Source: Bradyrhizobium sp. ARR65 (GTDB lineage: Bacteria; Pseudomonadota; Alphaproteobacteria; Rhizobiales; Xanthobacteraceae). From it: DNA of 64,000 bases. Shown here one piece after another: positions 1 through 64,000 of this stretch (position 1 is its first letter; each line of letters starts with the position of its first letter). Made by a program: the position numbers and the translations under genes. The notes beneath the pieces are model-generated. The model was not told the origin of the DNA, made no database searches, and worked only from the letters and a program-made list of their open reading frames with translations. The stretch covers positions 1-64,000 of the forward strand of contig NZ_AWZU01000040.1 of the NCBI RefSeq assembly GCF_000472385.1. Direction: 5' to 3'.

Positions 1-441
1 TTCGCGCCGCCTACATGCCGGATGTCGCTCGGGCAGTCTCAGGCATCCCCCGAGCTGATCCCGGAGGAAGGGTCACCCCCCGGTTCTGACATCGCCTAAT
101 CCGCTTTCGACACTTCTGCAGCGGTTCGCTTGCGCTCGCCTCTCTCGACCGTGCCTGCCGGAATCTCGTCCCGGCGTTTCCGCAACGCTCACCACCACGG
201 CTTTTGACCGCAGCAGCTTGCGGTGGCTTGAGATCAGCACCTGATTGCCGAACCCGAAGGGCCCTCCTTCATCTCTCGTACAGTTCCGCATCGCCGGTAC
301 TCATGGCGATGCTCGTGACACACGACCCACCCCGGAAGTAACGCTTATGTCCCTTTCCGGTGTGCAGGGGATATTGCGTGCGAAGGCCAAGCTGGTGTGC
401 GCCCTATTGCGTGCGGTGGGCGAAGCAGATACGGCCGGAGC
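1..441. other. No recognisable gene
   Basis: Short open frames exist on both strands, but none has a recognisable domain, a convincing ribosome binding site or a conserved motif. I see no RNA gene. It may hold the upstream region of the gene starting at 442. Confidence 0.4.
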
Positions 442-753
442 ATGAAGTTCCTTGTCGATCGCCCCTTCGCCGATCCCGACGCCGCCGCGCGCAAGCTCCT
501 CGAAATCGCCAACAGCGTTGAGGCCGTCCAGGACGGCCGGATTCATATCGAAGATCAACTGGCCGTTCTTAACGGTCCCTGCGATCAGGGGCGCACACCG
601 TCCGAATACAAGGCCGGCCTTGAGTTTGCCGCCGCCAAGGGCTGGCTCTGGATGCACGAGAGCGGCACCTACGTGAGGTTCACGGAGCTGGCGCGGCGCT
701 GTTTGCGTGATCTCGCAGTAACGCTCCGGCTTTACGCTGCGCCTATAAGGTAA
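442..753 (+). CDS. Conserved hypothetical protein, C-terminus possibly altered
   Basis: A 103-residue protein beginning MKFLVDRPFADPDAAARKL. It resembles a small uncharacterised protein common in Bradyrhizobium, with the core pattern 'SPxEYKAGLExAxxxGWLWxHESGTYVxFT'. The internal ATG at 442 is preferred over the upstream one at 397 because the family begins at this Met. After 'YVRFTEL' the sequence turns Arg/Leu-rich and unlike what I recall of the family's short C-terminus, so a frameshift or 3' replacement near 680 is possible. There is no signal peptide. Function unknown. Confidence 0.65.
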   Translation: MKFLVDRPFADPDAAARKLLEIANSVEAVQDGRIHIEDQLAVLNGPCDQGRTPSEYKAGLEFAAAKGWLWMHESGTYVRFTELARRCLRDLAVTLRLYAAPIR

Positions 754-834
754 GGCAAAAACCAGACTCGCATTCCTATGCCGCGATACGTACTTGCGTT
801 CGGCTGGTGGCTCTATAGCCAAGGAAACAATGCG

Positions 835-1047
835 ATGACAAGTAAAATCACCCTCGCCGCGTCGGCCATGCTCGTTGCTCTTTCGAGTGCGGCCGTTGCA
901 AGCACTCCAAACGTCGCGCCCCGCCATCGCGCGGCGCATGCCTTCAGCCAAGCCTTCGATCTCGCCGCACCAACGTCGGCGGCCAAGCCAAACGAGTATC
1001 GTTATCACGGCGGGCCGAAGTCGAACGACACGACCGAAATCCGATAG
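835..1047 (+). CDS. Small exported protein with YHGGPK tail
   Basis: A 70-residue protein. Residues 1-22 (MTSKITLAASAMLVALSSAAVA) form a signal peptide with an AVA cleavage site. The mature part is short and ends in 'EYRYHGGPKSNDTTEIR'. The ATG at 835 follows an AAGGAA at 821, which decides the start against the in-frame ATG at 778. The tail resembles the 'RYYGGPKxPMW' tail of two tandem genes at 36566-36995, so I group the three as a family of unknown function, probably periplasmic. Confidence 0.75.
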   Translation: MTSKITLAASAMLVALSSAAVASTPNVAPRHRAAHAFSQAFDLAAPTSAAKPNEYRYHGGPKSNDTTEIR

Positions 1048-1282
1048 TCGGAACGTGATTTGGCCTTCTGGCAGGAGAGCTACGGAGTGAGGCCGCGCCG
1101 ATGACGACCGAGCTGATCATAGGCCCAATAATGCTCCTCCTCGGCGTGGTGATCGTGGCTATACTTGCGCATCTTCGCCGCTCGACCATTTAACCGCGGG
1201 CGGACTTCTTTGCTGCTGTGCAGGAGTCCGTTGTTGGCCCAACTGCGAAGCGGCGCCACGTCTGCTTTAGCGCCGCTGTCGG

Positions 1283-1344
1283 GCCAAAGCGGACCTTGAG
1301 CATGCCCTGCTCAATAGGCTCGATTTTATGAGTACACGCTCTAG
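1283..1344 (+). repeat. Dispersed repeat, copy 1
   Basis: It contains AAGCGGACCT (1287-1296) followed by TTTATGAGTACACGCTCTA ending near 1343. The same two blocks, closer together, occur at 44402-44448. Such intergenic blocks are familiar from Bradyrhizobium genomes. Origin unknown. Confidence 0.5.
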
Positions 1345-1355
1345 TTGAGAGCCGG

Positions 1356-1925
1356 CTACCTCCTGAACCGGCAGGCATGTGTCGCCAGCCGTGGCGGTTG
1401 CGCTTCCTCAGTCGACGCCGGCGCTTCATGCAGGCTCGCCCTACTCGGCCTGCTGCTTCGTAATAGCCGTTGAGCTTCCTGAAGCACGATCTGCTGCTGG
1501 TCCGGTAACAGCTGGTGTGAATCGGCGTGGGGTCCCGACGCCGATTGGCGCGATAAGCCAGTGATATCATTGATCCGAACGGGGTCATTCCATCCGCGCC
1601 GATTCACACGGAGCACCGTTTCGATCTGCGGCCGCCCTCCCAATGAGCGTGACTTCCAACGCCAGTAGCAGCGAATGCCGGCCCGATGCCACCGCACAAG
1701 CGTCTCGGGTCGGATGATTTTGAGACCCTGCAGGGTTGATAGATGCCAGCGATACAGCTGAATGAAGAACCAGCGCTCATGGTTCGCGAGCCGAACGCGA
1801 CCATGCAGGCTGCGCCTCAAGACAATTAACTGATGACGAAGCACTGCGTTCTCAGCTTCAAGCCGCAACTTCGACTTGAATGGCGAGGTGACGACGGCCA
1901 GCTCTAAACAGAGCAGCCCGACCAT
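1356..1925 (-). pseudogene. Truncated rve-type IS transposase
   Basis: The N-terminal half reads as a transposase of the integrase-core group: 'LEAENAVLRHQLIVLRRSL' (coiled-coil/helix-turn-helix start), then 'ETLVRWHRAGIRCYWRWKSRSLGGRPQI'. After about residue 105 the frame runs into unrelated Arg/Pro/Ser-rich sequence, and the DDE catalytic core is missing. It shares the 'RWHRAGFRxYWRWKSRR' block with the transposase at 62842-63835 but is not a close copy. Probably the 5' remnant of a decayed insertion sequence. Confidence 0.8.
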
Positions 1926-1991
1926 TCTGCGAGCTTAGGGAATCTCGACGCGGGTCAAGCCGACCTCGCAGCCGCTGCGCCAGCCGGTCGA

Positions 1992-2174
1992 TCATTTCGC
2001 CGGAGGACGCAGCGGGCCGTCCACCCACTTGCGGGCTCCCGGGTCGTTCAGCGGGTCCTCGTCGCAATTGGTGCAGAGATAGCGCTGCCGTCCCTCGGCA
2101 GCGGCGTCGGGCCTCGCGACCATCGACTTGCCGCACGCTGGACACGCCTTCCGCACCGGAAAGAGGGTCGTCAT
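1992..2174 (-). CDS. Small zinc-ribbon protein
   Basis: A 60-residue protein with two CxxC pairs, 'CPACGKSM' (residues 11-18) and 'CTNC' (about 34-37), as expected for one structural zinc. The C-terminus 'DEDPLNDPGARKWVDGPLRPPAK' is characteristic of a small family common in Bradyrhizobiaceae. No enzymatic motif or signal peptide; cytoplasmic. Function unknown. Confidence 0.75.
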   Translation of the reverse strand: MTTLFPVRKACPACGKSMVARPDAAAEGRQRYLCTNCDEDPLNDPGARKWVDGPLRPPAK

Positions 2175-2298
2175 CGAATTTCCCCTAGCCAGTCAGCCTA
2201 ATTCCGCACGCCAACGCTTTCATGGCCGGTGACCTCGATCTGCACCGGAACCACGACGTGTAGTCCTTTCAGCCAGCAGGGCCGCTTGCTTTATAGCG

Positions 2299-2538
2299 TC
2301 AGCGGTGCCGTCGATAGCGATGATACCCATGATGGTCCATAGACGCGTAGCCGTTCCGCCAATCATTACCACAGTAGCCGCCGTTGGTGTACGGATTACC
2401 CGCTCCCAGATTTTGCCAATTTGCGTTGGGGTAGTGTTGCGCGCAATAGCCGGGGTTCGAGGTAACGGCTTGCGCCGTCGCGGGGGTTACGAACGCTGCC
2501 GCAATAGCAGCGCCGGTGCCAAGCAATGCGAATTTCAT
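2299..2538 (-). CDS. Small exported protein, Tyr/Asn/His-rich
   Basis: A 79-residue protein with an N-terminal signal peptide (MKFALLGTGAAIAAAFVTPATAQA). The mature part has two Cys ('GYCAQHYPNANWQNLG' and 'GGYCGNDW') and a basic His/Arg tail ('HHGYHRYRRHR'). An in-frame TTG lies three codons upstream, but the ATG at 2538 gives the better signal-peptide n-region. The Cys pair suggests a disulfide in the periplasm. Function not recognised. Confidence 0.65.
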   Translation of the reverse strand: MKFALLGTGAAIAAAFVTPATAQAVTSNPGYCAQHYPNANWQNLGAGNPYTNGGYCGNDWRNGYASMDHHGYHRYRRHR

Positions 2539-2869
2539 GTTCGTCAACTATTGCGCAAGGAGAACATGGGATCGCGCGTCAGCTTTGCCACTGGCTTTTT
2601 GGCTGGCTCCTTCAACCGTGATAATGCTGTCCTGGAGCTTGACATCACAGCGAGATGTCATACTGAGGAAGCTTGTGACAGGCGTCAAAATCACGCCTAT
2701 TCAATAGCTCGCTCTCCGGCTGCAAACTGAGATCGTCGATGTTGCTAAATCGCGTCGCGCGTAAACGCGTCTCTGAGCTTTGACCTTATCAGGGGTCGCG
2801 GCGAGTTGAGCCGCGGATGGCGGTGAAATCGATGGAGATTTCGCCAAGAACACGTTCTACAAAGCCGCG

Positions 2870-3265
2870 GCGTACGGAGATATCAGGTCATGGCCGCGAA
2901 CCATTCAGATCAAAGCCCGGCAGGAAGCTGATGAAGCCGCCCGGCTGCGTGGTGCCGAAAAAGACCAAACGATTGAGTCGATGGGCCGCACGATAGAGGA
3001 ATTGAAGCGCAAGGCTGAGCAAGGGTCCCAGCAGCCACAGGGCAAGTGCTTGAGCTCGAGCTCGAAGTGTTGTTGCGTGGACGCTTTCCGACCGACCTGG
3101 TCGGACCTGTCGGCAAATGCGAACTGGGCGCCGATGTTGTTCGGCAAGTCAATGGTTCGATCGGCCAGACCGCCGGCATGATCCTTTGGGAGTCCAAACG
3201 CACAAAAACGTGGCGCGATGGCTGGTTGGCGAGTTGCCTGCGAGCCGTCGAGGGTTCAAGTCAGT
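2870..3265 (+). pseudogene. DUF2130 protein fragment with frameshift
   Basis: Reading from about 2870, one frame gives 'IQIKARQEADEAARLRGAEKDQTIESMGRTIEELKRKAEQGSQQPQGK', the coiled-coil part of DUF2130 proteins. Near 3045 homology moves to another frame: 'LELELEVLLRGRFPTDLVGPVGKCELGADVVRQV' and 'ILWESKRTKTWRDGWL', the nuclease-like DUF2130 core. Both ends of the normal protein (about 400 residues) are missing. A decayed fragment; the intact family is uncharacterised but has a restriction-endonuclease-like core. Confidence 0.8.
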
Positions 3266-3384
3266 GGACCGCTACATCCTTAACCCCAACTGAAGAGCCT
3301 CTATTCCCGCTCCAATGTACAGAGGAACAGCGCTGATAGCAGCGGATCAATCGGACCTTACAACGCCCTTCGGTCGATTTCAGC

Positions 3385-4179
3385 TCATCCGTTCACCGCC
3401 CATGCCGCACTCGCTTCCCAGACCTCCATGTGTGCTAGAATAGATTGTTGATAGCAGCCGCAAAATCCGCTCGATATCGAGACCCTTATGACAACTGGTC
3501 CCGGTTGAATTGAGCGTTCGCCTCTTTGCTCTGGAATCAGCCTGCCGTCGGCATCGACCATTGGAACCATGACCCCTTGTTCGTAGCGGGTCTTCTCACT
3601 CGCACCTGGTTGAATTTCGCGAACGTAGTCGTCTGCGGCGATCACGAGATCAGCCTCGTTGTTGATGCGCCCTCCAATGCGGTCAACGCGGCCGGAGTTG
3701 CCCTTTCCCAAGGGATTCGCAGAGCTCGCGAAGGCTATCTTGTCATGCTGATGCCACAGCTCGCGGGCGATGATCTCGGAAGGCACGCCAAATTTAATGA
3801 CAAAGCAGCTTGTACCGCCAGCTTGAATTTCATCATTGAGTTCGGCCAAATCATGCAGTTGACCAATGGAGCTGCAGAGAACGACACCTGGTTTGTTGAG
3901 CGCTCGTTGCTTTGCTGCGAATTTTCGCTGCAGTCCTGTGAAATCCGAGACCATAATGATGTATCCGACCTTGGTCTGGGTTACGATCATTCTTCCCTTT
4001 CCTTTCAGAAGATCCACGGCATCCTGATGTTTGGCCCCATTCCATTCGACGCGTCTGGCTGACATGAGTGGCACCATATCGTTAGCAAGGGTATTCGACT
4101 GAAATGATGATCGAACTGATGGGCCGTGCTTTGCGCCGGTTGCTACGGTTTTGCGTTTTGTGGTCTTCGACGACTTCAT
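3385..4179 (-). CDS. Sua5/YciO/YrdC-like protein
   Basis: A 264-residue protein. The segment 'KVGYIIMVSDFTGLQRKFAAKQRALNKPGVVL' matches the YrdC entry (substrate loop, then K-R-x-x-x-x-P). 'QLHDLAELND' and 'IAFASSANPLGKGNSG' match the later S-x-S-A-N-x-S-G signature. Family members make threonylcarbamoyl-adenylate for the t6A modification of tRNA, or are YciO-like paralogues. Here the usual PTDTxYGL loop is replaced by 'QTKVGYIIMVSD', so a divergent role is more likely than the housekeeping TsaC. A 40-residue Lys/Ser-rich N-terminus precedes the domain. It stands alone, without tsaB/D/E nearby. Confidence 0.75.
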   Translation of the reverse strand: MKSSKTTKRKTVATGAKHGPSVRSSFQSNTLANDMVPLMSARRVEWNGAKHQDAVDLLKGKGRMIVTQTKVGYIIMVSDFTGLQRKFAAKQRALNKPGVVLCSSIGQLHDLAELNDEIQAGGTSCFVIKFGVPSEIIARELWHQHDKIAFASSANPLGKGNSGRVDRIGGRINNEADLVIAADDYVREIQPGASEKTRYEQGVMVPMVDADGRLIPEQRGERSIQPGPVVIRVSISSGFCGCYQQSILAHMEVWEASAAWAVNG

Positions 4180-4474
4180 TCGTCTTGGCAGAAGGATAGT
4201 GCGTTGCAGTGAAAGTCATGGGCTCGTGGAAGGCGAACACCGCCGCTTGGGGCCGGTTCAGGATGCGTCAAGCTTCAAGGGCGACTCGAAGCTGCTCGTT
4301 GTCCTTTCCGGCGCGGAACCCTTGGTCGCTTGGCTCATCTCTCGGTCTCCTGATCTTGCCTTCATCATCAGTTGATGTGGCCGGTCGAGATTGGCCGTCA
4401 TGAGCCCATGACGCACTTTCACCAGTACTAGCGCGCACTATTTTGCCGCCTGCGCGTTGACAACGGCCCAGGCG
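4180..4474. other. Intergenic region with dispersed repeat
   Basis: No gene is supported. Bases 4398-4445 form the most diverged copy of a roughly 50-bp repeat, also found at 5800-5857 and 17211-17268. Confidence 0.45.
4398..4445 (+). repeat. 50-bp dispersed repeat, copy A
   Basis: It shares ATGAGCCCA, CGCACTTTCAC and GCGCGCACT, in that order and spacing, with copies B (17211-17268) and C (5800-5857, opposite strand). It lies just beyond the 3' end of the AraC-family gene. Confidence 0.55.
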
Positions 4475-5533
4475 CTAGACGTTGTGAGCGGATGGCGAAT
4501 GCTCAGCAGCGCGGGAGCGCACGATCCGGTTGCCAATGGCGTCGCTTCCTTCCAGGTGGGCGCCCGGTCCATGGCCAAACCGACCTCGGAATCTTCTTGC
4601 GAAATGGGCATAGTCGCGAAAGCCGCAGGCGTACGCGATTTCGGTGAGATGCTGACCTGTGCCGAGCGACGCACGCCGTTCCAGAAGGCGCGCTGCGCGA
4701 TCCAAACGAATGGAATAGATCAGTTCGCTGCACGTACAGCCCCGCGCCGTTAAGAGCTTCTGCACGTAGCGTAGCGAAATCCCCGTTTCGGTCGCCACCT
4801 CTGCAGGGCCGAAGTCCGGATCGGCACAACGATTCTTTATCACGTTGCGGATGCGGGCGAACAGCCTGTCCGCGTGGCGAGAGACAGGCCCCAGATCAGA
4901 CGGCGCAAATAGGGCACCAAGTAGATCGTAGACGGCTAGTCGCATGTGGGGGCCAGCTGGCGCAGCTGTGAACTCATCGTCTCCGATGCCGTCGAGAACG
5001 AGCTGACAGAGGACGCGCGCTGCGAGCGTTCCACCGCGTCCGTACAAGCAAGCTTGCGGCTCAAATCCGAAGTGGGAGATGAGCGGCTGGCGCGGCAGAT
5101 AAATAGACAGCCATTGCGAACCGCTCTCAGATAACCGCGTCGAGGGCCGCGCCCCATCCAGGAGCCCGATATCTCCCGCAGCGAGCTGCACGGTGTGCTC
5201 GCTCTGCGTCACTGCTGACCTGCCAGTGACCTGAAATGATGCACAGTACCAATCCGTGTCAGCGAGGCGAACATCGCGACGCGTCCGCTCGAACCGGTAA
5301 GCGTTGCCGGCAGGATCCGCGGCCGCAGGCCCGCACTGAACCTTGAAGGTGGCTGCTGCGACCCCGTAAACGCTTATTCGGCGCATCCAACCGGCAAAAG
5401 CATTGCGGTCGATCACTTTGTGGTCGCCTCCGCACGATGAACGGAGCAAAGCCGCCCACTCCTCGAGATTCAATTGCGGAGTGCCGACGAAGTCGCAGCT
5501 TTGTTTCACCATCGCCTCCACATTTGCAGGCAT
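4475..5533 (-). CDS. AraC-family transcriptional regulator
   Basis: A 352-residue regulator. The N-terminal half (about 40-220) resembles the AraC_binding_2 cupin-like domain of FeaR-type proteins ('CASFQVTGRSAVTQSEHTVQLAAGDIGLLDGARPS'). The C-terminal double helix-turn-helix spans about 240-340, with 'AEVATETGISLRYVQKLL' as first HTH and the conserved 'LTEIAYACGFRDYAHFARRFRGRFGHGPGAH' as second. It is transcribed divergently from budA (start 6018), so it probably regulates that gene in response to a small organic effector. An alternative start at 5512 (MVKQSCDF) is possible. Confidence 0.85.
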   Translation of the reverse strand: MPANVEAMVKQSCDFVGTPQLNLEEWAALLRSSCGGDHKVIDRNAFAGWMRRISVYGVAAATFKVQCGPAAADPAGNAYRFERTRRDVRLADTDWYCASFQVTGRSAVTQSEHTVQLAAGDIGLLDGARPSTRLSESGSQWLSIYLPRQPLISHFGFEPQACLYGRGGTLAARVLCQLVLDGIGDDEFTAAPAGPHMRLAVYDLLGALFAPSDLGPVSRHADRLFARIRNVIKNRCADPDFGPAEVATETGISLRYVQKLLTARGCTCSELIYSIRLDRAARLLERRASLGTGQHLTEIAYACGFRDYAHFARRFRGRFGHGPGAHLEGSDAIGNRIVRSRAAEHSPSAHNV

Positions 5534-5799
5534 ACCGGATACGCGCGCTATTCATCTTGGAGTTGGGCATCGCCATGCGCGAGTTCCAGTAAAGAAGACG
5601 TGTGCTGGACTTGATCTTACGATCCCACGTCGACGAGCAATCGAGTAGTACAATGGCACCCGTCTGAATTTGTTCGGCGGGACAGTGCGGCACCATCCTC
5701 CCGGCGGGTCTCGGTCTGGCCGGCAACAAGCCATCACGCGCGCGTTGCTGCCGCCGATCAGGTGAGCGGCTCCTGCTCTGGAGGACTGGTCCCGCCGGA

Positions 5800-5857
5800 A
5801 ACGGAACAGTGCGCGCTCGTACCCGGTCAAAGTGCGCCTTGGGCTCACCACATCCGA
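5800..5857 (-). repeat. 50-bp dispersed repeat, copy C
   Basis: Read on the minus strand it gives TCGGATGTGGTGAGCCCAAG followed by GCGCACTTTGACCGGGTACG and AGCGCGCACTGTTCCG. This is very close to copy B at 17211-17268. It sits in the AraC/budA divergent intergenic region. Confidence 0.65.
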
Positions 5858-6017
5858 CCTCTGTCGACCTAGTTTCATTCTCGACATCCGTCGCGGCCGG
5901 CTGCTCGACGGTGTTGCGGCGGACTAGCAGGACCCTGTTTCGGTTCGGTAGTTCGGAACCACTGAGAGACGTATCGGATGCATGTTTGCACAAACGAAGA
6001 CGATAGGAGCAGACAGT

Positions 6018-6812
6018 ATGATGGACAGGGTCACGTCAATAAAACTGAGCATTCCGATGATCCTTTCGCGCACGCTGACACTCCTCGTGCTCACCGCCGG
6101 TGCGCTGCCCGCGCGTGCTGGAGAAGCATACCAGGTCGGCACCATCTCCAGCCTGCTCGCCGGCGGCTATGACGGCGACACGACCGTCGATGAGATGCTG
6201 CGCCATGGCGACTTTGGATTGGGTACCTTCAACGGAGTGGACGGCGAGATGATGGTGCTCGATGGTCGGGTCTACCGCGGGACGACCGACGGTCGCGCCC
6301 ATTTGGTGGCGCGGTCGGAGCGGACCCCATTTGCCGTCGTGGTTGATTTTCACCCGCAAGTATCGATGCCGATTACCGCCGGACAATCGCTGGAGCAACT
6401 GCAAGCTGAACTTAATGCACTGCCTTACAGCGCTTCGCGGGTCCTTGCGGCTCGCATCGATGGTCGATTCCAATCTATTCAGATACGCAGCGAGCCCAAG
6501 CAAATACCACCCTATCGTCCGCTGGCAGAGGTGATTAAGGAAACGCAGGTCGTTAATACACTCACCGAGGTGGACGGTACCCTGATCGGCTTCCGTTTCC
6601 CGGCGGCGACAAGCTCGGTCAACGTGGCCGGCTGGCATTTCCATTTTCTGGCCTCCGGCAAAGCCCGGGGCGGTCACGTCTTGACGCTCACCGCCGGGGC
6701 GGGCCGGGCCCTGATCCAGGAAATTTCCGACCTGCGCATCCATCTTCCAGCGCAGGCTCCTGCTTTGAGCGCGAGCGCGGAAGCGGTCAAAGCGGTGGAG
6801 CAGCCGCGCTGA
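6018..6812 (+). CDS. budA: Alpha-acetolactate decarboxylase, exported
   Basis: A 264-residue protein. It converts (S)-2-acetolactate to (R)-acetoin and CO2. Conserved blocks are 'YDGDTTVDEMLRHGDFGLGTFNGVDGEMMVLDG', 'PYRPLAEVI' and 'GFRFPAATSSVNVAGWHFHFL', where the last His pair (HFH) provides zinc ligands. Residues 1-32 form a signal peptide, so the enzyme is probably periplasmic, as for some other family members. The ATG at 6018 follows AGGAG at 6005-6009; an upstream in-frame ATG at 5982 lacks a binding site. Divergent from the AraC regulator. No acetolactate synthase (budB) is adjacent, so the substrate would have to leave the cytoplasm. Confidence 0.88.
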   Translation: MMDRVTSIKLSIPMILSRTLTLLVLTAGALPARAGEAYQVGTISSLLAGGYDGDTTVDEMLRHGDFGLGTFNGVDGEMMVLDGRVYRGTTDGRAHLVARSERTPFAVVVDFHPQVSMPITAGQSLEQLQAELNALPYSASRVLAARIDGRFQSIQIRSEPKQIPPYRPLAEVIKETQVVNTLTEVDGTLIGFRFPAATSSVNVAGWHFHFLASGKARGGHVLTLTAGAGRALIQEISDLRIHLPAQAPALSASAEAVKAVEQPR

Positions 6813-6848
6813 ATGTTGCCCCGGCCCAACGCGACCAGTGCGCCGACG

Positions 6849-6911
6849 ACCGCAGCTCTGACCAAGTCGTGCCCGTCTCAAATCACCTACGGAACCGACT
6901 ATCCCTATTTC
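6849..6911 (+). pseudogene. Amidohydrolase fragment
   Basis: An in-frame stretch reads 'AALTKSCPSQITYGTDYPYF', which matches the 'LTxLVPxSQITYGTDYPYF' segment of ACMSD-type amidohydrolases. Nothing recognisable of the enzyme is on either side. A second, larger remnant of such a gene lies on the other strand at 7733-8279. A relic left by rearrangement. Confidence 0.6.
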
Positions 6912-6951
6912 GTAGATTTCTTTTGCGCCCGACCCAACCCTAGAGCTAAAG

Positions 6952-7650
6952 ATGAGGCCTGCCCTGCGAAGAACCCTTCTAATCTGCTTGGTCCTGCTTT
7001 GGCCGATCGGTCCAGGGAGTGCAGATGACGGCGTCAGGAAACAGGCGATTCCCTGGCCGGACAGTTTCGTCACCCGTCTTGAAGCGTTCGCTCTGCTGCA
7101 GACCTTGAACGCGGACCTGCTGAGTCATGATAGCGCGACCCTCACTCTCGAACGATGGTGCGACACCCATCATATCGCGTCGCCTGCGCGCATCATCGCC
7201 GAGCGGGTGAAGGGCGCTGACAAGCAGCCGACGGCGGATCAACTGCAACTGCTGGGCGTGAGTACTTCCGATGCTGTCCGCTATCGCCGGGTGCGGCTGC
7301 GATGCGGAGCTTACGTCCTCTCGGAGGCAGATAACTGGTATGTACCGGCTCGACTGACCGATGACATGAACCGGCTGCTCGACACGACCGAAACCTCTTT
7401 CGGCCGGGCGGTCCAGGCTTTGAAGTTCAGGCGCCGAACCCTGTCGGCAAAACTGCTCTGGCTGCCTCTTCCCGAGGGATGGGAAACTGGTGCACCGATC
7501 TCAGACAGAAACCCGACAATGCTGCGAATTCCCGAAGCGGTGCTCGAACATCGTGCCGTCTTGACGCTGCCGGATGGCACACCGTTCAGTGAGGTGGTCG
7601 AGACTTATACGGGCGATATCCTGGCATTCCCACCACCGCCAGGACCTTAG
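6952..7650 (+). CDS. Exported chorismate-lyase-like (UbiC/UTRA fold) protein
   Basis: A 232-residue protein with a signal peptide at 1-24 (LLICLVLLWPIGPGSA). The core 'SDAVRYRRVRLRCGAYVLSEADNWYVPARL', then '[21 protein letters not shown]' and '[27 protein letters not shown]' has the layout of chorismate-lyase/UTRA-like domains, with an Arg-rich ligand strand and a C-terminal Glu-Val-Val-Glu block. The fold assignment is an inference. Export argues against a role in ubiquinone synthesis, and the substrate is unknown. A C-terminal fragment of a paralogue lies at 17278-17502. Confidence 0.6.
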   Translation: MRPALRRTLLICLVLLWPIGPGSADDGVRKQAIPWPDSFVTRLEAFALLQTLNADLLSHDSATLTLERWCDTHHIASPARIIAERVKGADKQPTADQLQLLGVSTSDAVRYRRVRLRCGAYVLSEADNWYVPARLTDDMNRLLDTTETSFGRAVQALKFRRRTLSAKLLWLPLPEGWETGAPISDRNPTMLRIPEAVLEHRAVLTLPDGTPFSEVVETYTGDILAFPPPPGP

Positions 7651-7732
7651 GTTTGCTCTCGAATTGAGATCGCGCCAAAGGAAGATCTTTGTGCGTCATC
7701 GACACATGTGAAAAAGGAACAGCCCTTACTCT

Positions 7733-8279
7733 TTAGCTTCGAAGTCGCGGAATGAGGCGTTTGGCATTGCCGCCCCCAATGGACTCCAATTCGGCCGCGG
7801 ACAGACCAGCCTTTTCCAAGTCCTTGAACTGGCTCAGGCCAAAATAGAAATAGTCGGTACCATAGGTGATATGAGAAGCGGGTACGAGCCTGATCAGAGC
7901 CGCCTCGTCGGCGTGCTGGTGGCGTTGGCCGTATCGTAATTGAGCCGCCGCAGTTCGCCGATGATCCCCTCGGGGGCGAACTCCCTCAAATTCTCGCGCT
8001 TCCCATAGAACGCGTCAATGCGGCCGGCCATCATCGGGATTGTTCCGCCAGCGTGTGAGAACAGCCACACCGGATGTCGCGCCAGTGTGCAAAACCGCCC
8101 GAAAGCAGGAGGCTAGTGACGCATCGCGTCATGTCGTGCGGAACCTCAATGACCGCAGGAAACGTGCCGACGCTGAGCGTGCCGCAACAGCCGGCAACGA
8201 GGGGATGAACGTACACAACGGCGCCGCGCCGATTGAGCTCATCGGACCCCGGCCTTGTATTTGTGGGTGTGATTGACAA
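7733..8279 (-). pseudogene. Amidohydrolase (ACMSD-like) remnant
   Basis: Translated pieces on the minus strand match amidohydrolase-2 enzymes in order: '[12 protein letters not shown]', '[17 protein letters not shown]', '[25 protein letters not shown]' (near 8000-8100), 'EFAPEGIIGELRRLNYDTANAT', then 'GTDYFYFGLSQFKDLEKAGL' and the end 'GNAKRLIPRLRS'. At least two frame changes (about 8090 and 7900) are needed, and about 150 N-terminal residues are missing. Family members are metal-dependent hydrolases or decarboxylases. Non-functional here. Confidence 0.8.
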
Positions 8280-8285
8280 TCGATG

Positions 8286-8699
8286 CTACGGGGCGTGTCG
8301 GTTCAGCGTGTCGGGCTGGCCTGCCTGCCAGTCGTCGCTGAGGCCGCCGTACATCGTGTGGTACATCTCGTCGCCCGCGTGCTGGGTGAATTCGACGTTG
8401 ATCGTGGTTTCGTTGAGTCCGCAGATCTCGATGCATGCCTCCACCAGTTGGCGCGCAAGCTCCGCACGAGTTTCCTTCGGGCGACCTTGTCGGATGTCGC
8501 ACATCAATAGCGCCGCCGGCCTTGGCTCGTCCGACCCGCATCGCCATAGACCGCCTTCCCCGAGCTCGCGGATGGCGATGCTTATCCGATTGACGTTCGC
8601 ACTCATCACGCCGGCGTAGATTTCACCCAAGCGCTTGGCGAGGCGCCGCTTCTGGTCGATCGAATGCGAAAACGGTGTATCCAACTGGAGGTATGGCAT
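8286..8699 (-). CDS. Tautomerase-family protein
   Basis: A 137-residue protein starting MPYLQLD, so the N-terminal Pro after Met removal supplies the catalytic base of the 4-oxalocrotonate tautomerase superfamily. It contains the beta-alpha-beta pattern twice, e.g. 'AIRELGEGGLWRCG' and 'LMCDIRQGRPKETRAELARQLVEACIEICGL'. The length suits the fused MSAD/CHMI-like subgroup. It is followed on the same strand by nothing intact and preceded by a second tautomerase gene (8761-9219), 61 bp away. Substrate unknown; probably degradation of an unsaturated or halogenated acid. Confidence 0.8.
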   Translation of the reverse strand: MPYLQLDTPFSHSIDQKRRLAKRLGEIYAGVMSANVNRISIAIRELGEGGLWRCGSDEPRPAALLMCDIRQGRPKETRAELARQLVEACIEICGLNETTINVEFTQHAGDEMYHTMYGGLSDDWQAGQPDTLNRHAP

Positions 8700-8760
8700 T
8701 TGAAAAAACCTTGATGCTTCGTTTCAGATAGGCTGAGGAGCCCGACTGCCGGTCGATTGT

Positions 8761-9219
8761 TTAGAGGCGAAAAGTCTCCTTCTTCGCCCCGAGCCCTTTC
8801 AAATAAGACTGCAGAGACGCAGGCAGACTTTCAAACCACTCTTGTTCTTTGCCGGGCGGCGGCAAGACGTGCCCATACTCGACCATGTCCGTGGGCTCCA
8901 GATTGCACAGGTAGACCCAGATCGATTCTTCTCGAACTTTGGCGATAGCGCTGACGTCTTTCATGATGCTGAGCATGAGCCGTCCACGCACTTCTTGTGG
9001 TCGACCGGCGCGAATATCTCCGCGAATCCAGATATGGTGGTCGGCCGGGTCACCGCCCAGGTAGCGTCTGGCCGACCAGCTTTCCTCGATGACGACTTGA
9101 ACGAAGAAAGACGGAGCACCTGTCGCTTCACCATGGCGATGGCTGATCGCAGCAGCGATCTGGTTCTTCTGGTCGTCGCTCAGGAATTTTGGCGGGACGG
9201 CACACACGTAGGTGGGCAT
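8761..9219 (-). CDS. Tautomerase, cis-CaaD-like
   Basis: A 152-residue protein starting MPTYVC, with Pro-1 as expected of cis-3-chloroacrylic acid dehalogenase-like tautomerases. Conserved blocks are 'AAAISHRHGEATGAPSFFVQVVIEE', 'HHIWIRGDIRAGRPQEVRGRLMLSIMKDVSAIA' and 'VYLCNLEPTDMVEYGHVLPPPG'. It is probably cotranscribed with the tautomerase at 8286-8699 and with the exported protein at 9269-9850; gaps are 50-60 bp. The true substrate cannot be read from sequence. Confidence 0.85.
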   Translation of the reverse strand: MPTYVCAVPPKFLSDDQKNQIAAAISHRHGEATGAPSFFVQVVIEESWSARRYLGGDPADHHIWIRGDIRAGRPQEVRGRLMLSIMKDVSAIAKVREESIWVYLCNLEPTDMVEYGHVLPPPGKEQEWFESLPASLQSYLKGLGAKKETFRL

Positions 9220-9268
9220 GGATATCTCCTACCAGGCGGATCGCGATACATGGACGCTTCGCCGCGAG

Positions 9269-9850
9269 TCACGGCGCACCCATCAAATGGACATGAGCCC
9301 AGGGTGTGCCCGCGTACATGATGCAGGCTCCCGTCGCTTTGTGCACGGTAGGCAATCCCGAGGTCTTCGGATCGAAAGGCCACAGGATCATCCAATGTGG
9401 CCCGATCTTGATCGGCGGGTCTGTCTTGTCGAACGGGTCGGAGTCGCTTCGCTGGGTGGCGCCCGCGAGCATGTATTCGATCCCCGGTACCTTCGTGGTC
9501 GGGCCTGGCTTGCCCTCGTCCCGGTCTCTATTCCATTGCACAGCGACGCTGTCTTCGTACATCGGCGGTATGCCAACGCCGTCGAGATTACCCGGTACGC
9601 AGGTCCAATCGTTAGAGCCTTTGCGCAGGACAGTCATGGCGCCATGCGGCCCCATCTCGGCAACGGTGGCGTCTTGGGTGATATCGGGCGGCCCTGCCGA
9701 AAGGGCCCGTGCGATCTTGGCCTCAACCGTATCAGCGGATTGGCCGGTGGACGCTGGATCCGCCATGACGGGCAAGTGGAGCGCCGAAAGAGCAATTGAG
9801 CCGAGCGCGCCACCTCTAACGATGCGAGAAACGGACCGGGAAACCATCAT
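9269..9850 (-). CDS. Exported conserved hypothetical protein
   Basis: A 193-residue protein with a signal peptide (about 1-31, ending VMA). The mature part contains 'IARALSAGPPDITQDATVAEM', then 'GSNDWTCVPG', 'YEDSVAVQWN', 'GIEYMLAGATQRSDSDPF', 'GPHWMILWPFDPKTSGLP' and 'MYAGTPWAHVHLMGAP'. This is a recognisable but uncharacterised family of soil proteobacteria with one conserved Cys and several Trp/His. It is the first gene of the minus-strand group with the two tautomerases and faces the MarR gene across 360 bp that hold two palindromes, so MarR control is likely. Confidence 0.65.
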   Translation of the reverse strand: MMVSRSVSRIVRGGALGSIALSALHLPVMADPASTGQSADTVEAKIARALSAGPPDITQDATVAEMGPHGAMTVLRKGSNDWTCVPGNLDGVGIPPMYEDSVAVQWNRDRDEGKPGPTTKVPGIEYMLAGATQRSDSDPFDKTDPPIKIGPHWMILWPFDPKTSGLPTVHKATGACIMYAGTPWAHVHLMGAP

Positions 9851-10061
9851 ATCTCTCCTTGGTGAGGGCTAACGCTAAGCAACTTGGCGTCCTCCTCGAT
9901 GAGGGTCATACGGCCCGCCGCTCCGGCTTGGCTGAATACCGGGTACGTAGACCACACCGAGGTACTGCCGCCGGTGATCATGGGCCCCCACTTCGGGTCC
10001 GTATCTACGCCCACGAGCCGCACCTAGCGCCAGTCCGCCTGCGCCCTTGCCTTGCTTCGGC

Positions 10062-10089
10062 ATCAAATTGCTTGTATATGCAACTAAAT
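10062..10089. promoter_or_regulatory. Second, imperfect MarR-type operator
   Basis: The right half (ATATGCAACTAAAT, 10076-10089) agrees at 12 of 14 positions, and the left half (10062-10075) at 10 of 14, with the strong palindrome 64 bp downstream. It lies between the divergent gene at 9850 and the MarR gene. Confidence 0.55.
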
Positions 10090-10125
10090 GAACGAGGCGC
10101 GGCCTCAAGCGACCTTGGTATAGCC

Positions 10126-10155
10126 AATTTAGTTGCGTGTACACGCAATTAAATT
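10126..10155. promoter_or_regulatory. 30-bp near-perfect palindrome, probable MarR operator
   Basis: The left arm 10126-10140 (AATTTAGTTGCGTGT) and right arm 10141-10155 match as inverted repeats at 14 of 15 positions. TTGC/GCAA-centred dyads of this kind are typical MarR-family sites. It is 54 bp before the MarR start, so autoregulation is likely. Confidence 0.7.
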
Positions 10156-10208
10156 GAGGGTCAAGCATGCCTCAGTGCGGTGCGTCAGACGTACCGGAGG
10201 AAAATTGA

Positions 10209-10646
10209 ATGAAGCAGATGTACACGGATTGCTACTGTACCCAGTTGAGGAGAGCATCGAGCAATTTCACGAAGGTCTACGACGAAGCGTTGCGGCCGCA
10301 AGGGCTACGCATCACGCAGTTTTCGATGCTGCGGGGCTTGGCCAGGCTGGGCGAAGCAACTTTGACGGCGTTGGCTGACGAACTCGCGCTCGACCGAACG
10401 ACCATGTCCCGAAGTGTCAAGCTTCTGATCGATGCCGGATGGGTCGATTTTTCCGCGGGAGAGGAGGACGCCCGGGAGAAGATCCTCAAGCTCAGCGAAC
10501 GCGGCAAAAAGAAGCTTCAAGATGCGACGCCGGCCTGGTCGAAGGCTCAGGCAAAGGTCGAGAAGCACATGCGGGGTCAAGTCAAGTCTACGACCAACAG
10601 GAGCCTCATCGAGGCGCTTGAAGCATTGCGCATTATAGCTGAGTGA
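10209..10646 (+). CDS. MarR-family transcriptional regulator
   Basis: A 145-residue winged-helix protein. The N-terminal 'CYCTQLRRASSNFTKVYDEAL' is followed by 'ITQFSMLRGLARLGEATLTALADELALDRTTMSRSVKLLIDAGWV' (helix-turn-helix, residues 40-85), the wing 'AGEEDAREKILKLSERG' and a C-terminal dimer helix. Two Cys at residues 8 and 10 may serve as redox or electrophile sensors, as in other MarR proteins with N-terminal Cys. Two palindromes upstream suggest repression of itself and of the divergent exported protein/tautomerase genes. Confidence 0.9.
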   Translation: MKQMYTDCYCTQLRRASSNFTKVYDEALRPQGLRITQFSMLRGLARLGEATLTALADELALDRTTMSRSVKLLIDAGWVDFSAGEEDAREKILKLSERGKKKLQDATPAWSKAQAKVEKHMRGQVKSTTNRSLIEALEALRIIAE

Positions 10647-10649
10647 CGC

Positions 10650-10676
10650 GTCGGCGCGCATCAAGCGCGCGCCGAC
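10650..10676 (+). terminator. Hairpin after MarR gene
   Basis: A perfect 10-bp stem GTCGGCGCGC / GCGCGCCGAC with a 7-base loop starts 4 bp after the MarR stop. There is no T-tract. A likely transcription end. Confidence 0.65.
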
Positions 10677-10684
10677 TTGGCTCA

Positions 10685-10800
10685 TCATGACAAGGGCGGC
10701 ATGACGAACTCGTTGCCTTTCGTGATGCTCGTAGGCCACCGGGTCGTCACCGTCTTGAGCCTCGAATAGAACCGAACGCCTTCCGGGCCGTGCATGTGGT
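10685..10800 (-). pseudogene. 3' end of a methylmalonate-semialdehyde dehydrogenase gene
   Basis: The minus strand reads 'HMHGPEGVRFYSRLKTVTTRWP' then 'GNEFVMPPLS' and stop. This matches the C-terminus of CoA-acylating (methyl)malonate-semialdehyde dehydrogenase (family pattern HxHGxEGVRFYTxxKxxxxRWP). Only about 38 residues remain, joined directly to a different gene fragment. Confidence 0.65.
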
Positions 10801-11177
10801 GGAAATGTTATATACTCGCGGAGAAGCTTGATCTTGCCATTCTCTACGACAAGATAGCTCACATAATCTTGAGCGTATATCCGCTCTGTGCCGCCCATGA
10901 AAGCATCCGAGTGATATCGCCATTCCAGGAGAACAGATGTGCACCGAGTCGGGCTCATCACCGCAACTGCGGCGTCACCGAATTGGCGCGCAAAGTCCTT
11001 GGCGGTCTGGGTACCATCGGTCGCCGCCTTCAGCCGATAATAGGCTGAGACGAGCCGGAGTGTCTTCGCCTGAGCGTCCCGAACATCTTGGTGAGGCCAG
11101 CGCTTTGGCGTCGGCGAATGTGGTGGCCACGCATAGCGCCGCGACAACTTTGTGGAAAGAAGGATGGATTTGCTCAT
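10801..11177 (-). pseudogene. NTF2-like (SnoaL) protein remnant
   Basis: From an ATG at 11177 two frames alternate: one gives a signal-peptide-like 'FHKVVAALCVATTFADAKALAS', the other 'MGGTERIYAQDYVSYLVVENGKIKLLREYI', a hallmark of the NTF2-like/ketosteroid-isomerase fold. The frames cannot be joined without at least two shifts, and the 3' end is replaced by an mmsA fragment. Non-functional. Confidence 0.6.
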
Positions 11178-11447
11178 GGCGATCTCCTTTGAAGGATGCT
11201 GAAGTAATGCGCTCCAATGCGTCTTTCGGGCGAAATGCCGCTTTCGCAACCGGCTCACGCGGCCTTGATCCAAATCGCCGATGCGAGAACCTATTTCTGT
11301 AAGGTTGAGGTAGTGAGAGCCGAATAGATGAGCGTAGAAGAGCGCGAGCAGCGTTGGGGCTTCGCCGTGGATGCGCGGCGCGGCCCAAGGCGGGTTGTCG
11401 ATGCTCATTCTGGCAGCGCATCGTCGTTTCAAAGGTGATGCCTCTAC

Positions 11448-11852
11448 TCACGGTTTTAGTGTCTCAAGATACGCAATGACGTTTTGCCGCTCCTCGGGAT
11501 TAGCAACGCTGATGGGCATCTTCGTGCCGCGAACGTCCGCCATGGGGTTTGCAAGGAACTTGTCGAGGGTCTGCTCGTCCCATGTGATATCAGCGGCTTT
11601 GAGCGCCGGCGAGAAGCTATAATTCGGCACCGCGCCGCTCTTGCTGCCGACAATCCCGGCGAGCGATGGGCCGACCATGTTGACGCCGGGCTGTGCTGAG
11701 TGGCAGACGCCGCATGTGGTGGTGAAAATCTCTTTTCCGGCCGCGGCATCGCCGGCGGCAAGAGCGGGAGAAGCAGCCAGCGGCAGTACTGCAATAGCGC
11801 CGAGCATGAGTGCCGCTCGCATGCTCATGGGGATCAGTTTTCGGTTTCGCAT
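11448..11852 (-). CDS. Cytochrome c, periplasmic
   Basis: A 134-residue monohaem cytochrome. A signal peptide (about 1-33, ending ALA) precedes 'AGKEIFTTTCGVCHSAQPGVNMVGPSLAGIVG' with the CxxCH haem site (CGVCH). The distal ligand Met is in 'VRGTKMPISVANPEERQNVIAYLETL', the standard class I end. Last gene of the minus-strand fdhA-xox-type operon (29-bp gap), so it probably accepts electrons from the PQQ dehydrogenase or passes them to the oxidase. The start at 11852 follows AAAGG. Confidence 0.88.
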   Translation of the reverse strand: MRNRKLIPMSMRAALMLGAIAVLPLAASPALAAGDAAAGKEIFTTTCGVCHSAQPGVNMVGPSLAGIVGSKSGAVPNYSFSPALKAADITWDEQTLDKFLANPMADVRGTKMPISVANPEERQNVIAYLETLKP

Positions 11853-11881
11853 GAGTCTTACCTTTCTCGTTGCCTGCAAAA

Positions 11882-12475
11882 TCAGTGCATTGATGGCTTG
11901 CGCCCGTCGCCAAAGGGTTCGGTATGCGCCCATGGCGTCGTTGTCGTCAGCAGCTCCGCGGGGACCTGCTGGATGGTCGGCGACTGTGGCGACCGCGAAG
12001 TCGTTTGGCCCCATTGGGTTTCCGGTGCGCTGCTGATGCTCCTGATGTAGGCCACGAGGTCCCAGGTCACGTTGGCGGGCAGCATTTTCGCCCACGCCGG
12101 CATGCCGTTCGGGCGGCCCTGTTGAATGCTGAGATAGATGTTCGCTGGCTCGCGGCCGTAGATGAATGTGCGCTCGCTTAGCGCCGGGCCCATGCCGCCT
12201 CCTCCGTTCGGCGCGTGGCAGCCGACGCAGTTCATGCTCACAAAGGCCTGCATGCCACGCTGGATCGCGGCGGGATCGTCAGCTTCGGGGTCCTTGATTG
12301 GCGGAGGGAAACGTACGCCGCCTGGAAAGGTCGGGCCTACCGGCACTTGCAACAGCTGCTCGGGGCTGGGGAACGATGCCGCCTCCTCCGCGACGCCTTG
12401 CCTTGATGTGGCGATCGTCCCAAGGCTCAGCGCGAGGATGGCAACTGTCGCATGACGCAGAGACGGATCGAGCAT
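11882..12475 (-). CDS. Cytochrome c, XoxG-like electron acceptor
   Basis: A 197-residue protein with a signal peptide (about 1-29), a Pro-rich linker, then 'GMQAFVSMNCVGCHAPNGGGGMGPAL' with the CVGCH haem site, and 'QGRPNGMPAWAKMLPANVTWDLVAYIRSI' with the Met ligand. A strong AGGAGG precedes the ATG. It lies 8 bp after the xoxJ-like gene, matching the usual dehydrogenase / binding-protein / cytochrome order of methanol-dehydrogenase clusters. Probably the direct electron acceptor of the dehydrogenase at 13349-15328. Confidence 0.85.
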   Translation of the reverse strand: MLDPSLRHATVAILALSLGTIATSRQGVAEEAASFPSPEQLLQVPVGPTFPGGVRFPPPIKDPEADDPAAIQRGMQAFVSMNCVGCHAPNGGGGMGPALSERTFIYGREPANIYLSIQQGRPNGMPAWAKMLPANVTWDLVAYIRSISSAPETQWGQTTSRSPQSPTIQQVPAELLTTTTPWAHTEPFGDGRKPSMH

Positions 12476-12483
12476 ATTGCCTC

Positions 12484-13365
12484 CTACCTGTTATCGGTTT
12501 CGGGAGCACGCGCGGTCGTCTGGACCATTGGCACGCCGTAGCTTGCCAGGAGCGCACGAATCTCGGGTTGGTTGCGGGCGATTATGTCGTCAAGGCGGGC
12601 CTTGAGCGCGTGATTGCCCTTGCGCACGCCCATGGCGATGTCGAACTGGAAGCGCAAAGGCTCGAAGTCCTCCGTATCGGCGATCGGCACGACAGTCAGC
12701 GGCACTGCCGACGTTTTCGCCGCATAGCCGGCGAGAGGACCCCAGGCCGCGGCGATGTCGATATCACCCTTCTCGACGGCTTCGATCAGCCGCGCAGGCG
12801 GATCGGGCTCGCGATAATCGCCGTAGATCATGTATCCGACGACGTTCTGCACGATGTTCTGCTGTCCGAGCGCCTGAGCCGGCGGCGTATTCGTGCCGTC
12901 GCTGCCGATGAGGTGAACGCCGATCTTGAGGTGCTCCAGCCGAGGGTCCTTGATCGACACGAGATCGAGCTTGCGGTCCGCGCGCGAGACGAAAACGTAG
13001 CTCGCGCGATAATATGGGCGCGTCGTTTCGACGAGCTCGTAGTCGACCGGCACACCCATAACCACATCGCATTGTCCCGCGTTGAGCGTGTTGCGAATGA
13101 ACCCGCGCCGCTGCGCCCACCAGGTGTACGTCACGTGCTTGCCGAGCTCGGCCGCGACGAGCTGCGCGAGCCGGTTTTCAAATCCAGCGCCGGAAGCATT
13201 CGAGAACGGCAGGTTGTTCGGATCTGAGCACACCTTCAAGTCATCGTTCTCCGCGGCAAGGAGCGAAGGAGGTGCAGACAGGGTCAGGGCGATCACCAGC
13301 GCGACGGCGGCCGATCCGAGATGGCGCGAGCGCACGTCTCGGCGAAGGCTATTGAGCGTGCGCAT
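12484..13365 (-). CDS. Quinoprotein-dehydrogenase-associated periplasmic binding protein (XoxJ/MoxJ-like)
   Basis: A 293-residue protein with a signal peptide (about 1-36) and an SBP-type fold: 'LKVCSDPNNLPFSNASGAGFENRLAQLVAAELGKHVTYTWW', 'GFIRNTLNAGQCDVVMGVPVDYELVETTRPYYRASYVFVSR' and 'GDIDIAAAWGPLAGYAA' are the signatures of XoxJ/MoxJ. In methylotrophs this protein is needed for maturation or activation of the PQQ dehydrogenase rather than transport. The ATG at 13365 overlaps the end of the dehydrogenase gene by 17 bp, so translation is probably coupled; in-frame codons further upstream lie inside the dehydrogenase gene and were rejected. Confidence 0.88.
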   Translation of the reverse strand: MRTLNSLRRDVRSRHLGSAAVALVIALTLSAPPSLLAAENDDLKVCSDPNNLPFSNASGAGFENRLAQLVAAELGKHVTYTWWAQRRGFIRNTLNAGQCDVVMGVPVDYELVETTRPYYRASYVFVSRADRKLDLVSIKDPRLEHLKIGVHLIGSDGTNTPPAQALGQQNIVQNVVGYMIYGDYREPDPPARLIEAVEKGDIDIAAAWGPLAGYAAKTSAVPLTVVPIADTEDFEPLRFQFDIAMGVRKGNHALKARLDDIIARNQPEIRALLASYGVPMVQTTARAPETDNR

Positions 13366-15328
13366 TGCCCGTCTCCAGCTGTGCGCCGTTGGCGTGCGAC
13401 GGATTGCCTTGTGGGGCACCTGACCCCGCGAGCTTGAATACGAGCAGCTCGCTGCCGCCGCTCGTATATTGAGGCAGGTCCTGCGTCGCACCGACGAAGC
13501 CGAGTGCCGCGTTGCGGACCCGCGGGTCAATTTTGGCGGCTGCAACCGCGGCCGGCCATCCACCGGCGCCCGACAATATGGCGACGTACTGTGCCCCGTC
13601 GGCGCCCTTGTAGGTGACGGGCTGGCCGACAAAGCCGGAACCAGCACGGAATTGCCAGAGCAGCGCGCCACTCCGCGCGTCAACTGCCTTGAACCAGCGA
13701 TCGAGCGTGCCGTAGAAGGCGACATCGCCGGCCGTCACAAGCGTACCGGTCCATACAGGGAAGTTTTCGCGTATCGCCCAGACTTTCTTGTGCTCGGTGA
13801 CATCCCAGGCCATGAATTCACCCCGGTTACCGCCTGGACCAGCGTACATGTCGACCTCGGCGCCCACGAATGGCGTACCGGCGATATAGCCGACCTGCGC
13901 CGTCTTGAAATTCATGCACAGATGCTGGTGCGGGACGTAGAGCAGCTTGGTTCGCGGGGACCACGCTGTCGGCTGCCAGTCCTTCGCGCCAGGCGCTGCC
14001 GGACACACGTCTTCGATGTTCTTGCCGAGAACGGGGGCTTTTTCCTCGTTTTCGATTGGCCGGCCTGTTTTGAGATCGACACCGGTCGTCGCCGTGATGT
14101 GATCGTAGGGGTCGGCAGATAGGATTTCGCCCGTTGCCCTGTCGATGACGTACATGTAACCGTTGCGCGCGGGGTGGACCAGAACCTTGCGCAGCTGGCC
14201 CTTGATCTCGAGATCGAGCAGGACGTTCTCGTTGATCTCGTCGTGATCGAACAGATCGTGAGGATTGAGCGGAAGCGCCCAGCGTGCCGCTCCGGTATCG
14301 ACGTCCCGGGCGAATATCGTCGTGGTCCAGAGATTGTCACCTGGCCGCTGGTTCGAGTTCCAGGGCCCTGGATTGCCACTTCCGTAATAGATGAGGTTGA
14401 GCGCAGGGTCGTAGGAGATCCACCCCCACATCGTGCCACCGCCGGTCTTCCAGGCGCCTGGCGGCCAGCTCTTGACGCCAAGATCCTTGCCCTTGAGCCA
14501 ATCGTAAAATGGCTTGAAATCGCTGCCGATCAGAACGTCGGAGTCGGGCCCGGCCGAGTACGCGCGCCAGGCGATGTGTCCTGTGTTTTCGTCGAGTGCC
14601 GTCAGCCAGCCGCGCACGCCCACCTCGCCGCCGCTGTTGCCGATGAGAACCTTCCCCTTGACCACCAACGGCGCCATGGTGATGGTCTGACCCTCATTGA
14701 GGTCGCCGAGCTTCGTGTGCCAGAGCTCCTTGCCTGTGTTGGCGTCGATCGCGACGCTGTAGTTGTCGAGGGTGTTGAGAAAAATCTTTCCCTGGTCATA
14801 GGCGAGGCCGCGTGTGACGACGTCGCAGCATGCGACCCCCTGCGCTGCGCCATCCGGTTTCGGTGCGTACGACCACTTCAGGTCCCCGGTGGTCGCGTCG
14901 AGAGCAAAGACCTGATTGGGATGGGGACCGGCATAGGGAGCGACAACGTACATCGTGTTGTTGACGATCAACGGCGCCGCTTCCTGGCCGCGGTCGGCGC
15001 CGACCGAGAATGTCCATGCCAAATGGAGTTGCGCGGCATTTCCCGCGTTGATCTGATCCAGGCTGCTGAAGCGCGTGTTGGCGTAGTCGTGAGGCGCCAT
15101 CACCCATTGGTTCGGATCGCGGCTCAAGATATCGAGATTCGTCGGGCTCGCATTGGGAGCAGCGGGGCTCTGGGCGAATGCCGGCGCGCTCAGGGCTATG
15201 AGACCGCTCAGAACAAGTATGCTACTGCGGACATGATTGCTCAGGACGTTGCTTGCTATCGTAATCAGAGTGCCCTCACCTTCATCCGATCCGTTCGACG
15301 GCGGCTTGATTTTAGCAATTCGATACAT
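13349..15328 (-). CDS. PQQ-dependent alcohol dehydrogenase, lanthanide-type
   Basis: A 659-residue eight-bladed quinoprotein of the methanol/ethanol family. A long leader holds a signal peptide (about 35-55, ending AFA). Visible features are the vicinal disulfide 'GVACCDV', tryptophan docking repeats ('ALDATTGDLKWSY', 'AIDANTGKELWH', 'AVDARSGALLWQF'), 'MWGWISYDPALNLIYYGSGNPGPWN', and the active-site block 'NPHDLFDHDEINENVLLD'. In the last block a second Asp two residues after the catalytic Asp is the hallmark of lanthanide-dependent (Xox/Exa-type) enzymes. It oxidises a primary alcohol in the periplasm, giving electrons to cytochrome c. GAGGA lies 7 bases before ATG 15328, better than ATG 15334. 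Whether methanol or a longer alcohol is the substrate is open. Confidence 0.88.
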   Translation of the reverse strand: MYRIAKIKPPSNGSDEGEGTLITIASNVLSNHVRSSILVLSGLIALSAPAFAQSPAAPNASPTNLDILSRDPNQWVMAPHDYANTRFSSLDQINAGNAAQLHLAWTFSVGADRGQEAAPLIVNNTMYVVAPYAGPHPNQVFALDATTGDLKWSYAPKPDGAAQGVACCDVVTRGLAYDQGKIFLNTLDNYSVAIDANTGKELWHTKLGDLNEGQTITMAPLVVKGKVLIGNSGGEVGVRGWLTALDENTGHIAWRAYSAGPDSDVLIGSDFKPFYDWLKGKDLGVKSWPPGAWKTGGGTMWGWISYDPALNLIYYGSGNPGPWNSNQRPGDNLWTTTIFARDVDTGAARWALPLNPHDLFDHDEINENVLLDLEIKGQLRKVLVHPARNGYMYVIDRATGEILSADPYDHITATTGVDLKTGRPIENEEKAPVLGKNIEDVCPAAPGAKDWQPTAWSPRTKLLYVPHQHLCMNFKTAQVGYIAGTPFVGAEVDMYAGPGGNRGEFMAWDVTEHKKVWAIRENFPVWTGTLVTAGDVAFYGTLDRWFKAVDARSGALLWQFRAGSGFVGQPVTYKGADGAQYVAILSGAGGWPAAVAAAKIDPRVRNAALGFVGATQDLPQYTSGGSELLVFKLAGSGAPQGNPSHANGAQLETGNAHAQ

Positions 15329-15419
15329 TTTCATTTCCTCAAAATAGGCTGTACTTTGCTGCGCACGCGACGATGGCTGAGACGATCATCGACCGCGTGC
15401 GTCAGCAATGCGAAGTGGG

Positions 15420-15821
15420 TTATGTTTCGAAAGCCGCAGCGCCGGCGTCGGCGACAGCCTGGTCCTGAGTGCCGCTGCCTCCGCTGACACCAATGGCGCC
15501 GATGACCGATCCGCCACGCTTCAACGGGACACCGCCGGCGAAGATCATGATGCGCCCGTGGTTCGAGGCATGAATGCCGAAGAACTGCTGTCCGGGTTGG
15601 CTGTTCTTGGCGAGCTCGGCCGTGGGGAGATCGAATGCGCGCGCCGTGAATGCCTTGTTGATCGAGATATCGATACTGCCGAGCCACGCGCCGTCCATTC
15701 GGACATGGCTCACCAGATTTCCGCCGGCGTCAGCCACGGCGATGTTCATGGGTTGCCCGATCTCCTTCGCTTTGGCTTCCGCCGCTGCAATGATCTGCCG
15801 GGCTTCTTTCAGAGTGATCAT
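15420..15821 (-). CDS. GlcG/HbpS-family protein
   Basis: A 133-residue protein with the complete family pattern: 'MITLKEARQIIAAAEAKAKEIGQPMNIAVADAGGNLVSHVRMDGAWLGSIDISINKAFTARAF', 'PGQQFFGIHASNHGRIMIFAGGVPLKRGGSVIGAIGVSGGSGTQDQAVADAG'. Relatives bind haem or corrinoid-like ligands or act near glycolate or alcohol oxidation genes. No signal peptide. It lies between fdhA (17-bp gap) and the PQQ dehydrogenase, a frequent neighbourhood for such genes; its exact role is unknown. Confidence 0.85.
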   Translation of the reverse strand: MITLKEARQIIAAAEAKAKEIGQPMNIAVADAGGNLVSHVRMDGAWLGSIDISINKAFTARAFDLPTAELAKNSQPGQQFFGIHASNHGRIMIFAGGVPLKRGGSVIGAIGVSGGSGTQDQAVADAGAAAFET

Positions 15822-15838
15822 GACATGCTCCGTTTTTT

Positions 15839-17041
15839 TTAGGCCGCCTTGGACAGCTGTCCATGCGGATCGATGACGAACTTGCTCGCGACACCGGCGT
15901 CGAAGGATTTGTATCCATCGGGTGCCTGGTCGAGCTTGATCACTTTGACATTGACGATCTTGGCGATCGGCAGCCTGTCCCAAAGGATCGCCTGCATCAG
16001 CTGCCGGTTGTATTTCAAGACCGGCGTCTGTCCGGTGTGGAGGGAATGGGACTTTGCCCAGCCCAAGCCCAGGCGCAGGCTAAGACTGCCATGTTTGGCC
16101 GCCTCGTCCTTCGCGCCCGGATCGTCGGTGACATAGAGACCGGGAATGCCGATCGCGCCGGCTGGCCGGGTGATCTCCATCAGGCCGTTCAACACGACTG
16201 CCGGCGCATCAACGATCTTGCCGTCTGCTCCTTCGGATTTGGCTTCGAAGCCGACGCAGTCGATGGCGCAATCGACTTCCGGCTTGCCCAGAACCTCGGC
16301 AACCAAGTCGCCCAGGCGGTCGTGCTTGGTGAGGTCGATCGGCTCGAAATCAACGCTCTTGGCGTGGGCGAGCCGTTCCTTGTTCATGTCCCCGATCAGG
16401 ACGGCCGCGGCGCCGAGAATGCGCGCCGCCGCTGCGGCCGCTAACCCCACCGGTCCCGCGCCGGCGACGTAGACCGTCGATCCGACGCCGACCTTGGCGG
16501 TTACAGCTCCATGAAATCCGGTCGGCAAGATATCAGACAGGCAAGTCAGGTCGCGGATTTTTTCCATCGCCTGCGCCTTGTCCGGAAACTTCAGCAGGTT
16601 AAAATCAGCATAGGGCACCATGACGTACTCGGCTTGCCCACCGATCCATCCACCGAGGTCGACATAGCCGTAGGCGCCTCCAGCACGCTCGGAGTTGACG
16701 TGAAGGCAGACGTCGGTGTGGCCCTCTCGACAGGTTCTGCAGCGGCCGCACGCGACGTTGAAAGGAACCGAGACGAGATCGCCTATCTCGAGATACTCGA
16801 CGTCACGACCCTTCTCGATCACCTCGCCGGTGATCTCGTGCCCCAGCACCATGCCGGCCGGGGCCGTGGTGCGGCCCCGCACCATATGCTGGTCGGACCC
16901 GCAAATGTTGGTCGACACGACCTTGAGAATCACGCCGTGATGGATTTCGTTGCCAGCAGGATTGCGGAAGACTGGAAAGTCGATTTTCTGGACCTCTACT
17001 CTGCCGGGCTTTACGTAAACGACGCCGCGATTGGAAGACAT
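15839..17041 (-). CDS. fdhA: Glutathione-independent formaldehyde dehydrogenase
   Basis: A 400-residue zinc-dependent medium-chain dehydrogenase oxidising formaldehyde to formate with tightly bound NAD. Catalytic zinc region 'NICGSDQHMVRGRTTAPAGMVLGHE' (Cys about 46, His/Glu about 67). Structural zinc 'CGRCRTCREGHTDVC' with four Cys. Nucleotide fold 'VYVAGAGPVGLAAAAAARILGA'. The start is the ATG at 17041 (MSSNRGVVYVKPG), which matches the family start; the open frame upstream is noise. First gene of a six-gene operon whose PQQ dehydrogenase would produce aldehyde; fdhA removes formaldehyde in the cytoplasm. Confidence 0.92.
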   Translation of the reverse strand: MSSNRGVVYVKPGRVEVQKIDFPVFRNPAGNEIHHGVILKVVSTNICGSDQHMVRGRTTAPAGMVLGHEITGEVIEKGRDVEYLEIGDLVSVPFNVACGRCRTCREGHTDVCLHVNSERAGGAYGYVDLGGWIGGQAEYVMVPYADFNLLKFPDKAQAMEKIRDLTCLSDILPTGFHGAVTAKVGVGSTVYVAGAGPVGLAAAAAARILGAAAVLIGDMNKERLAHAKSVDFEPIDLTKHDRLGDLVAEVLGKPEVDCAIDCVGFEAKSEGADGKIVDAPAVVLNGLMEITRPAGAIGIPGLYVTDDPGAKDEAAKHGSLSLRLGLGWAKSHSLHTGQTPVLKYNRQLMQAILWDRLPIAKIVNVKVIKLDQAPDGYKSFDAGVASKFVIDPHGQLSKAA

Positions 17042-17150
17042 TTGTGACTCCTTGCTCGTCTGCGATTCTGTCGGCTCTGACCGTGCTTGAGCGCGTTGTG
17101 AAACGGCACCATGAAGGCATCCGGCAGGCGCGGCCGGCGGCGCTAACTTA

Positions 17151-17179
17151 ATCGTCGAGCGGCGCAGCGCTTCGACGAT
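17151..17179. promoter_or_regulatory. Inverted repeat upstream of fdhA operon
   Basis: ATCGTCGA-GCG (17151-17161) pairs with CGC-T-TCGACGAT (17168-17179), about 110 bp upstream of the fdhA start. It could be an operator or a leader hairpin. No riboswitch class recognised. Confidence 0.4.
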
Positions 17180-17210
17180 GTCGAGAATAATGAAGCTAGA
17201 TCGATCGGAG

Positions 17211-17268
17211 TCGGATGTGATGAGCCCAAAGCGCACTTTCACAGGGTACGGGCGCGCACTGTTCCGTT
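17211..17268 (+). repeat. 50-bp dispersed repeat, copy B
   Basis: Near-identical to copy C (5800-5857, opposite strand) from TCGGATGTG through GCGCGCACTGTTCCGTT; a diverged copy A is at 4398-4445. It lies exactly between the fdhA operon leader and the truncated UbiC-like fragment. Confidence 0.65.
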
Positions 17269-17277
17269 GACATCGCC

Positions 17278-17502
17278 TTCGGCCGAGCAGTGCAAGCGCT
17301 TGATTTCCGGCGCCGCACGCTATCGGCGAAGCTGCTCTGGTCGCCTCTGCCGCAGGCCTGGGAAATGGGCGTCCCGCTGCCCGAGCGGACAGGGGCGACG
17401 CCCACAATCCGCCCAGCGGTGCTGGAGCATCGCGCTGTGCTTTCCCTGCCCGACGGCACGCCATTCAGCGAGGTGGTCGAGACCTATACTCGCGAGGTGT
17501 AA
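17278..17502 (+). pseudogene. 3' fragment of a UbiC/UTRA-like gene
   Basis: The sequence reads '[35 protein letters not shown]' and '[27 protein letters not shown]', strongly similar to the last 75 residues of the exported protein at 6952-7650. The N-terminal two thirds are absent, replaced by repeat copy B. A remnant of a paralogue. Confidence 0.8.
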
Positions 17503-17504
17503 GC

Positions 17505-17905
17505 TCGCATCCGACCGGCACCGGCCTGGGCGCGGTACTGTTCGGGCCCGGCGTGATGGCCATTCTGGGTGCGATCGTGCTGCTGTTCCGGGCCTTGCTC
17601 CTCGCCCACGGCGGCCTCACGACCATCGGGGCCAATATTTTTTCGATGGCGATCGTGGGACCATGGGTGACTTGTGGCACGTACCGTTTGTACCACGGCA
17701 TGGGGCTTATGGCGTTTGGCGTGTATCTGGGCGCGACACTGGGGATTGGGCGACCTACCTGACGACCTCGGTCGAGCTGGCTCTCACTTATCCCGACGCT
17801 ATCAGCGGCTATGCGGGTGCTTTCCTCAAATTCGCCGGCATCTTCGCGATCACCCAGGTGCCTCTGGCGATTGCAGAAGGATTCCTGACCGTAGTTGGAC
17901 GATGC
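17505..17905 (+). pseudogene. cbiM-type cobalt/nickel permease fragment
   Basis: It begins in mid-gene with '[37 protein letters not shown]' and '[24 protein letters not shown]', hallmark sequences of CbiM/NikM energy-coupling-factor permeases. Near 17750 the frame shifts, continuing '[50 protein letters not shown]'. The N-terminal third and the 3' end are lost, so it is non-functional. It abuts the UbiC-like fragment, which shows a deletion join. Confidence 0.85.
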
Positions 17906-18277
17906 TGCGCCGGAACGGTCGTGCCGCCGGCGCAAGCCACGCGGAGGTTTGCGAACGAGGGAATGAAATCAGCGATAGGCTGATCGAGGTTCAAGGCGCC
18001 GCTCTCTAGGTGGCATTGCGGCTACCGAGACGATGGGCTTCGTCATCGAGTAAATCCGCCAGATGGCGCCTGGCCGGAGCGGATCACCAGCTACGACATC
18101 GCGAAAGCCGACCGACCGCTCGAACAAGTGCCGTCGTGATGGCCGACAATAATGGTCGCGCCCGGAATGGACCGAGCAGACACATCTATTTCCAAGCGGT
18201 GCGCGATAGCCTCCAGCCGTAAGGGAGCTAGGCGCAATGGGCTTGATTGGAGTCTCGTCGTCATGACCGGCTACCAT
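17880..18277 (-). pseudogene. Serine hydrolase (beta-lactamase-like) fragment
   Basis: The minus strand has 'DVVAGDPLRPGAIWRIYSMTKPIVSVAAM' with the S-x-T-K (SMTK) active-site block of class C/DD-peptidase-type hydrolases, and in another frame '[19 protein letters not shown]'. Only the first part of the gene is left, with at least one frameshift, ending against the cbiM fragment. Confidence 0.7.
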
Positions 18278-18538
18278 TTGGAAACGTCACAACGATTGTT
18301 TCTCTTGAAAGCGAACCATTCCTTCAGCAGACCGCCAATGAAAGCGCATTCTATACTTATCTGAGTATCTAGCCCGACAGCGTCAATTTCGATCGCATCT
18401 TTCACGTGATCCGTCGTGCCCGGCGGCTGGACACTGCAGAGGTTACGCTTGTAGGCCATTTCTCCAGCGCCGAAATCAAATGGTAACGCGAAAGCACGGA
18501 TCCTCGTGCTGGACACCCCATCGAGAAAGGAGTCTCTC

Positions 18539-19060
18539 ATGATCCTCTACTACGCTCCCGGAGGCTGTAGCCTGGCTGATCACATTGCGCTGATCGAGAC
18601 GGGGCTTCCATACAAGCTCGTTAGAGTCGATCCGAACAAGCCGACCGAGGATGGGCGCGACTTCACGACGATCAGTCCAAAGGGTTACCTGCCCGCGCTG
18701 GAACTCGACGACGGGACTATCCTTACCGAAAATCTCGCAATCCTTGCCTATATCGCCTATCAAGCAGGCGCGCTCCTCCCCGAGGACGGTATCGACCGTT
18801 GGCGCGCGCTTGAAGCCACCTCGTTCATGACCACTGAATTTCATGGCAACTTCAGGCCGATTTTGGTTGGCGATCGAATCACGATCGCAGACCCGTATCT
18901 CGTCGTGATGCTGATGTGGGCTGGCAAGAATGAAATCGAAGTGCCGGAGCGGCTCACCGGCTATCTCGCGCAGATGAAGAAGATGCCTTCGGTCGCCAGA
19001 GCGCTCGCAGATGAAGGGCTGAGCCTGACTCCTCGGCAGTGGTTCACCGATCAAAAGTAA
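18539..19060 (+). CDS. Glutathione S-transferase with internal deletion
   Basis: A 173-residue protein. The thioredoxin-like N-terminal domain (1-80) is complete: 'MILYYAPGGCSLADHIALIETGLPYKLVRVD', the cis-Pro loop 'GYLPALELDDGTILTENLAILAYIA'. In the helical domain 'EFHGNFRPI' is followed at once by 'LVGDRITIADPYLVVMLMWA', whereas the family has about 40 residues between these segments. The deletion keeps the frame. The start has an AAAGGAG at 18523-18529. Stability and activity are doubtful. Followed 400 bp later by a TetR regulator. Confidence 0.8.
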   Translation: MILYYAPGGCSLADHIALIETGLPYKLVRVDPNKPTEDGRDFTTISPKGYLPALELDDGTILTENLAILAYIAYQAGALLPEDGIDRWRALEATSFMTTEFHGNFRPILVGDRITIADPYLVVMLMWAGKNEIEVPERLTGYLAQMKKMPSVARALADEGLSLTPRQWFTDQK

Positions 19061-19332
19061 AATGCTGCTTCACTTTCGGCTGGTCGTGCAGCCAAGCCTT
19101 AGCAGCGGCGGATGTTTCGCCGTCTTCATCGCGTCATCGCTCGAGCATCGGCTGTATAGCCTCGGAGTAGGTTGAAATGCCCGGCACGCAACCAACGATA
19201 CCGACACTCGCTGATGGAGATGCAAATTCGTTCCGAGTCAAAACAGCACGATAATTCCGGTGCACAAAGACCGCACTCGATACTCCTTTTGCGCATCGGT
19301 CACCGGCACATCACACAATTGCGTAAGCGGGC

Positions 19333-19348
19333 AAGTCAAAACTGACTT
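19333..19348. promoter_or_regulatory. Small dyad upstream of TetR gene
   Basis: AAGTCA and TGACTT form a perfect inverted repeat around AAAC, about 130 bp before the TetR start, in an AT-rich stretch. It could be the TetR operator. Confidence 0.35.
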
Positions 19349-19478
19349 CTTTGTCACTTGAGTTTTGCTTGGAATAGCTGCGACGATACAGCAGTTTATA
19401 AAAGCGCTCCGAAGCAATCCTACTGCTTGAATGTAGCTTCAAGATCGAAAATCTCGCTTGTCGCCGGAGAGAGGTTCG

Positions 19479-20075
19479 ATGTCGTATCCTGCCGAGCACC
19501 GCTACCTAACTAAACAGAAAATTGTTCGGAGCGCGCGGCGTCTCTTCAACCGCCGCGGGTTCGATACTGTATCAATCGATGACGTTATGGCTGATGCCGG
19601 GCTGACCCGGGGAGGTTTCTATAGTTACTTTGAGAGCAAGGGTGATCTTTACGCCGAAGCGGTCACCCAAATCTTAAATGAAAAGCAGCTTTTAAGCAGC
19701 GACGGCGTCAGCATCGATCCGCGTGCTGTTGATTGCGCGGCTCAGTTCGTCCGCGACTATCTTTCTCGCGAGCAGTTCGAGGATATCGACGGAACCTGCC
19801 CCCTGATCGCTTTTCCGACCGACTTTTTGCGCGAGGAGCATCGTCTTCGGCAAGCATATGAAACGGTACTTAGGGTCATGATCGATGTTTTTGAGCAGGC
19901 GTTGCAGCGCAATGGACATGGGGCCCGATCCCGGGCTCGCGCGATCGCGACGTTATGCGTTGGCGGTATGGTGTTGGCGCGTTCGGTCGAGGATCGCGTG
20001 CTCGCCGACGAAATACGCGAAGCCGCAATGGGCATCGCGCTGTCGCTCGGACAGTGGTCTCGCGGAGCGTCTTAG
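19479..20075 (+). CDS. TetR-family transcriptional regulator
   Basis: A 198-residue repressor. DNA-binding domain at 12-58: 'KIVRSARRLFNRRGFDTVSIDDVMADAGLTRGGFYSYFESKGDLY', typical TetR with the GFYxYFxSK recognition end. The C-terminal domain includes 'CPLIAFPTDFLREEHRLRQAYE', resembling the NemR/AcrR-like group with 'GCPLxALxxDxxR'. The ATG at 19479 follows GGAGAGAGG; an upstream in-frame TTG at 19458 was rejected. The neighbouring GST may be a target, as NemR-type regulators often sit by detoxification genes. Confidence 0.88.
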   Translation: MSYPAEHRYLTKQKIVRSARRLFNRRGFDTVSIDDVMADAGLTRGGFYSYFESKGDLYAEAVTQILNEKQLLSSDGVSIDPRAVDCAAQFVRDYLSREQFEDIDGTCPLIAFPTDFLREEHRLRQAYETVLRVMIDVFEQALQRNGHGARSRARAIATLCVGGMVLARSVEDRVLADEIREAAMGIALSLGQWSRGAS

Positions 20076-20231
20076 TGAGTGGCGACAGAGCGCGCGGCCT
20101 GGTGACCGCACCCATTGCATTCACGCCGGAGCGAAATCCGAAAGGTCTCCGCGCCGTTGGCGTCAGATAAGCCGGCGACTGTTCCTCCCGCGCAAACACG
20201 GGCAGACGCCAGGACTGCAAGCTTGACGCTA

Positions 20232-22943
20232 TCAGCCTAGCTGGCGGTTTCGCGAGCCGACCGCGGACGCGGTCCGCTTGATAATTCCCTGCAATTCCGG
20301 AACGCAAGAGCCGCAATTGGTGCCGGCGCGAAGCATTCGCCCGATATCGGCAACGTTTGCGGCACCCCCTTCAGCCACAGCGCGGCGGATGGCTTCAAGT
20401 CCGACACTGTAACAGGCGCAGATGATCGGCCCGGTTTTGACCACGCCCTCAGCGCTCTGGCCGGAAAGAAGAAGACGCCTGTCGCCCTCAGCCAAATTTC
20501 CCGAATTGAACAACCCTCGCACGACCTCCCATCGCGGCGGATTTTGTGATGGCCCGGAGAAAATGCAGGCCTCGATCCTGCCGGCGCGCAACGCGGCGAT
20601 GCGCACGATGCCGCGCGGCAGATCGATATATTCCGCACGCTCCGGATCGCCGCATATCAGCTTTTCGGCCAGACCATGCCATCGGGCAGGTAATTCGTTG
20701 GTCGCGAACAGAAGTCCGTAACCTCCGGGAACGGCGACGCGCGCGAACCACGTTCCGTCGGGGAGCGTGATCAAGTCGCGCGTGAGCGCAAAGCCGCGAT
20801 AGGCAAACTCAAGAGGTTCGATGCGCGCAGGCGTGGCCTTGAGCTCAGGCTGTCCGGAAAGCGGATCGTTTTCCGCCATCGCCAGCGCGCCGACACACGC
20901 ATCGGCCGCCGTCGAATAGCTCCAATGAATTGGTGCAAAAATCGATTCGCGTTGCTGACCCGAACGAACGCAAACCCGAAAAACGGCGCTGCCATGGGGC
21001 GTCGTGACCTTGGCGAAACCGCCATCGGTCATGCCCGTCCTACTCGCATCATCGGGGTGGATATCGACCATCGGTTCGGGTGAATGCGCGCCCAGCCGCG
21101 GACTCTTTCCGCTGCGCGTCATCGTGTGCCACTGATCGCGCAGACGCCCGGTATTGAGGCGCAGCGGAAAAGCGTCGCTCGTCGCCGCACGCAGCCTCGG
21201 ATGTTCCGGTGCAATGAAGCGGCCACGCCGATCGCTCGTGAAAAACGCTCCGGCGCTGAAGAAGCGCGCTTCGCCCGATTCGAATCCGGCTTTCGCGGGC
21301 CACATCACCGCGTCGAGCCGGTCATACTCATCGTCGGGGAGTGCCGCAAGACCACCCAAGTCGAAACCGCGCCGGCCATCATTCTCGAACGCCGACAGCG
21401 CCGCATGCTCGCGAAAAACATCGGCCGGCTTGCGGTAGGCAAACGCGCTCTCGAAGCCGAGGCGCTGGGCCACTTCACCGATGATCCACCAATCAGGCTG
21501 TGCCTCGCCTGGTCGCGGCAGGAACGCTCGCTGGCGCGAAATACGCCGCTCGGAATTGGTAACGGTGCCGTCTTTCTCGCCCCAGGCGGCCGCAGGCAAG
21601 AGCACATGCGCGCCCGCCTCGATGGTGTCGTTGTGGAGCGTGGTGTCGGACACGATGAACAATTCGAGCTTTTTCAACGCTCCGCGAACGGCGCCCGCGC
21701 GCGGCAGCGACACGGCCGGATTTGTCGCCATGACCCAGAGCGCCTTGATGGTTCCGCGTTCGATCGCTTCGAACATGTCGACGGCCTTGAGGCCTTGGCT
21801 CGCCGCCATCCGCGGCGCGTGCCAGAAGCGCCTGACGCGGTCAGTTTCGCTGGGCGAAAAGCCCATATGGGCGGCGAGTTGATTGGCAAGCCCCCCGACT
21901 TCGCGGCCGCCCATGGCGTTGGGCTGGCCGGTCAGCGAGAACGGTCCCATGCCCGGCCGGCCGATGCGTCCCGTGGCGAGGTGAACATTGATGATCGCAT
22001 TCACCTTGTCGGTGCCTTGCGCGGATTGATTGACCCCTTGAGAGTAGCAGGTGACGACGCGCTCGGTTCGCGCAAACAGCTCAAAGAAGCGGACAACCTC
22101 GCCGAGTTCGAGCTCGCTCGCACCGGCGGTAGCCGCCGCGTCGCCGGCGATCTCGCGCGCGCGCGCAAGTGCATCGGCGAAGCCGCTCGTATGTTCTGCG
22201 ATATAGTTGTTGTTGAGGGCGCGCGTATCGGCGAGGTAGGCAAGCAGCCCGCAAAAAAGCGCGGTATCCATTCCGGATGCGATCGGCAGTAACAGATCCG
22301 CCGCATCCGCCGTTGCGGTGCGTCGCGGATCGATAACGACCAATTTGGTGCCGCGTTCTTTTTTTGCGGCAATCATCCGTTGATAGAGTACCGGATGACA
22401 CCATGCTGCATTGGAGCCCACGAGCACGATTAGATCGGCCTCGTCTAGATCCCGGTAAATGCCGGGCACCACGTCGGCGCCGAAGGCGCGGCGATGTCCG
22501 GCAACGGAAGAGGCCATGCACAGCCGCGAATTGGTGTCGACGTTGGACGAGCCGAGAAAGCCTTTCATCAGCTTATTGGCGACATAGTAATCTTCAGTGA
22601 GCAACTGACCTGAAAGATAGAACGCAATCGCGTTCGGCCCGTCTCGATCGACGATCGTGCGCAGTCCGTTTGCGACCTTTGCCAGTGCGGTGTCCCAATC
22701 CGTACGTGCAAGAGAACCGTCTGCTTGACGAAACATGGGGTGAAGCAAGCGTTGGTCGAGCGAAAGCGTTTCGCCGAGTGCCGAGCCTTTCGAGCACAGC
22801 CGCCCGAAATTGGCCGGATGCGCGGGATCGCCGGAAATAGTCGTATCGCCTTGCCGGTCCACGGCTGCGAGAATGCCGCAGCCGACGCCGCAATACGGAC
22901 AGGTGGTGCGCACGGCAGGAGGATGTCGCGATAAAGTGTTCAT
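20232..22943 (-). CDS. nasA: Assimilatory nitrate reductase, catalytic subunit
   Basis: A 903-residue cytoplasmic Mo-bis-MGD enzyme reducing nitrate to nitrite (called nasC in Bradyrhizobium). N-terminal [4Fe-4S] site: Cys15, Cys18, Cys22 and Cys50 ('CPYCGVGC' and 'LCSKG'). Mo-ligand region 'NTNSRLCMASSVAGHRRAFGAD'. Molybdopterin-binding blocks 'GRIGRPGMGPFSLTGQPNAMGGREVGG' and 'PLRLNTGRLRDQWHTMTRSG'. The C-terminus carries a BFD-like [2Fe-2S] domain: 'ICACYSVGLEAIRRAV' and 'TNCGSCVPEL' (four Cys). The ATG at 22943 lies 19 bp after the FAD oxidoreductase gene, its presumed electron donor. No nitrite reductase is present here. Confidence 0.93.
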   Translation of the reverse strand: MNTLSRHPPAVRTTCPYCGVGCGILAAVDRQGDTTISGDPAHPANFGRLCSKGSALGETLSLDQRLLHPMFRQADGSLARTDWDTALAKVANGLRTIVDRDGPNAIAFYLSGQLLTEDYYVANKLMKGFLGSSNVDTNSRLCMASSVAGHRRAFGADVVPGIYRDLDEADLIVLVGSNAAWCHPVLYQRMIAAKKERGTKLVVIDPRRTATADAADLLLPIASGMDTALFCGLLAYLADTRALNNNYIAEHTSGFADALARAREIAGDAAATAGASELELGEVVRFFELFARTERVVTCYSQGVNQSAQGTDKVNAIINVHLATGRIGRPGMGPFSLTGQPNAMGGREVGGLANQLAAHMGFSPSETDRVRRFWHAPRMAASQGLKAVDMFEAIERGTIKALWVMATNPAVSLPRAGAVRGALKKLELFIVSDTTLHNDTIEAGAHVLLPAAAWGEKDGTVTNSERRISRQRAFLPRPGEAQPDWWIIGEVAQRLGFESAFAYRKPADVFREHAALSAFENDGRRGFDLGGLAALPDDEYDRLDAVMWPAKAGFESGEARFFSAGAFFTSDRRGRFIAPEHPRLRAATSDAFPLRLNTGRLRDQWHTMTRSGKSPRLGAHSPEPMVDIHPDDASRTGMTDGGFAKVTTPHGSAVFRVCVRSGQQRESIFAPIHWSYSTAADACVGALAMAENDPLSGQPELKATPARIEPLEFAYRGFALTRDLITLPDGTWFARVAVPGGYGLLFATNELPARWHGLAEKLICGDPERAEYIDLPRGIVRIAALRAGRIEACIFSGPSQNPPRWEVVRGLFNSGNLAEGDRRLLLSGQSAEGVVKTGPIICACYSVGLEAIRRAVAEGGAANVADIGRMLRAGTNCGSCVPELQGIIKRTASAVGSRNRQLG

Positions 22944-22962
22944 GACCAGCTCACAGCGCTCG

Positions 22963-24222
22963 TCAACCTGCCGCCATTTCTCGTTCAACTGAGCTGTCTC
23001 GTCGCGCGGCCGCCGCTTGCCGCTCGGCCAATGCTCGTCCGAAAATGAGATCCTCGCGGACGGAATCGATCGCGGCGCCGGAACGAATGAGATCGAGATA
23101 CCAAAATGAGTCAGCCGTATCGCCGTAGAGCACTGCGCCGACGATGCGGCCGCCGGCAATCACCAGCTTTCGGTAGGTGCCAAGCCCCTGATCGCTGAAC
23201 ACCACCGACTCGGTACCGGGCGCGCCGAGAAAATCCCCGGCAGAGAACACATGAACGCCGGAGACCTTGAGATTGGCGGCGTTCACGCTGCCGAGATAAC
23301 GTGCATCGCGGCCGGCGAGGCGCTCGGCCAACACGCGCGCCTGCTCGTTGGCGGGCTCCACTAGGCCGTAGCAGACGCCGCGGTGCTCGGCGCATTCACC
23401 GATTGCGAAAACATCGGATATGCTGGTGACGAGATGATCGTCGACGACGATGCCGCGATTGACCGCGATACCGGCGTGAGCGGCGACTTCGGCGTTCGGC
23501 TTGATGCCGACCGCAACAACGACCGTGTCGGCCGCGAGCACGCGGCCGTCCTCGAGCTCTACACCCTCGACGTGACCATTGCCGACGAATCTCGCCGTCG
23601 CGACGTCCAGCAGCACCCGGATGCCTTTGGCCTCGACTGCACGCCTGAGCAGCAACGCGGCGCGTGCGTCGAGCTGGCGCTCCATCAAGCGATCCATGAG
23701 ATGAACCAGTGTCACCGATGCGCCGGCTTTGGCGAGACCGTAAGCCGCCTCAATGCCTAGGAGTCCGCCGCCGATCACGACAATGGGCGCGCTCCGGCGG
23801 GCGGCCCGCGAGATCGACACGACGTCGCTCATGTCGCGGAATGTGAGCACGCCAGGCAGATAGGCACCGGCGATGCCCAAGCAGATTGGCCGCGAGCCGG
23901 TGGCGAATACGAGCTTGGCGAACGGCAACGCTTTGCCGTCGGACAGCGTCACGGTGCGTGCGGCAATATCCGTCGCCCTCACGCTGACGCCACAGCACAA
24001 GGTGATACCCCGATCTCTCCACCAAGCCGCCGGCTTCAGTAAAGTGTCGCTCGCAAGCACTTCGCCGGCCAGCACCGACGAAAGCAGCACGCGATTATAG
24101 GCAAGCCGCGGCTCTTCACCGATCACCGCAATGGCATAACGGCCGAGCGCACGCTGGGAGAGCTCTTCGCACAAGCAGGCAGCCGCCATCCCGTTGCCGA
24201 CGATAACGAGCGGTTCGCTCAT
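22963..24222 (-). CDS. NAD(P)H/FAD oxidoreductase of nitrate assimilation (Flp/NasB-like)
   Basis: A 419-residue flavoprotein homologous to the N-terminal reductase part of NirB. FAD site 'VIVGNGMAAACLCEELSQRALG', 'LVFATGSRP' and 'DVFAIGECAEH'. NAD(P)H site 'IVVIGGGLLGIEAAYGLAKAGASVTLV'. It lacks the Fe-S/sirohaem half, so it is an electron donor, not a nitrite reductase. It is cotranscribed with nasA and matches the flp gene of the Bradyrhizobium narK-bjgb-flp-nasC locus, where it feeds both nitrate reductase and a haemoglobin. The start ATG 24222 matches the family. The 5' part of the gene is duplicated at 24495-24679. Confidence 0.88.
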   Translation of the reverse strand: MSEPLVIVGNGMAAACLCEELSQRALGRYAIAVIGEEPRLAYNRVLLSSVLAGEVLASDTLLKPAAWWRDRGITLCCGVSVRATDIAARTVTLSDGKALPFAKLVFATGSRPICLGIAGAYLPGVLTFRDMSDVVSISRAARRSAPIVVIGGGLLGIEAAYGLAKAGASVTLVHLMDRLMERQLDARAALLLRRAVEAKGIRVLLDVATARFVGNGHVEGVELEDGRVLAADTVVVAVGIKPNAEVAAHAGIAVNRGIVVDDHLVTSISDVFAIGECAEHRGVCYGLVEPANEQARVLAERLAGRDARYLGSVNAANLKVSGVHVFSAGDFLGAPGTESVVFSDQGLGTYRKLVIAGGRIVGAVLYGDTADSFWYLDLIRSGAAIDSVREDLIFGRALAERQAAAARRDSSVEREMAAG

Positions 24223-24252
24223 CGTAATCCTGAACCCCGCTCCCGCGTCCAG

Positions 24253-24494
24253 ATGGTCTTGCGTAACATTGTCGGCGCTCCTTTCGGGACGCGACGGCGT
24301 CCATTCGACTGACAAAAAGTTCACGATCGTTCGCCTGGATTGCGAAGATGAGATCCATGCAGCACCGCTGTGGAGTTGTGATGCACGAAGAATATGTTCA
24401 AGAACATATTTTGACTGACGGCATTGTCGCGCCAGTTGGAGGCGCCTCGCCGACTCATTCATGGCCGCTTGCGGCCATCTCGCTCGGCGTTGTC
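24253..24494 (-). repeat. Inverted repeat, left arm
   Basis: The reverse complement of this 242-bp stretch aligns throughout with 25002-25247 (about 80-85% by eye). It contains a 20-bp palindrome and ends with the first codons (MLRKT) of the small exported protein whose intact copy starts at 25231. It is wedged exactly between the two copies of the flp 5' end. Confidence 0.85.
24391..24410. promoter_or_regulatory. 20-bp palindrome in nas promoter region
   Basis: AATATGTTCAAGAACATATT: two 9-base arms, perfect, around AA. A related site (one mismatch) is in the other arm at 25086-25105. It lies about 170 bp upstream of the FAD oxidoreductase start. The binding protein is unknown; Rrf2/NsrR-like or other dimeric regulators are candidates. 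Confidence 0.65.
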
Positions 24495-24679
24495 AGCACC
24501 GACGAAAGCAGCACACGATTATAGCATCGGCAAGCCGCGGCTCTTCACAGATCACCGCGTCGGCATAGCGGCCGAGCGCACGCTGGGCGATCTCTTCGCA
24601 CAAGCAGGCAGCCGCCACTGTTGCCAACGATGACGAGCGGACACCGTCATCGTAATCCTGAACCCTGCTCCAGCGTCCA
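24495..24679 (-). pseudogene. Duplicated 5' end of the flp-like gene
   Basis: A direct repeat of 24071-24251 with small indels. Translation gives 'ACLCEEIAQRALGRYADAVICEEPRLA', matching residues 15-40 of the intact protein. The start region is altered and the rest of the gene absent. It is preceded on the same strand by the globin remnant, in the order expected for bjgb-flp. Confidence 0.85.
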
Positions 24680-24942
24680 CAGCAGCGCCGCGCCAACGGC
24701 GTGTAATCGGCCGCTTTCACGCCATAGTCGACGTGTCGCTTGACAAGAGTGCTCGCCGCCGGCAACTCGGCTTCGAGATTGCCGAGACTGTTGACCAAAG
24801 CGCCCGGCGTCGCCATCAGCTTGCAGCGTTGTTCAGTCATATCGCTGCGTAACAAAGGTTTGACCGCCGGCGCAATCTCGAACAGCCGTCCATTGAACAA
24901 GGCGGTGGCTTGCGATGCCGGTGCAATCAACTTAACGCGCAA
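24680..24942 (-). pseudogene. Single-domain haemoglobin (Bjgb-like) remnant
   Basis: 'APASQATALFNGRLFEIAPAVKPLLRSDMTEQRCKLMATPGALVNSLGNLEAELPAASTLVKRHVDYGVKAADYTPL' (given here as the span 24690-24942) matches vibrio-type bacterial globins: the CD-region 'FEIAP..KPLF..DM', the F-helix 'ARRHVDYGVK'. A shift then gives 'GAALLWTLEQGSG'. The first 20 residues and the final third are missing. It probably represents the ancestral haemoglobin of this nitrate locus, now lost. Confidence 0.8.
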
Positions 24943-25001
24943 TCATCGGCAGCGCGGATCACGGATGGCGGAGCGCACCGCAAATGTGTGGCGTATGACG
25001 C

Positions 25002-25247
25002 GACAACGCCGAGCGAAATGGCTGTAAACGGCCATGAATGAGTCGGCGAGGTGCCTCAAACTGGCGCGACAACACCGCGATTCAAAATATGTTCTTGAAC
25101 ATATCCTTCGTCCGTCACAACTCCACAGCGGCGGCGAAGCATGGATCTGATTTTCGCAATCCAGGTGAACGATTGTGAATCGTTTTGTCAGTCGAATGGA
25201 CGCCGTCGCGTCCCAAAGGGAGTGCCTGCAATGTTACGCAAGACCAT
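25002..25247 (+). repeat. Inverted repeat, right arm
   Basis: The partner of 24253-24494. It carries the second 20-bp palindrome and the start of the small exported protein gene at 25231. This arm is the promoter region for the plus-strand globin/reductase/narK genes. Confidence 0.85.
25086..25105. promoter_or_regulatory. 20-bp palindrome, right-arm copy
   Basis: ATATGTTC-TT-GAACATAT (25087-25104) is perfect; the outermost pair is mismatched. It stands about 320 bp upstream of the PNPOx-globin gene and 125 bp upstream of the small gene at 25231. Confidence 0.65.
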
Positions 25248-25371
25248 GATCGTCTTGGCTAAGGCTGCCGCTCTCACCAGCGCACCGACTGTCGAAGCGT
25301 TTGCGCATGGCGATGCAGTGGGCGCGCGTTTTCCCCGCTGCGGATGGTGCGCATTAAGTTGGTTACACTGA
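25231..25371 (+). CDS. Short exported peptide, possibly truncated
   Basis: A 46-residue reading frame: MLRKTMIVLAKAAALTSAPT is followed by 'VEAFAHGDAVG', a signal peptide with cleavage after AFA. RBS AAAGGGAG at 25215-25222. The mature part is only about 20 residues with two Cys and may be a frameshifted remnant of a Gly/His-rich exported protein. Its first codons are also conserved in the left inverted-repeat arm. Confidence 0.45.
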   Translation: MLRKTMIVLAKAAALTSAPTVEAFAHGDAVGARFPRCGWCALSWLH

Positions 25372-25423
25372 CATCGCAAGCCGCCGCCCTTTTCCATGGG
25401 CAGCTGTTCGAGGTGGGATAAAT

Positions 25424-26503
25424 ATGAACCTGCACCGAGTATCTTTGGTTGACAGCCCAGCAAGTAATCCATCGCCTTCTGAGCTTGGCCACCCGCCGGG
25501 CCAGCCCGGTGGTCCGGCAAAGGTGAAAACCCCAAGCCTCCTGCCCGGCTCCGAAGGCGAGCACGCGCTGCAGGCGAAATATGCCTCCGAGGATCGGGCC
25601 AATACCTTTTATGCCCGGCAGGTCCTGAATTTTCTCGCCCCGCGAATGCGGGAATTCATCTCCCGGCAGGAGTTCATGTTCGTCGGCACCGCCGATCGTC
25701 ACGGTGAATGCGATTGCAGCCCGAGATTCGGCGAGCCCGGCTTCATCCATGTGCTGGGGAACAAGCATCTCCTCTACCCCGAATATCGCGGCAACGGCGT
25801 ATTTGCCAGCCTGGGGAATATTTCAGAAAATCCGCACGTCGCCCTGCTGATCCTCGACTTCTATCGAGATTCCATCGGCCTGCATGTCAATGGCAAGGCG
25901 CGCATCGTGCAGAGCGATGATCTCGAAGCCTTTGCCGACAAGCTGCCCAAGGATGTGCTGACCGAGTTGGCGAAGGACGGCAAGAGCCGGCCGAATAGGT
26001 GGGTAATGGTCGAGGTCGAGGAGGCCTACATCCAATGCTCCAAGCACATCCCGCTGCTAAAAAAGCTGGAGCGACCGATCGATTGGGGAACCGACAGCGT
26101 CGCTGCGAAGAAGGGGGATTATTTCCAGCTGAAGGACATCCCGCTCTATGACCGGATCGGTGGCGACCAGGCGATGGACATCGCCGTCGATCTGTTCCAC
26201 CGCAAGCTCCTCGAGGACGACCTCGTCGGACGATTCTTCGACGATCTCGATGGGGTGGCTCAGCGGCTCAAGGAGAAATCCTTTCTCGTCATGGCCTTTG
26301 GCGGTCCGTACCAGTACAGCGGCGTCGAGCTGGTCAGCAAAATGGGGCTGGAGGCGCGGCATTTCGACCGGCTATCCGCGATCCTCAAGGAAACTCTGAA
26401 AGAGCTGAAGATCGGCGCCCCGGAAATCGAAGAGATGATGCAGGTCATCGAGACCACGCGCGAAGTCATCCTGAATCTCTTGGATCGCCAGTGCTTGCGG
26501 TGA
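25424..26503 (+). CDS. PNPOx-like flavin domain fused to a truncated globin
   Basis: A 359-residue two-domain protein. After a Pro-rich N-terminus, residues about 50-210 are a pyridoxamine-phosphate-oxidase-like split barrel ('FISRQEFMFVGTADRHGECDCSPRFGEPGFIHVLG', 'YPEYRGNGVFASLGNISENPHVALLILDFYRDSIGLHVNGKARI'), a fold that binds FMN, F420 or haem. Residues about 238-355 are group I truncated-globin-like ('PLYDRIGGDQAMDIAVDLFHRKLLEDDLVGRFFDD', 'QRLKEKSFLVMAFGGPYQYSG'). The segment after 'YSG' is about three residues short, and I do not find the usual proximal His at its place. Ten bp before the FHA-reductase gene, so the two proteins probably work together, perhaps in NO or O2 chemistry. Confidence 0.85.
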   Translation: MNLHRVSLVDSPASNPSPSELGHPPGQPGGPAKVKTPSLLPGSEGEHALQAKYASEDRANTFYARQVLNFLAPRMREFISRQEFMFVGTADRHGECDCSPRFGEPGFIHVLGNKHLLYPEYRGNGVFASLGNISENPHVALLILDFYRDSIGLHVNGKARIVQSDDLEAFADKLPKDVLTELAKDGKSRPNRWVMVEVEEAYIQCSKHIPLLKKLERPIDWGTDSVAAKKGDYFQLKDIPLYDRIGGDQAMDIAVDLFHRKLLEDDLVGRFFDDLDGVAQRLKEKSFLVMAFGGPYQYSGVELVSKMGLEARHFDRLSAILKETLKELKIGAPEIEEMMQVIETTREVILNLLDRQCLR

Positions 26504-26513
26504 GGAGCGCACC

Positions 26514-28205
26514 ATGACCAGACGGGATGTCGATGGGAATGCAGGATCGGCCCCACCCGAACCGGCATTTTGGGAACAGCTATTCGCCGGCCTGCCGGCG
26601 CCGGTCACCGTCCCGGACAGTCCAGGCGGATCGGCGACACCGCAATCCGAAACTCTCGGATGTCGCCGCAGAACCTGGATCGATCGGCTGTTCGCGGGCG
26701 AGGAATCATATGCCGACTCGCCCGACAAGATCGTCATCCTGCAGAACGGCGTCGAGATCGAGGATGTGCCGATCGATCCGCTGGGCAGCTGGACCGTCGT
26801 CGGACGACATCCGCGTGCCCATATACAACTCGAGGCCTACAAGCTCGGCCTGTTTCACGCCGCCTTCCAAAAGAAGGACGGCAGGTTTTATCTAAGAGCG
26901 ATCGATCTTGAATGCGGGACGCTTCTCGATCGAAAAAAGATCAAGGCGGGCGTGCCTGTTCCGCTACGGGATGGGTCTCTGGTCGACATCCCGGGCTATC
27001 AACTGCGTATCCGCCTTGCCAATTCTCCGGCCACCGCAGGGGAGGAGATTGTCGAGGCTGAGGAATTGGCGGAAGTTCCCTCCTATTTCTATGTCCCGCC
27101 CCCGGCCCCCTCAAGCCCAGTGCTGTCGAATCTCACCGAGAATCGCGCCACCATCGCGCTCTGGTCGGGCGGCGTCACGAGCTTGAAGGTGGCGGACATT
27201 ATCGAGGAAACCGCCGACACCAAGACCTTTCGGCTCGTCGGCGAAAAGCCGCTCCTGTTCTCCTATCGACCGGGTCAGTTCGTGACCCTTCTTCTCACCA
27301 TCGATGGCGAGTATATCGAGCGGTCCTACAGCATCTCATCGAGCCCGTCCCGGCCGCATGTTCTCGAATTGACTGTGAAACGCGTACCCGGCGGTCGTGT
27401 GTCGAACTGGCTGTGCGACCATGTCATGCGGGGGGAGCGGCTGACCATCAAGGGGCCGGCTGGAAAATTCAGCTGCTTCGATTGTCCGGCGTCAAATATG
27501 CTCTTCATCGGCGCCGGCAGCGGGATCACGCCGATGATGTCGATGAGCCGTTGGATCGCCGACACAACCGCCGATGTGGATGTGAAGTTCCTGGTCTCGT
27601 TCAAATCGCCTGCGGACATCATTTTCCGCAAGGAGCTCGAGCTCATCTCGGCTCGGCATACCTGTTTCCGCGTTGCCGTCACCCTGACCTCCGCCTCGCC
27701 TGGACGAACCGATTCTTGGACCGGCCTCACCGGGCGATTCGACAAGTCGATGATCCATGCGCTGGTCCCCGACCTCGATCAGCGGCACGTCTTCCTGTGC
27801 GGGCCCGAGTCCTTCGCCGCGGAGGTGAGGAGGATCCTCCAGGAGCTCGGCTTTGATCAGACCAAGCTCCATAGCGAGAGTTTCGGATCCAGCCGGGTTG
27901 CGAGAGGAGGCAAGCGTGTGCCGAAGCCACTGGCGCTGTCCGAACCGCGGCACCGTGTCCACTTCATCAAGAGCGACAGGACGGTCGAGACGGACGAGAC
28001 AGTGACCCTTCTGGAGCTGGCGGAAGCCCACGGAATCGAGATGGATTACGCCTGCCGGACCGGCAGTTGCGCAGAGTGCGAGGTGAGCTTCACCGGAACG
28101 CTTTCCGAGAAACCGGAGTTCGAAAAGGACCGCCGGCGCAAGGAGAACGGGATCGCCTTTGCTTGTTGCAGCGTCGCCCTTTCCGATCTCGAGGTGGAAG
28201 CGTGA
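26514..28205 (+). CDS. FHA domain-ferredoxin reductase-[2Fe-2S] ferredoxin fusion
   Basis: A 563-residue protein. FHA-like domain about 70-170 ('GSWTVVGRHPRAHIQLEAYKLGLFHAAF', 'RAIDLECGTLLDRKKIKAG', 'LRDGSLVDIPGYQLRI'). FAD-binding 220-330 with 'YRPGQFVTLLL' and RxYS as 'RSYSISSSP'. NAD(P)H-binding 330-450 with 'MLFIGAGSGITPMMSM' and 'VFLCGPESFAAEV'. C-terminal plant-type ferredoxin 475-563 with Cys in 'DYACRTGSCAECEVSF' and 'AFACC'. The reductase part resembles flavohaemoglobin and hybrid-cluster reductases, so it likely reduces the preceding globin protein. The FHA part would link it to a phospho-Thr signal, but the canonical Ser-x-x-His reads 'LFHA', so phosphopeptide binding is uncertain. 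Confidence 0.88.
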   Translation: MTRRDVDGNAGSAPPEPAFWEQLFAGLPAPVTVPDSPGGSATPQSETLGCRRRTWIDRLFAGEESYADSPDKIVILQNGVEIEDVPIDPLGSWTVVGRHPRAHIQLEAYKLGLFHAAFQKKDGRFYLRAIDLECGTLLDRKKIKAGVPVPLRDGSLVDIPGYQLRIRLANSPATAGEEIVEAEELAEVPSYFYVPPPAPSSPVLSNLTENRATIALWSGGVTSLKVADIIEETADTKTFRLVGEKPLLFSYRPGQFVTLLLTIDGEYIERSYSISSSPSRPHVLELTVKRVPGGRVSNWLCDHVMRGERLTIKGPAGKFSCFDCPASNMLFIGAGSGITPMMSMSRWIADTTADVDVKFLVSFKSPADIIFRKELELISARHTCFRVAVTLTSASPGRTDSWTGLTGRFDKSMIHALVPDLDQRHVFLCGPESFAAEVRRILQELGFDQTKLHSESFGSSRVARGGKRVPKPLALSEPRHRVHFIKSDRTVETDETVTLLELAEAHGIEMDYACRTGSCAECEVSFTGTLSEKPEFEKDRRRKENGIAFACCSVALSDLEVEA

Positions 28206-29554
28206 AAGACGGTGCAGCGGAGCAAACATTGATGCGGGGCCACAAGGTTGAACAGCTTGGGATAGCGACCGTCGGCTTTTTTTGGTGTTTCCTGATGTGG
28301 TTCTCCACGGCTACCTTTAGCCCAAGCATCGCGGCGACGTATCATCTCACGATCAAGGACCTTGGCCTGCTCGCCAGTTCGGCCATCTGGATGACGCCGG
28401 CCGGGCGCATCTTCGCCGGCTGGGCGTCCGATCGATTTGGCGCTCCGCGGACGTTCGCCGCAATCCTTGCCGGCTGCGGACTGGTTTCGATCGCGTCGGC
28501 TTTCACCACCAGCTACGAGCTGCTTTTCGCCGAGCGAGTGCTCGTCGCCATTGCCGGCGTCTCCTTCGTCGTCGGCGTCCAGCACGTGGCGCAATGGTTC
28601 GACGCCCACGAGATCGGCACCGCCGAGGGACTTTACGCCGGCACCGGCAATGTCGGTGCTGGCGTCGGCGCATTGTTCCTGCCGCGCATGTTTGGCACCG
28701 ATTATCGGAGCGCATTTCTGTGGCTGGGTATGATCGCTCTCGTCATCGCCGCCTGCTATCTGTGGCGCGGTAGCTCCGCCAAGACCATGGAGCGGCGTGA
28801 CGCGGTGCGGCGCGGCGGCGACCTGCGCGGAATGGTATTCGTGTGGACCCGCTATATCGCCATCGCTTTGATGCTGGCTTATGCGATGTCGTTCGGCTTG
28901 GAAATCGCTTTGAACGCTTGGCTGCCGGGTTATTTCGCCCGCGGCTTTCACAATGAGATTCTCGCGCTCGGCTTCAACGGCGTTGCCGGCATTCAGATCG
29001 CGGCCGGCACGTTTGCGGCCGTGGCATCGTTCAACGCGTCTTTGTTCCGGCCATTCGCCGGCTTCATGTCTGACCTCTTCCAGCGCAGGGGTTGGACGCC
29101 GTTGCCTTTCATTGCCAAGGAACTGTCCTACGCGCCGCGCCTGCATTGGCTGGCAATCGCGCTCATCCTGATCATGCTGTCGATGATCGGGCTGACCGTT
29201 GCCGGGCTTTACGGCTTTTTGCCCTGGTCGATCGCGGTGCTGGTGGTGCTCGGCATCTTTGTATCGTTCGGCACCGGCGGCACTTTCGCCCTGGTTCCGC
29301 TGCTCTTTCCGGACCGCCCCGGTATTGCCGCCGGCTTCATCGGCGGGATCTCAACCGTCGGCGGCATCGCCTATCCGCTGATCTTTGCCAGCAGCGCCAA
29401 CGCCCACGTCGGATATCTCTACGTCTCGCTCTACATGTTCGCGCCGTTCATCATGTTCTACTTCTGGGCAGCGCGTTACGAGCGGAATCCGCAGGAGCAT
29501 GGCCTGCTTGGCCGCGCTCTGGCCGGCCTGAGCTCCGCACCGAAGCCGTCGTGA
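28202..29554 (+). CDS. narK: Nitrate/nitrite MFS transporter
   Basis: A 450-residue major-facilitator protein with about 12 hydrophobic segments. Signatures: 'WCFLMWFSTATFSPSIAATYHLT', 'GRIFAGWASDRFGAPR' (MFS motif A region), 'GVQHVAQWFDAHEIGTAEGLYAGTGNVGAGVGALFLPR' and 'GIAAGFIGGISTVGGIAYPLIF', the last two being nitrate-signature Gly-rich segments of the NNP family. The GTG at 28202 overlaps the upstream stop by 4 bp; an ATG at 28232 behind GGAG is the alternative. The context (nasA opposite) says nitrate import and/or nitrite export at the inner membrane. Confidence 0.9.
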   Translation: MKDGAAEQTLMRGHKVEQLGIATVGFFWCFLMWFSTATFSPSIAATYHLTIKDLGLLASSAIWMTPAGRIFAGWASDRFGAPRTFAAILAGCGLVSIASAFTTSYELLFAERVLVAIAGVSFVVGVQHVAQWFDAHEIGTAEGLYAGTGNVGAGVGALFLPRMFGTDYRSAFLWLGMIALVIAACYLWRGSSAKTMERRDAVRRGGDLRGMVFVWTRYIAIALMLAYAMSFGLEIALNAWLPGYFARGFHNEILALGFNGVAGIQIAAGTFAAVASFNASLFRPFAGFMSDLFQRRGWTPLPFIAKELSYAPRLHWLAIALILIMLSMIGLTVAGLYGFLPWSIAVLVVLGIFVSFGTGGTFALVPLLFPDRPGIAAGFIGGISTVGGIAYPLIFASSANAHVGYLYVSLYMFAPFIMFYFWAARYERNPQEHGLLGRALAGLSSAPKPS

Positions 29555-29572
29555 AATTCTCCAGGAGATGCA

Positions 29573-29728
29573 ATGAACCCCATTGATATTCGTGTCGCGC
29601 CGCACGAGCCTTGGTACAAATACGGCGTCGCCGTCCTGCTGTTCGAAATAGCCGTCGCCATCGCGGTCAGCGGCTACTCGCTGTATGTGACCTTTAACGG
29701 CCTCGGCGGCTTTCCTGGAGAGCATTAG
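29573..29728 (+). CDS. 51-residue single-pass membrane peptide after narK
   Basis: MNPIDIRVAPHEPWYKYGVA is followed by one hydrophobic helix ('VLLFEIAVAIAVSGYSLYVTF') and 'NGLGGFPGEH'. AGGAG lies 8 bases before the ATG, and the gene is 18 bp after narK. Amphipathic N-terminus in, helix, short Gly-rich exit. Possibly a small subunit or partner of NarK or of the globin/reductase complex. Not recognised. Confidence 0.65.
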   Translation: MNPIDIRVAPHEPWYKYGVAVLLFEIAVAIAVSGYSLYVTFNGLGGFPGEH

Positions 29729-30100
29729 CGCCACGCCATAACTGCCGGGCGGTGTCGCAGCTGGTGACTGTACACAACGGCGGTAGTCTATCTCTACCTC
29801 GATCGCGTTCGGGCCTGGGTTTCCACGCTCAGGACCGGGCGGGCTGCTCAAGGCGATCCCACCGCGCTTCCTGCTGAGTGAAGGAGATGATCAACGAGGG
29901 GAACGCAGAAAGCCCGCAAGCCGCGACACGCCAAGCCGTGGCGTCGCGCGTGCATCCTGGAGCGCGGCTTCGGACGACGGGCAATTGCCGCTACGACGGC
30001 TTAGGCGGTCTCGTTCTCCAGGGCGTGTTCAAGCCGGAGCCGCCCCGCCATCGGCTGTGAGCTGCCTCCATCTATTCTATTAGACCGAGGAGACTCGAAA
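29729..30100. other. Intergenic, no supported gene
   Basis: A 60-codon frame at 29878-30060 has no recognisable motif. It probably holds the transcription end of the narK operon, but no strong hairpin was identified. Confidence 0.4.
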
Positions 30101-30345
30101 TGAACAGATTGCTCACCCTTGGCCTGTTAACCCGTTGGCCGGCGCTAGTGCCCTCCCGGCGTCGGCGACCGATGTCACGGAAGCGGAATTGATGCAGGCC
30201 GCGACCACGCTGGCGCGGCAATATGACGCCAATGCCGCCAGGAATCCCGGCGGCATGGCCGCGCTGTACGCCGCGGATGGCATACGGGTCGCACCGTCCG
30301 GCTCGATCGTGCGTGGCCGGCAGGCCCTCACGACCTATTATACTA
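30101..30345 (+). pseudogene. NTF2-like (SgcJ/EcaC-type) gene fragment
   Basis: It starts MNRLLTLGLL, shifts frame within the signal peptide, and continues 'GASALPASATDVTEAELMQAATTLARQYDANAARNPGGMAALYAADGIRVAPSGSIVRGRQALTTYY'. This is the first half of an exported NTF2-like protein, cut off where the convergent gene at 30343 ends. A fragment with one frameshift. Confidence 0.65.
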
Positions 30346-30600
30346 GTTCGATTTCTTGCCGGGTTTTGTCGGCTCGGCTGAGCGCGCATTGCCCCAGGGA
30401 TCACATTTTTCAGCGGGAGCCGGGATTTTCTCCAACGCGGCCTTGTAATCCTTTTCGCTCACCCGCGGATGTGTCTCGACCGGAAAGGACTGTTTGATGC
30501 TCTGCTCGCCAAAATCCTGAGCGTGAGTGGACAAGGTGAGCGGCGACATAGACGCCATCGCCACGGCGAGAGTCCCTAGGGCGAGCCTTTCACGGATCAT
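30343..30600 (-). CDS. Small exported protein with conserved Lys/Pro tail
   Basis: An 85-residue protein with a signal peptide (about 1-28, ending THA). The mature part 'FPVETHPRVSEKDYKAALEKIPAPAEKCDPWGNARSAEPTKPGKKSN' resembles a small periplasmic family seen widely in Bradyrhizobium, often near metal-efflux genes. It is 22 bp from the tolC gene on the same strand but downstream of it, so it could be the last gene of the efflux operon. Function unknown. Confidence 0.7.
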   Translation of the reverse strand: MIRERLALGTLAVAMASMSPLTLSTHAQDFGEQSIKQSFPVETHPRVSEKDYKAALEKIPAPAEKCDPWGNARSAEPTKPGKKSN

Positions 30601-30621
30601 GTTTGTCTCCCTTCCAAGCCC

Positions 30622-32043
30622 TTACTGTCCCGACGGGGTACGCAAGCCGTGCCAGGCATCACGCACCTGATGATAGTGGACCTCCGGCAGATAATCCGGG
30701 GTATCCAGATTGAGGGTATGAACGTCGAGCCGTCCGACCGCGCTCAACAGCGTGTAGGATGCAATGATCCGATCGCGCTGGGCCTGGATTAGGCGCGATC
30801 GCGCGTTGGTCAGGTCCTGCTGGGCGTTGAGCACATCGATCGTGGTGCGCTGCCCGCCGGCAGCTTCGCGCCTCACTCCCTGCAGGGCGACATCGGCCGC
30901 ACGCACCTCCGATTCGGCTGCAGTGAGCGCTATCTTGGTTCCTTCGTTGGAAACCCATGCACCCACGACCGCTGCTCGCGTTTGATCTCTCACATGCTCG
31001 AGGACCATGCGGCTCTGCGATGCCAGCTCCTTGGCCTGGCGTGTTTGTGATGCAGCCATGCCGCCGTCGTAGATCGGCAGATTGATCTGCCCTAGGATCG
31101 AGGCTTGATCCGTACCAAACGTTCCAAGCGTCGTATCAGATTGCTTTGACCGGCTGGCGCTCGCCTGCACCGCTACGGTCGGCAGCAAAGTGCCTTCCGC
31201 CACCTTGATCATCGTCTCGGCGACATCGACATCGTAACGTGCGCCAAGCACGGCTGGATGTTCGTGATAGGCGGTGCCGATCGACGCGTTCATGGTGATC
31301 GGCGATAGACGATCAACCGGCGCTGCTGCAGCCAGTTGCGACGGCGGAGCTCCGATCACCTGCGTGTAGAGTGCCTTGCTGATGTCCAGTGCAACTTCGG
31401 CCGCGTTGAGGTCGGCGAGCCCGCGACTCAGCCGCGCTTCCGCCTGGGCCGTGTCGGTTGGCGTGACGTCGCCCGCCGCCAAACGCCGCTGGGTGGTAGC
31501 TTGGATCTCGCGTAGCACATTTACGTTGGTTCGCTGTGATTCGACGAGCGCCTGATTGGCCAGCACATTCATATAGGCCGTAGTCGCATCCAGCAGTACG
31601 CCCTGCCCGGTATTGCGGAGGGCCTCGCGTCCGGACAGGACCTGAAATTCCGCGACGCGAACGCTGTTGGTGGCCTTGTTTCCGTTGAACAGCACCTGCG
31701 TCACCGTTAACCCGATCGTCCACGGACGGAGCGTCGTGCCTTCAATCGAGTTGTCCGGCAGGGTGTTGCGAACGGCCTGGAGACCCACGCTCAAACTCGC
31801 CACGATTTGCGGCCGGTAGCCGGAAAGCGCTTGCGGCACGTTTTCATCCGCGCCGCGCTGCCGCGCGCGATCGGCGTTGAGCTGCGGACTGGACTGATAG
31901 GCTCGCACCAGCGCTTCCGGCAGAGTCTCGGCCACGGCGCTTTCGACTGTCGCGAAGCCAATGAGCGCGGCAAGGCAAAGCGACGACCTCGCCAGCCGGC
32001 GGCCCATCTCGTCCGATCGATGGAGAGGTTTAACCCCACTCAC
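30622..32043 (-). CDS. TolC-family outer-membrane channel
   Basis: A 473-residue outer-membrane efflux protein with a signal peptide (about 1-38), then 'LPEALVRAYQSSPQLNADRARQRGADENVPQALSGYRPQI' and the duplicated structural repeat ('TGQGVLLDATTAYMNVLANQALVESQ...', 'AAGGQRTTIDVLNAQQDLTNARSRLIQAQRDRIIASYTLLSAVGRLD'), typical of TolC itself. GTG start at 32043 with GAGGTGAGCT upstream. It lies 28 bp after the RND pump gene, so it forms the outer part of a tripartite efflux system whose pump and adaptor are now broken. Confidence 0.9.
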   Translation of the reverse strand: MSGVKPLHRSDEMGRRLARSSLCLAALIGFATVESAVAETLPEALVRAYQSSPQLNADRARQRGADENVPQALSGYRPQIVASLSVGLQAVRNTLPDNSIEGTTLRPWTIGLTVTQVLFNGNKATNSVRVAEFQVLSGREALRNTGQGVLLDATTAYMNVLANQALVESQRTNVNVLREIQATTQRRLAAGDVTPTDTAQAEARLSRGLADLNAAEVALDISKALYTQVIGAPPSQLAAAAPVDRLSPITMNASIGTAYHEHPAVLGARYDVDVAETMIKVAEGTLLPTVAVQASASRSKQSDTTLGTFGTDQASILGQINLPIYDGGMAASQTRQAKELASQSRMVLEHVRDQTRAAVVGAWVSNEGTKIALTAAESEVRAADVALQGVRREAAGGQRTTIDVLNAQQDLTNARSRLIQAQRDRIIASYTLLSAVGRLDVHTLNLDTPDYLPEVHYHQVRDAWHGLRTPSGQ

Positions 32044-32071
32044 AGCTCACCTCGACCTTAGCCATCTCTCG

Positions 32072-35000
32072 TCATTCCGCCGGTGCAAATTGTCCTTGCG
32101 CGGCAATGCCGGACTGGCGCCGCCGCGAGAACATTGAAATCAAAGCCGGCAACGTGATCAGGATCACGATCGGGGCAAGCATCATTCCGGCCACCACCAC
32201 GATCGCGAGCGGCTTCTGAACCTGCGAACCGATTCCGGTCGAGAGCGCTGCCGGCAGCAAGCCGATACCAGCCACGACACAGGTCATCACCACGGGCGCA
32301 GTTGCAGTTCGCCGGTGCGCAGGATGGCCGCGGCGCGATCCATCCCCTGGTCGATGAGCTGATTGTACTGTGAGAGGATGATGATCCCGTCCATCACAGA
32401 GATGCCAAACAGCGCGATGAAGCCTATCGCCGCGGAAACGCTGAACGGGATCCCGAACACCAGCAATCCGAGGATCCCCCCGAGAACCGCCATCGGGATC
32501 ACGCTCATGGTGAGGACGGTGTCGATCACCGAACCGAAGTTGAGTCAGATCAGCAGCGCGATCAGCGCAAGGCTGATCAGAACGACAATCGAGAGCCGCC
32601 TGATCGCGTCCTGCAGATTGCCGAATTCGCCCACCCATTCCAGATGCGATCCAGGCGGCAGCTGCACATTGGCCGCGACCTTCTCCTGGGCCTCCTGAAT
32701 GGCGCTCCCGAGGTCGCGCTCGCGCACCGAGAATTTGATCGGCAGATAGCGCTCCTGCTGTTCCCGATAGATGTAGGCGGCCCCTGAAACCACCTTAACT
32801 GTGGCAACCTCGCTGAGCGGCACTTGCGTAATGCCGTTCGGCCCCTGTGTGCCTATTCTGAGATTCCGAATCGCCTCGGCGCTACGGTGATATTGAGGGG
32901 CGAGGCGGACGATGATCGGGAAATGCCGATCGCTACCCGATTCATAGAGGTCGCCGGCGCTGTCGCCGCCGATCGCAGTACGTATCGTCGTGTTGATGTC
33001 GCCCGGTGACAGGCCGTAGCGCGCGGCCCGCGCACGATCGACGTCGATTTGGATCGTCGTCTGGCCAAGCGAGGTGAAGACGGCCAGATCGGTGATTCCC
33101 TGAACGGTTGCAAGCTGGGCCTTGATCTTGTTCGCCGTATCAGTCAGCGCTTGCAAATCACTACCGTAAAGCTTGATGGAGTTTTCGCCTTTCACGCCGG
33201 AGACTGCTTCCGAGACGTTGTCCTGCAAGTATTGCGAAAAATTGAATTCAACGCCGGCAAACTTGTCCTGCAACTGCTTAAGCAGGCTCGCGGTCAACTC
33301 GTCCTTGTCCTCGTGATCCGGCCACTCCTTCGCGGGCTTGAGCGGTGCAAAAAATTCCGCGTTGAAGAAGCCGGCTGCATCGGTGCCATCGTCGGGCCTG
33401 CCATGCTGCGACACAACCGTCCCCACTTCCGGACGGCTTGCGATCAGCTTGCGCATTTCGTTCACATAGGAGTTGCCTTCCTGCAGCGAGATGGTCGGTG
33501 GAAGAGTAGCCCTGACCCAGAGATTTCCCTCTTCCAGCGTCGGCAGGAATTCCAATCCCAGAAAACGCACGGCGAACGCCGTCGCCACGATCAAAACCGC
33601 GCCGCCCGCCAACACTAGGCGCCGGTGAGCGAGCGAACGCGCCAGCGCCGGCATATAGAGCCGATGCAACCAGCGCATCAGGAACGTCTCGGTTTCCTCG
33701 ACATGAACGGGGAGAATGATCGCGCTCAGCGCCGGTGTGACCGTAAATGTCGCCAACAAGCCGCCGGCGAGGGCATAGGCATAAGTCCGGGCCATAGGGC
33801 CGAAAATATTGCCTTCGGCGCCGCTTAAGGTGAACAACGGCAGAAACGCCGCAATGATGATGGCCGCCGCGAAGAAGATCGACCGCGAGACGTCTGCCGC
33901 CGCAGTCAGAATCGCATGGTGCTTCATGCCAATGATGGTGTGGCCGGAGATCGCTGCCTGTTCCCGTTCGGACAGCACTTCGGTGTGCGCAAGGCGGCGG
34001 AAGATCGCCTCGACCATGATGACGGTGGCATCGACGATCAGGCCGAAATCGATTGCGCCGACCGAAAGTAGATTGGCCGACTCGCCGCGCAGCACGAGTA
34101 TACCGACTGCGAAAAACAGCGCGAACGGGATCGTCGCTCCTACAATGAACGCGCTACGCAGATCGCCCAAGAAGATCCATTGTAGCAGCACAATCAGGAC
34201 AATGCCGACGACCATGTTCTCGATCACGGTCTTGGTCGTGGTCTCGATCAGGTCCTTGCGATCATAGATGCGTTCTATGCGCACGCCGGGCGGCAGGATC
34301 GTGGAGTTGTTGATCGCCGCGACGAGTTGCTCAACCCTCGCAATCGTCGGCGAACTCTGCTCGCCGCGGCGCATCAACACAATGCCCTGGACAATGTCGT
34401 CATCGTCGTTCTCTCCGGCGATCCCAAGCCGCGGCTCCTCGCCGACCGTCACCGTAGCGACGTCCTTGACCAAGACGGCCGTGCCATTGTTCGAGGCAAC
34501 CATTGTGTTGGCAAGCGACGCGATCGAGCGAATCAGGCCGACGCCGCGGACCACGGCCGACTGCGACCCGATATCGACGGTGTTGCCGCCGACATTAACG
34601 TTCGAGTTGCTGATCGCCTGCAGCAATTGCGGCAAGATCAGTTTGTTGGCGACCAGCTTGTTGAAGTCGACCTGCAACTCATAGGTCTTGGTCCGGCCGC
34701 CCCACCCCGTCACATCGATAACGCCGGGCACGGTGCGGAAGCGGCGTTGCAGGACCCAATCTTGCAAGGTCTTGAGATCGAGCACCGAATAGTTAGGCGG
34801 CCCGACCAGGCTGTATCGGTATATCTCACCGATCGGGCTAACCGGAGATATCTGCGGCTGAGCGTTGTTGAGGAGCGACGGCAGCTGCGACAGGCGGTTC
34901 AACACCTCTTGCTGCGCCTGCTCATGGTGTAGTCGAAGGAAAACTGCAGCTTGACGTCCGACAGACCGTAAAGCGAGATGGTCCGGATAGTCCTCATATT

Positions 35001-35228
35001 CTTCATGCCGGCAACCTGCGTCTCCAGCGGAATGTTGATGTAGCGCTCGATCTCCTCGGCAGACAGCCCCGGGCTTTGTGTGACGATGTCGACCATCGGA
35101 GGCGTCGGATCCGGATATGCCTCGATGTTGAGCTGCTGAAACGCGACAAGCCCGCCGATGATGATGGCTGCAAAAAGTCCCACCATCAGGAACCTGCGAC
35201 TGACTGCAAACGCGACAAGACGGTACAT
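32072..35228 (-). pseudogene. Heavy-metal RND efflux pump (CzcA-like), broken
   Basis: Pieces together cover a full HME-RND pump of about 1050 residues. Start 'MYRLVAFAVSRRFLMVGLFAAIIIGGLVAFQQLNIEAYPDPTPP'; TM4 block 'AIDFGLIVDATVIMVEAIFRRL', with the DFG-D form seen in Czc/Ncc-type pumps; end 'TLPALISMFSRR'. Three lesions are visible: a one-base loss near 34926 (TYEQ to TMSR), an in-frame TGA near 32543 (LLI-stop-LNFGSVIDT) and a one-base loss near 32297 (RPVVM to RPW-stop). Each is a single change, so decay is recent, or the positions are sequencing errors. Substrate presumably divalent metal. Confidence 0.88.
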
Positions 35229-35261
35229 TCGATCCGCGCCTTGGAAAAACTTGTTCTCGGA

Positions 35262-36508
35262 CTAGCTGCCCAAAGTGGCCGCGCGGTCGATGAACAGACT
35301 TCCCCTGGTCACCACTTTTTCTCCGGCCTTCAGATTGCTGCGAACCTCCACCAGATCGCCGTTGGTAAGGCCGGTCTCGACCTCGCGAAGCTCGATCGAG
35401 TTGTCGTCATGTGCGACACAAAGCCGGACATGCTCGCCCTCATAGATGAGCGCCTGCTTCGGCACACCGACCGAGGGATGATCGCCGCCGGTATAATAGC
35501 CACATTCGCAAACATCTCCGGTTTGAGAACGCCATCCTTGTTGTCGATCGTTGCGCGGACCAATAGGCGGCGGGTCGACGGATCAATGGCTGCGGCCACG
35601 TAATCGAGCTGCGCCTCGAATTGGCGGCCCGGTAGCGCGAGCAGAGAAAAGGCGATGTGCTGACCGACCGCGACATCCGCGGCTTCCCTCTCGCGGACGA
35701 AAGCCACCAGCCATAGGGTGGAAAGATCTCCGATGACATAAACGGGATTGGTAGCGCCACTGTTGATGAACTGACCTGGTCCGACCTTCCGCTGCACGAC
35801 CGTTCCCCCGATGGGCGAGTAGATCGATGTCTCCGCACTGATCTGGCGCGTGTCCTGGAAGGTCTTGATCTGCTCTTCCGAGCGACCGAGAATTCTCAGG
35901 CGGTTGTGAGTGGCTTCAACCGCTGTTTCCGCCGCACGCATATCGTCCTGCGCGGCAGTCAAATCAGCCTGCGCCTGCTGCCAATCCTTCAGCGGCACCG
36001 CTTTCCCGGCGTAGAGGTCGTCCTGGCGCTTCTCGACGATCCGCGCCAGATCGAGCTTGGAGCGGGCAGTATTGAGCGTGCTCAACGCCGAAGCAAAGTC
36101 GTTCAGCGCCTGCACGGTATCGGTCGCCTCGACAACGAACAACGCCTGACCACGTTGGACCATGTCGCTTGGCTTCGCCAGAAGCTTTACGACGCGACCC
36201 GCATAAGGCGAAAAGATGGGCGTCGAGATATCCTCATCGACCGCGATTTTGCCTTCGGCCACGTGCTCCGCACGGAACACATGCTCGGAAGCTTGCTCCA
36301 CCGTCACGCTCGCCCATTCGATCGGGGTCGCGATGTAACGAGGCAGCTTTGCTTTGGCTTGACTTGATGTCTCGGTAAGTCTGTCGCGCGGTTGCAACAG
36401 CCTGCCTCCGACGACCGCGCCCAACCCGACCGCGACGGCCAGCACCAGCACGATAGCCGACCGCTGCCACGTCCAGGGCCTGACAATGTTCATATTGAAC
36501 ACATGCAC
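35262..36508 (-). pseudogene. RND periplasmic adaptor (CusB/CzcB-like), frameshifted
   Basis: A membrane-fusion protein with an N-terminal anchor (residues 14-36), barrel/lipoyl halves ('IFSPYAGRVVKLLAKPSDMVQRGQALFVVEA', 'ETSIYSPIGGTVVQRKVGPGQFINSG'), and a coiled-coil hairpin between. At about 35500 one T seems lost (ATTTATACC to ATTATACC). The frame leaves the family, and the true C-terminus 'VGVPKQALIYEGEHVRLCVAHDDNSIELREVETGLTNGDLVEV' continues in the next frame to 35262. First gene of the adaptor-pump-tolC operon. As it stands, the protein would have a wrong C-terminal 70 residues. Confidence 0.85.
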
Positions 36509-36565
36509 ATTGGTTCACGCGCCCGTTCCTTTTGCCAGGACATGCCTCCCCCTGCCCTCTACTCT

Positions 36566-36817
36566 TCACTCTTCGACCGGAGCACGCCACATCGGCGCCT
36601 TCGGCCCACCGTAATAACGGATCGCGCCGAGATGGGGCGTCCCTGCGAGCGACGCCTGTGCAGCGCGCGCCTGCCTGCTCCACGCCCGATGGTCGGCGAC
36701 ATGCTTAAAATGCCTGGCCGCCGCTTCGCCCGGCGTGCCGGTGATAGTGACGAGCGCTCCGAACAGGATGTATCCTATACGCGCATGCATTTTCGAAATG
36801 TACCGAAGCTTGCCCAT
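36566..36817 (-). CDS. Small exported protein with RYYGGPKAPMW tail
   Basis: An 83-residue protein with a signal-anchor-like N-terminus (MGKLRYISKMHARIGYILFG, then 'ALVTITGTPGEAAA'). The middle is basic and alpha-helical ('HFKHVADHRAWSRQARAAQ'). The C-terminus 'LGAIRYYGGPKAPMWRAPVEE' carries the conserved tail. The start at 36817 follows AGGTGTGGC; ATG 36790 is an alternative. Tandem with a paralogue 10 bp upstream. Function unknown; likely periplasmic. Confidence 0.75.
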   Translation of the reverse strand: MGKLRYISKMHARIGYILFGALVTITGTPGEAAARHFKHVADHRAWSRQARAAQASLAGTPHLGAIRYYGGPKAPMWRAPVEE

Positions 36818-36827
36818 GCCACACCTT

Positions 36828-36995
36828 TCAACTCTGCCACATCGGGTATTTCGGACCACCGTAGTAGCGCAGATGGCCGCTCCGTTGGCTCCCAGTCTCC
36901 GCTCCCAAATCGCTGACACAGCCCGCAGCAGCCGCGCATAGCGCCGCAACCGCGACAATCACCCCGATTTTTCGTCTCACGCCAGCCTTAGTCAT
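36828..36995 (-). CDS. Small lipoprotein with RYYGGPKYPMW tail
   Basis: A 55-residue protein. Signal peptide 'RRKIGVIVAVAALCAAAAGC' with a plausible lipobox (AAGC) makes it a candidate lipoprotein. The mature part is about 34 residues and ends 'SGHLRYYGGPKYPMWQS'. GGGAG precedes the ATG at 36995. It lies upstream of the similar gene at 36566-36817 and is probably cotranscribed with it. Function unknown. Confidence 0.75.
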   Translation of the reverse strand: MTKAGVRRKIGVIVAVAALCAAAAGCVSDLGAETGSQRSGHLRYYGGPKYPMWQS

Positions 36996-37051
36996 TGTTC
37001 TCCCGTTCGAGCCGACTGCGCCTGAGCCATCAGACGCAGTCATTTCATCCG

Positions 37052-37771
37052 TCAGTATTTGGCGAACGCTGGACCGCCGCCGAACTTGAAGTCGAGGCCC
37101 AACAGTACGGTCGAATACGTGTTGGCGACGTTGTACGGCAGCACGCCGTTAGTCGGGGCGTCGCGGTGATAGGTGCCGAGATCGTAGTAGCGATACTCGA
37201 ATTTGCCGATCAGGTTGTCCCTGATCGCGTAAGCAAGGCCACCGCCCGCGGCGAGGCCACTGCGGTGAGCAGTGAACTGATCTACGCCCGCGCCCGGATT
37301 GGTATTGGTGTGCTCGATATCACCGGTGGCCCAGCCACCGGTGAAGAACAGCAGCAGCCGATCGACGGTGATGCCGCCGCGGGCGCGCAAGCTCGCGACC
37401 CAACTGAGCTTGTTGGCGTCGTTCCAGCCCAAGGCGAAATTGTCGTTGCCCTGGATGTTGGTCCCTGCGCCGTCAACTTCGACGCCGAAGACGAGGTTGC
37501 CGCTTTGCCAGTTGTAACCGATTTCGCCGCCGCCGAACGGCCCATGCGACTCAAAGTTCGCCGTGAAGTCGGCAAAGCCAGCGGGACCGGTCGCGTTGTT
37601 GACATTTTGATTACCGAAACCATAGCCGCCGAAGCCGCCGACGTAGAAGCCGCTCCAGTCGTAAATAAGAGGCGCGCGCAACGGCGCCTTTACGGCAAGG
37701 TCGGCCGCGAACGCTGGCGTCCCCAGAGCCAATGCACCGAGCGCGACGGTGGTGAGAGGGATGCGTTTCAT
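37052..37771 (-). CDS. Outer-membrane beta-barrel protein, Omp25/RopB-like
   Basis: A 239-residue porin-like protein: signal peptide 1-22, then 'ADLAVKAPLRAPLIYDWSGFYVGGFGGYGFG', the classic start of the alphaproteobacterial Omp25/Omp31 family. Repeated beta-strand segments end in 'KFEYRYYDLGTY' and 'STVLLGLDFKFGGGPAFAKY' with a C-terminal aromatic strand. Structural outer-membrane protein; single gene, monocistronic by context. Confidence 0.88.
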   Translation of the reverse strand: MKRIPLTTVALGALALGTPAFAADLAVKAPLRAPLIYDWSGFYVGGFGGYGFGNQNVNNATGPAGFADFTANFESHGPFGGGEIGYNWQSGNLVFGVEVDGAGTNIQGNDNFALGWNDANKLSWVASLRARGGITVDRLLLFFTGGWATGDIEHTNTNPGAGVDQFTAHRSGLAAGGGLAYAIRDNLIGKFEYRYYDLGTYHRDAPTNGVLPYNVANTYSTVLLGLDFKFGGGPAFAKY

Positions 37772-37831
37772 TTGTTAGCCCCTATTTGAATTGTTCGTAT
37801 TCCGACGGCTGACGCCGAGAGCGTTGCCAGC

Positions 37832-39457
37832 TCAGAAGTGAATGATGATATCGGCCGATCCGATCAGAGCGGTACTCTTGTTCGGCAAGATGCCGAGGTT
37901 CGAGTTGCCGTTGAATGCCGGCGCGTCGAGCGAGCGATAGAACGAGATCTCGGGACGGATCTCGATTTGCGGCGAGAACCAGTGCTGCCAGCCGATACCC
38001 GTCTCGACGTAGCGCGTCTTGACACCGGTGCGCTGTCCTTGCTTGTCATCGAAAAATTCGAATCGATAACTGATGTTATCCAGCGGCGTCGGCTTGTAGT
38101 TCAGATACATCAGGTAGGTCTGCACGTCGGCTGTGCAGGAGAACTCTGTTGGATTGCTGCACTGCGCGAGGAATGGCGAGTTGAACGGCATGTATTGCGG
38201 CGAGAACGGCGTGCCGCCCGCCTGGTACGCCGCGAGAGCTGCCGGATTGTTGATATTCAATACGTTGCTTTGATGCTCGTTGTACGTCTCAAACGAGATG
38301 TGCCACTGATCATTGAACTTGTGATAGTAGGTCAGCCCATACCATTGCAGGTTGTTGTAGCCCCATGTTCCGTTATTGATGCCGTTTGCGATGACGTAGA
38401 TGCTATCGTTCCCGCTATCGGTGGTATAGCGAACCGCGGCGCTTGCGCTCGGCTGCGCGCCGGGATCTTTCAGCATCGTGTTGTCAGGGAAGAGAGGGTT
38501 CGGAAACGGATTTGCGATCTTGGCGCCCACGTGCCAAGGCATCGCTTCGGTGCCGACCGAGAAGCCAGCCTGCACCATCCAGTTCTTGTTCAGCGCGAGC
38601 GAGGTGAGAATGCCGGTGTTGGTGAAGGAGTCGAACGTATACGTCATCGAGTGCGAATACATATAGTTGTTTGGCGCCAGCTGAGCCTCGATGTCTGGGA
38701 TCGCGATATAGCGACCGAAACGTATCATGAGGCCCTCCATCACTTGCGGGATAAACACCTCGCCATAGGCCATCGGCAGGTCATAGCCGTAGTTCTTGTT
38801 CTGCTTGAGAAGCTGATTGCTCCACAGGCCAAAAGCAGTCGTATAGCGATAGGTCTCGCCAAACATCGGCGCGATGCGGAAGCCCCAGTCGACGTGATCT
38901 TTCTGCACCGTGTCAGGCAGACGCTCGATGTAGAGCACCGTCTGATCGAGCTGCACCGTATTCGGGTTGTAGTCGTAGGCCGCTGGAGCGTTGCCGCCGC
39001 GCACCGTGTTGTTGCTCAAATTGCCGCCGGCATTGATCCAGCCGTAGATCTGGATGTGATTGTCGTTGAGCGCCTGCCCAACGGCGGTGTTGCCGAGCGC
39101 CACCATCAATGGGCTGTCGGCCGAGCTCGGCCTGGTCACGCCCAGGCTCGTCGTACCCCCGTAAGGCCATTCGCTGAATGGCATGGGCGGTACCGACTCC
39201 GGCGTCGTCGGCCAGTAGCCGCGGCGCGATGGCGGCGCTTTGGGATCCGACGGCGCCGCCTCATGCCCCCATTCAAGCCGATAATAGTTGATGAATCGGC
39301 TGACGAAGTCGTCGCCCAAATAAGAGTCGAGACAGGAATAGTTCTTGTAGGGATCGCAATAGCTCTTCCCCATTGGCGGCAACGTGTCCCCCGCGTATGC
39401 GCCGTCGACCATGCTGATCGCGACCAGCGATACGCCCGCCAACAAAACTTTCTTCAT
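37832..39457 (-). CDS. Large outer-membrane beta-barrel protein (BBP2/porin-like)
   Basis: A 541-residue protein with a signal peptide (1-22). The body alternates aromatic beta-strands and ends 'STALIGSADIIIHF', a barrel-closing strand. Segments such as 'IQIYGWINAGGNLSNNT', 'DHVDWGFRIAPMFGETYRYTTAFGLWSNQLL' and 'ETGIGWQHWFSPQIEIRPEISFYRS' fit the family of putative beta-barrel porin-2 proteins. Two N-terminal Cys ('YCDPYKNYSCLDSY') may form a disulfide. Substrate unknown. Confidence 0.8.
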   Translation of the reverse strand: MKKVLLAGVSLVAISMVDGAYAGDTLPPMGKSYCDPYKNYSCLDSYLGDDFVSRFINYYRLEWGHEAAPSDPKAPPSRRGYWPTTPESVPPMPFSEWPYGGTTSLGVTRPSSADSPLMVALGNTAVGQALNDNHIQIYGWINAGGNLSNNTVRGGNAPAAYDYNPNTVQLDQTVLYIERLPDTVQKDHVDWGFRIAPMFGETYRYTTAFGLWSNQLLKQNKNYGYDLPMAYGEVFIPQVMEGLMIRFGRYIAIPDIEAQLAPNNYMYSHSMTYTFDSFTNTGILTSLALNKNWMVQAGFSVGTEAMPWHVGAKIANPFPNPLFPDNTMLKDPGAQPSASAAVRYTTDSGNDSIYVIANGINNGTWGYNNLQWYGLTYYHKFNDQWHISFETYNEHQSNVLNINNPAALAAYQAGGTPFSPQYMPFNSPFLAQCSNPTEFSCTADVQTYLMYLNYKPTPLDNISYRFEFFDDKQGQRTGVKTRYVETGIGWQHWFSPQIEIRPEISFYRSLDAPAFNGNSNLGILPNKSTALIGSADIIIHF

Positions 39458-39856
39458 CGTATTGCCCCAAGCTGTTGTTAAAGCACCCGTTGACGCTTCG
39501 CGCCCTGATCGAGCTTGGGGTGCTTTTCGTTTTGTGCCTGGGAAAAATCGATACAGTTTCCCGCGCGCTTTAGTTAAAATAAAGTAGTCTAAACGACGTA
39601 TTCCGCACCGATTGCCTCGACAAACGTCAATTGCGCTGCGAATTGCCTAGTTCACCGGCGAAAAGAGATGACGTTTCGGTAATGACTCGCGGTGCGCCGC
39701 AATAGTTTTCGGAGTCGTGTGGCCTTTTGGTCATACGTTTTCGCGCTGCTCGCTATTTATTTGCTATGGAATTCGCGTTCATTGTCGATCGAAGATCTAT
39801 GTCCGGACCCGTTAAGCTTCGACATCGGAGCGTGTTCGCTCCTGAGAGGCGAGACG

Positions 39857-40342
39857 ATGAGTGTCAGGAAAGAGATTGCATTCGAATCGGCCACGATCGA
39901 TCGGCTCGAGAACTTCGATCTCAATTTCTTGCCGAAGGATCTAACGAGGCAATGTCGAAGCCTGATCGAGAGCTATCATGAGGTGCACGGATTCGCGTGC
40001 CTGCCCGATATCCTTTGGAAATCGCGGCTCGGGCCCCTCATCGAACACCACAGCGAACTTCGCCAAAGTTTGAGAAAAGCGTCGACGACGCGAAGCGCGA
40101 AAACGTCCCACGAGTGTTTTGTGCAAATCGCGACGACGATCCTGTCGATCGAGATCTTGGCCTCAAGCTTTGCCGGCTGGGGCGCCATCTATCCCGAGGC
40201 GGCCGAGTTTGCGCGCGAGATACTCAAGCGCAACAGCGGTGGCTCGCACATGCCGCTGATGGAGTTTTATCTCTATCCGCCCAAATATATCAGCTCAGCC
40301 GCAGTCGCGACGCTTGCGCTGCCTGCACATCGCCGCTCCTGA
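39857..40342 (+). CDS. Hypothetical protein, not recognised
   Basis: A 161-residue protein starting MSVRKEIAFESATIDRLENF, with a GAGAGGCGAG upstream of ATG 39857. The frame is open to 39692 with a hydrophobic stretch, so a membrane-anchored longer form cannot be excluded. Helical, Leu/Ser-rich, includes 'FLPKDLTRQCRSLIESYHEVHGFACLPDILW' and 'ATTILSIEILASSFAGWGAIYPEAAEFAREIL'. No known domain. It precedes the KdpD-like kinase by 440 bp. Confidence 0.5.
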   Translation: MSVRKEIAFESATIDRLENFDLNFLPKDLTRQCRSLIESYHEVHGFACLPDILWKSRLGPLIEHHSELRQSLRKASTTRSAKTSHECFVQIATTILSIEILASSFAGWGAIYPEAAEFAREILKRNSGGSHMPLMEFYLYPPKYISSAAVATLALPAHRRS

Positions 40343-40778
40343 GAGGCGGACCTTTACCGTGCCTCCAGGCCGGAGCTCTCTGGAAGAAAAGCAGGCACTC
40401 AAGTGGTCATTGCGATTCGTGACACGCGCGATCGCCACTTGTCTTCAAAGCCAACGGCCGCGGCTGTACGGACTCGGAAAATGTCGAGCCGTCATCTTTC
40501 GCAAGTCCACTCCAGCGGTGCTGCGAAGCCTTTCCGGAATTGCTCGCATCCCCCGTAGAAGTCCCGTTATTTGGCAACATCGAAATGCCAAATGACTATT
40601 ACTTTTATATTTTCGGACCGCATCAAAGCCGATAAAAAGCGGCGGAGACGGCCCGTTGGGCCTGGTTTCCGAAAATTGTTGAATCTCGGGGCGCCGCCCT
40701 GCAGAGATCACTTTTGGTGGGCCGCGCAGACCGCCGTTCGGGTCCGTTTTCTGCGAAACCGGTGGTTCGAATTATCAT
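40343..40778. other. Intergenic, no supported gene
   Basis: A 93-codon frame (40314-40595, plus) and an 88-codon frame on the other strand lack recognisable motifs. The region probably contains the promoter of the kinase/regulator pair. Confidence 0.4.
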
Positions 40779-42395
40779 ATGTCTCTGGTTGGAATATTCG
40801 CAAAGAAGCGGACAACGCCGATTGAAGGCGAGAACCGCGCCCCGCCCCGGGATCAAAAGCCAGGGCTGCTAGTAGCCGTTCGCGCACAGATCGTGCCCTC
40901 CCTCATGTCGATCATGGGGGTTGCGTTCGTCACAGTCTCGTTACTGATTCTTGACCGGAAGGCTGCGGTCACGCTGGTCCCGATTACCTATTTGATACCT
41001 GTCATTGCCGCGGCGACCCAATGGGGAATCTGGCCTGCCATCGTTGCGTCAACTGCGAGCATGGCGGCCGCAGACTTCTTCTTCTTTCCACCGATCTACA
41101 GTTTCCAAGTTGAAGACCCGCAGGATGTCATCGATCTCCTCTTGTTTCTCGTCGTCTCGCTGGTCAGCAGCGATCTCGCCGCCCGCTTGAAGCGCGAGAC
41201 CGACATGTTGCGGCTACGGGAAACGGAGATTCAGAAGGTTTATGAATTCTCGCGACGCCTAGCGGCCTGCTTCACTATCAGCGATCTGCTCGCAGCGATC
41301 CAAGTTTATCTCTCGCGTAATCTCGGACCGCGCGCGGCCTTCTTCGTCGCCACGGCTGACGGCCGTTTCGACGCGCCGGAAGCAGAGACGGCACCCAAGG
41401 CCGTGCTGGAGTGCGTGGCATCGATGGCCGCGGCGGCTGGAGCGTTCGGGCGCGCCATCGTCGACTCCGCCACCCAGGAAGTCTGGCTTTTGCGCACGGT
41501 CTCCTCAGGAACCACCGTACATGGCGTGATCGTCATCAACATTGGCGCGGGGTCGAGCGAAACGACCAAGGCGAAAACGCAGGGCATCGAGGCGATCATC
41601 GAGGAGGTCTCGTTGACGCTGCAGCGGCTTGACATCGGCAAGGCCATGGAGGACGCGCGGTTGCATCTGCAGGCCGAGCTCTTGCGTGACGCATTCCATG
41701 GTACGCTGTCACACGAATTGTGCTCACCTCTGGCAGCCATTCGGGGCTCGGCCAGCGTTCTGGCATCGGTCCCGATCGTTCAAAGGGACGTGCAGGCGCG
41801 ATCGTTGGTGGACGCAATATCGGAGGAGATCACGCAGCTCGACGGCTATATCCAAAATCTGCTGCATGCGACACGCGTCACCGCCGGCGGCCTGAGGCCG
41901 CGGCTGGAGTGGGCCGACCCGCGCGACATCATCAATGCGGCCATCAAGCGAACCGCGCGCCGGCTTCAGGCCCACAAAATTGCCTCGGCCTTTGACGAGG
42001 AATTACCGCTCGTTAATGTCGATTCCGCCCTCATTGAGGAGGCGTGCGGACAACTTCTACAGAATGCCGCGAAATTTTCTCCTTCGGGTTCGACGATTGA
42101 AGTCGGAGTACATTCCAACCGAGGGCGAGTGACACTCACAGTTTCCGACCAAGGCGTCGGTATCACGCCGGATGAACTGCACGAGCTCGGCCACCGCTCA
42201 TTCCGCAGCAAGCGTCACCAGGCAAGCGTGCCGGGCTCTGGCCTCGGTTTTTGGATCGCCTCCACCTTCGTCAGGGCGAATGGTGGCACCATCACAGTTT
42301 CGAGCCGAGGGCACGGCATGGGCACAACAGTTTCCATTGCACTGCCCGCATCCCAATCAACCATTCCGAAGCTGACTGCGCTAGACAATGAGTAA
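40779..42395 (+). CDS. KdpD-like sensor histidine kinase
   Basis: A 538-residue membrane kinase. A DUF4118-type four-helix membrane region (about 35-130: 'SLMSIMGVAFVTVSLLILDRKAAVTLVPITYLIPVIAAATQWGIWPAIVASTASMAAADFFFFPP') is followed by a GAF-like domain (150-270), H-box 'FHGTLSHELCSPLAAIRGSASVL' (phospho-acceptor His), N-box 'EEACGQLLQNAAKFSP' and G-boxes 'VSDQGVGITPDEL' and 'GSGLGFWIASTFVRANGG'. The N-terminal KdpD/USP cytoplasmic domain is absent, so it is a short KdpD-type kinase. It overlaps its response regulator by 8 bp. No kdpFABC nearby, so the signal need not be potassium. Confidence 0.9.
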   Translation: MSLVGIFAKKRTTPIEGENRAPPRDQKPGLLVAVRAQIVPSLMSIMGVAFVTVSLLILDRKAAVTLVPITYLIPVIAAATQWGIWPAIVASTASMAAADFFFFPPIYSFQVEDPQDVIDLLLFLVVSLVSSDLAARLKRETDMLRLRETEIQKVYEFSRRLAACFTISDLLAAIQVYLSRNLGPRAAFFVATADGRFDAPEAETAPKAVLECVASMAAAAGAFGRAIVDSATQEVWLLRTVSSGTTVHGVIVINIGAGSSETTKAKTQGIEAIIEEVSLTLQRLDIGKAMEDARLHLQAELLRDAFHGTLSHELCSPLAAIRGSASVLASVPIVQRDVQARSLVDAISEEITQLDGYIQNLLHATRVTAGGLRPRLEWADPRDIINAAIKRTARRLQAHKIASAFDEELPLVNVDSALIEEACGQLLQNAAKFSPSGSTIEVGVHSNRGRVTLTVSDQGVGITPDELHELGHRSFRSKRHQASVPGSGLGFWIASTFVRANGGTITVSSRGHGMGTTVSIALPASQSTIPKLTALDNE

Positions 42396-43104
42396 GCCCG
42401 CTAATGTCGTGCTGCTGATCGACGACGAACCAAAAATACGGCGTTTTCTACGCGCCGGATTCGAACTGAACGGATACGTGGTGCTGGAGGCGGAGAATGC
42501 CGCCGAGGGGCTGAAGATGGTGACATTCAGCCCACCCAACATTATCATTCTCGACTTGAACTTACCGGACCTGCACGGAATCGAGGTCCTGGAACGGATC
42601 CGCTCCTGGTCGAATGTTCCGGTGATCGTTCTTTCGGTCGTCGCCAACCAAGATGAAAAGGTCCGTCTGCTACAGGCGGGCGCCGACGATTACGTCGTCA
42701 AGCCGTTCGGCATGGCCGAGTTGCTCGCGCGCGGCGAAGCCGCGCTGCGGCGCTATTTCAAGACCGCAACCGAAAGTCCCATTGTCGTCGCCGGCCCGCT
42801 TTCGGTCGATCTCGCCACCCGCACGGTCTCGCTGAACCAGAATTCGGTCAGGCTAACACGCAAGGAATATCGGCTGCTGCATGTCCTGGCCACGCATGTC
42901 GGCCTCGTCGTTACGCACGACAAGTTGCTCAAGGAAATCTGGACCGGCAATCAGCGCGATAACATCCAATATCTTCGTATCCTTGTCCGCAAGCTGAGGC
43001 AGAAGATCGAGACCGATCCCAACCACCCTCGGCTGCTGACCACCGAATCCGGCGTCGGCTATCGGCTGCAGAGCCGCCTGGAACCAACGCCGACCGACGG
43101 TTAG
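42388..43104 (+). CDS. OmpR-family response regulator (KdpE-like)
   Basis: A 238-residue regulator. Receiver domain 1-120 with acidic pair 'LLIDDEPKIRRFLRAGFELNG', phospho-acceptor Asp in 'IIILDLNLPDLHGIEVL', Thr/Ser 'VIVLSVVANQDEKV' and Lys 'DYVVKPFGMAELLAR'. Winged-helix domain 140-232 with 'LTRKEYRLLHVLATHVGLVVTHDKLLKEIWG'-type sequence and 'YLRILVRKLRQKIETDPNHPRLLTTESGVGYRL'. Translationally coupled to the kinase. Target genes unknown. Confidence 0.92.
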   Translation: MSKPANVVLLIDDEPKIRRFLRAGFELNGYVVLEAENAAEGLKMVTFSPPNIIILDLNLPDLHGIEVLERIRSWSNVPVIVLSVVANQDEKVRLLQAGADDYVVKPFGMAELLARGEAALRRYFKTATESPIVVAGPLSVDLATRTVSLNQNSVRLTRKEYRLLHVLATHVGLVVTHDKLLKEIWTGNQRDNIQYLRILVRKLRQKIETDPNHPRLLTTESGVGYRLQSRLEPTPTDG

Positions 43105-43717
43105 CCATCATGCTCTGTTTCTCGCCGCCGAGATTCATTTTACGTCGCGGTTTCCCGCAACGGAAAAAAGGCCAGAACTGCAGGCCCTGGGAGATCCGCC
43201 GCAAGCGGGAAACCGTTACGCGTGCAATTATGGGAGGGCGGCTTCCGCTCATACCGGCAAGCCGAACGCGCCGGCCCTAGCGCGTTGGACGATTTCCTCA
43301 ACGGCCTCTGCATGGCTTCAACTCCGACTCGCGCCACTTCGTGCTTCGCGGGACCGACGCATCGCGACGCTCGCCCGGCGGTCCAAGGAATAACAATTAT
43401 TTAACTACAGTATTTCTGCGACCAAAGATGCAGCCGTAACTTTCATTGTCAACGCTTTAAAAGGCGAGGATGAAACATCGACGTGCGCTCGCGCGTTGCG
43501 GCCGCGATCGCCAAGGCGAGTGCTTTCGTCGACGACGGCTGGCAGTATCCATCGTGGCCCCGACGGGACGCGCTACCACCCGCCGGGGTTTGACAAACAC
43601 CTGAGGTTTGGTTCGGCCCCTCGATCGCCCTCATGATGCGAACATAGCTTGGCTCCGGATATGGGCCAGCTACGGACATCACGACCGCGCAGGTCAGTCG
43701 GCAAACACATGACGAAG
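43105..43717. other. Intergenic region, nothing firm
   Basis: Small frames (43222-43404 plus, 43449-43721 minus) have no domain. 'GPDGTRYHPPGF'-like words occur in a plus frame near 43550 but do not extend. AT-rich around 43400-43450. Confidence 0.4.
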
Positions 43718-44303
43718 TCAAAATAGCTTAGTCAGCAGGACCCATTCGTGGCCGTCGCTGACCCACTGCTCCTTGACCATCGTGCGCCGCGCCACCTCCC
43801 GGTACCCGGGCCGCTCGTAGAGGCGGCGGGCGCCGATGTTGGCATCGGAGACAATGATGCTCATGCCACGCTTTCCGAGCTTTCGTGCGCTCTCATCCGC
43901 CATGCGAAGCAGCTCAGTCCCGAGGCCGAGGTTGCGGAATTGTGGAAGCACACCAAGAACGTTCACATTCCAGGTGCCGGGCGCCCGGTTCTCAAGTTCC
44001 TGCAGCGGCACGAGCATCGCCGGCACGTCGGACGGAACGGGCTCCGGAGCGTCGGGAATGACATAGCCGATGAGACTGCCAGCCGCACGTCCGGCGTACT
44101 CGATCATCGTGGCGCTGCGGTATGAAAAGGTCCCCGTCTCGGGCGGCGCGCCTGCGCCCCACCTCCTGCGCCGTCTCACCCGGCCCGGCCATCTTGCCCC
44201 ATAGATAGCTTGGCAGGCCCTCGCCGGCGTAGTCCACTAGCTCGGCCAGCACGTCTGCTTCATCGATGCGTGCCGGGCGGAAGCGCTTCTCGATATCGGT
44301 CAT
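43718..44303 (-). pseudogene. GNAT acetyltransferase, frameshifted
   Basis: Starting at ATG 44303: 'MTDIEKRFRPARIDEADVLAELVDYAGEGLPSYLWGKMAGPGETAQEVGRRR'. After a one-base shift near 44150 it continues 'ETGTFSYRSATMIEYAGRAAGSLIGYVIPD', 'NVNVLGVLPQFRNLGLGTELLRMADESARKLGKRGMSIIVSDANIGARRLYERPGYREV'. The last block has the GNAT acetyl-CoA loop (xxGLGxxL) and the C-terminal motif B. Both halves are well conserved, so the shift is recent or a sequence error. Substrate unknown. Confidence 0.8.
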
Positions 44304-44401
44304 GTTAACCTCCCAAGCAAGTACAGACGGGGTGATGACACAAGAGTTCTGAGTGTACGAATCCTTGGTAAGGCTCAAGGCGAGCAAATGCTTTCCGGTT
44401 T

Positions 44402-44448
44402 GCCCCGAAGCGGACCTCTGGCCGGCCGTTTATGAGTACACGCCCTAA
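44402..44448 (+). repeat. Dispersed repeat, copy 2
   Basis: AAGCGGACCT (44408-44417) and TTTATGAGTACACGCCCTAA (44429-44448) repeat blocks present at 1287-1344, in the same order. It lies just before the malonyl-CoA decarboxylase gene and may mark the join that removed its 5' end. Confidence 0.55.
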
Positions 44449-44586
44449 CCGCTTCGCCTCCGGTGCCCGGGGCCATGCGATCAAAGTCGTCGAAACGCGT
44501 GTCCAAGGCAACGGCGGCTATCCGATCCCTCGGCCAAAGCTGCCGCGTCGCTTGCACAAGCGACCGATCCGCCCCGGCAGGAGCTC

Positions 44587-45603
44587 TTGCGACGCATGAA
44601 CATGGCTCCAGGCGGCACCAGCGCATTGGTTGCCATGCGCAATGAGATTGCCGAACGCTTGCGCGACGAGCCGACGCTGAGGCTGCTCGACAGGGATCTC
44701 AAGCACCTGTTCAAGTCGTGGTTCAACCGGGGCTTTCTCGAACTGCGCTGGATCGACTGGCAGTCTCCGGCTGCCGTTCTCGAGAAACTAATCGCTTATG
44801 AAGCTGTGCATGAGATCCACGGGTGGGACGATCTGAGGCGTCGGCTGGCACCGGACCGGCGCTGCTTCGCATTTTTTCATCCGGCCCTGCCGGACGATCC
44901 GCTGATCTTCGTGGAAGTGGCGCTCGTTGAAGGACTAGCCGGAGCCGTTCAGCCGCTGCTGGTTCAGGACGGTGACGACAATGCCGCTCGCAACCGGGCC
45001 GCGCGCGCGGACACGGCAATCTTCTATTCGATCTCGAACTGTCAGGATGGCCTCCGCGGAATTCCTTTCGGCAATTTCCTGATCAAGCAAGTGGTTGAGG
45101 AATTGAAGAACGAACTGCAGCATCTGGCCCGTTTCTCAACGTTGTCGTCCGTGCCGGGACTCCGGCGATGGCTGACCAAGCGCCTTGCTTCAACGGGTGA
45201 TCCCCAGGCCGCGCTGCTGGCCCGGATAGCGACCGGGGCCGGGCGGCCCGATACAGCCAAAAGCGATGAATCCTTGAAGCCGCTGATCATGCGTTTTTGT
45301 GCAGCCTATCTGACGCGCCGCGCCTCGACCCAGGAGCCGGCTGATCCTGTCGCGCGCTTTCATTTGGGAAACGGCGCGTGTCTGGAGTGGATCAACTGGC
45401 TCGGAAACACCGCGCCGCGCGGCATCCAGGAATCGTTCGGCCTCATGGTGAACTACCTCTACGACATCGAAACGATCGAGAGCAACCACGAGGCTTTTGT
45501 AAATGATGGAACAGTCATGCGTTCCGCGGAAGTCGATGCGTTGTTGGCCGCCGAGCATATCTCGGCGCCGAACCCGGAGCTCGCTGAAAACACAACACCG
45601 TGA
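44587..45603 (+). CDS. Malonyl-CoA decarboxylase, N-terminally short
   Basis: A 338-residue enzyme converting malonyl-CoA to acetyl-CoA and CO2. The catalytic acetyltransferase-like part is complete: 'NMAPGGTSALVAMRNEI', 'RWIDWQSPAAVLEKLIAYEAVHEIHGWDDLRRRLAPDRRCFAFFHPALPDDPLIFVEVAL', 'FYSISNCQDGLRGIPFGNFLIKQVV' (Ser region), 'VARFHLGNGACLEWINWLGN' (His region) and a final 'MVNYLYDIETIESNHEAFVN'. Relatives are about 450 residues. Upstream in-frame sequence still reads 'SDPSAKAAASLAQATDPPRQELLRR', so coding similarity extends about 25 residues before the Met used here, then stops. The 5' end is probably truncated, and function is uncertain. Confidence 0.85.
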   Translation: MRRMNMAPGGTSALVAMRNEIAERLRDEPTLRLLDRDLKHLFKSWFNRGFLELRWIDWQSPAAVLEKLIAYEAVHEIHGWDDLRRRLAPDRRCFAFFHPALPDDPLIFVEVALVEGLAGAVQPLLVQDGDDNAARNRAARADTAIFYSISNCQDGLRGIPFGNFLIKQVVEELKNELQHLARFSTLSSVPGLRRWLTKRLASTGDPQAALLARIATGAGRPDTAKSDESLKPLIMRFCAAYLTRRASTQEPADPVARFHLGNGACLEWINWLGNTAPRGIQESFGLMVNYLYDIETIESNHEAFVNDGTVMRSAEVDALLAAEHISAPNPELAENTTP

Positions 45604-45796
45604 CACCACGTAACAATGCGCCTTCTCCTTCAGAATATAGATGCAGGAACGGCTCTGGCGAAAAGCTATCACGGAGCGATCGATGACGACGTTGCAAACA
45701 CTCACGATTGTTGCCGGCATTCTTGCGGCAATTCCCTTGTAGCCGATTCAAACTCTCCCAGTGGCCAACTCCAACTTTATGCAAAGGAAAACTTCC
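45604..45796. other. Short region with possible gene start
   Basis: MTTLQTLTIVAGILAAIPL and a stop (45684-45743), behind CGGAGCGATCG, looks like the first helix of a lost membrane protein. Nothing else recognised. Confidence 0.3.
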
Positions 45797-46642
45797 ATGA
45801 ATAGCCAAGACGATCTTGAGCCGAGGTATCCAATGAATAGACGCGCATTCGTAGGCTTGGTCGCTGTGGGGGCGGCAAGCACGCTTATCCAGGGCACCGC
45901 CGCCGCTGCGCAGCCTGCGCCGAAGGCGCGCAACGTCGTCCTTGTGCACGGGCTGTTCGCCGACGGGTCATCCTGGTCCGAGGTGATCGCACGATTGCAG
46001 GCAGCGGGACTCAATGCCACATCCGTACAAAACCCGCTGACAACGCTGCCTGAAGCGGTAGCCTCGGCCGAGCGCGTGCTGGCGCGACAGGATGGTCCGA
46101 CGGTCCTGGTTGGGCATTCCTTCTCCGGAATGATCGTGACCGAGGCCGGCATGCATCCGAACGTGTCGGCTCTTGTCTATGTGGCGGCGCGGGCGCCGGA
46201 CGCGGGCGAGGACTACACGGCGTTGGCCAAGACATATCCGACGCCACCAGCGTCTGCCGGGATTGTCTTCGACGGCGACGAAGGGCGCCTCAGCGAGGCT
46301 GCGTTCTTGCGCGATTTCGCGGGCGACCTGCCGGAAGCGAAGGCGAAGGTCCTCTATGCGATCCAGGAGCCGTTCCACAAGGCCCTGCTCGCGGGCAAGA
46401 CGACGCATGCGGCCTGGCGATCGAAGCCGAGTTTCTATGCCGTTTCGACGGAAGACCGGACGATCAATCCCGATCTCGAACGCTTCATGGCCAAGCGCAT
46501 GGACGCCAAGACCATCGAAGTGAAGGCGAGTCATCTGTCGTTGATCTCTCATCCCGACGAGATCACCCGGTTGATCATGGAAGCCGCCGGGCAGCCCGCC
46601 CGCTTAGTAGGTGTGCGTCCTCATGCACGGGCCGTTCGCTGA
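45797..46642 (+). CDS. Exported alpha/beta hydrolase
   Basis: A 281-residue protein. A twin-arginine-type signal is visible at 'PMNRRAFVGLVAVGAASTLIQGTAAAA', so export in folded form is likely. The hydrolase core has the oxyanion 'NVVLVHGLFADGSSWSEVIARL', nucleophile elbow 'VLVGHSFSGMIVTEAG' (Ser), and the C-terminal His in 'VKASHLSLISHPDEITRLI'. It resembles the esterase/EstC-like group. RBS AAAGGAAA precedes ATG 45797; ATG 45833 behind CCGAGG is an alternative. The last 14 residues run into the start of a second hydrolase copy, so the 3' end may be altered. Confidence 0.82.
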   Translation: MNSQDDLEPRYPMNRRAFVGLVAVGAASTLIQGTAAAAQPAPKARNVVLVHGLFADGSSWSEVIARLQAAGLNATSVQNPLTTLPEAVASAERVLARQDGPTVLVGHSFSGMIVTEAGMHPNVSALVYVAARAPDAGEDYTALAKTYPTPPASAGIVFDGDEGRLSEAAFLRDFAGDLPEAKAKVLYAIQEPFHKALLAGKTTHAAWRSKPSFYAVSTEDRTINPDLERFMAKRMDAKTIEVKASHLSLISHPDEITRLIMEAAGQPARLVGVRPHARAVR

Positions 46643-46914
46643 TGGGATGTGGCGAAGTCCAGACGACCGGTCCCGAATTAGCGAATCCAAGCGAAGGCAT
46701 ATCTGCTATGGCCAGTTTATATTCCACAAAAGTCACGGCGAGCGGAGGCCGTCACGGTTCAATCCGCAGCGAAGACGGCCCGCTCGACCTCAAGCCAGGC
46801 GATCGCCGTTTGCGACGGCGATATGCGCGCGGCTATTCGCGCGCTGATCGTTACCAACAATTTCTTGGAGTCCGAGATCTCGGAGTTGAAGAAGGCCGTA
46901 TCGCACGCGTATCC
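46605..46914 (+). pseudogene. Mosaic of three gene starts
   Basis: Three short matches follow one another. (1) 'VCVLMHGPFADGMW' (about 46607-46650), the start of another alpha/beta hydrolase. (2) ATG 46708: 'MASLYSTKVTASGGRHGSIRSEDGPLDLK', the N-terminus of an OsmC/Ohr-type peroxidase. (3) about 46815-46910: 'GDMRAAIRALIVTNNFLESEISELKKAVSHAY', resembling a small Bradyrhizobium hypothetical. None is complete. A deletion-joined junkyard. Confidence 0.6.
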
Positions 46915-47242
46915 TATGCCATCTTCGGAATCCCGCTGAGTTGGGTCGCGGATCACTATTCGCGCCGCATGGTGATCCTGTTTGGTGCGCTCACGTTCGC
47001 TGCTGCTACGGCCCTATCCGCCTTCGCAAGTTCTTTTTGGACGCTATTGCTGGGCTGGATCTTTGTAGGAATCGGCGAATCATCGCTGTCGCCTTCGGCC
47101 CTCTCATTGTTGGCGGACAAATTTCCGCGCGAGCGACTTACGACAGCCATCTCGATCTTCCCAATGGGTCCGAAACTCGGACACCTCGCGGCCTTTTCGC
47201 TGGCCGGCTTGGCGATTTCCTACGCGACGACCTTGCTGGCAG
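46915..47242 (+). pseudogene. MFS transporter fragment
   Basis: 'FGIPLSWVADHYSRRMVILFGALTFAAATALSAFASSFWTLLLGWIFVGIGESSLSPSALSLLADKFPRERLTTAISIF' gives TM2-TM4 of a major-facilitator (spinster/hexuronate-like) transporter with motif A (ADHYSRR). Both ends are missing; the 3' end is cut by the IS5-family element. Confidence 0.8.
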
Positions 47243-48456
47243 GAAATCCCGGAATGCATATTCAGTTACGTGCGGTTGGAGCAGCGCGTTCCGGATCATC
47301 CGCTGCGTGCGATCCGCGACTTGGTTGACGCGGCACTGAAGGATCTGTCGCGCGACTTTGCCAGGCTTTACGCCCGCCATGGCCGGCCGTCGATTCCGCC
47401 GGAGCGGCTGTTGCGGGCGCTGCTGCTGCAGGCGTTCTACACGGTGCGCTCGGAACGGCAGTTGATGGAGCAGCTCGACTACAATCTGTTGTTCCGCTGG
47501 TTCGTCGGTCTGTCGATGGACGATCCGGTGTGGGATGCGACCGTGTTCTGCAAGAACCGGGATCGGCCGCGACATCGCGGCCAAGTTCTTTGTCACCGTG
47601 CTCAACCTGCCGCCGGTGCGTGGGCTCTTGTCGAGCGAGCACTTCTCGGTCGATGGCACGCTGATCGAGGCCTGGGCCAGCATGAAGGGCTTCGTGCCGA
47701 AGGATAGCGATGATCCACCATCTGGCAAGCGATCGGGCAGCGGTCAGGGGCGCAATGCCGAGCGCGACTTCCATGGCGAGAAGCGCAAGAACGACACGCA
47801 TTCCTCGACGACCGACCCCGACGCCCGCTTGTTCCGCAAGGGCGCTGGCAAAGAGGCTAAGCTCTGCCACATGGGGCATCTGATGATGGAGAACCGCAAC
47901 GGGCTGATCGTCGATGCGCGCCTCACCGCGGCCAACGGTACGGCGGAGCGAACGACCGCCCTCGACGTGATCGAGGACAATGCCAAGCCGGGCAGCACCG
48001 TGGGCGCCGACAAGAACTATGACACTGCCGACTTTGTCGCCGGCTGCCGCGAGCGCGGCTGCACCCCGCATGTCTCGCAGAACGACGCTAACCGCCGCTC
48101 GGCGATCGACGCGCGCACGACCCGGCATCCCGGCTATCGCATCAGCACGATCAAGCGCAAGCGGATCGAAGAACCATTCGGGTGGATCAAGATGGTCGGC
48201 GGTCTGCGCAAGACCCGGCATCGTGGTCGTGGCCTGGTCGAGTGGTTCTTCGTGCTCACCGCCGCGGCCTACAATCTCGTTCGTATCCCGAAGATGCTGG
48301 CAGCAACGGGATGAGTCTGCCTGGAGCGTCAAACATGAGAGACAAAACCGCAGCGAAAACTGCGCGTGCGGCGCCGTTTACGATCCATCGATTGGCTCAT
48401 CCTCGCCGCACATCAGGAAAATCGCCCCTCAAGACCCATTTTTCCGCAGCCTGCTA
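47243..48456 (+). mobile_element. IS5-family insertion sequence, left end damaged
   Basis: It contains a DDE transposase and ends on the right with TTTTTCCGCAGCCTGCTA (48439-48456), the terminal inverted repeat type of rhizobial IS5 elements. The matching left repeat is not present before 47243. The right end abuts an IS110 remnant, the left end an MFS fragment, so the flanks do not belong together. Confidence 0.75.
47270..48314 (+). pseudogene. IS5-family transposase, small deletion
   Basis: First frame: 'VRLEQRVPDHPLRAIRDLVDAALKDLSRDFARLYARHGRPSIPPERLLRALLLQAFYTVRSERQLMEQLDYNLLFRWFVGLSMDDPVWDATVFCKNRDR'. After a loss near 47560 the next frame gives 'DIAAKFFVTVLNLPP' and 'FSVDGTLIEAWASMKGF' (first Asp), 'VGADKNYDTADFV' (second Asp), and 'KRIEEPFGWIKMVGGLRKTRHRG' (Glu of the Y-R-E-type motif). 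Without programmed frameshifting the transposase is not made. Confidence 0.85.
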
Positions 48457-48545
48457 CCAACCTCGCCGCCGCGCAGCCCTTCAGCCACCGCAACCGAAAT
48501 CGTCGCCTTATGCACATCCAGTCCCACGAAACTGCTATCATTCAT
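48457..48545 (-). pseudogene. IS110-family transposase 5' remnant
   Basis: From ATG 48545 the minus strand reads 'MNDSSFVGLDVHKATISVAV', then 'AEGLRGGEV', the N-terminus of IS110 transposases with the first Asp of the DEDD site (GLDVHK). It is cut by the IS5 terminal repeat after about 29 residues. Confidence 0.8.
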
Positions 48546-49067
48546 CAGGCCCGCTCCCCATGCTTGAGGCTCGGCACCGGCTCATCTCTCGACAGGAGCT
48601 TGCCGCGGAGCGGGCTGCCCGTCACCTCAGGGCGCGAACATAGGGTCTAGGCTAGCCGAGGTTTCCCCACGGCCCGGCAAGACCCACTTTCCGGCGCAGC
48701 CTCCTCCAGGCGAAAGTGGTTCGTGCTCGAAGGACTCGCCTACGAGCTCGCAAGATCGAAGATCGGCCCGCGATGACCGAACGCTATATAGCTTGTTTGA
48801 CAAAGGACAAAGTCGCTGGATCAAACACGTAGGCAGCTCACAACCCGACTCCGCTAAATTGGAAGTGAGAGAGCATCACGTTGGATTGAGAAGGCGGGTT
48901 CGACGCATCACCCCGGACGAGTTGCGCTTTGGAGCGACATCAGCGGAACTCATGCATGTTCTCCCGACAGGCGCGCCTTCAGCGGCCATTCCCTAAAGTG
49001 ATTTTTAATGGTGAAAGACTGCGCGTCTCCTATCTGATGAATGTTCGCACCGCGAAGGAGACAATCA
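48546..49067. other. Intergenic, no supported gene
   Basis: No frame shows a recognised motif. It may contain the upstream region of the IS110 element and unrelated remnant DNA. Confidence 0.4.
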
Positions 49068-49180
49068 TGACAGTCATCGCCTCAGGACCGGCATCCGCCG
49101 TCAATCAGACCGAATGGATCAGTTGCTCTCACTGGGGCATGTTTCCGGTGCGACGACAGACGCGCGTGGCGAGGAAATGA
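49068..49180 (+). pseudogene. Possible N-terminal remnant of a molybdopterin oxidoreductase
   Basis: ATG 49068 behind AAGGAG gives MTVIASGPASAVNQTEWISC then 'SHWGMFPVRRQTRVARK'. 'SHWGxFxV' is reminiscent of the start of BisC/TorA-type enzymes. Only 37 residues; it could be unrelated. Confidence 0.3.
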
Positions 49181-49221
49181 GCCAGCGTTGACCCTCGAAG
49201 GGAAAGCCGCAGGTCAGCAGT

Positions 49222-50169
49222 ATGTCCCGGCCAAGGTTTTTGCCTGACAACTTCACTCTGGCGCTGATTGGCACGCTTGTCGTAGCGAGCGTCCTGCCAT
49301 GTCGCGGCAAAGCCGCAATGATCGTCGATTATCTGACCAACGTCGCTATCGCACTGCTGTTTTTCCTGCATGGGGCAAAGCTGTCGCGACAAGCCGTGGT
49401 CGCTGCGGCGAGCCACTGGCGGCTGCACATCCTGGTACTGCTGACGACATTTGTGCTGTTTCCCCTGTTGGGCCTGGCGTTGAAACCGCTGCTGTTGCCC
49501 CTGGTGACGCCTGCGCTTTACGCCGGCATCCTGTTCCTGTGTACCCTGCCGTCCACCGTGCAATCCTCAATCGCCTTCACGTCCATTGCAAAGGGCAACG
49601 TGCCGGCAGCGATTTGCAGTGCCTCGGCCTCGAGCATCATCGGGATCTTCATGACGCCGCTGATGGTGAGCCTCGTGCTGTCAAGCCAAGTCAAATCGGC
49701 ATCGGCCTGGCACACCGTCGGTGAGATCATGGTCCAGCTGTTCGTACCCTTTGTCTGCGGACAGTTGCTGCAGCCCTTGATCGGAGGCTGGATCGAGCGG
49801 AACGACGGCATCGTCAGCGCGGTGGACCAGGGCTCGATCCTTCTTATCGTCTATTCGGCCTTCAGTGAGGCCGTCACCGAGGGACTGTGGCATCAGGTTC
49901 CTCCGTCCGCACTGGCTGCAGTGCTCGTTGCCGACGGCATCCTTCTGGCTGCCGCGCTGACGATCACCTCTTTTGTCAGCAAATGGTTGGGCTTCGGGCA
50001 GGCCGATCAGGTGACCATCATCTTTTGCGGCTCGAAGAAGAGCCTCAGCCAGGGTGTCACCGTGGCGAAGGTGATCTTCGCTTCGCATGCCGTGGGCGCG
50101 GTCATCCTTCCTCTCATGCTTTTCCACCAGATCCAGCTGATGGTGTGCGCGGCGCTGGCCCAGCGGTGA
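49222..50169 (+). CDS. SBF-like (YfeH-type) transporter
   Basis: A 315-residue integral membrane protein with about ten hydrophobic helices. 'VDYLTNVAIALLFFLHGAKLSRQAV', 'LCTLPSTVQSSIAFTSIAKGNVPAAICSASASSIIGIFMTPLMV' and 'FCGSKKSLSQGVTVAKVIF' are signature segments of the bile-acid:sodium-symporter-like CPA family. It probably moves an organic anion or Na+/H+; substrate unknown. A terminator-like hairpin follows. Confidence 0.88.
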   Translation: MSRPRFLPDNFTLALIGTLVVASVLPCRGKAAMIVDYLTNVAIALLFFLHGAKLSRQAVVAAASHWRLHILVLLTTFVLFPLLGLALKPLLLPLVTPALYAGILFLCTLPSTVQSSIAFTSIAKGNVPAAICSASASSIIGIFMTPLMVSLVLSSQVKSASAWHTVGEIMVQLFVPFVCGQLLQPLIGGWIERNDGIVSAVDQGSILLIVYSAFSEAVTEGLWHQVPPSALAAVLVADGILLAAALTITSFVSKWLGFGQADQVTIIFCGSKKSLSQGVTVAKVIFASHAVGAVILPLMLFHQIQLMVCAALAQR

Positions 50170-50215
50170 GGCCGCGCGACGTCGCGCCCGAACCTGGCTT
50201 CAAGCCGCGCAGCAT

Positions 50216-50242
50216 CCCTCTCCCCACGCTGAGAGGGGTTTT
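50216..50242 (+). terminator. Rho-independent-type terminator
   Basis: CCCTCTC (50216-50222) pairs with GAGAGGG (50231-50237) and is followed by GTTTT. It stands 47 bp after the SBF-like transporter stop. Confidence 0.65.
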
Positions 50243-50274
50243 CCCCGGGAAACCCGCTCATGCGACGCAAAACC

Positions 50275-51237
50275 TCAGCCGCGAAAACGTTCGCGATATT
50301 CGGCAGGGCCGGTGCCGATCCGCCGCAGAAAGGCACGGCGCATGGTGTCGGGATTGGCTAAGCCGCAACTTGAGGCGACCCGCTGCAAAGGCTTGTCAGT
50401 ATCCTCGAGCAGACGTCGCGCCGAATCGATCCGCGCCATCTCGACGAAGTCAGCCGGCGTCATTCCGGCTTCCTGCTGAAACAGACGCGTGAAATTGCGT
50501 ACACTCATTGCGGCACGGGACGCGAGCGTCTGCACCGTCAGGTCCAGGGGCAAGTGATCGAGGATCCAATGCTGGACGGCCCGTATCCGTCCCTCTGTCG
50601 CGACCTGGGCGGCAAGGTGCGCGCGGAATTGCGACTGACCTCCCGGCCGCTTGAGGAAGACGACCAGCCGCCGCGCCACCGAGAGCGCCACATCCCGTCC
50701 GTGATCGTCCTCGATCAACTTCAGCGCCGGGTCAATTCCCGCCGTGACCCCTGCCGAGGTCCATAACGAGCCGTCCTGTACAAAGATCTGATCGGAGACA
50801 ACCTTGGCGGCCGGAAACTTCTCCGCCAGCTCGGCGGCATGCTGCCAATGCGTTGTCACGTTCAGGCCGTCGAGCAGTCCGGCTACACCGAGAAAAAAAG
50901 CACCGGTGCAGACCGACCCGTGTCGACGGCTGAGCCGTGTCCGCCGCTGCAGCCAGGCAGGCAGGGCGGATTCGCCATAGGCCTGAGCGTAGTCCGGCGT
51001 CCCCGCAACCAGCAGCGTATCGATTGGTCCATCATCCTCGAGGATAGAACCATCAGCAACGAGCGACATGCCTCCCGCCTTCACCGCGCGGTCCGATCCG
51101 ATTGACAGCAATCGCACGTCGTAACTGCATATGCCGGGTGCCTGCCGGTTTGCCTCCAGGAAAGCGTCCAGCGGACCCGATATGTCGAGCGACTGAGCAT
51201 TTTGCGGGACGACAACGGCTATCGGCTTGCCATCCAT
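50275..51237 (-). CDS. GlxA-family transcriptional regulator (DJ-1/PfpI + AraC)
   Basis: A 320-residue regulator. N-terminal DJ-1/PfpI-like domain (1-180) with 'VVPQNAQSLDISGPLDAFLEANRQ' and the nucleophile-elbow-like 'HGSVCTGAFFLGVAGLLDGLNVTTHWQHAAELAEKFP'. C-terminal AraC HTH (225-318), 'LTVQTLASRAAMSVRNFTRLFQQEAGMTPADFVE' and 'LQRVASSCGLANPDTMRRAFLRRIGTGPAEYRERF'. ATG 51237 has GGGAG upstream, preferred over 51258. It is 72 bp beyond the catalase gene on the same strand. Confidence 0.9.
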   Translation of the reverse strand: MDGKPIAVVVPQNAQSLDISGPLDAFLEANRQAPGICSYDVRLLSIGSDRAVKAGGMSLVADGSILEDDGPIDTLLVAGTPDYAQAYGESALPAWLQRRTRLSRRHGSVCTGAFFLGVAGLLDGLNVTTHWQHAAELAEKFPAAKVVSDQIFVQDGSLWTSAGVTAGIDPALKLIEDDHGRDVALSVARRLVVFLKRPGGQSQFRAHLAAQVATEGRIRAVQHWILDHLPLDLTVQTLASRAAMSVRNFTRLFQQEAGMTPADFVEMARIDSARRLLEDTDKPLQRVASSCGLANPDTMRRAFLRRIGTGPAEYRERFRG

Positions 51238-51308
51238 TTCGTTCTCCCTCGGCAGCACCGCTTCACACGACGCCCTTCCGGCGAGTAGGTCAAGACCAGC
51301 CGCTCAGT

Positions 51309-52691
51309 TCACAAAGGTCGGACCATTTGCCTGGAGGCCTGGCCTACCTGGCGGGCGGTGTTGCTGAACAACGTCTGCTTCTGTGCCGCGGTCATCTTCC
51401 AGAACAGGTTGCCCGGCTGTTGCCAATGGTCGTGGTCCACACGGTGGTCCCAATGCGCGGCGGCACCCGTGATCTCCAGCGGCGGCTCGTTCAACTGAGG
51501 CTGGTCTCGCCATTCGCCGCGGGTGTTCGGCCAATAGGTCGGCGTGCCGCCCAGATTGCCGTCGGTCCGCATCGCGCCGTCCCGGTGATAGCTGTGGAAC
51601 GGGCACTTCGGCGCATTGACCGGAATCTGATGGTGGTTGACGCCAAGGCGATACCGCTGCGCGTCGCCGTAGGAGAACAGGCGTCCCTGCAGCATCTTGT
51701 CCGGGGAATAGCCGATGCCCGGCACAATGTTGGCCGGCGAGAATGCCGCCTGCTCGACCTCGGCGAAGACATTGCCCGGTTTTCGATTGAGCTCGAAATA
51801 ACCAACTTCGATCAGCGGATAATCGGCCTTCGGCCAGACCTTGGTGAGATCGAACGGAATAAAGGGGAAATTCTTCGCCTGCTCTTCCGTCATCACCTGG
51901 ATGTAGAGCGTCCAGCGCGGAAACTGGCCGCGTTCGATGCTGCCGAACAGATCACGCTGGTGGCTTTCACGATCCTTGCCCACCAGAGCCTCGGCCTCCG
52001 CGTCGGTCAGATTCTGGATACCCTGCTGGGTCCGGAAGTGAAACTTCACCCAGATGCGCTCATTGTTGGCGTTGATGAAGCTATAGGCATGGCTACCGAA
52101 GCCATGCATGTGGCGGAAGCTCTTCGGGATGCCCCGCTCGCTCATGACGATCGTCACCTGGTGCAGCGCCTCGGGAAGCTGCGTCCAGAAATCCCAGTTG
52201 TTGTCGGCGCTGCGCATGCCGGTATAGGGATCGCGCTTGATCGCGTGGTTCAGGTCGGGAAAGCGCAAGGGATCGCGAAAGAAGAACACCGGCGTGTTGT
52301 TGCCGACAACATCCCAGTTGCCTTCATCCGTATAGAACTTCAGCGCGAAGCCGCGGATGTCGCGCTCTGCGTCGGCCGCGCCGCGCTCGCCGGCAACCGT
52401 CGAGAAGCGCGCAAACATCGGTGTCTGCTTGCCGACCTTCGAGAAGATCTTCGCCTTGGTGTATCGTGTGATGTCATGGGTGACCGTGAAAACGCCGTGC
52501 GCGCCCGAGCGCTTGGCATGCATGCGCCGCTCCGGGATGACTTCGCGGGCGAAGTGCGCGAGCTTCTCGATCAGCCAAGCGTCCTGCAACAATGCAGGCT
52601 CGCGTGGTCCCGCCGTCTGGATGTTCACATTGTCCGTGACGGGCGCGCCGGAGGCGTGGGTCAGATAGGGTCGCTTGGTCTCGTCGTTCAT
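51309..52691 (-). CDS. Catalase (monofunctional haem type)
   Basis: A 460-residue clade-type small-subunit catalase decomposing H2O2. Catalytic His in '[19 protein letters not shown]', Asn in '[20 protein letters not shown]', haem ligand Tyr in '[24 protein letters not shown]'. RBS AGGAG before ATG 52691 decides the start. The C-terminus stops at '[17 protein letters not shown]', about 20-25 residues earlier than usual, so the last helix is missing. This is probably tolerable. No signal peptide; cytoplasmic. Confidence 0.93.
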
Positions 52692-52728
52692 GGGACACTC
52701 CTGTTTTAAGGGTGAATTGTTCACTGCG

Positions 52729-52754
52729 CTGGCAGCTTCGTGAGAAGCTGCCAG
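52729..52754 (-). terminator. Hairpin between ureohydrolase and catalase genes
   Basis: A perfect 11-bp stem, CTGGCAGCTTC (52729-52739) and GAAGCTGCCAG (52744-52754), with a 4-base loop, 30 bp after the ureohydrolase stop and 38 bp before the catalase start. No T-tract. Confidence 0.6.
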
Positions 52755-52782
52755 TCGAAACGCCGTTGCGCTTCTGATTGGG

Positions 52783-53769
52783 TTAGGACCGGTCGCGCCG
52801 CCGCGCGCGCTCGTGGAAGATCGACCCGATGAAATCGAGACTGGCTCTTGCAGCGAGCAGCGAGGTGATGCCGGACGGATCGTAGGGAGGCGAGACCTCG
52901 ACGAAATCCACCCCGACCACGTCGAAGCGCTTCGCTACCTCGCGCAACAGGTCCTTGGCTTCGTAATAGGTGAAGCCGCCATGGCTAATGGTTGCCGTGC
53001 CCGGCGCGATCGACGGGTCGAAACTGTCGATGTCGATCGAGACGTAGACCCGCTCGCCATCGGGAATGTGGGCCAGCGCTGCCCTGGCGCCGACAGCGCG
53101 GAACTTGCGCAAGGGAACCACATGCGTGCCATAGGCCTTCGCCGCCTTGTAGTCCTTCTTGCTGACGGAAGCCATGTTGCGGGGGCCGAGTGTCGTGATG
53201 CCCTTGACATGCGTCATCTCCGAGGCGCGGCGCATCGGGCTGCCATGGCCCCAGGTGACGCCGCTGCGCCCATCAATGAAATCGAAATGCGCATCGAGAT
53301 GCACGATGTCTATCGGCTTCTGGTTCGAGTACGCCGCAACCGTCGCCATCGTGATCGAATGATCACCGCCCAGGATGTAAGGCATCACCTTGGCGTCGAG
53401 CAGCGCCCGCACCGCCAACTCTGCATTGGCCAGACTCCGCTTGGTATCGGCGTAGATGACGTCGCTGTCGCCGGCGTCGACGATCTTGACTTCCGCCGCG
53501 GTGAGATAGGTCACCTCATCCTCGAAATCAAAAGCGCCTTCCGGGCCGAAGCCGTGAAACGTAGAGACTTCGTGGATCGAGCGCGGTCCGAAACGCGTTC
53601 CAACGCGATAGCTCGATGCGGTATCGATCGGGATGCCGAGGACGGCGACATCTGCGCCGTCGAGCTGATCCCAGTCGGTGCAGGCGGGCTGCCCTGCGAA
53701 TGTGGCGAGGCCCACAAAAGGCAGATCCATCCGTTCTGCCATGTTCCGGCTTACACTCTGCGTATCCAT
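52783..53769 (-). CDS. Agmatinase/ureohydrolase-family enzyme
   Basis: A 328-residue manganese- or nickel-dependent hydrolase releasing urea from a guanidino compound. Metal motifs: '[12 protein letters not shown]', '[14 protein letters not shown]' (DAHxD), '[17 protein letters not shown]' (DxDxxDP); the loop '[14 protein letters not shown]' places a conserved His near the active site. The substrate could be agmatine, guanidinobutyrate, or guanidine itself, given recent reassignments in this family. Start 53769 follows GAAAGGACC. Next gene upstream is a broken GST. Confidence 0.88.
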
Positions 53770-53818
53770 GATGCGGTCCTTTCGAAACGGCGAAACAGGG
53801 TTCGCGTGGTTGGAGCGT

Positions 53819-54480
53819 TCAGCAGATTTCTTCGGTCACGCCTTCGCGCTCGTAAGCCCGGCGAAACCGCCGGAAGCGCGCTGACAATGTCGAGCAGCCT
53901 TCCGACGTTCGGTCGTGAACGGGGCGGCTTGGTCATCGGCCGCGCCCATCGCGCAAGCATGATGAGATAGAAGTCGGCGGCACTCAGCGTTTCGCCGAGA
54001 AAGAGCGGCCCGTTGACCTTGAGATGCTGCTCGATGACGTCGAGGTAAGCGCCGGCGCGTTTCTCGGCGCCGTTCTTGACAATCTTGGTCGCGGCAGCAT
54101 CAGCGCCGGTCAGGCGATCCGGGTATTGCCAGATCATCAGCTCTTCCTGCAGCGAGTTCGTGAGGAACGCCATCCACTGATAGAACCTGGCGCGCTCGGG
54201 CGTGCCGATCTTCGGTGCGAGACCTCCGTCAGGATGCCGATCAACCAGATGGAGAACGATCGCGGCGGCCTCGAACATCACGAGATCACCGTCGACCAGG
54301 GTCGGAATGCGACCATTCGGATTGATCTTCAGATAGTCCTTCGACTTCTGCGCATTCCAAGGTCCGCCGATCCTGGCCAACCTACGCAACCGAGGCCGCT
54401 GCTGCGAGAACCTGTGCTTGACCTCGAGCAGCGGCACCCTGGAAGCAGACGCACCTCGGGGCGCTGCGAAAGCCGTTTGA
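53819..54480 (-). pseudogene. Glutathione S-transferase, broken at both ends
   Basis: The central part is well conserved: 'SKDYLKINPNGRIPTLVDGDLVMFEAAAIVLHLVDRHP', 'YQWMAFLTNSLQEELMIWQYPDRL', 'GPLFLGETLSAADFYLIMLARWARPM'. The normal N-terminal beta-alpha-beta start is not recognisable in any frame. Near 53865 the frame shifts: the true end 'RRAYEREGVTEEIC' stops at 53819 in another frame. Most likely a pseudogene. Confidence 0.75.
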
Positions 54481-54564
54481 TTTCGGCATTTCGCGAACGC
54501 CCCGACACCAGATTCGGTGCAGGTAATCGACGCAGCGGCAAAAGCGCGGACCAAATTGCCGCCA

Positions 54565-54876
54565 TCAGTTCATCGAACATTCCCCGAGCCTGCCTGCCCG
54601 AAGCGGTGGCGGCGCATTGGCTGCGGCTGGCATAGGAGCAGTCAGTGTAGGCATCGGCGTAGTCATGAAGACAGACAGGGCCGCCGGCATTCCTGTCAGA
54701 TCGGGTCTCGGCACCATCTGCTCATGCCGAATGTGCTCGTATGGTGTCCTCGCAAACGCCGTCGCTCCCGTTGTCACTGACAAGATGACTGCTGTGGCAA
54801 GTACTTTGAACAAGGTCTTGATGATTTCTCCTGTTGCGATCCTCGTGCGTGGCGTGAGGATCGATTTCTTGTTCAT
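54565..54876 (-). CDS. Small membrane-anchored or exported protein
   Basis: A 103-residue frame with a basic N-terminus and a hydrophobic segment 'KTLFKVLATAVILSVTTGATAFA' (signal peptide), then 'RTPYEHIRHEQMVPRPDLTGMP' and Met/Pro/Ala-rich sequence. Not recognised. The Met/Pro/Thr-rich end may be non-native. Confidence 0.4.
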   Translation of the reverse strand: MNKKSILTPRTRIATGEIIKTLFKVLATAVILSVTTGATAFARTPYEHIRHEQMVPRPDLTGMPAALSVFMTTPMPTLTAPMPAAANAPPPLRAGRLGECSMN

Positions 54877-55126
54877 CTAGTACTGGTTGGGAGGATCGAT
54901 TGCGCGTTCGCACGCCACTCCCCCGGAAGGACTGATGCAGGTGGCGACTCTGCATTGCCGTGATCGCTCGTGAAGATCACCGCTCGAAGAGCTTTCCTGA
55001 ACAAACTTTTCGTCGGACTACCCGCCGCCGACACCCACTGAAGATTACAAGCCGCAATCGGCTCGTGATCTGCGGCATCGCTGCACCGCAGCTTCATTCC
55101 ATCACTTGCATGCCTGGAGTAACGGC

Positions 55127-55375
55127 ATGTCGAGTAAATCGAAGAAAATAGCTCTTGCGCTGGTTCTCCTCGCCGCACCCGCCGCCTCGTTTGCGCAGCT
55201 GGCGGGAGGAGCCGGAGCAGGCAATGCCGCCATCAGTAGCGTCCCACCGGGACCTGCCAGCATAGGCGGCCCCAACAATATCAACGTCGATCCAAGCGGA
55301 ATTGGCAATGCCGCCAGGTTGGCGCCACTGTCGCAGCCGCATATCGCCGTCCCGCAAATCCCGCAATTTCGCTGA
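55127..55375 (+). CDS. Small exported Gly/Pro/Asn-rich protein
   Basis: An 82-residue protein starting MSSKSKKIALALVLLAAPAA, signal peptide ending SFA. The mature chain is low-complexity ('GGAGAGNAAISSVPPGPASIGGPNNINVDPSGIGNAARLAPLSQ') and ends 'PQIPQFR'. CTGGAGT lies before the ATG. It is 20 bp from the next small exported gene, so the two form an operon. Function unknown. Confidence 0.65.
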   Translation: MSSKSKKIALALVLLAAPAASFAQLAGGAGAGNAAISSVPPGPASIGGPNNINVDPSGIGNAARLAPLSQPHIAVPQIPQFR

Positions 55376-55394
55376 GCTTCACAGGAGTAATGTC

Positions 55395-55691
55395 ATGAAA
55401 AGCATTTGCATTCTATGCGTCGCGATCGGCCTCGGCTTTGCCACTACCGCCGCGTTTGCCCGCGGCGGCGGCATGGGCGGCGTGAGCATGGGCGCCTCGC
55501 ACATGTCGGTGACCGGTGGTGCGTTCGGCACAAGTGCTGCGAGCCCCGGCACCAATTCGCTGGGTACCGCGCTCTCGTCGACTGGCGCAGGCCGCCCTAT
55601 GAAAGGACCGTTGCTTGGGACCAATCCGGCCATCGACCGCGAGGACGCACAAGTCGAGAAGATGATCAATTCGATCTGCCGGAGCTGCTGA
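55395..55691 (+). CDS. Small exported Gly/Ser-rich protein
   Basis: A 98-residue protein with signal peptide MKSICILCVAIGLGFATTAA ending FA. The mature part is Gly/Met/Ser-rich ('RGGGMGGVSMGASHMSVTGGAFGTSAAS'). The C-terminus 'NPAIDREDAQVEKMINSICRSC' has two Cys. CAGGAG RBS before ATG 55395. Pair with 55127-55375. Function unknown. Confidence 0.7.
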   Translation: MKSICILCVAIGLGFATTAAFARGGGMGGVSMGASHMSVTGGAFGTSAASPGTNSLGTALSSTGAGRPMKGPLLGTNPAIDREDAQVEKMINSICRSC

Positions 55692-55704
55692 AGGGACGGG
55701 ACGA

Positions 55705-55731
55705 TAGCTTGCCGGGCTCGCCGGCAAGCTA
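55705..55731. terminator. Bidirectional terminator-like hairpin
   Basis: TAGCTTGCCGG (55705-55715) and CCGGCAAGCTA (55721-55731) form a perfect 11-bp stem with a 5-base loop, between convergent genes ending at 55691 and 55753. Confidence 0.7.
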
Positions 55732-55752
55732 ATCGTCGTCGCGGGTATCGCG

Positions 55753-56622
55753 CTATCCCTTAAAATGCTGCCAGGCCGCACGCTTTACCTTGGCAAAGGC
55801 GCGGGTCTCGAGCTGACGGACGCGCTCGCTCGAGACACCCATCGCACGTCCGAGCTCCTCGAGGGTCGGCGTATCTTCAGTGAAACGACGCGCCACGAAC
55901 ACCCGCTTCTCCCGCTCCGTCAGCGCCGCCAACGCCGCGCGAAGTGCGCTTTGTTGCCGCGTGGTCTCGTCATACTCCGCAACGATCGTTTCGGCGTCGG
56001 GCGCCGAATCGAGCAGCGTGTCTTCCCATTCCATCGTGCCGGCATCGCTGTTGACGGGCGTATTGAGGGACAAGTCACCGCCGAGCCGGCCATCCATCTC
56101 GATCACATCGTGCGAGGTGACCTCCAGCTTCTGAGCGATCGCCTCGGCTGCTTCCGGCGAAATCCTGTTCGCCTCGCCGGTCAACTTCTGCATCTCCCGC
56201 CGGAGCCTGAAAAACAGCTTCCGCTGTGCCGCCGTCGTCCCGATCTTGACAAGTGACCATGAGCGCAGGATGTAATCATGAATGGTGGCCTTGATCCACC
56301 ACAGGGCATAGGTCGAGAACCGCGAACCGTGGTCGGGCTCGAAGCGCGACGCGGCGATCACAAGACCGAGATTGGCTTCCGCGACGATATCAGCAAGCGG
56401 CAGTCCGTATCCCCGGTAGCCGCGCGCGACTTTCGCGGCGAGCCGCAGATGGCTCGTGACCAGCACGTCGGTGGCGCGACGATCCCGCCGCTCCTGCCAA
56501 CGCCGCGCCAGCTGCTGCTCCTGGCCGCGTTCAAGCATCTTGTATCGATTGATTGCCGTTGTATATCCGCCAAAATAGCCCCGGTTTCCGGCGCTGAGGG
56601 CGGTCTCCAAACCGTTGGGCAT
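55753..56622 (-). CDS. rpoH: RNA polymerase sigma-32 factor
   Basis: A 289-residue heat-shock sigma factor. Region 1.2-2 'LARRWQERRDRRATDVLVTSHLRLAAKVARGYRGYGLPLADIVAEANLGLVIAASRFEPDHGSRFSTYALWWIKATIHDYILRSWSLVKIGTT' includes the -10 recognition helix. The RpoH box 'AQRKLFFRLRREMQKL' is clear. Region 4 'LTEREKRVFVARRFTEDTPTLEELGRAMGVSSERVRQLETRAFAKVKRAA' contacts -35. ATG 56622 chosen over 56724 because the family begins with MPxGLE-like sequence. Alphaproteobacteria often carry several rpoH copies; this may be an accessory one. Confidence 0.93.
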   Translation of the reverse strand: MPNGLETALSAGNRGYFGGYTTAINRYKMLERGQEQQLARRWQERRDRRATDVLVTSHLRLAAKVARGYRGYGLPLADIVAEANLGLVIAASRFEPDHGSRFSTYALWWIKATIHDYILRSWSLVKIGTTAAQRKLFFRLRREMQKLTGEANRISPEAAEAIAQKLEVTSHDVIEMDGRLGGDLSLNTPVNSDAGTMEWEDTLLDSAPDAETIVAEYDETTRQQSALRAALAALTEREKRVFVARRFTEDTPTLEELGRAMGVSSERVRQLETRAFAKVKRAAWQHFKG

Positions 56623-56920
56623 GACATTCGCTCCGTGATTCCGCATCTGCGGCTCCGATATCTGACCCCCGGCACGATGACAGTGAGCCATGGGCCGCCC
56701 GCCGGCCATTAAATTGGCCTTCACGAAACTAAATTCGATTTTAAGCTGGCCCCCCGTCGCAATGCTCGGCTTTCAAGCGGCAACGGTGCCTGTCTCGCAG
56801 CCGGCCTATGTCTAAACTCGTTTTTAATTGAGAGCTTCGCGCCAAGTCACGATCTTGAGATGTTGGAGGGCTACCGCGGCATCGAGGCCGCCCCGACCGA
56901 CCTGGTGTCCGGAGCTCAGC

Positions 56921-57385
56921 ATGGCGGTATTCTCGCGAGCCTTTATTCGCAGGCGGATCATTTCGCTGGCGGCAAGCCTCTCCGTTTCCGCGACTACGTT
57001 TGAGTTGGCTCAGGATCCGGGAAAAACACACCATCTCCGCAGCGCCATCAATGACCCGGGCGAGCGACAATTCCTGTTCGCCAAGGATGCCGCCGTCAGT
57101 GAAATGGCCCAGGCTTCGCTGACGCCACCCTCCGGCGACGTCGATCGTGACTTCGTCGCGATGATCGCTGCTCGGGACCAGGCGACCATGGAGCTTGCTC
57201 GCGCCGCGCTTATGTACGGGCACAATGATGAAATCCGCCGCTTGGCCCGGGATATTGTCGCTCAACAACAGCACGATATATCGGCGATGAAGCAGGCGGT
57301 CGGAAATGCATCGGTCGCTCAATCAAACAATGCGGGCCGGACCGCGGCCTCGAATGTCCCGGGGCCGCCCGGCGCCGGTCGATAA
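56921..57385 (+). CDS. DUF305-like exported protein lacking the HH motif
   Basis: A 154-residue protein with a signal sequence (about 1-29). The core 'DRDFVAMIAARDQATMELARAALMYGHNDEIRRLARDIVAQQQHDISAMKQAVG' matches DUF305 (family pattern DxxFVxMMxxHHQxAxxMAxxxLxxGxxxxxxxLAxxIIxxQxxEIxxM). The conserved MxPHHQ reads 'IAARDQ' here, so putative metal-ligand His residues are lost. GGAGC before ATG 56921. Probably periplasmic. Confidence 0.75.
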   Translation: MAVFSRAFIRRRIISLAASLSVSATTFELAQDPGKTHHLRSAINDPGERQFLFAKDAAVSEMAQASLTPPSGDVDRDFVAMIAARDQATMELARAALMYGHNDEIRRLARDIVAQQQHDISAMKQAVGNASVAQSNNAGRTAASNVPGPPGAGR

Positions 57386-57764
57386 CACCGGACCTTGCCT
57401 CGAACAGCCTCCTCGCCGCACGAGGCCCTTCATCCCGACAAGTGAGCCTCACTCCGCGTGGCGGATTTTTCCGTCACGACGCGGGCGCCGTCTTCAAGAC
57501 GAGGTGAGGTTTGTGAAGCGCAATTTAATGGGGCCGCGCCGGAGCCCGCTCTACATCTGAACTGACACCTCCGAAGGCAGGGACGTTTCGGAAACTAAAG
57601 GCTCGCGCTTGCGCATCGGCACCAATGGCCTTGCGCGCGACAGATGGAGAACGGAGATGACTTCGACCGCCAATCTTTGAGAGCAAGCGCTCGCCCCCGG
57701 AAGATCTCTGGTTCAGACCAGATGTCTTCGCCGAGGCCGTGCGAAGCATGAACAGGATCAACGC
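57386..57764. other. Intergenic, no supported gene
   Basis: No convincing frame; presumably the promoter of the DUF2231/sugar dehydrogenase operon lies here. Confidence 0.4.
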
Positions 57765-58235
57765 ATGAATCACACCGCTGCAGTCGAGACGGGTTTCCGA
57801 CCTGAGGCCGGCCCGAAGCCCATGGCCATCACCCACACCCGAACAATTCATCAAATGCTGGTGCCGTTTCCCGTGGCCTATTTCACGGCGGCGCTGGTTA
57901 CCGACCTCGCCTACTGGCGGACCGACGAAGTCATGTGGGAGAGGTTCTCCGTGTGGCTGATTGCCGCCGGCCTGGTCATGGCGGCGCTGGTCGCGCTGGC
58001 CGCCATCGTCGATCTGGTTTTTGCCAGGCAGAAGCCGGCCTGGATTCGCGCATTCGGCTACGTGACCGCGGTTCTGCTCTCGCTCGTGAACGTCCTCGTT
58101 CACAGCCGCGACGGGTATACCGCCGTAGTGCCGACGGGCCTGACGCTGTCCGCAATCGTCGTCGCCATTCTCTTCCTGGTCGCGACCTCCGCAACCTGGA
58201 CCCTCATCAGTCGCCGTCGTGGAGCACGCGCATGA
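57765..58235 (+). CDS. DUF2231 membrane protein
   Basis: A 156-residue protein with four hydrophobic helices: 'HQMLVPFPVAYFTAALVTDLAYWRT' (the conserved HPxLVxFPxxxFxxxxxxDL-type entry), 'WLIAAGLVMAALVALAAIVDLVF', 'YVTAVLLSLVNVLVHSRDGY', 'LTLSAIVVAILFLVATSATWTLI'. The family is often paired with quinoprotein or cytochrome genes. Its stop overlaps the start of the following dehydrogenase gene by 4 bp (ATGA), so the products are probably made together, perhaps as membrane electron acceptor or anchor. Confidence 0.85.
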   Translation: MNHTAAVETGFRPEAGPKPMAITHTRTIHQMLVPFPVAYFTAALVTDLAYWRTDEVMWERFSVWLIAAGLVMAALVALAAIVDLVFARQKPAWIRAFGYVTAVLLSLVNVLVHSRDGYTAVVPTGLTLSAIVVAILFLVATSATWTLISRRRGARA

Positions 58236-59599
58236 ACCGCATCCGCAACTCTGGCCGAGAGACGAAGTTGCCGCGTATCGCCGCAGCCTCCCTTCTCACC
58301 GCCTCCGCCCTCGCGCTGGCGAGCTGTGACAGCAACGGCGGCGATCCGCGAAAGCAGATCGGGGCCAATCCCGTCCTGCCCGCCGTGCAGCAGTATCTGA
58401 TCCCGCCGATCCGGATCGCGCGGCCGCTGCCGTGGGGCAATGACACGCCCAAGGTTCCGCAGGGATTGCAGGTCCATGCGCTGGCGACCGGCTTCCAGCA
58501 TCCGCGATCACTCTACGTCTTGCCCAACGGCGACGTGCTGGTGGTCGAAAGCAACGGTCCCAAGGCACCGGTATTCCGTCCCAAGGACATCATCACCGGC
58601 TGGGTGCAATGGTTTGCCGGCGCCAAGGCCAAGGATGCCAATCGCATCACGCTGCTGCGCGACACCAAAGGTGATGGCACTCCGGATGTGCGGAGCGTGT
58701 TTCTGGATAATCTCACATCGCCGTTTGGCGTCGCTCTTGTCGGGCACTACCTTTATGTCGCAGATACTGATGCCATCATCCGTTATCCCTACGAGGATGG
58801 TGAGACCAAGATCACCGCGCCGGGAGTCAAACTGACCGATCTGCCTGGCGGCCCGATCGATCACCATTGGACGAAATCCCTGGTGGCGAGCCCCGACGGT
58901 ACCAAGCTTTATGTCGGCGTCGGTTCGAACAGCAACATCGCCGAGAACGGAATGGAAGCTGAACGCGAGCGCGCTGCGATCTGGGAAGTGGACATCAAGA
59001 CCGGTGCACATCGCATCTATGCCAGCGGCACGCGCAATCCGACCGGACTGCAGTTCGAGCCCGAGACGGGCAAGCTCTGGGCCATTGCCAACGAACGGGA
59101 CGAGATCGGGCCCGATCTGGTGCCGGATTATATGACCTCGGTGCAGGACGGCGGATTCTATGGCTGGCCTTACAGCTACTACGGCCAGCACCTCGATCCG
59201 CGCGTCCAACCGCAGCGCCCCGATCTGGTGGCAAAGGCGATCGCGCCCGATTATTCGCTGAGCTCGCACGTCGCGCCGCTTGGGTTTGCGATTTATACGG
59301 GCAACGGTCTTCCAGCAAAATACAAGGGCGGCGCGTTCGTGAGCGAGCACGGCAGCTGGGACCGCACACCGTTCAACGGCTACAAGGTGGTGTTCGTACC
59401 GTTCACCAACGGCAAGCCCTCAGGGATGGCGCAGGATGTCGTCATCGGATTTCTGGACGCCGATAGCCGCACCCACGGTCGACCGGTCGGCCTCGCGGTC
59501 GATCGGAGCGGCGCACTGCTGATTGCAGACGACGTCGGCAACACCGTGTGGCGGGTGTCGTCGGCATCGGCGGCCCCCACTCCCAAGCCAGCGTCCTAA
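58232..59599 (+). CDS. PQQ-dependent sugar (sorbosone-type) dehydrogenase, lipoprotein
   Basis: A 455-residue protein. Signal with lipobox 'LTASALALASC' makes it a lipoprotein. Beta-propeller blades: 'GLQVHALATGFQHPRSLYVLPNGDVLVVESNG', 'LTSPFGVALVGHYLYVADTDAIIRYPY', 'WTKSLVASPDGTKLYVGVGSNSNIAENG', 'HRIYASGTRNPTGLQFEPETGKLWAIANERDEIGPDLVPDYMTSVQDGGFYGWPYSYYG' (the PQQ/Ca signature RNPxG and GxYGWP), and 'KGGAFVSEHGSWDR'. It oxidises aldoses or sorbosone in the periplasm. Coupled to DUF2231. Confidence 0.88.
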   Translation: MNRIRNSGRETKLPRIAAASLLTASALALASCDSNGGDPRKQIGANPVLPAVQQYLIPPIRIARPLPWGNDTPKVPQGLQVHALATGFQHPRSLYVLPNGDVLVVESNGPKAPVFRPKDIITGWVQWFAGAKAKDANRITLLRDTKGDGTPDVRSVFLDNLTSPFGVALVGHYLYVADTDAIIRYPYEDGETKITAPGVKLTDLPGGPIDHHWTKSLVASPDGTKLYVGVGSNSNIAENGMEAERERAAIWEVDIKTGAHRIYASGTRNPTGLQFEPETGKLWAIANERDEIGPDLVPDYMTSVQDGGFYGWPYSYYGQHLDPRVQPQRPDLVAKAIAPDYSLSSHVAPLGFAIYTGNGLPAKYKGGAFVSEHGSWDRTPFNGYKVVFVPFTNGKPSGMAQDVVIGFLDADSRTHGRPVGLAVDRSGALLIADDVGNTVWRVSSASAAPTPKPAS

Positions 59600-59607
59600 A
59601 TCCAGAA

Positions 59608-59633
59608 CCGGCCTGCGCGATCAGGCCGCCGGT
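59608..59633 (+). terminator. Hairpin after sugar dehydrogenase
   Basis: GGCCTG (59610-59615) pairs with CAGGCC (59622-59627), extended by ACC/GGT with a bulge; 10 bp after the stop. Weak evidence for termination. Confidence 0.4.
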
Positions 59634-59677
59634 CCTAATAACCCCAATAATAACTCCAACAGGAACAGGAGACCATC

Positions 59678-59923
59678 ATGACCAAGAACGCTTTCGCTAT
59701 CGCATCGTTGATAACGCTGTCGCTGATGGCGTCGGGAGCCAACCAGGCCATTGCAAAGGAAGTCGTTCACTCACATCCTTCCTTCGCCGAGGTCGGCCGC
59801 GAGGTTGCTGCTCCGCCGTGGAGCTTCGCGTGCACGAACGACCAGGGGCCGAGCCAATGCGGTGAGCCTATGTGGGTGTATGGCAGCCCCGCCCAGGTGT
59901 CACGATACAAGAGTGCCTTCTAA
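59678..59923 (+). CDS. Small exported protein
   Basis: An 81-residue protein with signal peptide MTKNAFAIASLITLSLMASG ending AIA. The mature part is 'KEVVHSHPSFAEVGREVAAPPWSFACTNDQGPSQCGEPMWVYGSPAQVSRYKSAF', with two Cys that could form a disulfide. Strong RBS (AACAGGAG). A conserved small family in rhizobia. It lies 80 bp after the sugar dehydrogenase. Confidence 0.75.
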   Translation: MTKNAFAIASLITLSLMASGANQAIAKEVVHSHPSFAEVGREVAAPPWSFACTNDQGPSQCGEPMWVYGSPAQVSRYKSAF

Positions 59924-60125
59924 AGGCGACTCCCTACGGATCGGGCGGCTTAAGAATCACAAGCGGGGGGAATTCGCTGCTTGCGAGCTCCACAATCTTC
60001 ATCGTGCATTCGAACGACTCGGTCATGCCGATCCGACTGTGGAAGAATCACAGTGTCGTCGTGATCGGCGTGCCTGAAGGCGCCCGATGTCCGGCTTGAA
60101 GGCCGTCACACCCGCCCGGCCCTGA

Positions 60126-61536
60126 TCAGTCGCCGTCAGGGCAGACAATCTCGACCTGGCCGCCGGGACCGGGATGGATCATCAGCCGAAATCCGTGCAG
60201 CTTCACAATGGCCGACACCAGGTTGAGACCCAGGCTAACACCTGGCGTGTTGCGATTCTTGTCGGGGCGATAGAAGCGCCGCAGCACGGCCTCGGTCTCC
60301 TGTTGACCGATTCCGGGTCCGGTATCGTTGACGCGAACAACCGTGTGCTTGTCGGCGCGGGCGAGGTCGATCTCGACATTGCCTCCTGCCGGCGTGAATT
60401 TGATGGCATTGTCGACCAGATTGGCTATGGCCTCGAACATCAGATCGCGATCGCCACGCACCTCGAGCTGATCGGCAACATGGACGCTGAGCTTGATCTG
60501 CTTGTCTTCCGCGATGGGCTCGTAGACATCGCAGATTTCCCGCAGCGTCTCGTGCAGTGCCACCACGCCAAAGGCCGCCGAACGCCGACTGTTCTCGATC
60601 TCCGCAAGGCGCAGCAATGCCGTGATGATGGTCAGTGACTGGTCAATTCCGGCAATTGCCTTGTCCATGACCTGTTGAAGCTGCTCCAGCGTGCCGGCAT
60701 TGGTCCGACCACGCTCGAGGGCCAGCCGGGCTCGCGTCAGCGGCGTCCGCAGATCGTGAGCGATGTCGTTGCCGACGCCGGACAGTGCATGGATCATGGC
60801 TTCCATTTCATCCAGCATGCCGTTGACGATCACGGCCAGTCTCACGTTCCGATGAGGCAGCCGTTCGCGCAAATTGCCTGCAATGATGCGTTGAACGCGC
60901 TGGTTGACCTCGTCGACGCGCCGCCGGGCTCGAAGGCTCAGCCACGCACCGGCGAGCAGGCAGAGGCAGAGCGCTGGTAAGAGGCCAAGCGCCAGCGCCT
61001 CGCCGACGACATGGGAAATTTCTGCCGTTTCGTCGACATTACATCCGATCACTAGCGCGTCGCCATTCGGCAAACGCCGGCCGATGGCTCTGATGACCGG
61101 GTCGATCATCTCGCTTCTGTTCTGTGCGGCCTTTGCGCTTTGCGCAGGGACATCGACACGAAGCGCGTCAGGCACGCGCGAGATTTCCCGCAAGCCGGCC
61201 ACCCGTCGGGTCGAACAGTCCGGCAAATTGGACTTTCCGCGAATCCTGGTCGAGATGGTCCTGGATGGCCCTGATGCGGTGCTCGGACGGCAATCAAGCA
61301 ATGAAGTCGACCTGGGTCATGATCATGCGATCGGACCGTTCGATCAGATAATGGTCGATCTTCACATAGATGAAGCCGAACAACGCGATGATGAAGACCG
61401 CGAGCACGGCAGCTACCGCCAAGGCCCAGCGGAACGTGTTCGAGCGTATGAATTGCACCTGAAGCACCGGATCTCGCTGCCCGATATCCCGCCTGAAACC
61501 AGGTGGCGTTGCCACCAGAGAACGATCAACCATCAT
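60126..61536 (-). pseudogene. Sensor histidine kinase, broken
   Basis: Pieces cover an EnvZ/QseC-like kinase. TM1 'ALAVAAVLAVFIIALFGFIYVKID' and 'RSDRMIMTQVDFIA' are followed by an in-frame TGA, then 'HRIRAIQDHLDQDSRKVQFAGLFDPTGGRLAGNLARA' in the same frame. A shift near 61165 leads to TM2 'GEALALGLLPALCLCLLAGAWLSL', HAMP, H-box 'GVGNDIAHDLRTPLTRARLALERG' and 'EAIANLVDNAIKFTPAGGNVEI', 'VNDTGPGIG', 'GLNLVSAIVKLHG'. The kinase core alone (60126-61100) is still open but has no start. Pairs with the regulator at 61533-62204. Confidence 0.85.
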
Positions 61537-62204
61537 GAGAGCGAGCGAAGGATGAACCCCGCACCGCGGACATTGTGAATCAACGGCGTTTCGTCCGGAC
61601 CGTCGACCTTGTGTCGCAAACGCCCCATATGGACGTCGACAGATTTGTGGCCGGAACGAACTTGTAATTCCAGACCTCCTCGAGCAGCATCGCCCGGGTC
61701 AGGAGTTGATCACTGCGGCGCGTCATGTATTCGAGCAGGCGAAATTCGCGCGGCAGCAGATCGATCTTGCGTTCGCCGCGCGTCGCCTTGCGTTCGATGA
61801 GGTCCAGCGTGACCGGCCCAACTCGCGAGGTCGTCTCGCGGCTCTCCACCGGCCGGCGCAGCAGCGCCTCCAGTCTGGCGATAAGCTCGACGACCGCGGA
61901 CGGCTTGGTGAGATAATCATCGCCCCCCATGCGCAACCCGCGGACGCGATCGTCGACGGCGCCAAGCGCGCTCAGCACCAGCACCGGCGTGCGAACGTTG
62001 TCCTTGCGCAATGACTCGACAAAGGCCATCCATTCCCGGCAACAGGCGATCCACGATCATGGCGTCGGGCCGCAAAGATCGCGCCTTACCGAGACCGTCA
62101 AGCCCATTCGAGGACCATTCGACCTCGAACCCGCGATCGGTCAGCTCGGCAGTGATTTCTTCTGCTGTCTCACTGTCGTCCTCGACAAGAAGAACCTTTG
62201 TCAT
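61533..62204 (-). pseudogene. OmpR-family response regulator, two frameshifts
   Basis: From ATG 62204: 'MTKVLLVEDDSETAEEITAEL', 'MIVDRLLPGMDGL' (phospho-Asp). A shift near 62025 gives 'AFVESLRKDNVRTPVLVLSALGAVDDRVRGLRMGGDDYLTKPSAVVELIARLEALLRR' and the winged-helix 'IDLLPREFRLLEYMTRRSDQLLTRAMLLEEVWNYKFVPATN'. A second shift near 61645 gives the true end 'VDVHMGRLRHKVDGPDETPLIHNVRGAGFIL', whose stop overlaps the kinase start. A decayed regulator/kinase operon. Confidence 0.85.
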
Positions 62205-62600
62205 CAGATCGGCCTCGACTGCCGCACGAACGTCCTTGGCGCGTGCCCACGCCCGTTGAAACCATATGCCTGGTAAAGGACAAAGTCATAGCGTCAATGC
62301 CTCGGGCGCGAGGAGCCGGACGGCGCCACCGCCTGCCGGCAGGTACAGGTTGGGTGCGACATCCGCTCTGCGGTCGTCTCCACCGCCTCGGGCACCAAGC
62401 GCGGCGAGACCGCTTTCCAGCAGATTAGAACCGCCGTGTCGCCTGTGCCATTAAATAGCGATTTAAAAATTTGATTTGCCATCCGAATTCCGCAGGATCC
62501 GCGGCTCTTTGCGACACTAAAACCAAATTTAGGCAAACCGGCCGGCCTCGCGACCTACGTTACCGACAGCTCCCCCACACAACAGCCAACCGAGGTAGTC
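62205..62600. other. Intergenic, no supported gene
   Basis: 'NLYLPAGGGAVRLLAPEAL' can be read on the minus strand near 62300-62360, but no complete gene. It probably holds the former promoter of the two-component genes; AT-rich at 62440-62480. Confidence 0.35.
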
Positions 62601-62840
62601 ATGCTGGATCGATCTTCAGGCGAACTCAGCGCGGATAAGTCGCGCAATTCCGACCGGATCAACCCAAACACGGATCGGACGCCGCCGCCGTCGTTCGCCA
62701 AGATCGGTTTCGTCGGGCTTGGCCTGATGGGCACCGCGATGGCGATAAACCTCGCGAGCTTCGGCCATCGCGTGCACGCTTTCGTGCGCCGGCCCGAGCA
62801 AATGAAGGAGCTTCAGATACGCCGGCTGTGCCTACCGTAA
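62601..62840 (+). pseudogene. 3-hydroxyisobutyrate-dehydrogenase-like fragment
   Basis: A 79-residue frame: after a 33-residue Ser/Asp/Asn-rich leader it reads 'KIGFVGLGLMGTAMAINLASFGHRVHAFVRRPEQMKEL', the Rossmann start of the beta-hydroxyacid dehydrogenase family (GxGxMGxxMAxNL). The remaining 230 residues are absent; an IS transposase on the opposite strand begins at once. The gene was cut by the insertion. Confidence 0.8.
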
Positions 62841-62841
62841 A

Positions 62842-63835
62842 TCAAATCCTGCCATATTGATGATGCAGTCCGCCCAGGATCGGGCGGCAGACGACATTCC
62901 CGGTCCACTCGGCGGCCCGTGATATCGGCGCGTCCTTATTCAATGCCAAGTGAGTGCGCGTGCCGTTGTAATAATCCATGTATGAGCGCAAGGCGTGGCG
63001 CAAATGGCGTTCGCCGAACACCACGATATGGTCGAGGCATTCCCTGCGGATCGAGCCGATCAGCCGTTCAGCATATGCATTTTGCTAGGGTGAGCGAGGA
63101 GATGTTGGACCGTCTCGGATGCCGATCGACCGAACCCGTCGGACAAAAATCTCGCCGTAGGCGCCATCGCGGTCCCGGATCAGGTAACGAGGGATTTGTT
63201 CCCAGCCGCAGTCTTCAGTGAGCTGATTGGCAATCCATTCAGCCGTCGGATGCGCGGTTGCCCCAAACCACAGGATCTGCCGCCGGCCATGGCCCATGAT
63301 CAGCAATCCGTAGAGCAGCCGGAATGAGATTGTCGGCACCACGAAGAGGTCCATTGCAACAATGCCGTCAGCATGGTTGCGAAGGAACGTCTTCCATCCC
63401 TGCGGAGGTCTCCACCTCCCTGCCATATACTTGGCGACGCTGGTCTGGCCGACATTGATGCCAAGCTTGAGAAGCTCACCATGGATTCTCGGCGCTCCCC
63501 ACAAGGGGTTAGCGATGCTCATCTCGCGGATTAGCCGGCGAATTTCCAACGACACAGTTGGTCGACCGCAGCTTCGTCGCGATTTCCAGCGCCAATACAA
63601 TCTGAAACCGGCGCGTGCCAACGGACGATAGTCTCCGGCTTCACAATCGTCAGCGCCTTGAGGGTACCCGGCACCAAACGATACAGCCCGACAAATATCA
63701 GCGATCGATAGCACTGAAGGTCAGCCTCTTCGGCAGATGCCGTCGCTGGATGTTAAGCTGATGACGAAGGATCAGGATCTCAGCTTCCAACGAGACCCGC
63801 GTCCGGAACAATGAGACCAGCACCGACCAGACCAT
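62842..63835 (-). pseudogene. rve-type IS transposase with two lesions
   Basis: From ATG 63835: 'MVWSVLVSLFRTRVSLEAEILILRHQLNIQRRHLPKR', then 'TLKALTIVKPETIVRWH'. A one-base loss near 63630 moves it to 'RAGFRLYWRWKSRRSCGRPTVSLEIRRLIREMSIANPLWGAPRIHGELLKLGI', then the DDE core 'IVAMDLFVVPTISFRLLYGLLIMGHGRRQ', 'RYLIRDRDGAYGEIF'. A TAG near 63084 precedes 'QNAYAERLIGSIRRECLDHIVVF' and the end 'MDYYNGTRTHLALNKDAPISR'. All three catalytic acids are recognisable, but the gene is inactive. Confidence 0.88.
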
Positions 63836-64000
63836 GCTGTAAGCTTCTCTCATAAGGCAGCAGCATTGCGCGATTCGGCCTCACGTGCCAGCCGGATTAG
63901 ATTTCCGACAGGGACCGGTATCCGCCAAACATACCCTACGGTACTACGTTCCAGTTCTCCCTGCCGGTGGACGAAGGGACTGTATCGTGATGTTGCACGC
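63836..64000. other. Right flank of IS element
   Basis: No gene recognised; it probably includes the outer end of the insertion sequence. Confidence 0.35.

Follow-up and report, generated by a model that had tools for sequence, protein, structure and literature searches.

A putative second nitrate-assimilation locus with PPOX-globin and FHA-FNR-ferredoxin fusion genes in a few Bradyrhizobium

What is the function of a compact operon in which a PPOX split barrel is joined to a globin fold and an FHA domain to an FNR and a [2Fe-2S] ferredoxin? The question is raised by a stretch of 64,000 nucleotides of Bradyrhizobium sp. ARR65, hereafter the window, for which a first-pass annotation had proposed a split globin-flavin oxidase fed by FNR-ferredoxin. 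Two elements of this proposal, the connection with nitrate and the association of the two fusion genes, have found support, whereas its haem globin and its phospho-control through FHA have been weakened. According to our preferred reading, to which a probability of about 45% is given, the operon encodes a PPOX flavoprotein module, driven by FNR-ferredoxin and acting in nitrate/NO metabolism, the globin part of which would be a docking domain or a relic. The role of the operon probably lies in the chemistry of nitrate or nitric oxide, but is not that of a haem enzyme of the usual type, because the globin part appears to have lost the histidine that holds the haem.

Anatomy of the locus

The operon occupies the plus strand and consists of four open reading frames with successive gaps of 10, -4 and 18 bp; ORF calling and Pfam confirmed the four-gene unit together with the domains and spacings previously assigned to it. 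It is made up of the following features:

25424..26503, plus strand: PPOX-globin fusion, 359 aa (Pfam domains), full-length homologues being present in 5 of the 265 genomes of the genus, its own included
25637..26038, plus strand: PPOX split-barrel domain (PF01243; fold match to HupZ and PNPOx-like structures)
26144..26473, plus strand: group-1 truncated-globin domain without the proximal-His stretch (PF01152; alignments to 2hz2 and 3aq9)
26514..28205, plus strand: FHA-FNR-ferredoxin fusion, 563 aa (ORF and Pfam domains)
26793..26990, plus strand: FHA domain (PF00498; pocket residues)
27183..27830, plus strand: FNR with FAD and NAD(P) domains (PF00970, PF00175)
27972..28178, plus strand: [2Fe-2S] ferredoxin domain (PF00111), its four cysteines invariant in six aligned sequences
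28202..29554, plus strand: narK-like MFS transporter, 450 aa, GTG start (ORF and Pfam MFS_1)
29573..29728, plus strand: 51-aa peptide with one hydrophobic stretch (homologues and hydropathy)

The best NCBIfam match of the transporter is the NarK family TIGR00886, with an E-value of 3.6e-44 but a score (151 of 312 bits) that falls short of the cut-off. Compared with PDB sequences, this protein matched nothing at 1e-5, and tblastn against the 11-kb stretches around the canonical bjgb of four genomes gave no significant match (best E 0.08). The -4 overlap preceding narK also occurs in genome G219, whereas in G053, G043 and URHD0069 the narK match begins about 110 bp further on. A consensus scan detected no terminator and one weak promoter-like site, 0.5 being expected.

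The operon faces a divergent flp-nasC pair, consisting of a nitrate reductase and its reductase, and the region upstream of the PPOX-globin gene contains several repeated or broken elements:

20232..23159, minus strand: nasC, assimilatory nitrate reductase with a C-terminal BFD [2Fe-2S] domain, start codon uncertain (Pfam Molybdopterin, Molydop_binding, Fe4S4, Fer2_BFD)
22963..24222, minus strand: flp, NirB-type FAD/NAD(P)H reductase, 419 aa
24253..24494, minus strand: leader copy 1, before flp-nasC, an 87% identical inverted repeat of copy 2
24392..24409, no strand assigned: palindrome ATATGTTCNNGAACATAT, copy 1
24526..24617, minus strand: duplicated fragment of the flp 5' end, a 91% repeat of 24097-24188
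24694..24930, minus strand: bjgb-type gene (single-domain globin), present as a remnant and located upstream of leader copy 1 (tblastn)
25002..25247, plus strand: leader copy 2, before the PPOX-globin operon, an inverted repeat of copy 1
25087..25104, no strand assigned: palindrome, copy 2
25359..25415, plus strand: 5' fragment (19 codons) of a bjgb-type gene, separated by 8 bp from the PPOX-globin start (tblastn)

A NasC with its [2Fe-2S] domain and an Flp-type reductase, the two reductases of a narK-bjgb-flp-nasC operon, are both recognized by Pfam; they remain below the NCBIfam cut-offs (E 3e-123 for the NasC model) and have paralogues that are 61-65% identical. The leader of about 240 bp situated before flp has a second, inverted copy ahead of the PPOX-globin gene, and its palindrome, invariant in 10 of 10 leader copies, is found at these two places only in the 8.6-Mb genome, with one mismatch allowed. 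The larger bjgb remnant aligns to residues 16-91 of the 141-aa Bjgb, both ends being lost; all five loci contain remnants only, the best of which covers residues 16-107, instead of an intact single-domain Bjgb. The first-pass annotation had mentioned neither the divergent flp-nasC pair nor the remnants of bjgb nor the duplication of the leader.

With respect to the narK-bjgb-flp-nasC operon of B. japonicum, as outlined in the available part of Cabrera et al. (2016, PMC4724949), the likeness resides in the NasC-type and Flp-type reductases, the bjgb-type gene (a remnant here), the NarK-family transporter and the nitrate/NO setting. The window locus differs by its two divergent units, its duplicated leader, the broken bjgb, the two extra fusion genes and the 51-aa peptide. 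The orientation of the flp-nasC unit also varies, from divergent in the window to tandem in G053. The flp-nasC pair, the duplicated leader and the bjgb remnants together support the proposed involvement in nitrate assimilation and the connection with the Bjgb/Flp system. Judging from these sequences, a few Bradyrhizobium carry a second, paralogous nitrate-assimilation locus in which the bjgb-type gene is broken and leader copies precede both the operon and flp-nasC. Such a locus represents a natural experiment, the NO-handling globin gene being disrupted and a different redox module being preceded by a copy of the same leader.

Antitermination at the leaders is not claimed: no hairpin pair of the motif that we take to be ANTAR-type was seen in them by eye, and the RNA folds of the two copies are close to those of shuffled sequence (z -0.45 and -1.80). 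A search of Rfam over 19-32 kb of the window, leader included, returned no RNA family.

The FHA-FNR-ferredoxin protein and its relatives

Four Pfam domains exceed their cut-offs in the second protein, namely FHA (residues 94-159), FAD_binding_6, NAD_binding_1 and Fer2 (residues 487-555). With its FAD and NAD(P) domains and a Fer2 domain bearing four cysteines, the protein corresponds to an FNR-[2Fe-2S] ferredoxin reductase of the GbcB/Hcr type, although its score with the NCBIfam GbcB model (305 of 500 bits) is below the cut-off. Aligned to GarA, the FHA domain keeps the Arg but has Gly for Ser and Cys for Asn, as do all four Bradyrhizobium sequences aligned; these three positions we take to be the residues of the phosphothreonine pocket. 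Two of the three residues expected of a phosphothreonine reader are lost, which weakens the earlier suggestion of phospho-control. Two plasmid-borne proteins of Leptolyngbya boryana possess the same three domains in the same order, at 30-34% identity, but they have kept the pocket Ser, and a gene for a Ser/Thr kinase-WD40 protein is located two genes upstream; their reductase part is not the nearest in the tree, where it occupies its own place at low support.

The closest relatives found for the FNR-ferredoxin part are the C-terminal modules of 1284-1307-aa proteins from three alphaproteobacteria (44-45% identity; 41-43% by blastp), proteins that possess a molybdopterin dinucleotide-binding domain; in the tree they group with it with a support of 0.94. 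This relationship points to a partner other than PPOX, and one may accordingly imagine that FHA-FNR-ferredoxin donates electrons to the NasC of the same locus, alongside or instead of Flp, with a side role for PPOX-globin. We consider such an arrangement unlikely, though it deserves to be weighed, since Flp stays beside NasC and, according to the available part of PMC4724949, Flp is required for the growth of B. japonicum on nitrate. Moreover, the molybdenum part of the fusions matches in Pfam the Molydop_binding domain only and exhibits no similarity to the window NasC at E 1e-5, and one fusion (G410) lies near a Rieske oxygenase-type gene. Fusions of PPOX with FNR-ferredoxin were also looked for in relatives; none was seen among a few long frames, judged by eye.

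The PPOX-globin protein and its relatives

The first protein comprises a PNPOx_N domain (residues 72-205; 55.2 bits for a Pfam cut-off of 28.1) followed by a Bac_globin domain (residues 241-350; 39.9 bits for a cut-off of 21), while its score with TIGR04025, the MSMEG_1061 family of PPOX flavoproteins, reaches 97.8 of 170 bits and remains below the curated cut-off. It differs from a flavohaemoglobin (Hmp), the FNR being encoded by a separate gene and the globin fused to PPOX. The globin domain belongs to the group-1 truncated haemoglobin fold family, like Synechocystis GlbN and Tetrahymena trHb (PDB cyanoglobin, E 1.4e-17), but, aligned to these two proteins and to the closest free globin found, it lacks the proximal-His stretch in all five PPOX-globin sequences seen, and its B10 Tyr is replaced by His. 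The missing residue is presumably the F8 proximal His, the binder of the haem iron. The name of truncated globin thus holds for the fold family, not for the haem ligand, and the idea of a haem globin performing NO chemistry is weakened. As judged by the alignments, the domain most likely has a docking or structural role, or else is a relic on which selection has weakened. The structure model (pLDDT blocks of about 70-95 in the PPOX half and about 38-67 in the globin part) is usable for the PPOX half only, and so neither supports nor refutes a haem pocket.

Outside Bradyrhizobium, the PPOX relatives adjoin a globin-FNR, flavohaemoglobin-type gene in 27 of 31 loci, in three arrangements and mostly in Streptomyces, and the four such neighbours scanned all contain Globin, FAD and NAD domains; the other four loci have no such neighbour. 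In the actinobacterial loci concerned (27 of loci L121-L149), the PPOX is 45-54% identical and the adjoining of globin and FNR recalls the window, but PPOX and globin are not fused and the globin-FNR protein of L138 keeps, by eye, a His at the apparent proximal place, unlike the Bradyrhizobium globin part. No globin-FNR neighbour was seen beside the plasmid PPOX genes of Leptolyngbya, Rhodococcus and Paenibacillus. Genome contigs were scanned with two PPOX peptide patterns, which could miss distant PPOX-globin fusions. The closest free globin found (G566; 49% identity) is encoded 15 bp before a ferredoxin-FNR gene; together with the flavohaemoglobin-type neighbours, it speaks in favour of the first-pass interpretation as well as of the preferred reading. 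A testable partnership is proposed between an uncharacterised family of PPOX flavoproteins and globin NO enzymes across phyla. Among open-licence PMC titles and the starts of abstracts, no description of this operon, nor of a connection between PPOX and flavohaemoglobin, was found.

The G566 pair, the globin fold and the nas linkage would also be expected of a split NO dioxygenase, in which FNR-ferredoxin feeds a truncated globin that binds haem, with tuning by phosphorylation through FHA. In algae, partnerships of trHb with nitrate reductase are reported in the part of PMC9837059 available, such as Heterosigma NR2-2/2HbN, where a truncated haemoglobin is fused to nitrate reductase; the tie to nitrate assimilation is shared, but the Bradyrhizobium globin is fused to a PPOX barrel instead. 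With the proximal-His stretch, the B10 Tyr and two FHA pocket residues gone, and the globin part under weaker constraint, a dioxygenase of this kind must be regarded as rather improbable.

Distribution, selection and possible function

The operon occurs in 5 of 265 genus genomes, in all of which flp-nasC, a pair of leader copies and remnants of bjgb lie close to it, and PPOX-globin and FHA-FNR-ferredoxin are paired in every one, in agreement with the expected co-occurrence. A leader query of 233 bases gave matches in 6 of 195 genus genomes; the matches were long, with two copies each, in only four, and these four all carry the operon. No near match of the locus was found among public plasmids. 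The idea that the operon replaces the only Bjgb of the cell was rejected, a separate bjgb-flp-nasC with an open bjgb being kept elsewhere in all four genomes searched.

The bjgb and flp fragments about the locus, its rarity and its damaged state in B. centrolobii (G043), where narK is cut short, flp lies in two frames and PPOX-globin is interrupted by a stop at codon 358 of its 359, might indicate that the second locus as a whole is a duplicate in decay that no longer has a function, and in G043 it may indeed be dispensable. However, four of the five genomes have open frames for PPOX-globin and narK, and all five have one for FHA-FNR-ferredoxin. Mean dN/dS values are 0.19 for PPOX, 0.24 for FHA, 0.17 for FNR and 0.09 for ferredoxin (five genomes), within a range of 0.09-0.29 that also covers nasC and narK (narK from four genomes); they are higher for the globin part (0.45), the 51-aa peptide (0.47) and residues 1-69 of the FHA protein (1.39). 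Because its frames are open in most genomes and dN/dS is low, the operon is more than a chance assembly, and decay of the whole locus is given a still smaller chance than a split dioxygenase. It is very improbable that PPOX-globin is a haem-handling protein of the HupZ/HutZ type rather than a redox partner: HupZ provides the best fold matches and HutZ and a putative haem oxygenase are within the first 15, but the matches (12-21% identity over about 135-150 columns) are those of split barrels in general, FMN and F420 proteins appearing in the same list, and no haem-uptake gene was present among the window-neighbour ORFs scanned.

Under the preferred reading of an FNR-ferredoxin-driven PPOX flavoprotein module, NAD(P)H would reduce the FNR flavin and then the [2Fe-2S] ferredoxin, which would hand electrons to the PPOX flavoprotein. 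The PPOX flavin would in turn reduce nitrogen-oxide species derived from nitrate assimilation, or support a haem globin doing so, and NarK would move nitrate/nitrite. A bolder and rather doubtful extension would make the PPOX family a general partner of globin-type NO enzymes: fused in Bradyrhizobium, the globin would then have lost its haem and become a docking domain for FNR-ferredoxin, which would dock through a phosphate-independent FHA and feed the PPOX flavin, yielding a haem-free, flavin-based enzyme that detoxifies NO or nitrite and is induced with nitrate assimilation.

The 51-aa peptide closing the operon matches no Pfam or NCBIfam family and was not found in G043; among 149 genomes it occurs in G000 and G053 only, and its homologues in G053, URHD0069 and G219 are 90-92% identical.

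Operon anatomy and the repeated leader

The reading frames of the window confirm the four plus-strand genes and the spacings claimed in the first-pass annotation, starting with a PPOX-globin fusion and an FHA-FNR-ferredoxin fusion. The genes flp and nasC are divergent from this operon, and a leader of about 240 bp is repeated ahead of each unit. The case for this anatomy, and for the link of the operon to the nas genes, is strong.

Features of the operon and of the adjoining nitrate assimilation genes
20232 to at most 23159, minus: nasC, far end uncertain
22963-24222, minus: flp
24253-24494: leader copy 1, ahead of flp
24694-24930, minus: longer Bjgb-type globin piece, upstream of leader copy 1, then a stray flp fragment
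25002-25247: leader copy 2, inverted, ahead of the PPOX-globin gene
25359-25415: 19 codons related to a Bjgb-type single-domain globin, after leader copy 2 and just before the PPOX-globin start
25424-26503, plus: PPOX-globin gene, 359 aa, Pfam domains above curated cut-offs
26514-28205, plus: FHA-FNR-ferredoxin gene, 563 aa, Pfam domains above curated cut-offs
28202-29554, plus: NarK-family transporter gene, 450 aa, GTG start, above the Pfam cut-off; assignment weaker, the score falling under the NCBIfam cut-off
29573-29728, plus: 51-aa peptide gene

The two leader copies of the window are 87% identical, and a search of the window's genome with a 241-base query yielded no copies beyond these two. 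Of 195 genus genomes, 6 match a 233-base query. In two of them the match is just 28 or 33 bases long and carries little weight; G000 (the window's own genome), G043 (B. centrolobii), G053 and G219 (two other Bradyrhizobium) have two long copies each and all carry the PPOX-globin operon. Bradyrhizobium sp. URHD0069, the fifth carrier, possesses two copies as well. Each of the five carriers has a copy ahead of PPOX-globin and another ahead of flp; the arrangement is divergent in four, the window included, and in G053 both copies run in the same direction, about 10 kb apart. Within-genome identity reaches 100% (rounded) in URHD0069 and G053, 95% in G219, 89% in G043 and, by this comparison, 88% in G000. 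A perfect 18-bp palindrome, ATATGTTCNNGAACATAT (24392-24409 and 25087-25104), is unchanged in all ten leader copies of the five genomes and, with one mismatch permitted, occurs at only two positions in the window's genome, both within leader copies.

Remnants of bjgb and distribution of the two fusions

A complete bjgb gene, searched for with the canonical 141-aa Bjgb from G219, is absent from all five operon loci. In G053 the longer piece sits as an open frame between the leader and flp, and the remnant of this genome is the fullest (residues 16-107 covered); those of the other four loci are shorter, or interrupted by frame changes or a stop. A separate bjgb-flp-nasC set occurs elsewhere in the four genomes searched (G000, G043, G053 and G219). 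Its bjgb is an open frame of 141-142 codons, and its NasC is 61-64% identical to that of the window. Cabrera et al. (PMC4724949) showed that a system of the bjgb-flp-nasC type serves nitrate assimilation and NO resistance; the window locus differs from it by its broken bjgb. Judging from the remnants and to the separate intact copies, the window locus is a paralogue of that nitrate/NO system whose own globin gene is broken.

Counting the window's own genome, full-length PPOX-globin was found in 3 of 149 relatives and in 5 of 265 genus genomes, and at E 1e-25 in the own genome alone among the 385 of the class sample. Among the matches listed, full-length FHA-FNR-ferredoxin similarly occurs in 3 of the 149 relatives and, at E 1e-40, in the own genome alone among the 385, the other listed matches beginning at residue 193 or later. 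Co-occurrence of the two fusions elsewhere is borne out by their joint presence in all five PPOX-globin carriers, and their pairing within one small clade is firm.

Domains, constraint and the favoured reading

The operon had been read as a split globin-flavin NO detoxifier, and the haem role of its globin is undermined by the alignments. Compared to the Synechocystis cyanoglobin, the globin part of the window lacks seven residues (rymreah), and compared to the Tetrahymena trHb, three (eah); both gaps contain the same His, which we take to be the proximal haem ligand. This His is missing from all five fusion proteins and kept in the closest free globin found (genome G566, 49% identity). At the position presumed to be B10, the window globin has His in place of Tyr. 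Expressed as mean pairwise values from a simple Nei-Gojobori count without significance test, dN/dS over five genomes is 0.45 for the globin part versus 0.19 (PPOX part), 0.24 (FHA domain), 0.17 (FNR) and 0.09 (ferredoxin), so that the globin part is under less constraint than its partner domains, but not free. Residues 1-69 of the FHA protein give 1.39, and over four genomes narK, nasC and the peptide give 0.29, 0.23 and 0.47, respectively.

The suggested tuning by phosphorylation is likewise weakened. Aligned with GarA, the FHA domain retains the Arg of what we assume to be the phosphothreonine pocket, whereas its Ser is replaced by Gly and its Asn by Cys, a pattern common to the four aligned Bradyrhizobium sequences. 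In contrast, two FHA-FNR-ferredoxin relatives from Leptolyngbya both keep the Ser, and one the Asn, with a Ser/Thr kinase gene two genes upstream. Judging from these residues and neighbours, phospho-control via FHA would be plausible in Leptolyngbya, and less so in the Bradyrhizobium operon.

The FAD and NAD(P) domains of the reductase are intact and all four ferredoxin cysteines are present. In the favoured reading, the FNR-ferredoxin would drive the PPOX flavoprotein, in a putative module for nitrate/NO metabolism whose mechanism we infer, and the globin part would no longer bind haem in the usual manner. Two points stand against this reading. Of the relatives found, those nearest to the reductase form the C-terminal part of 1284-1307-aa proteins from three alphaproteobacteria (L164:243-4097, L165:5635-9495 and L166:4423-8346), in which FNR-ferredoxin is fused to a molybdopterin dinucleotide-binding domain; since these join the window reductase at 0.94 support in a FastTree tree, NasC would be a possible partner of the FHA-FNR-ferredoxin. 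Second, the B. centrolobii locus is partly decayed, as narK is shortened to about 170 codons and flp is split over two frames (L067, L119); a stop interrupts its PPOX-globin frame at codon 358 of 359. In the other four carriers, PPOX-globin, FHA-FNR-ferredoxin, narK, flp and nasC are all open. The same tree places the Leptolyngbya proteins elsewhere with low support, and the FHA fusion may have more than one origin.

Relatives in other genomes and further features of the window

A contig scan for PPOX relatives, based on two peptide patterns only, retrieved 34 loci, namely 3 Bradyrhizobium fusions and 31 loci matching the PPOX part only, which are not independent because 29 are actinobacterial, mostly from Streptomyces. 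A globin-FNR match by tblastn lies within about 2 kb of the PPOX gene in 27 of the 31 (among L121-L149), upstream on the same strand in 24, downstream in two (L128, L136) and divergent in one (L121); none was detected within that distance at L120, L142, L148 and L150. All four globin-FNR proteins scanned combine Globin, FAD_binding_6 and NAD_binding_1. This adjacency of flavohaemoglobin-type and PPOX-family genes, mostly in Streptomyces and in three arrangements, had no published report in a literature search. The plasmid PPOX genes of Leptolyngbya, Rhodococcus and Paenibacillus have different neighbours.

The group-1 truncated globin gene of G566, which keeps the His, lies 15 bp ahead of a ferredoxin-FNR gene (L154:1362-2780), close to multihaem cytochrome genes. 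On two plasmids of one Leptolyngbya boryana strain (L062:5318-10464, L063:5264-10380), three consecutive genes encode a kinase-WD40 protein, a protein that matches Fer4_5 weakly and the FHA-FNR-ferredoxin. An MFS-cNMP-histidine kinase fusion adjoins the molybdopterin-type fusion gene in two of three cases (L165, L166).

Elsewhere in the window, a CusA/CzcA-type RND gene (32072-34905) may be broken, since its long frame aligns with positions 119-894 of a 1051-position model and a second frame overlaps its end. A methanol-oxidation-type cluster (12484-17464) comprises a PQQ dehydrogenase, a MoxJ-like protein and a glutathione-independent formaldehyde dehydrogenase.
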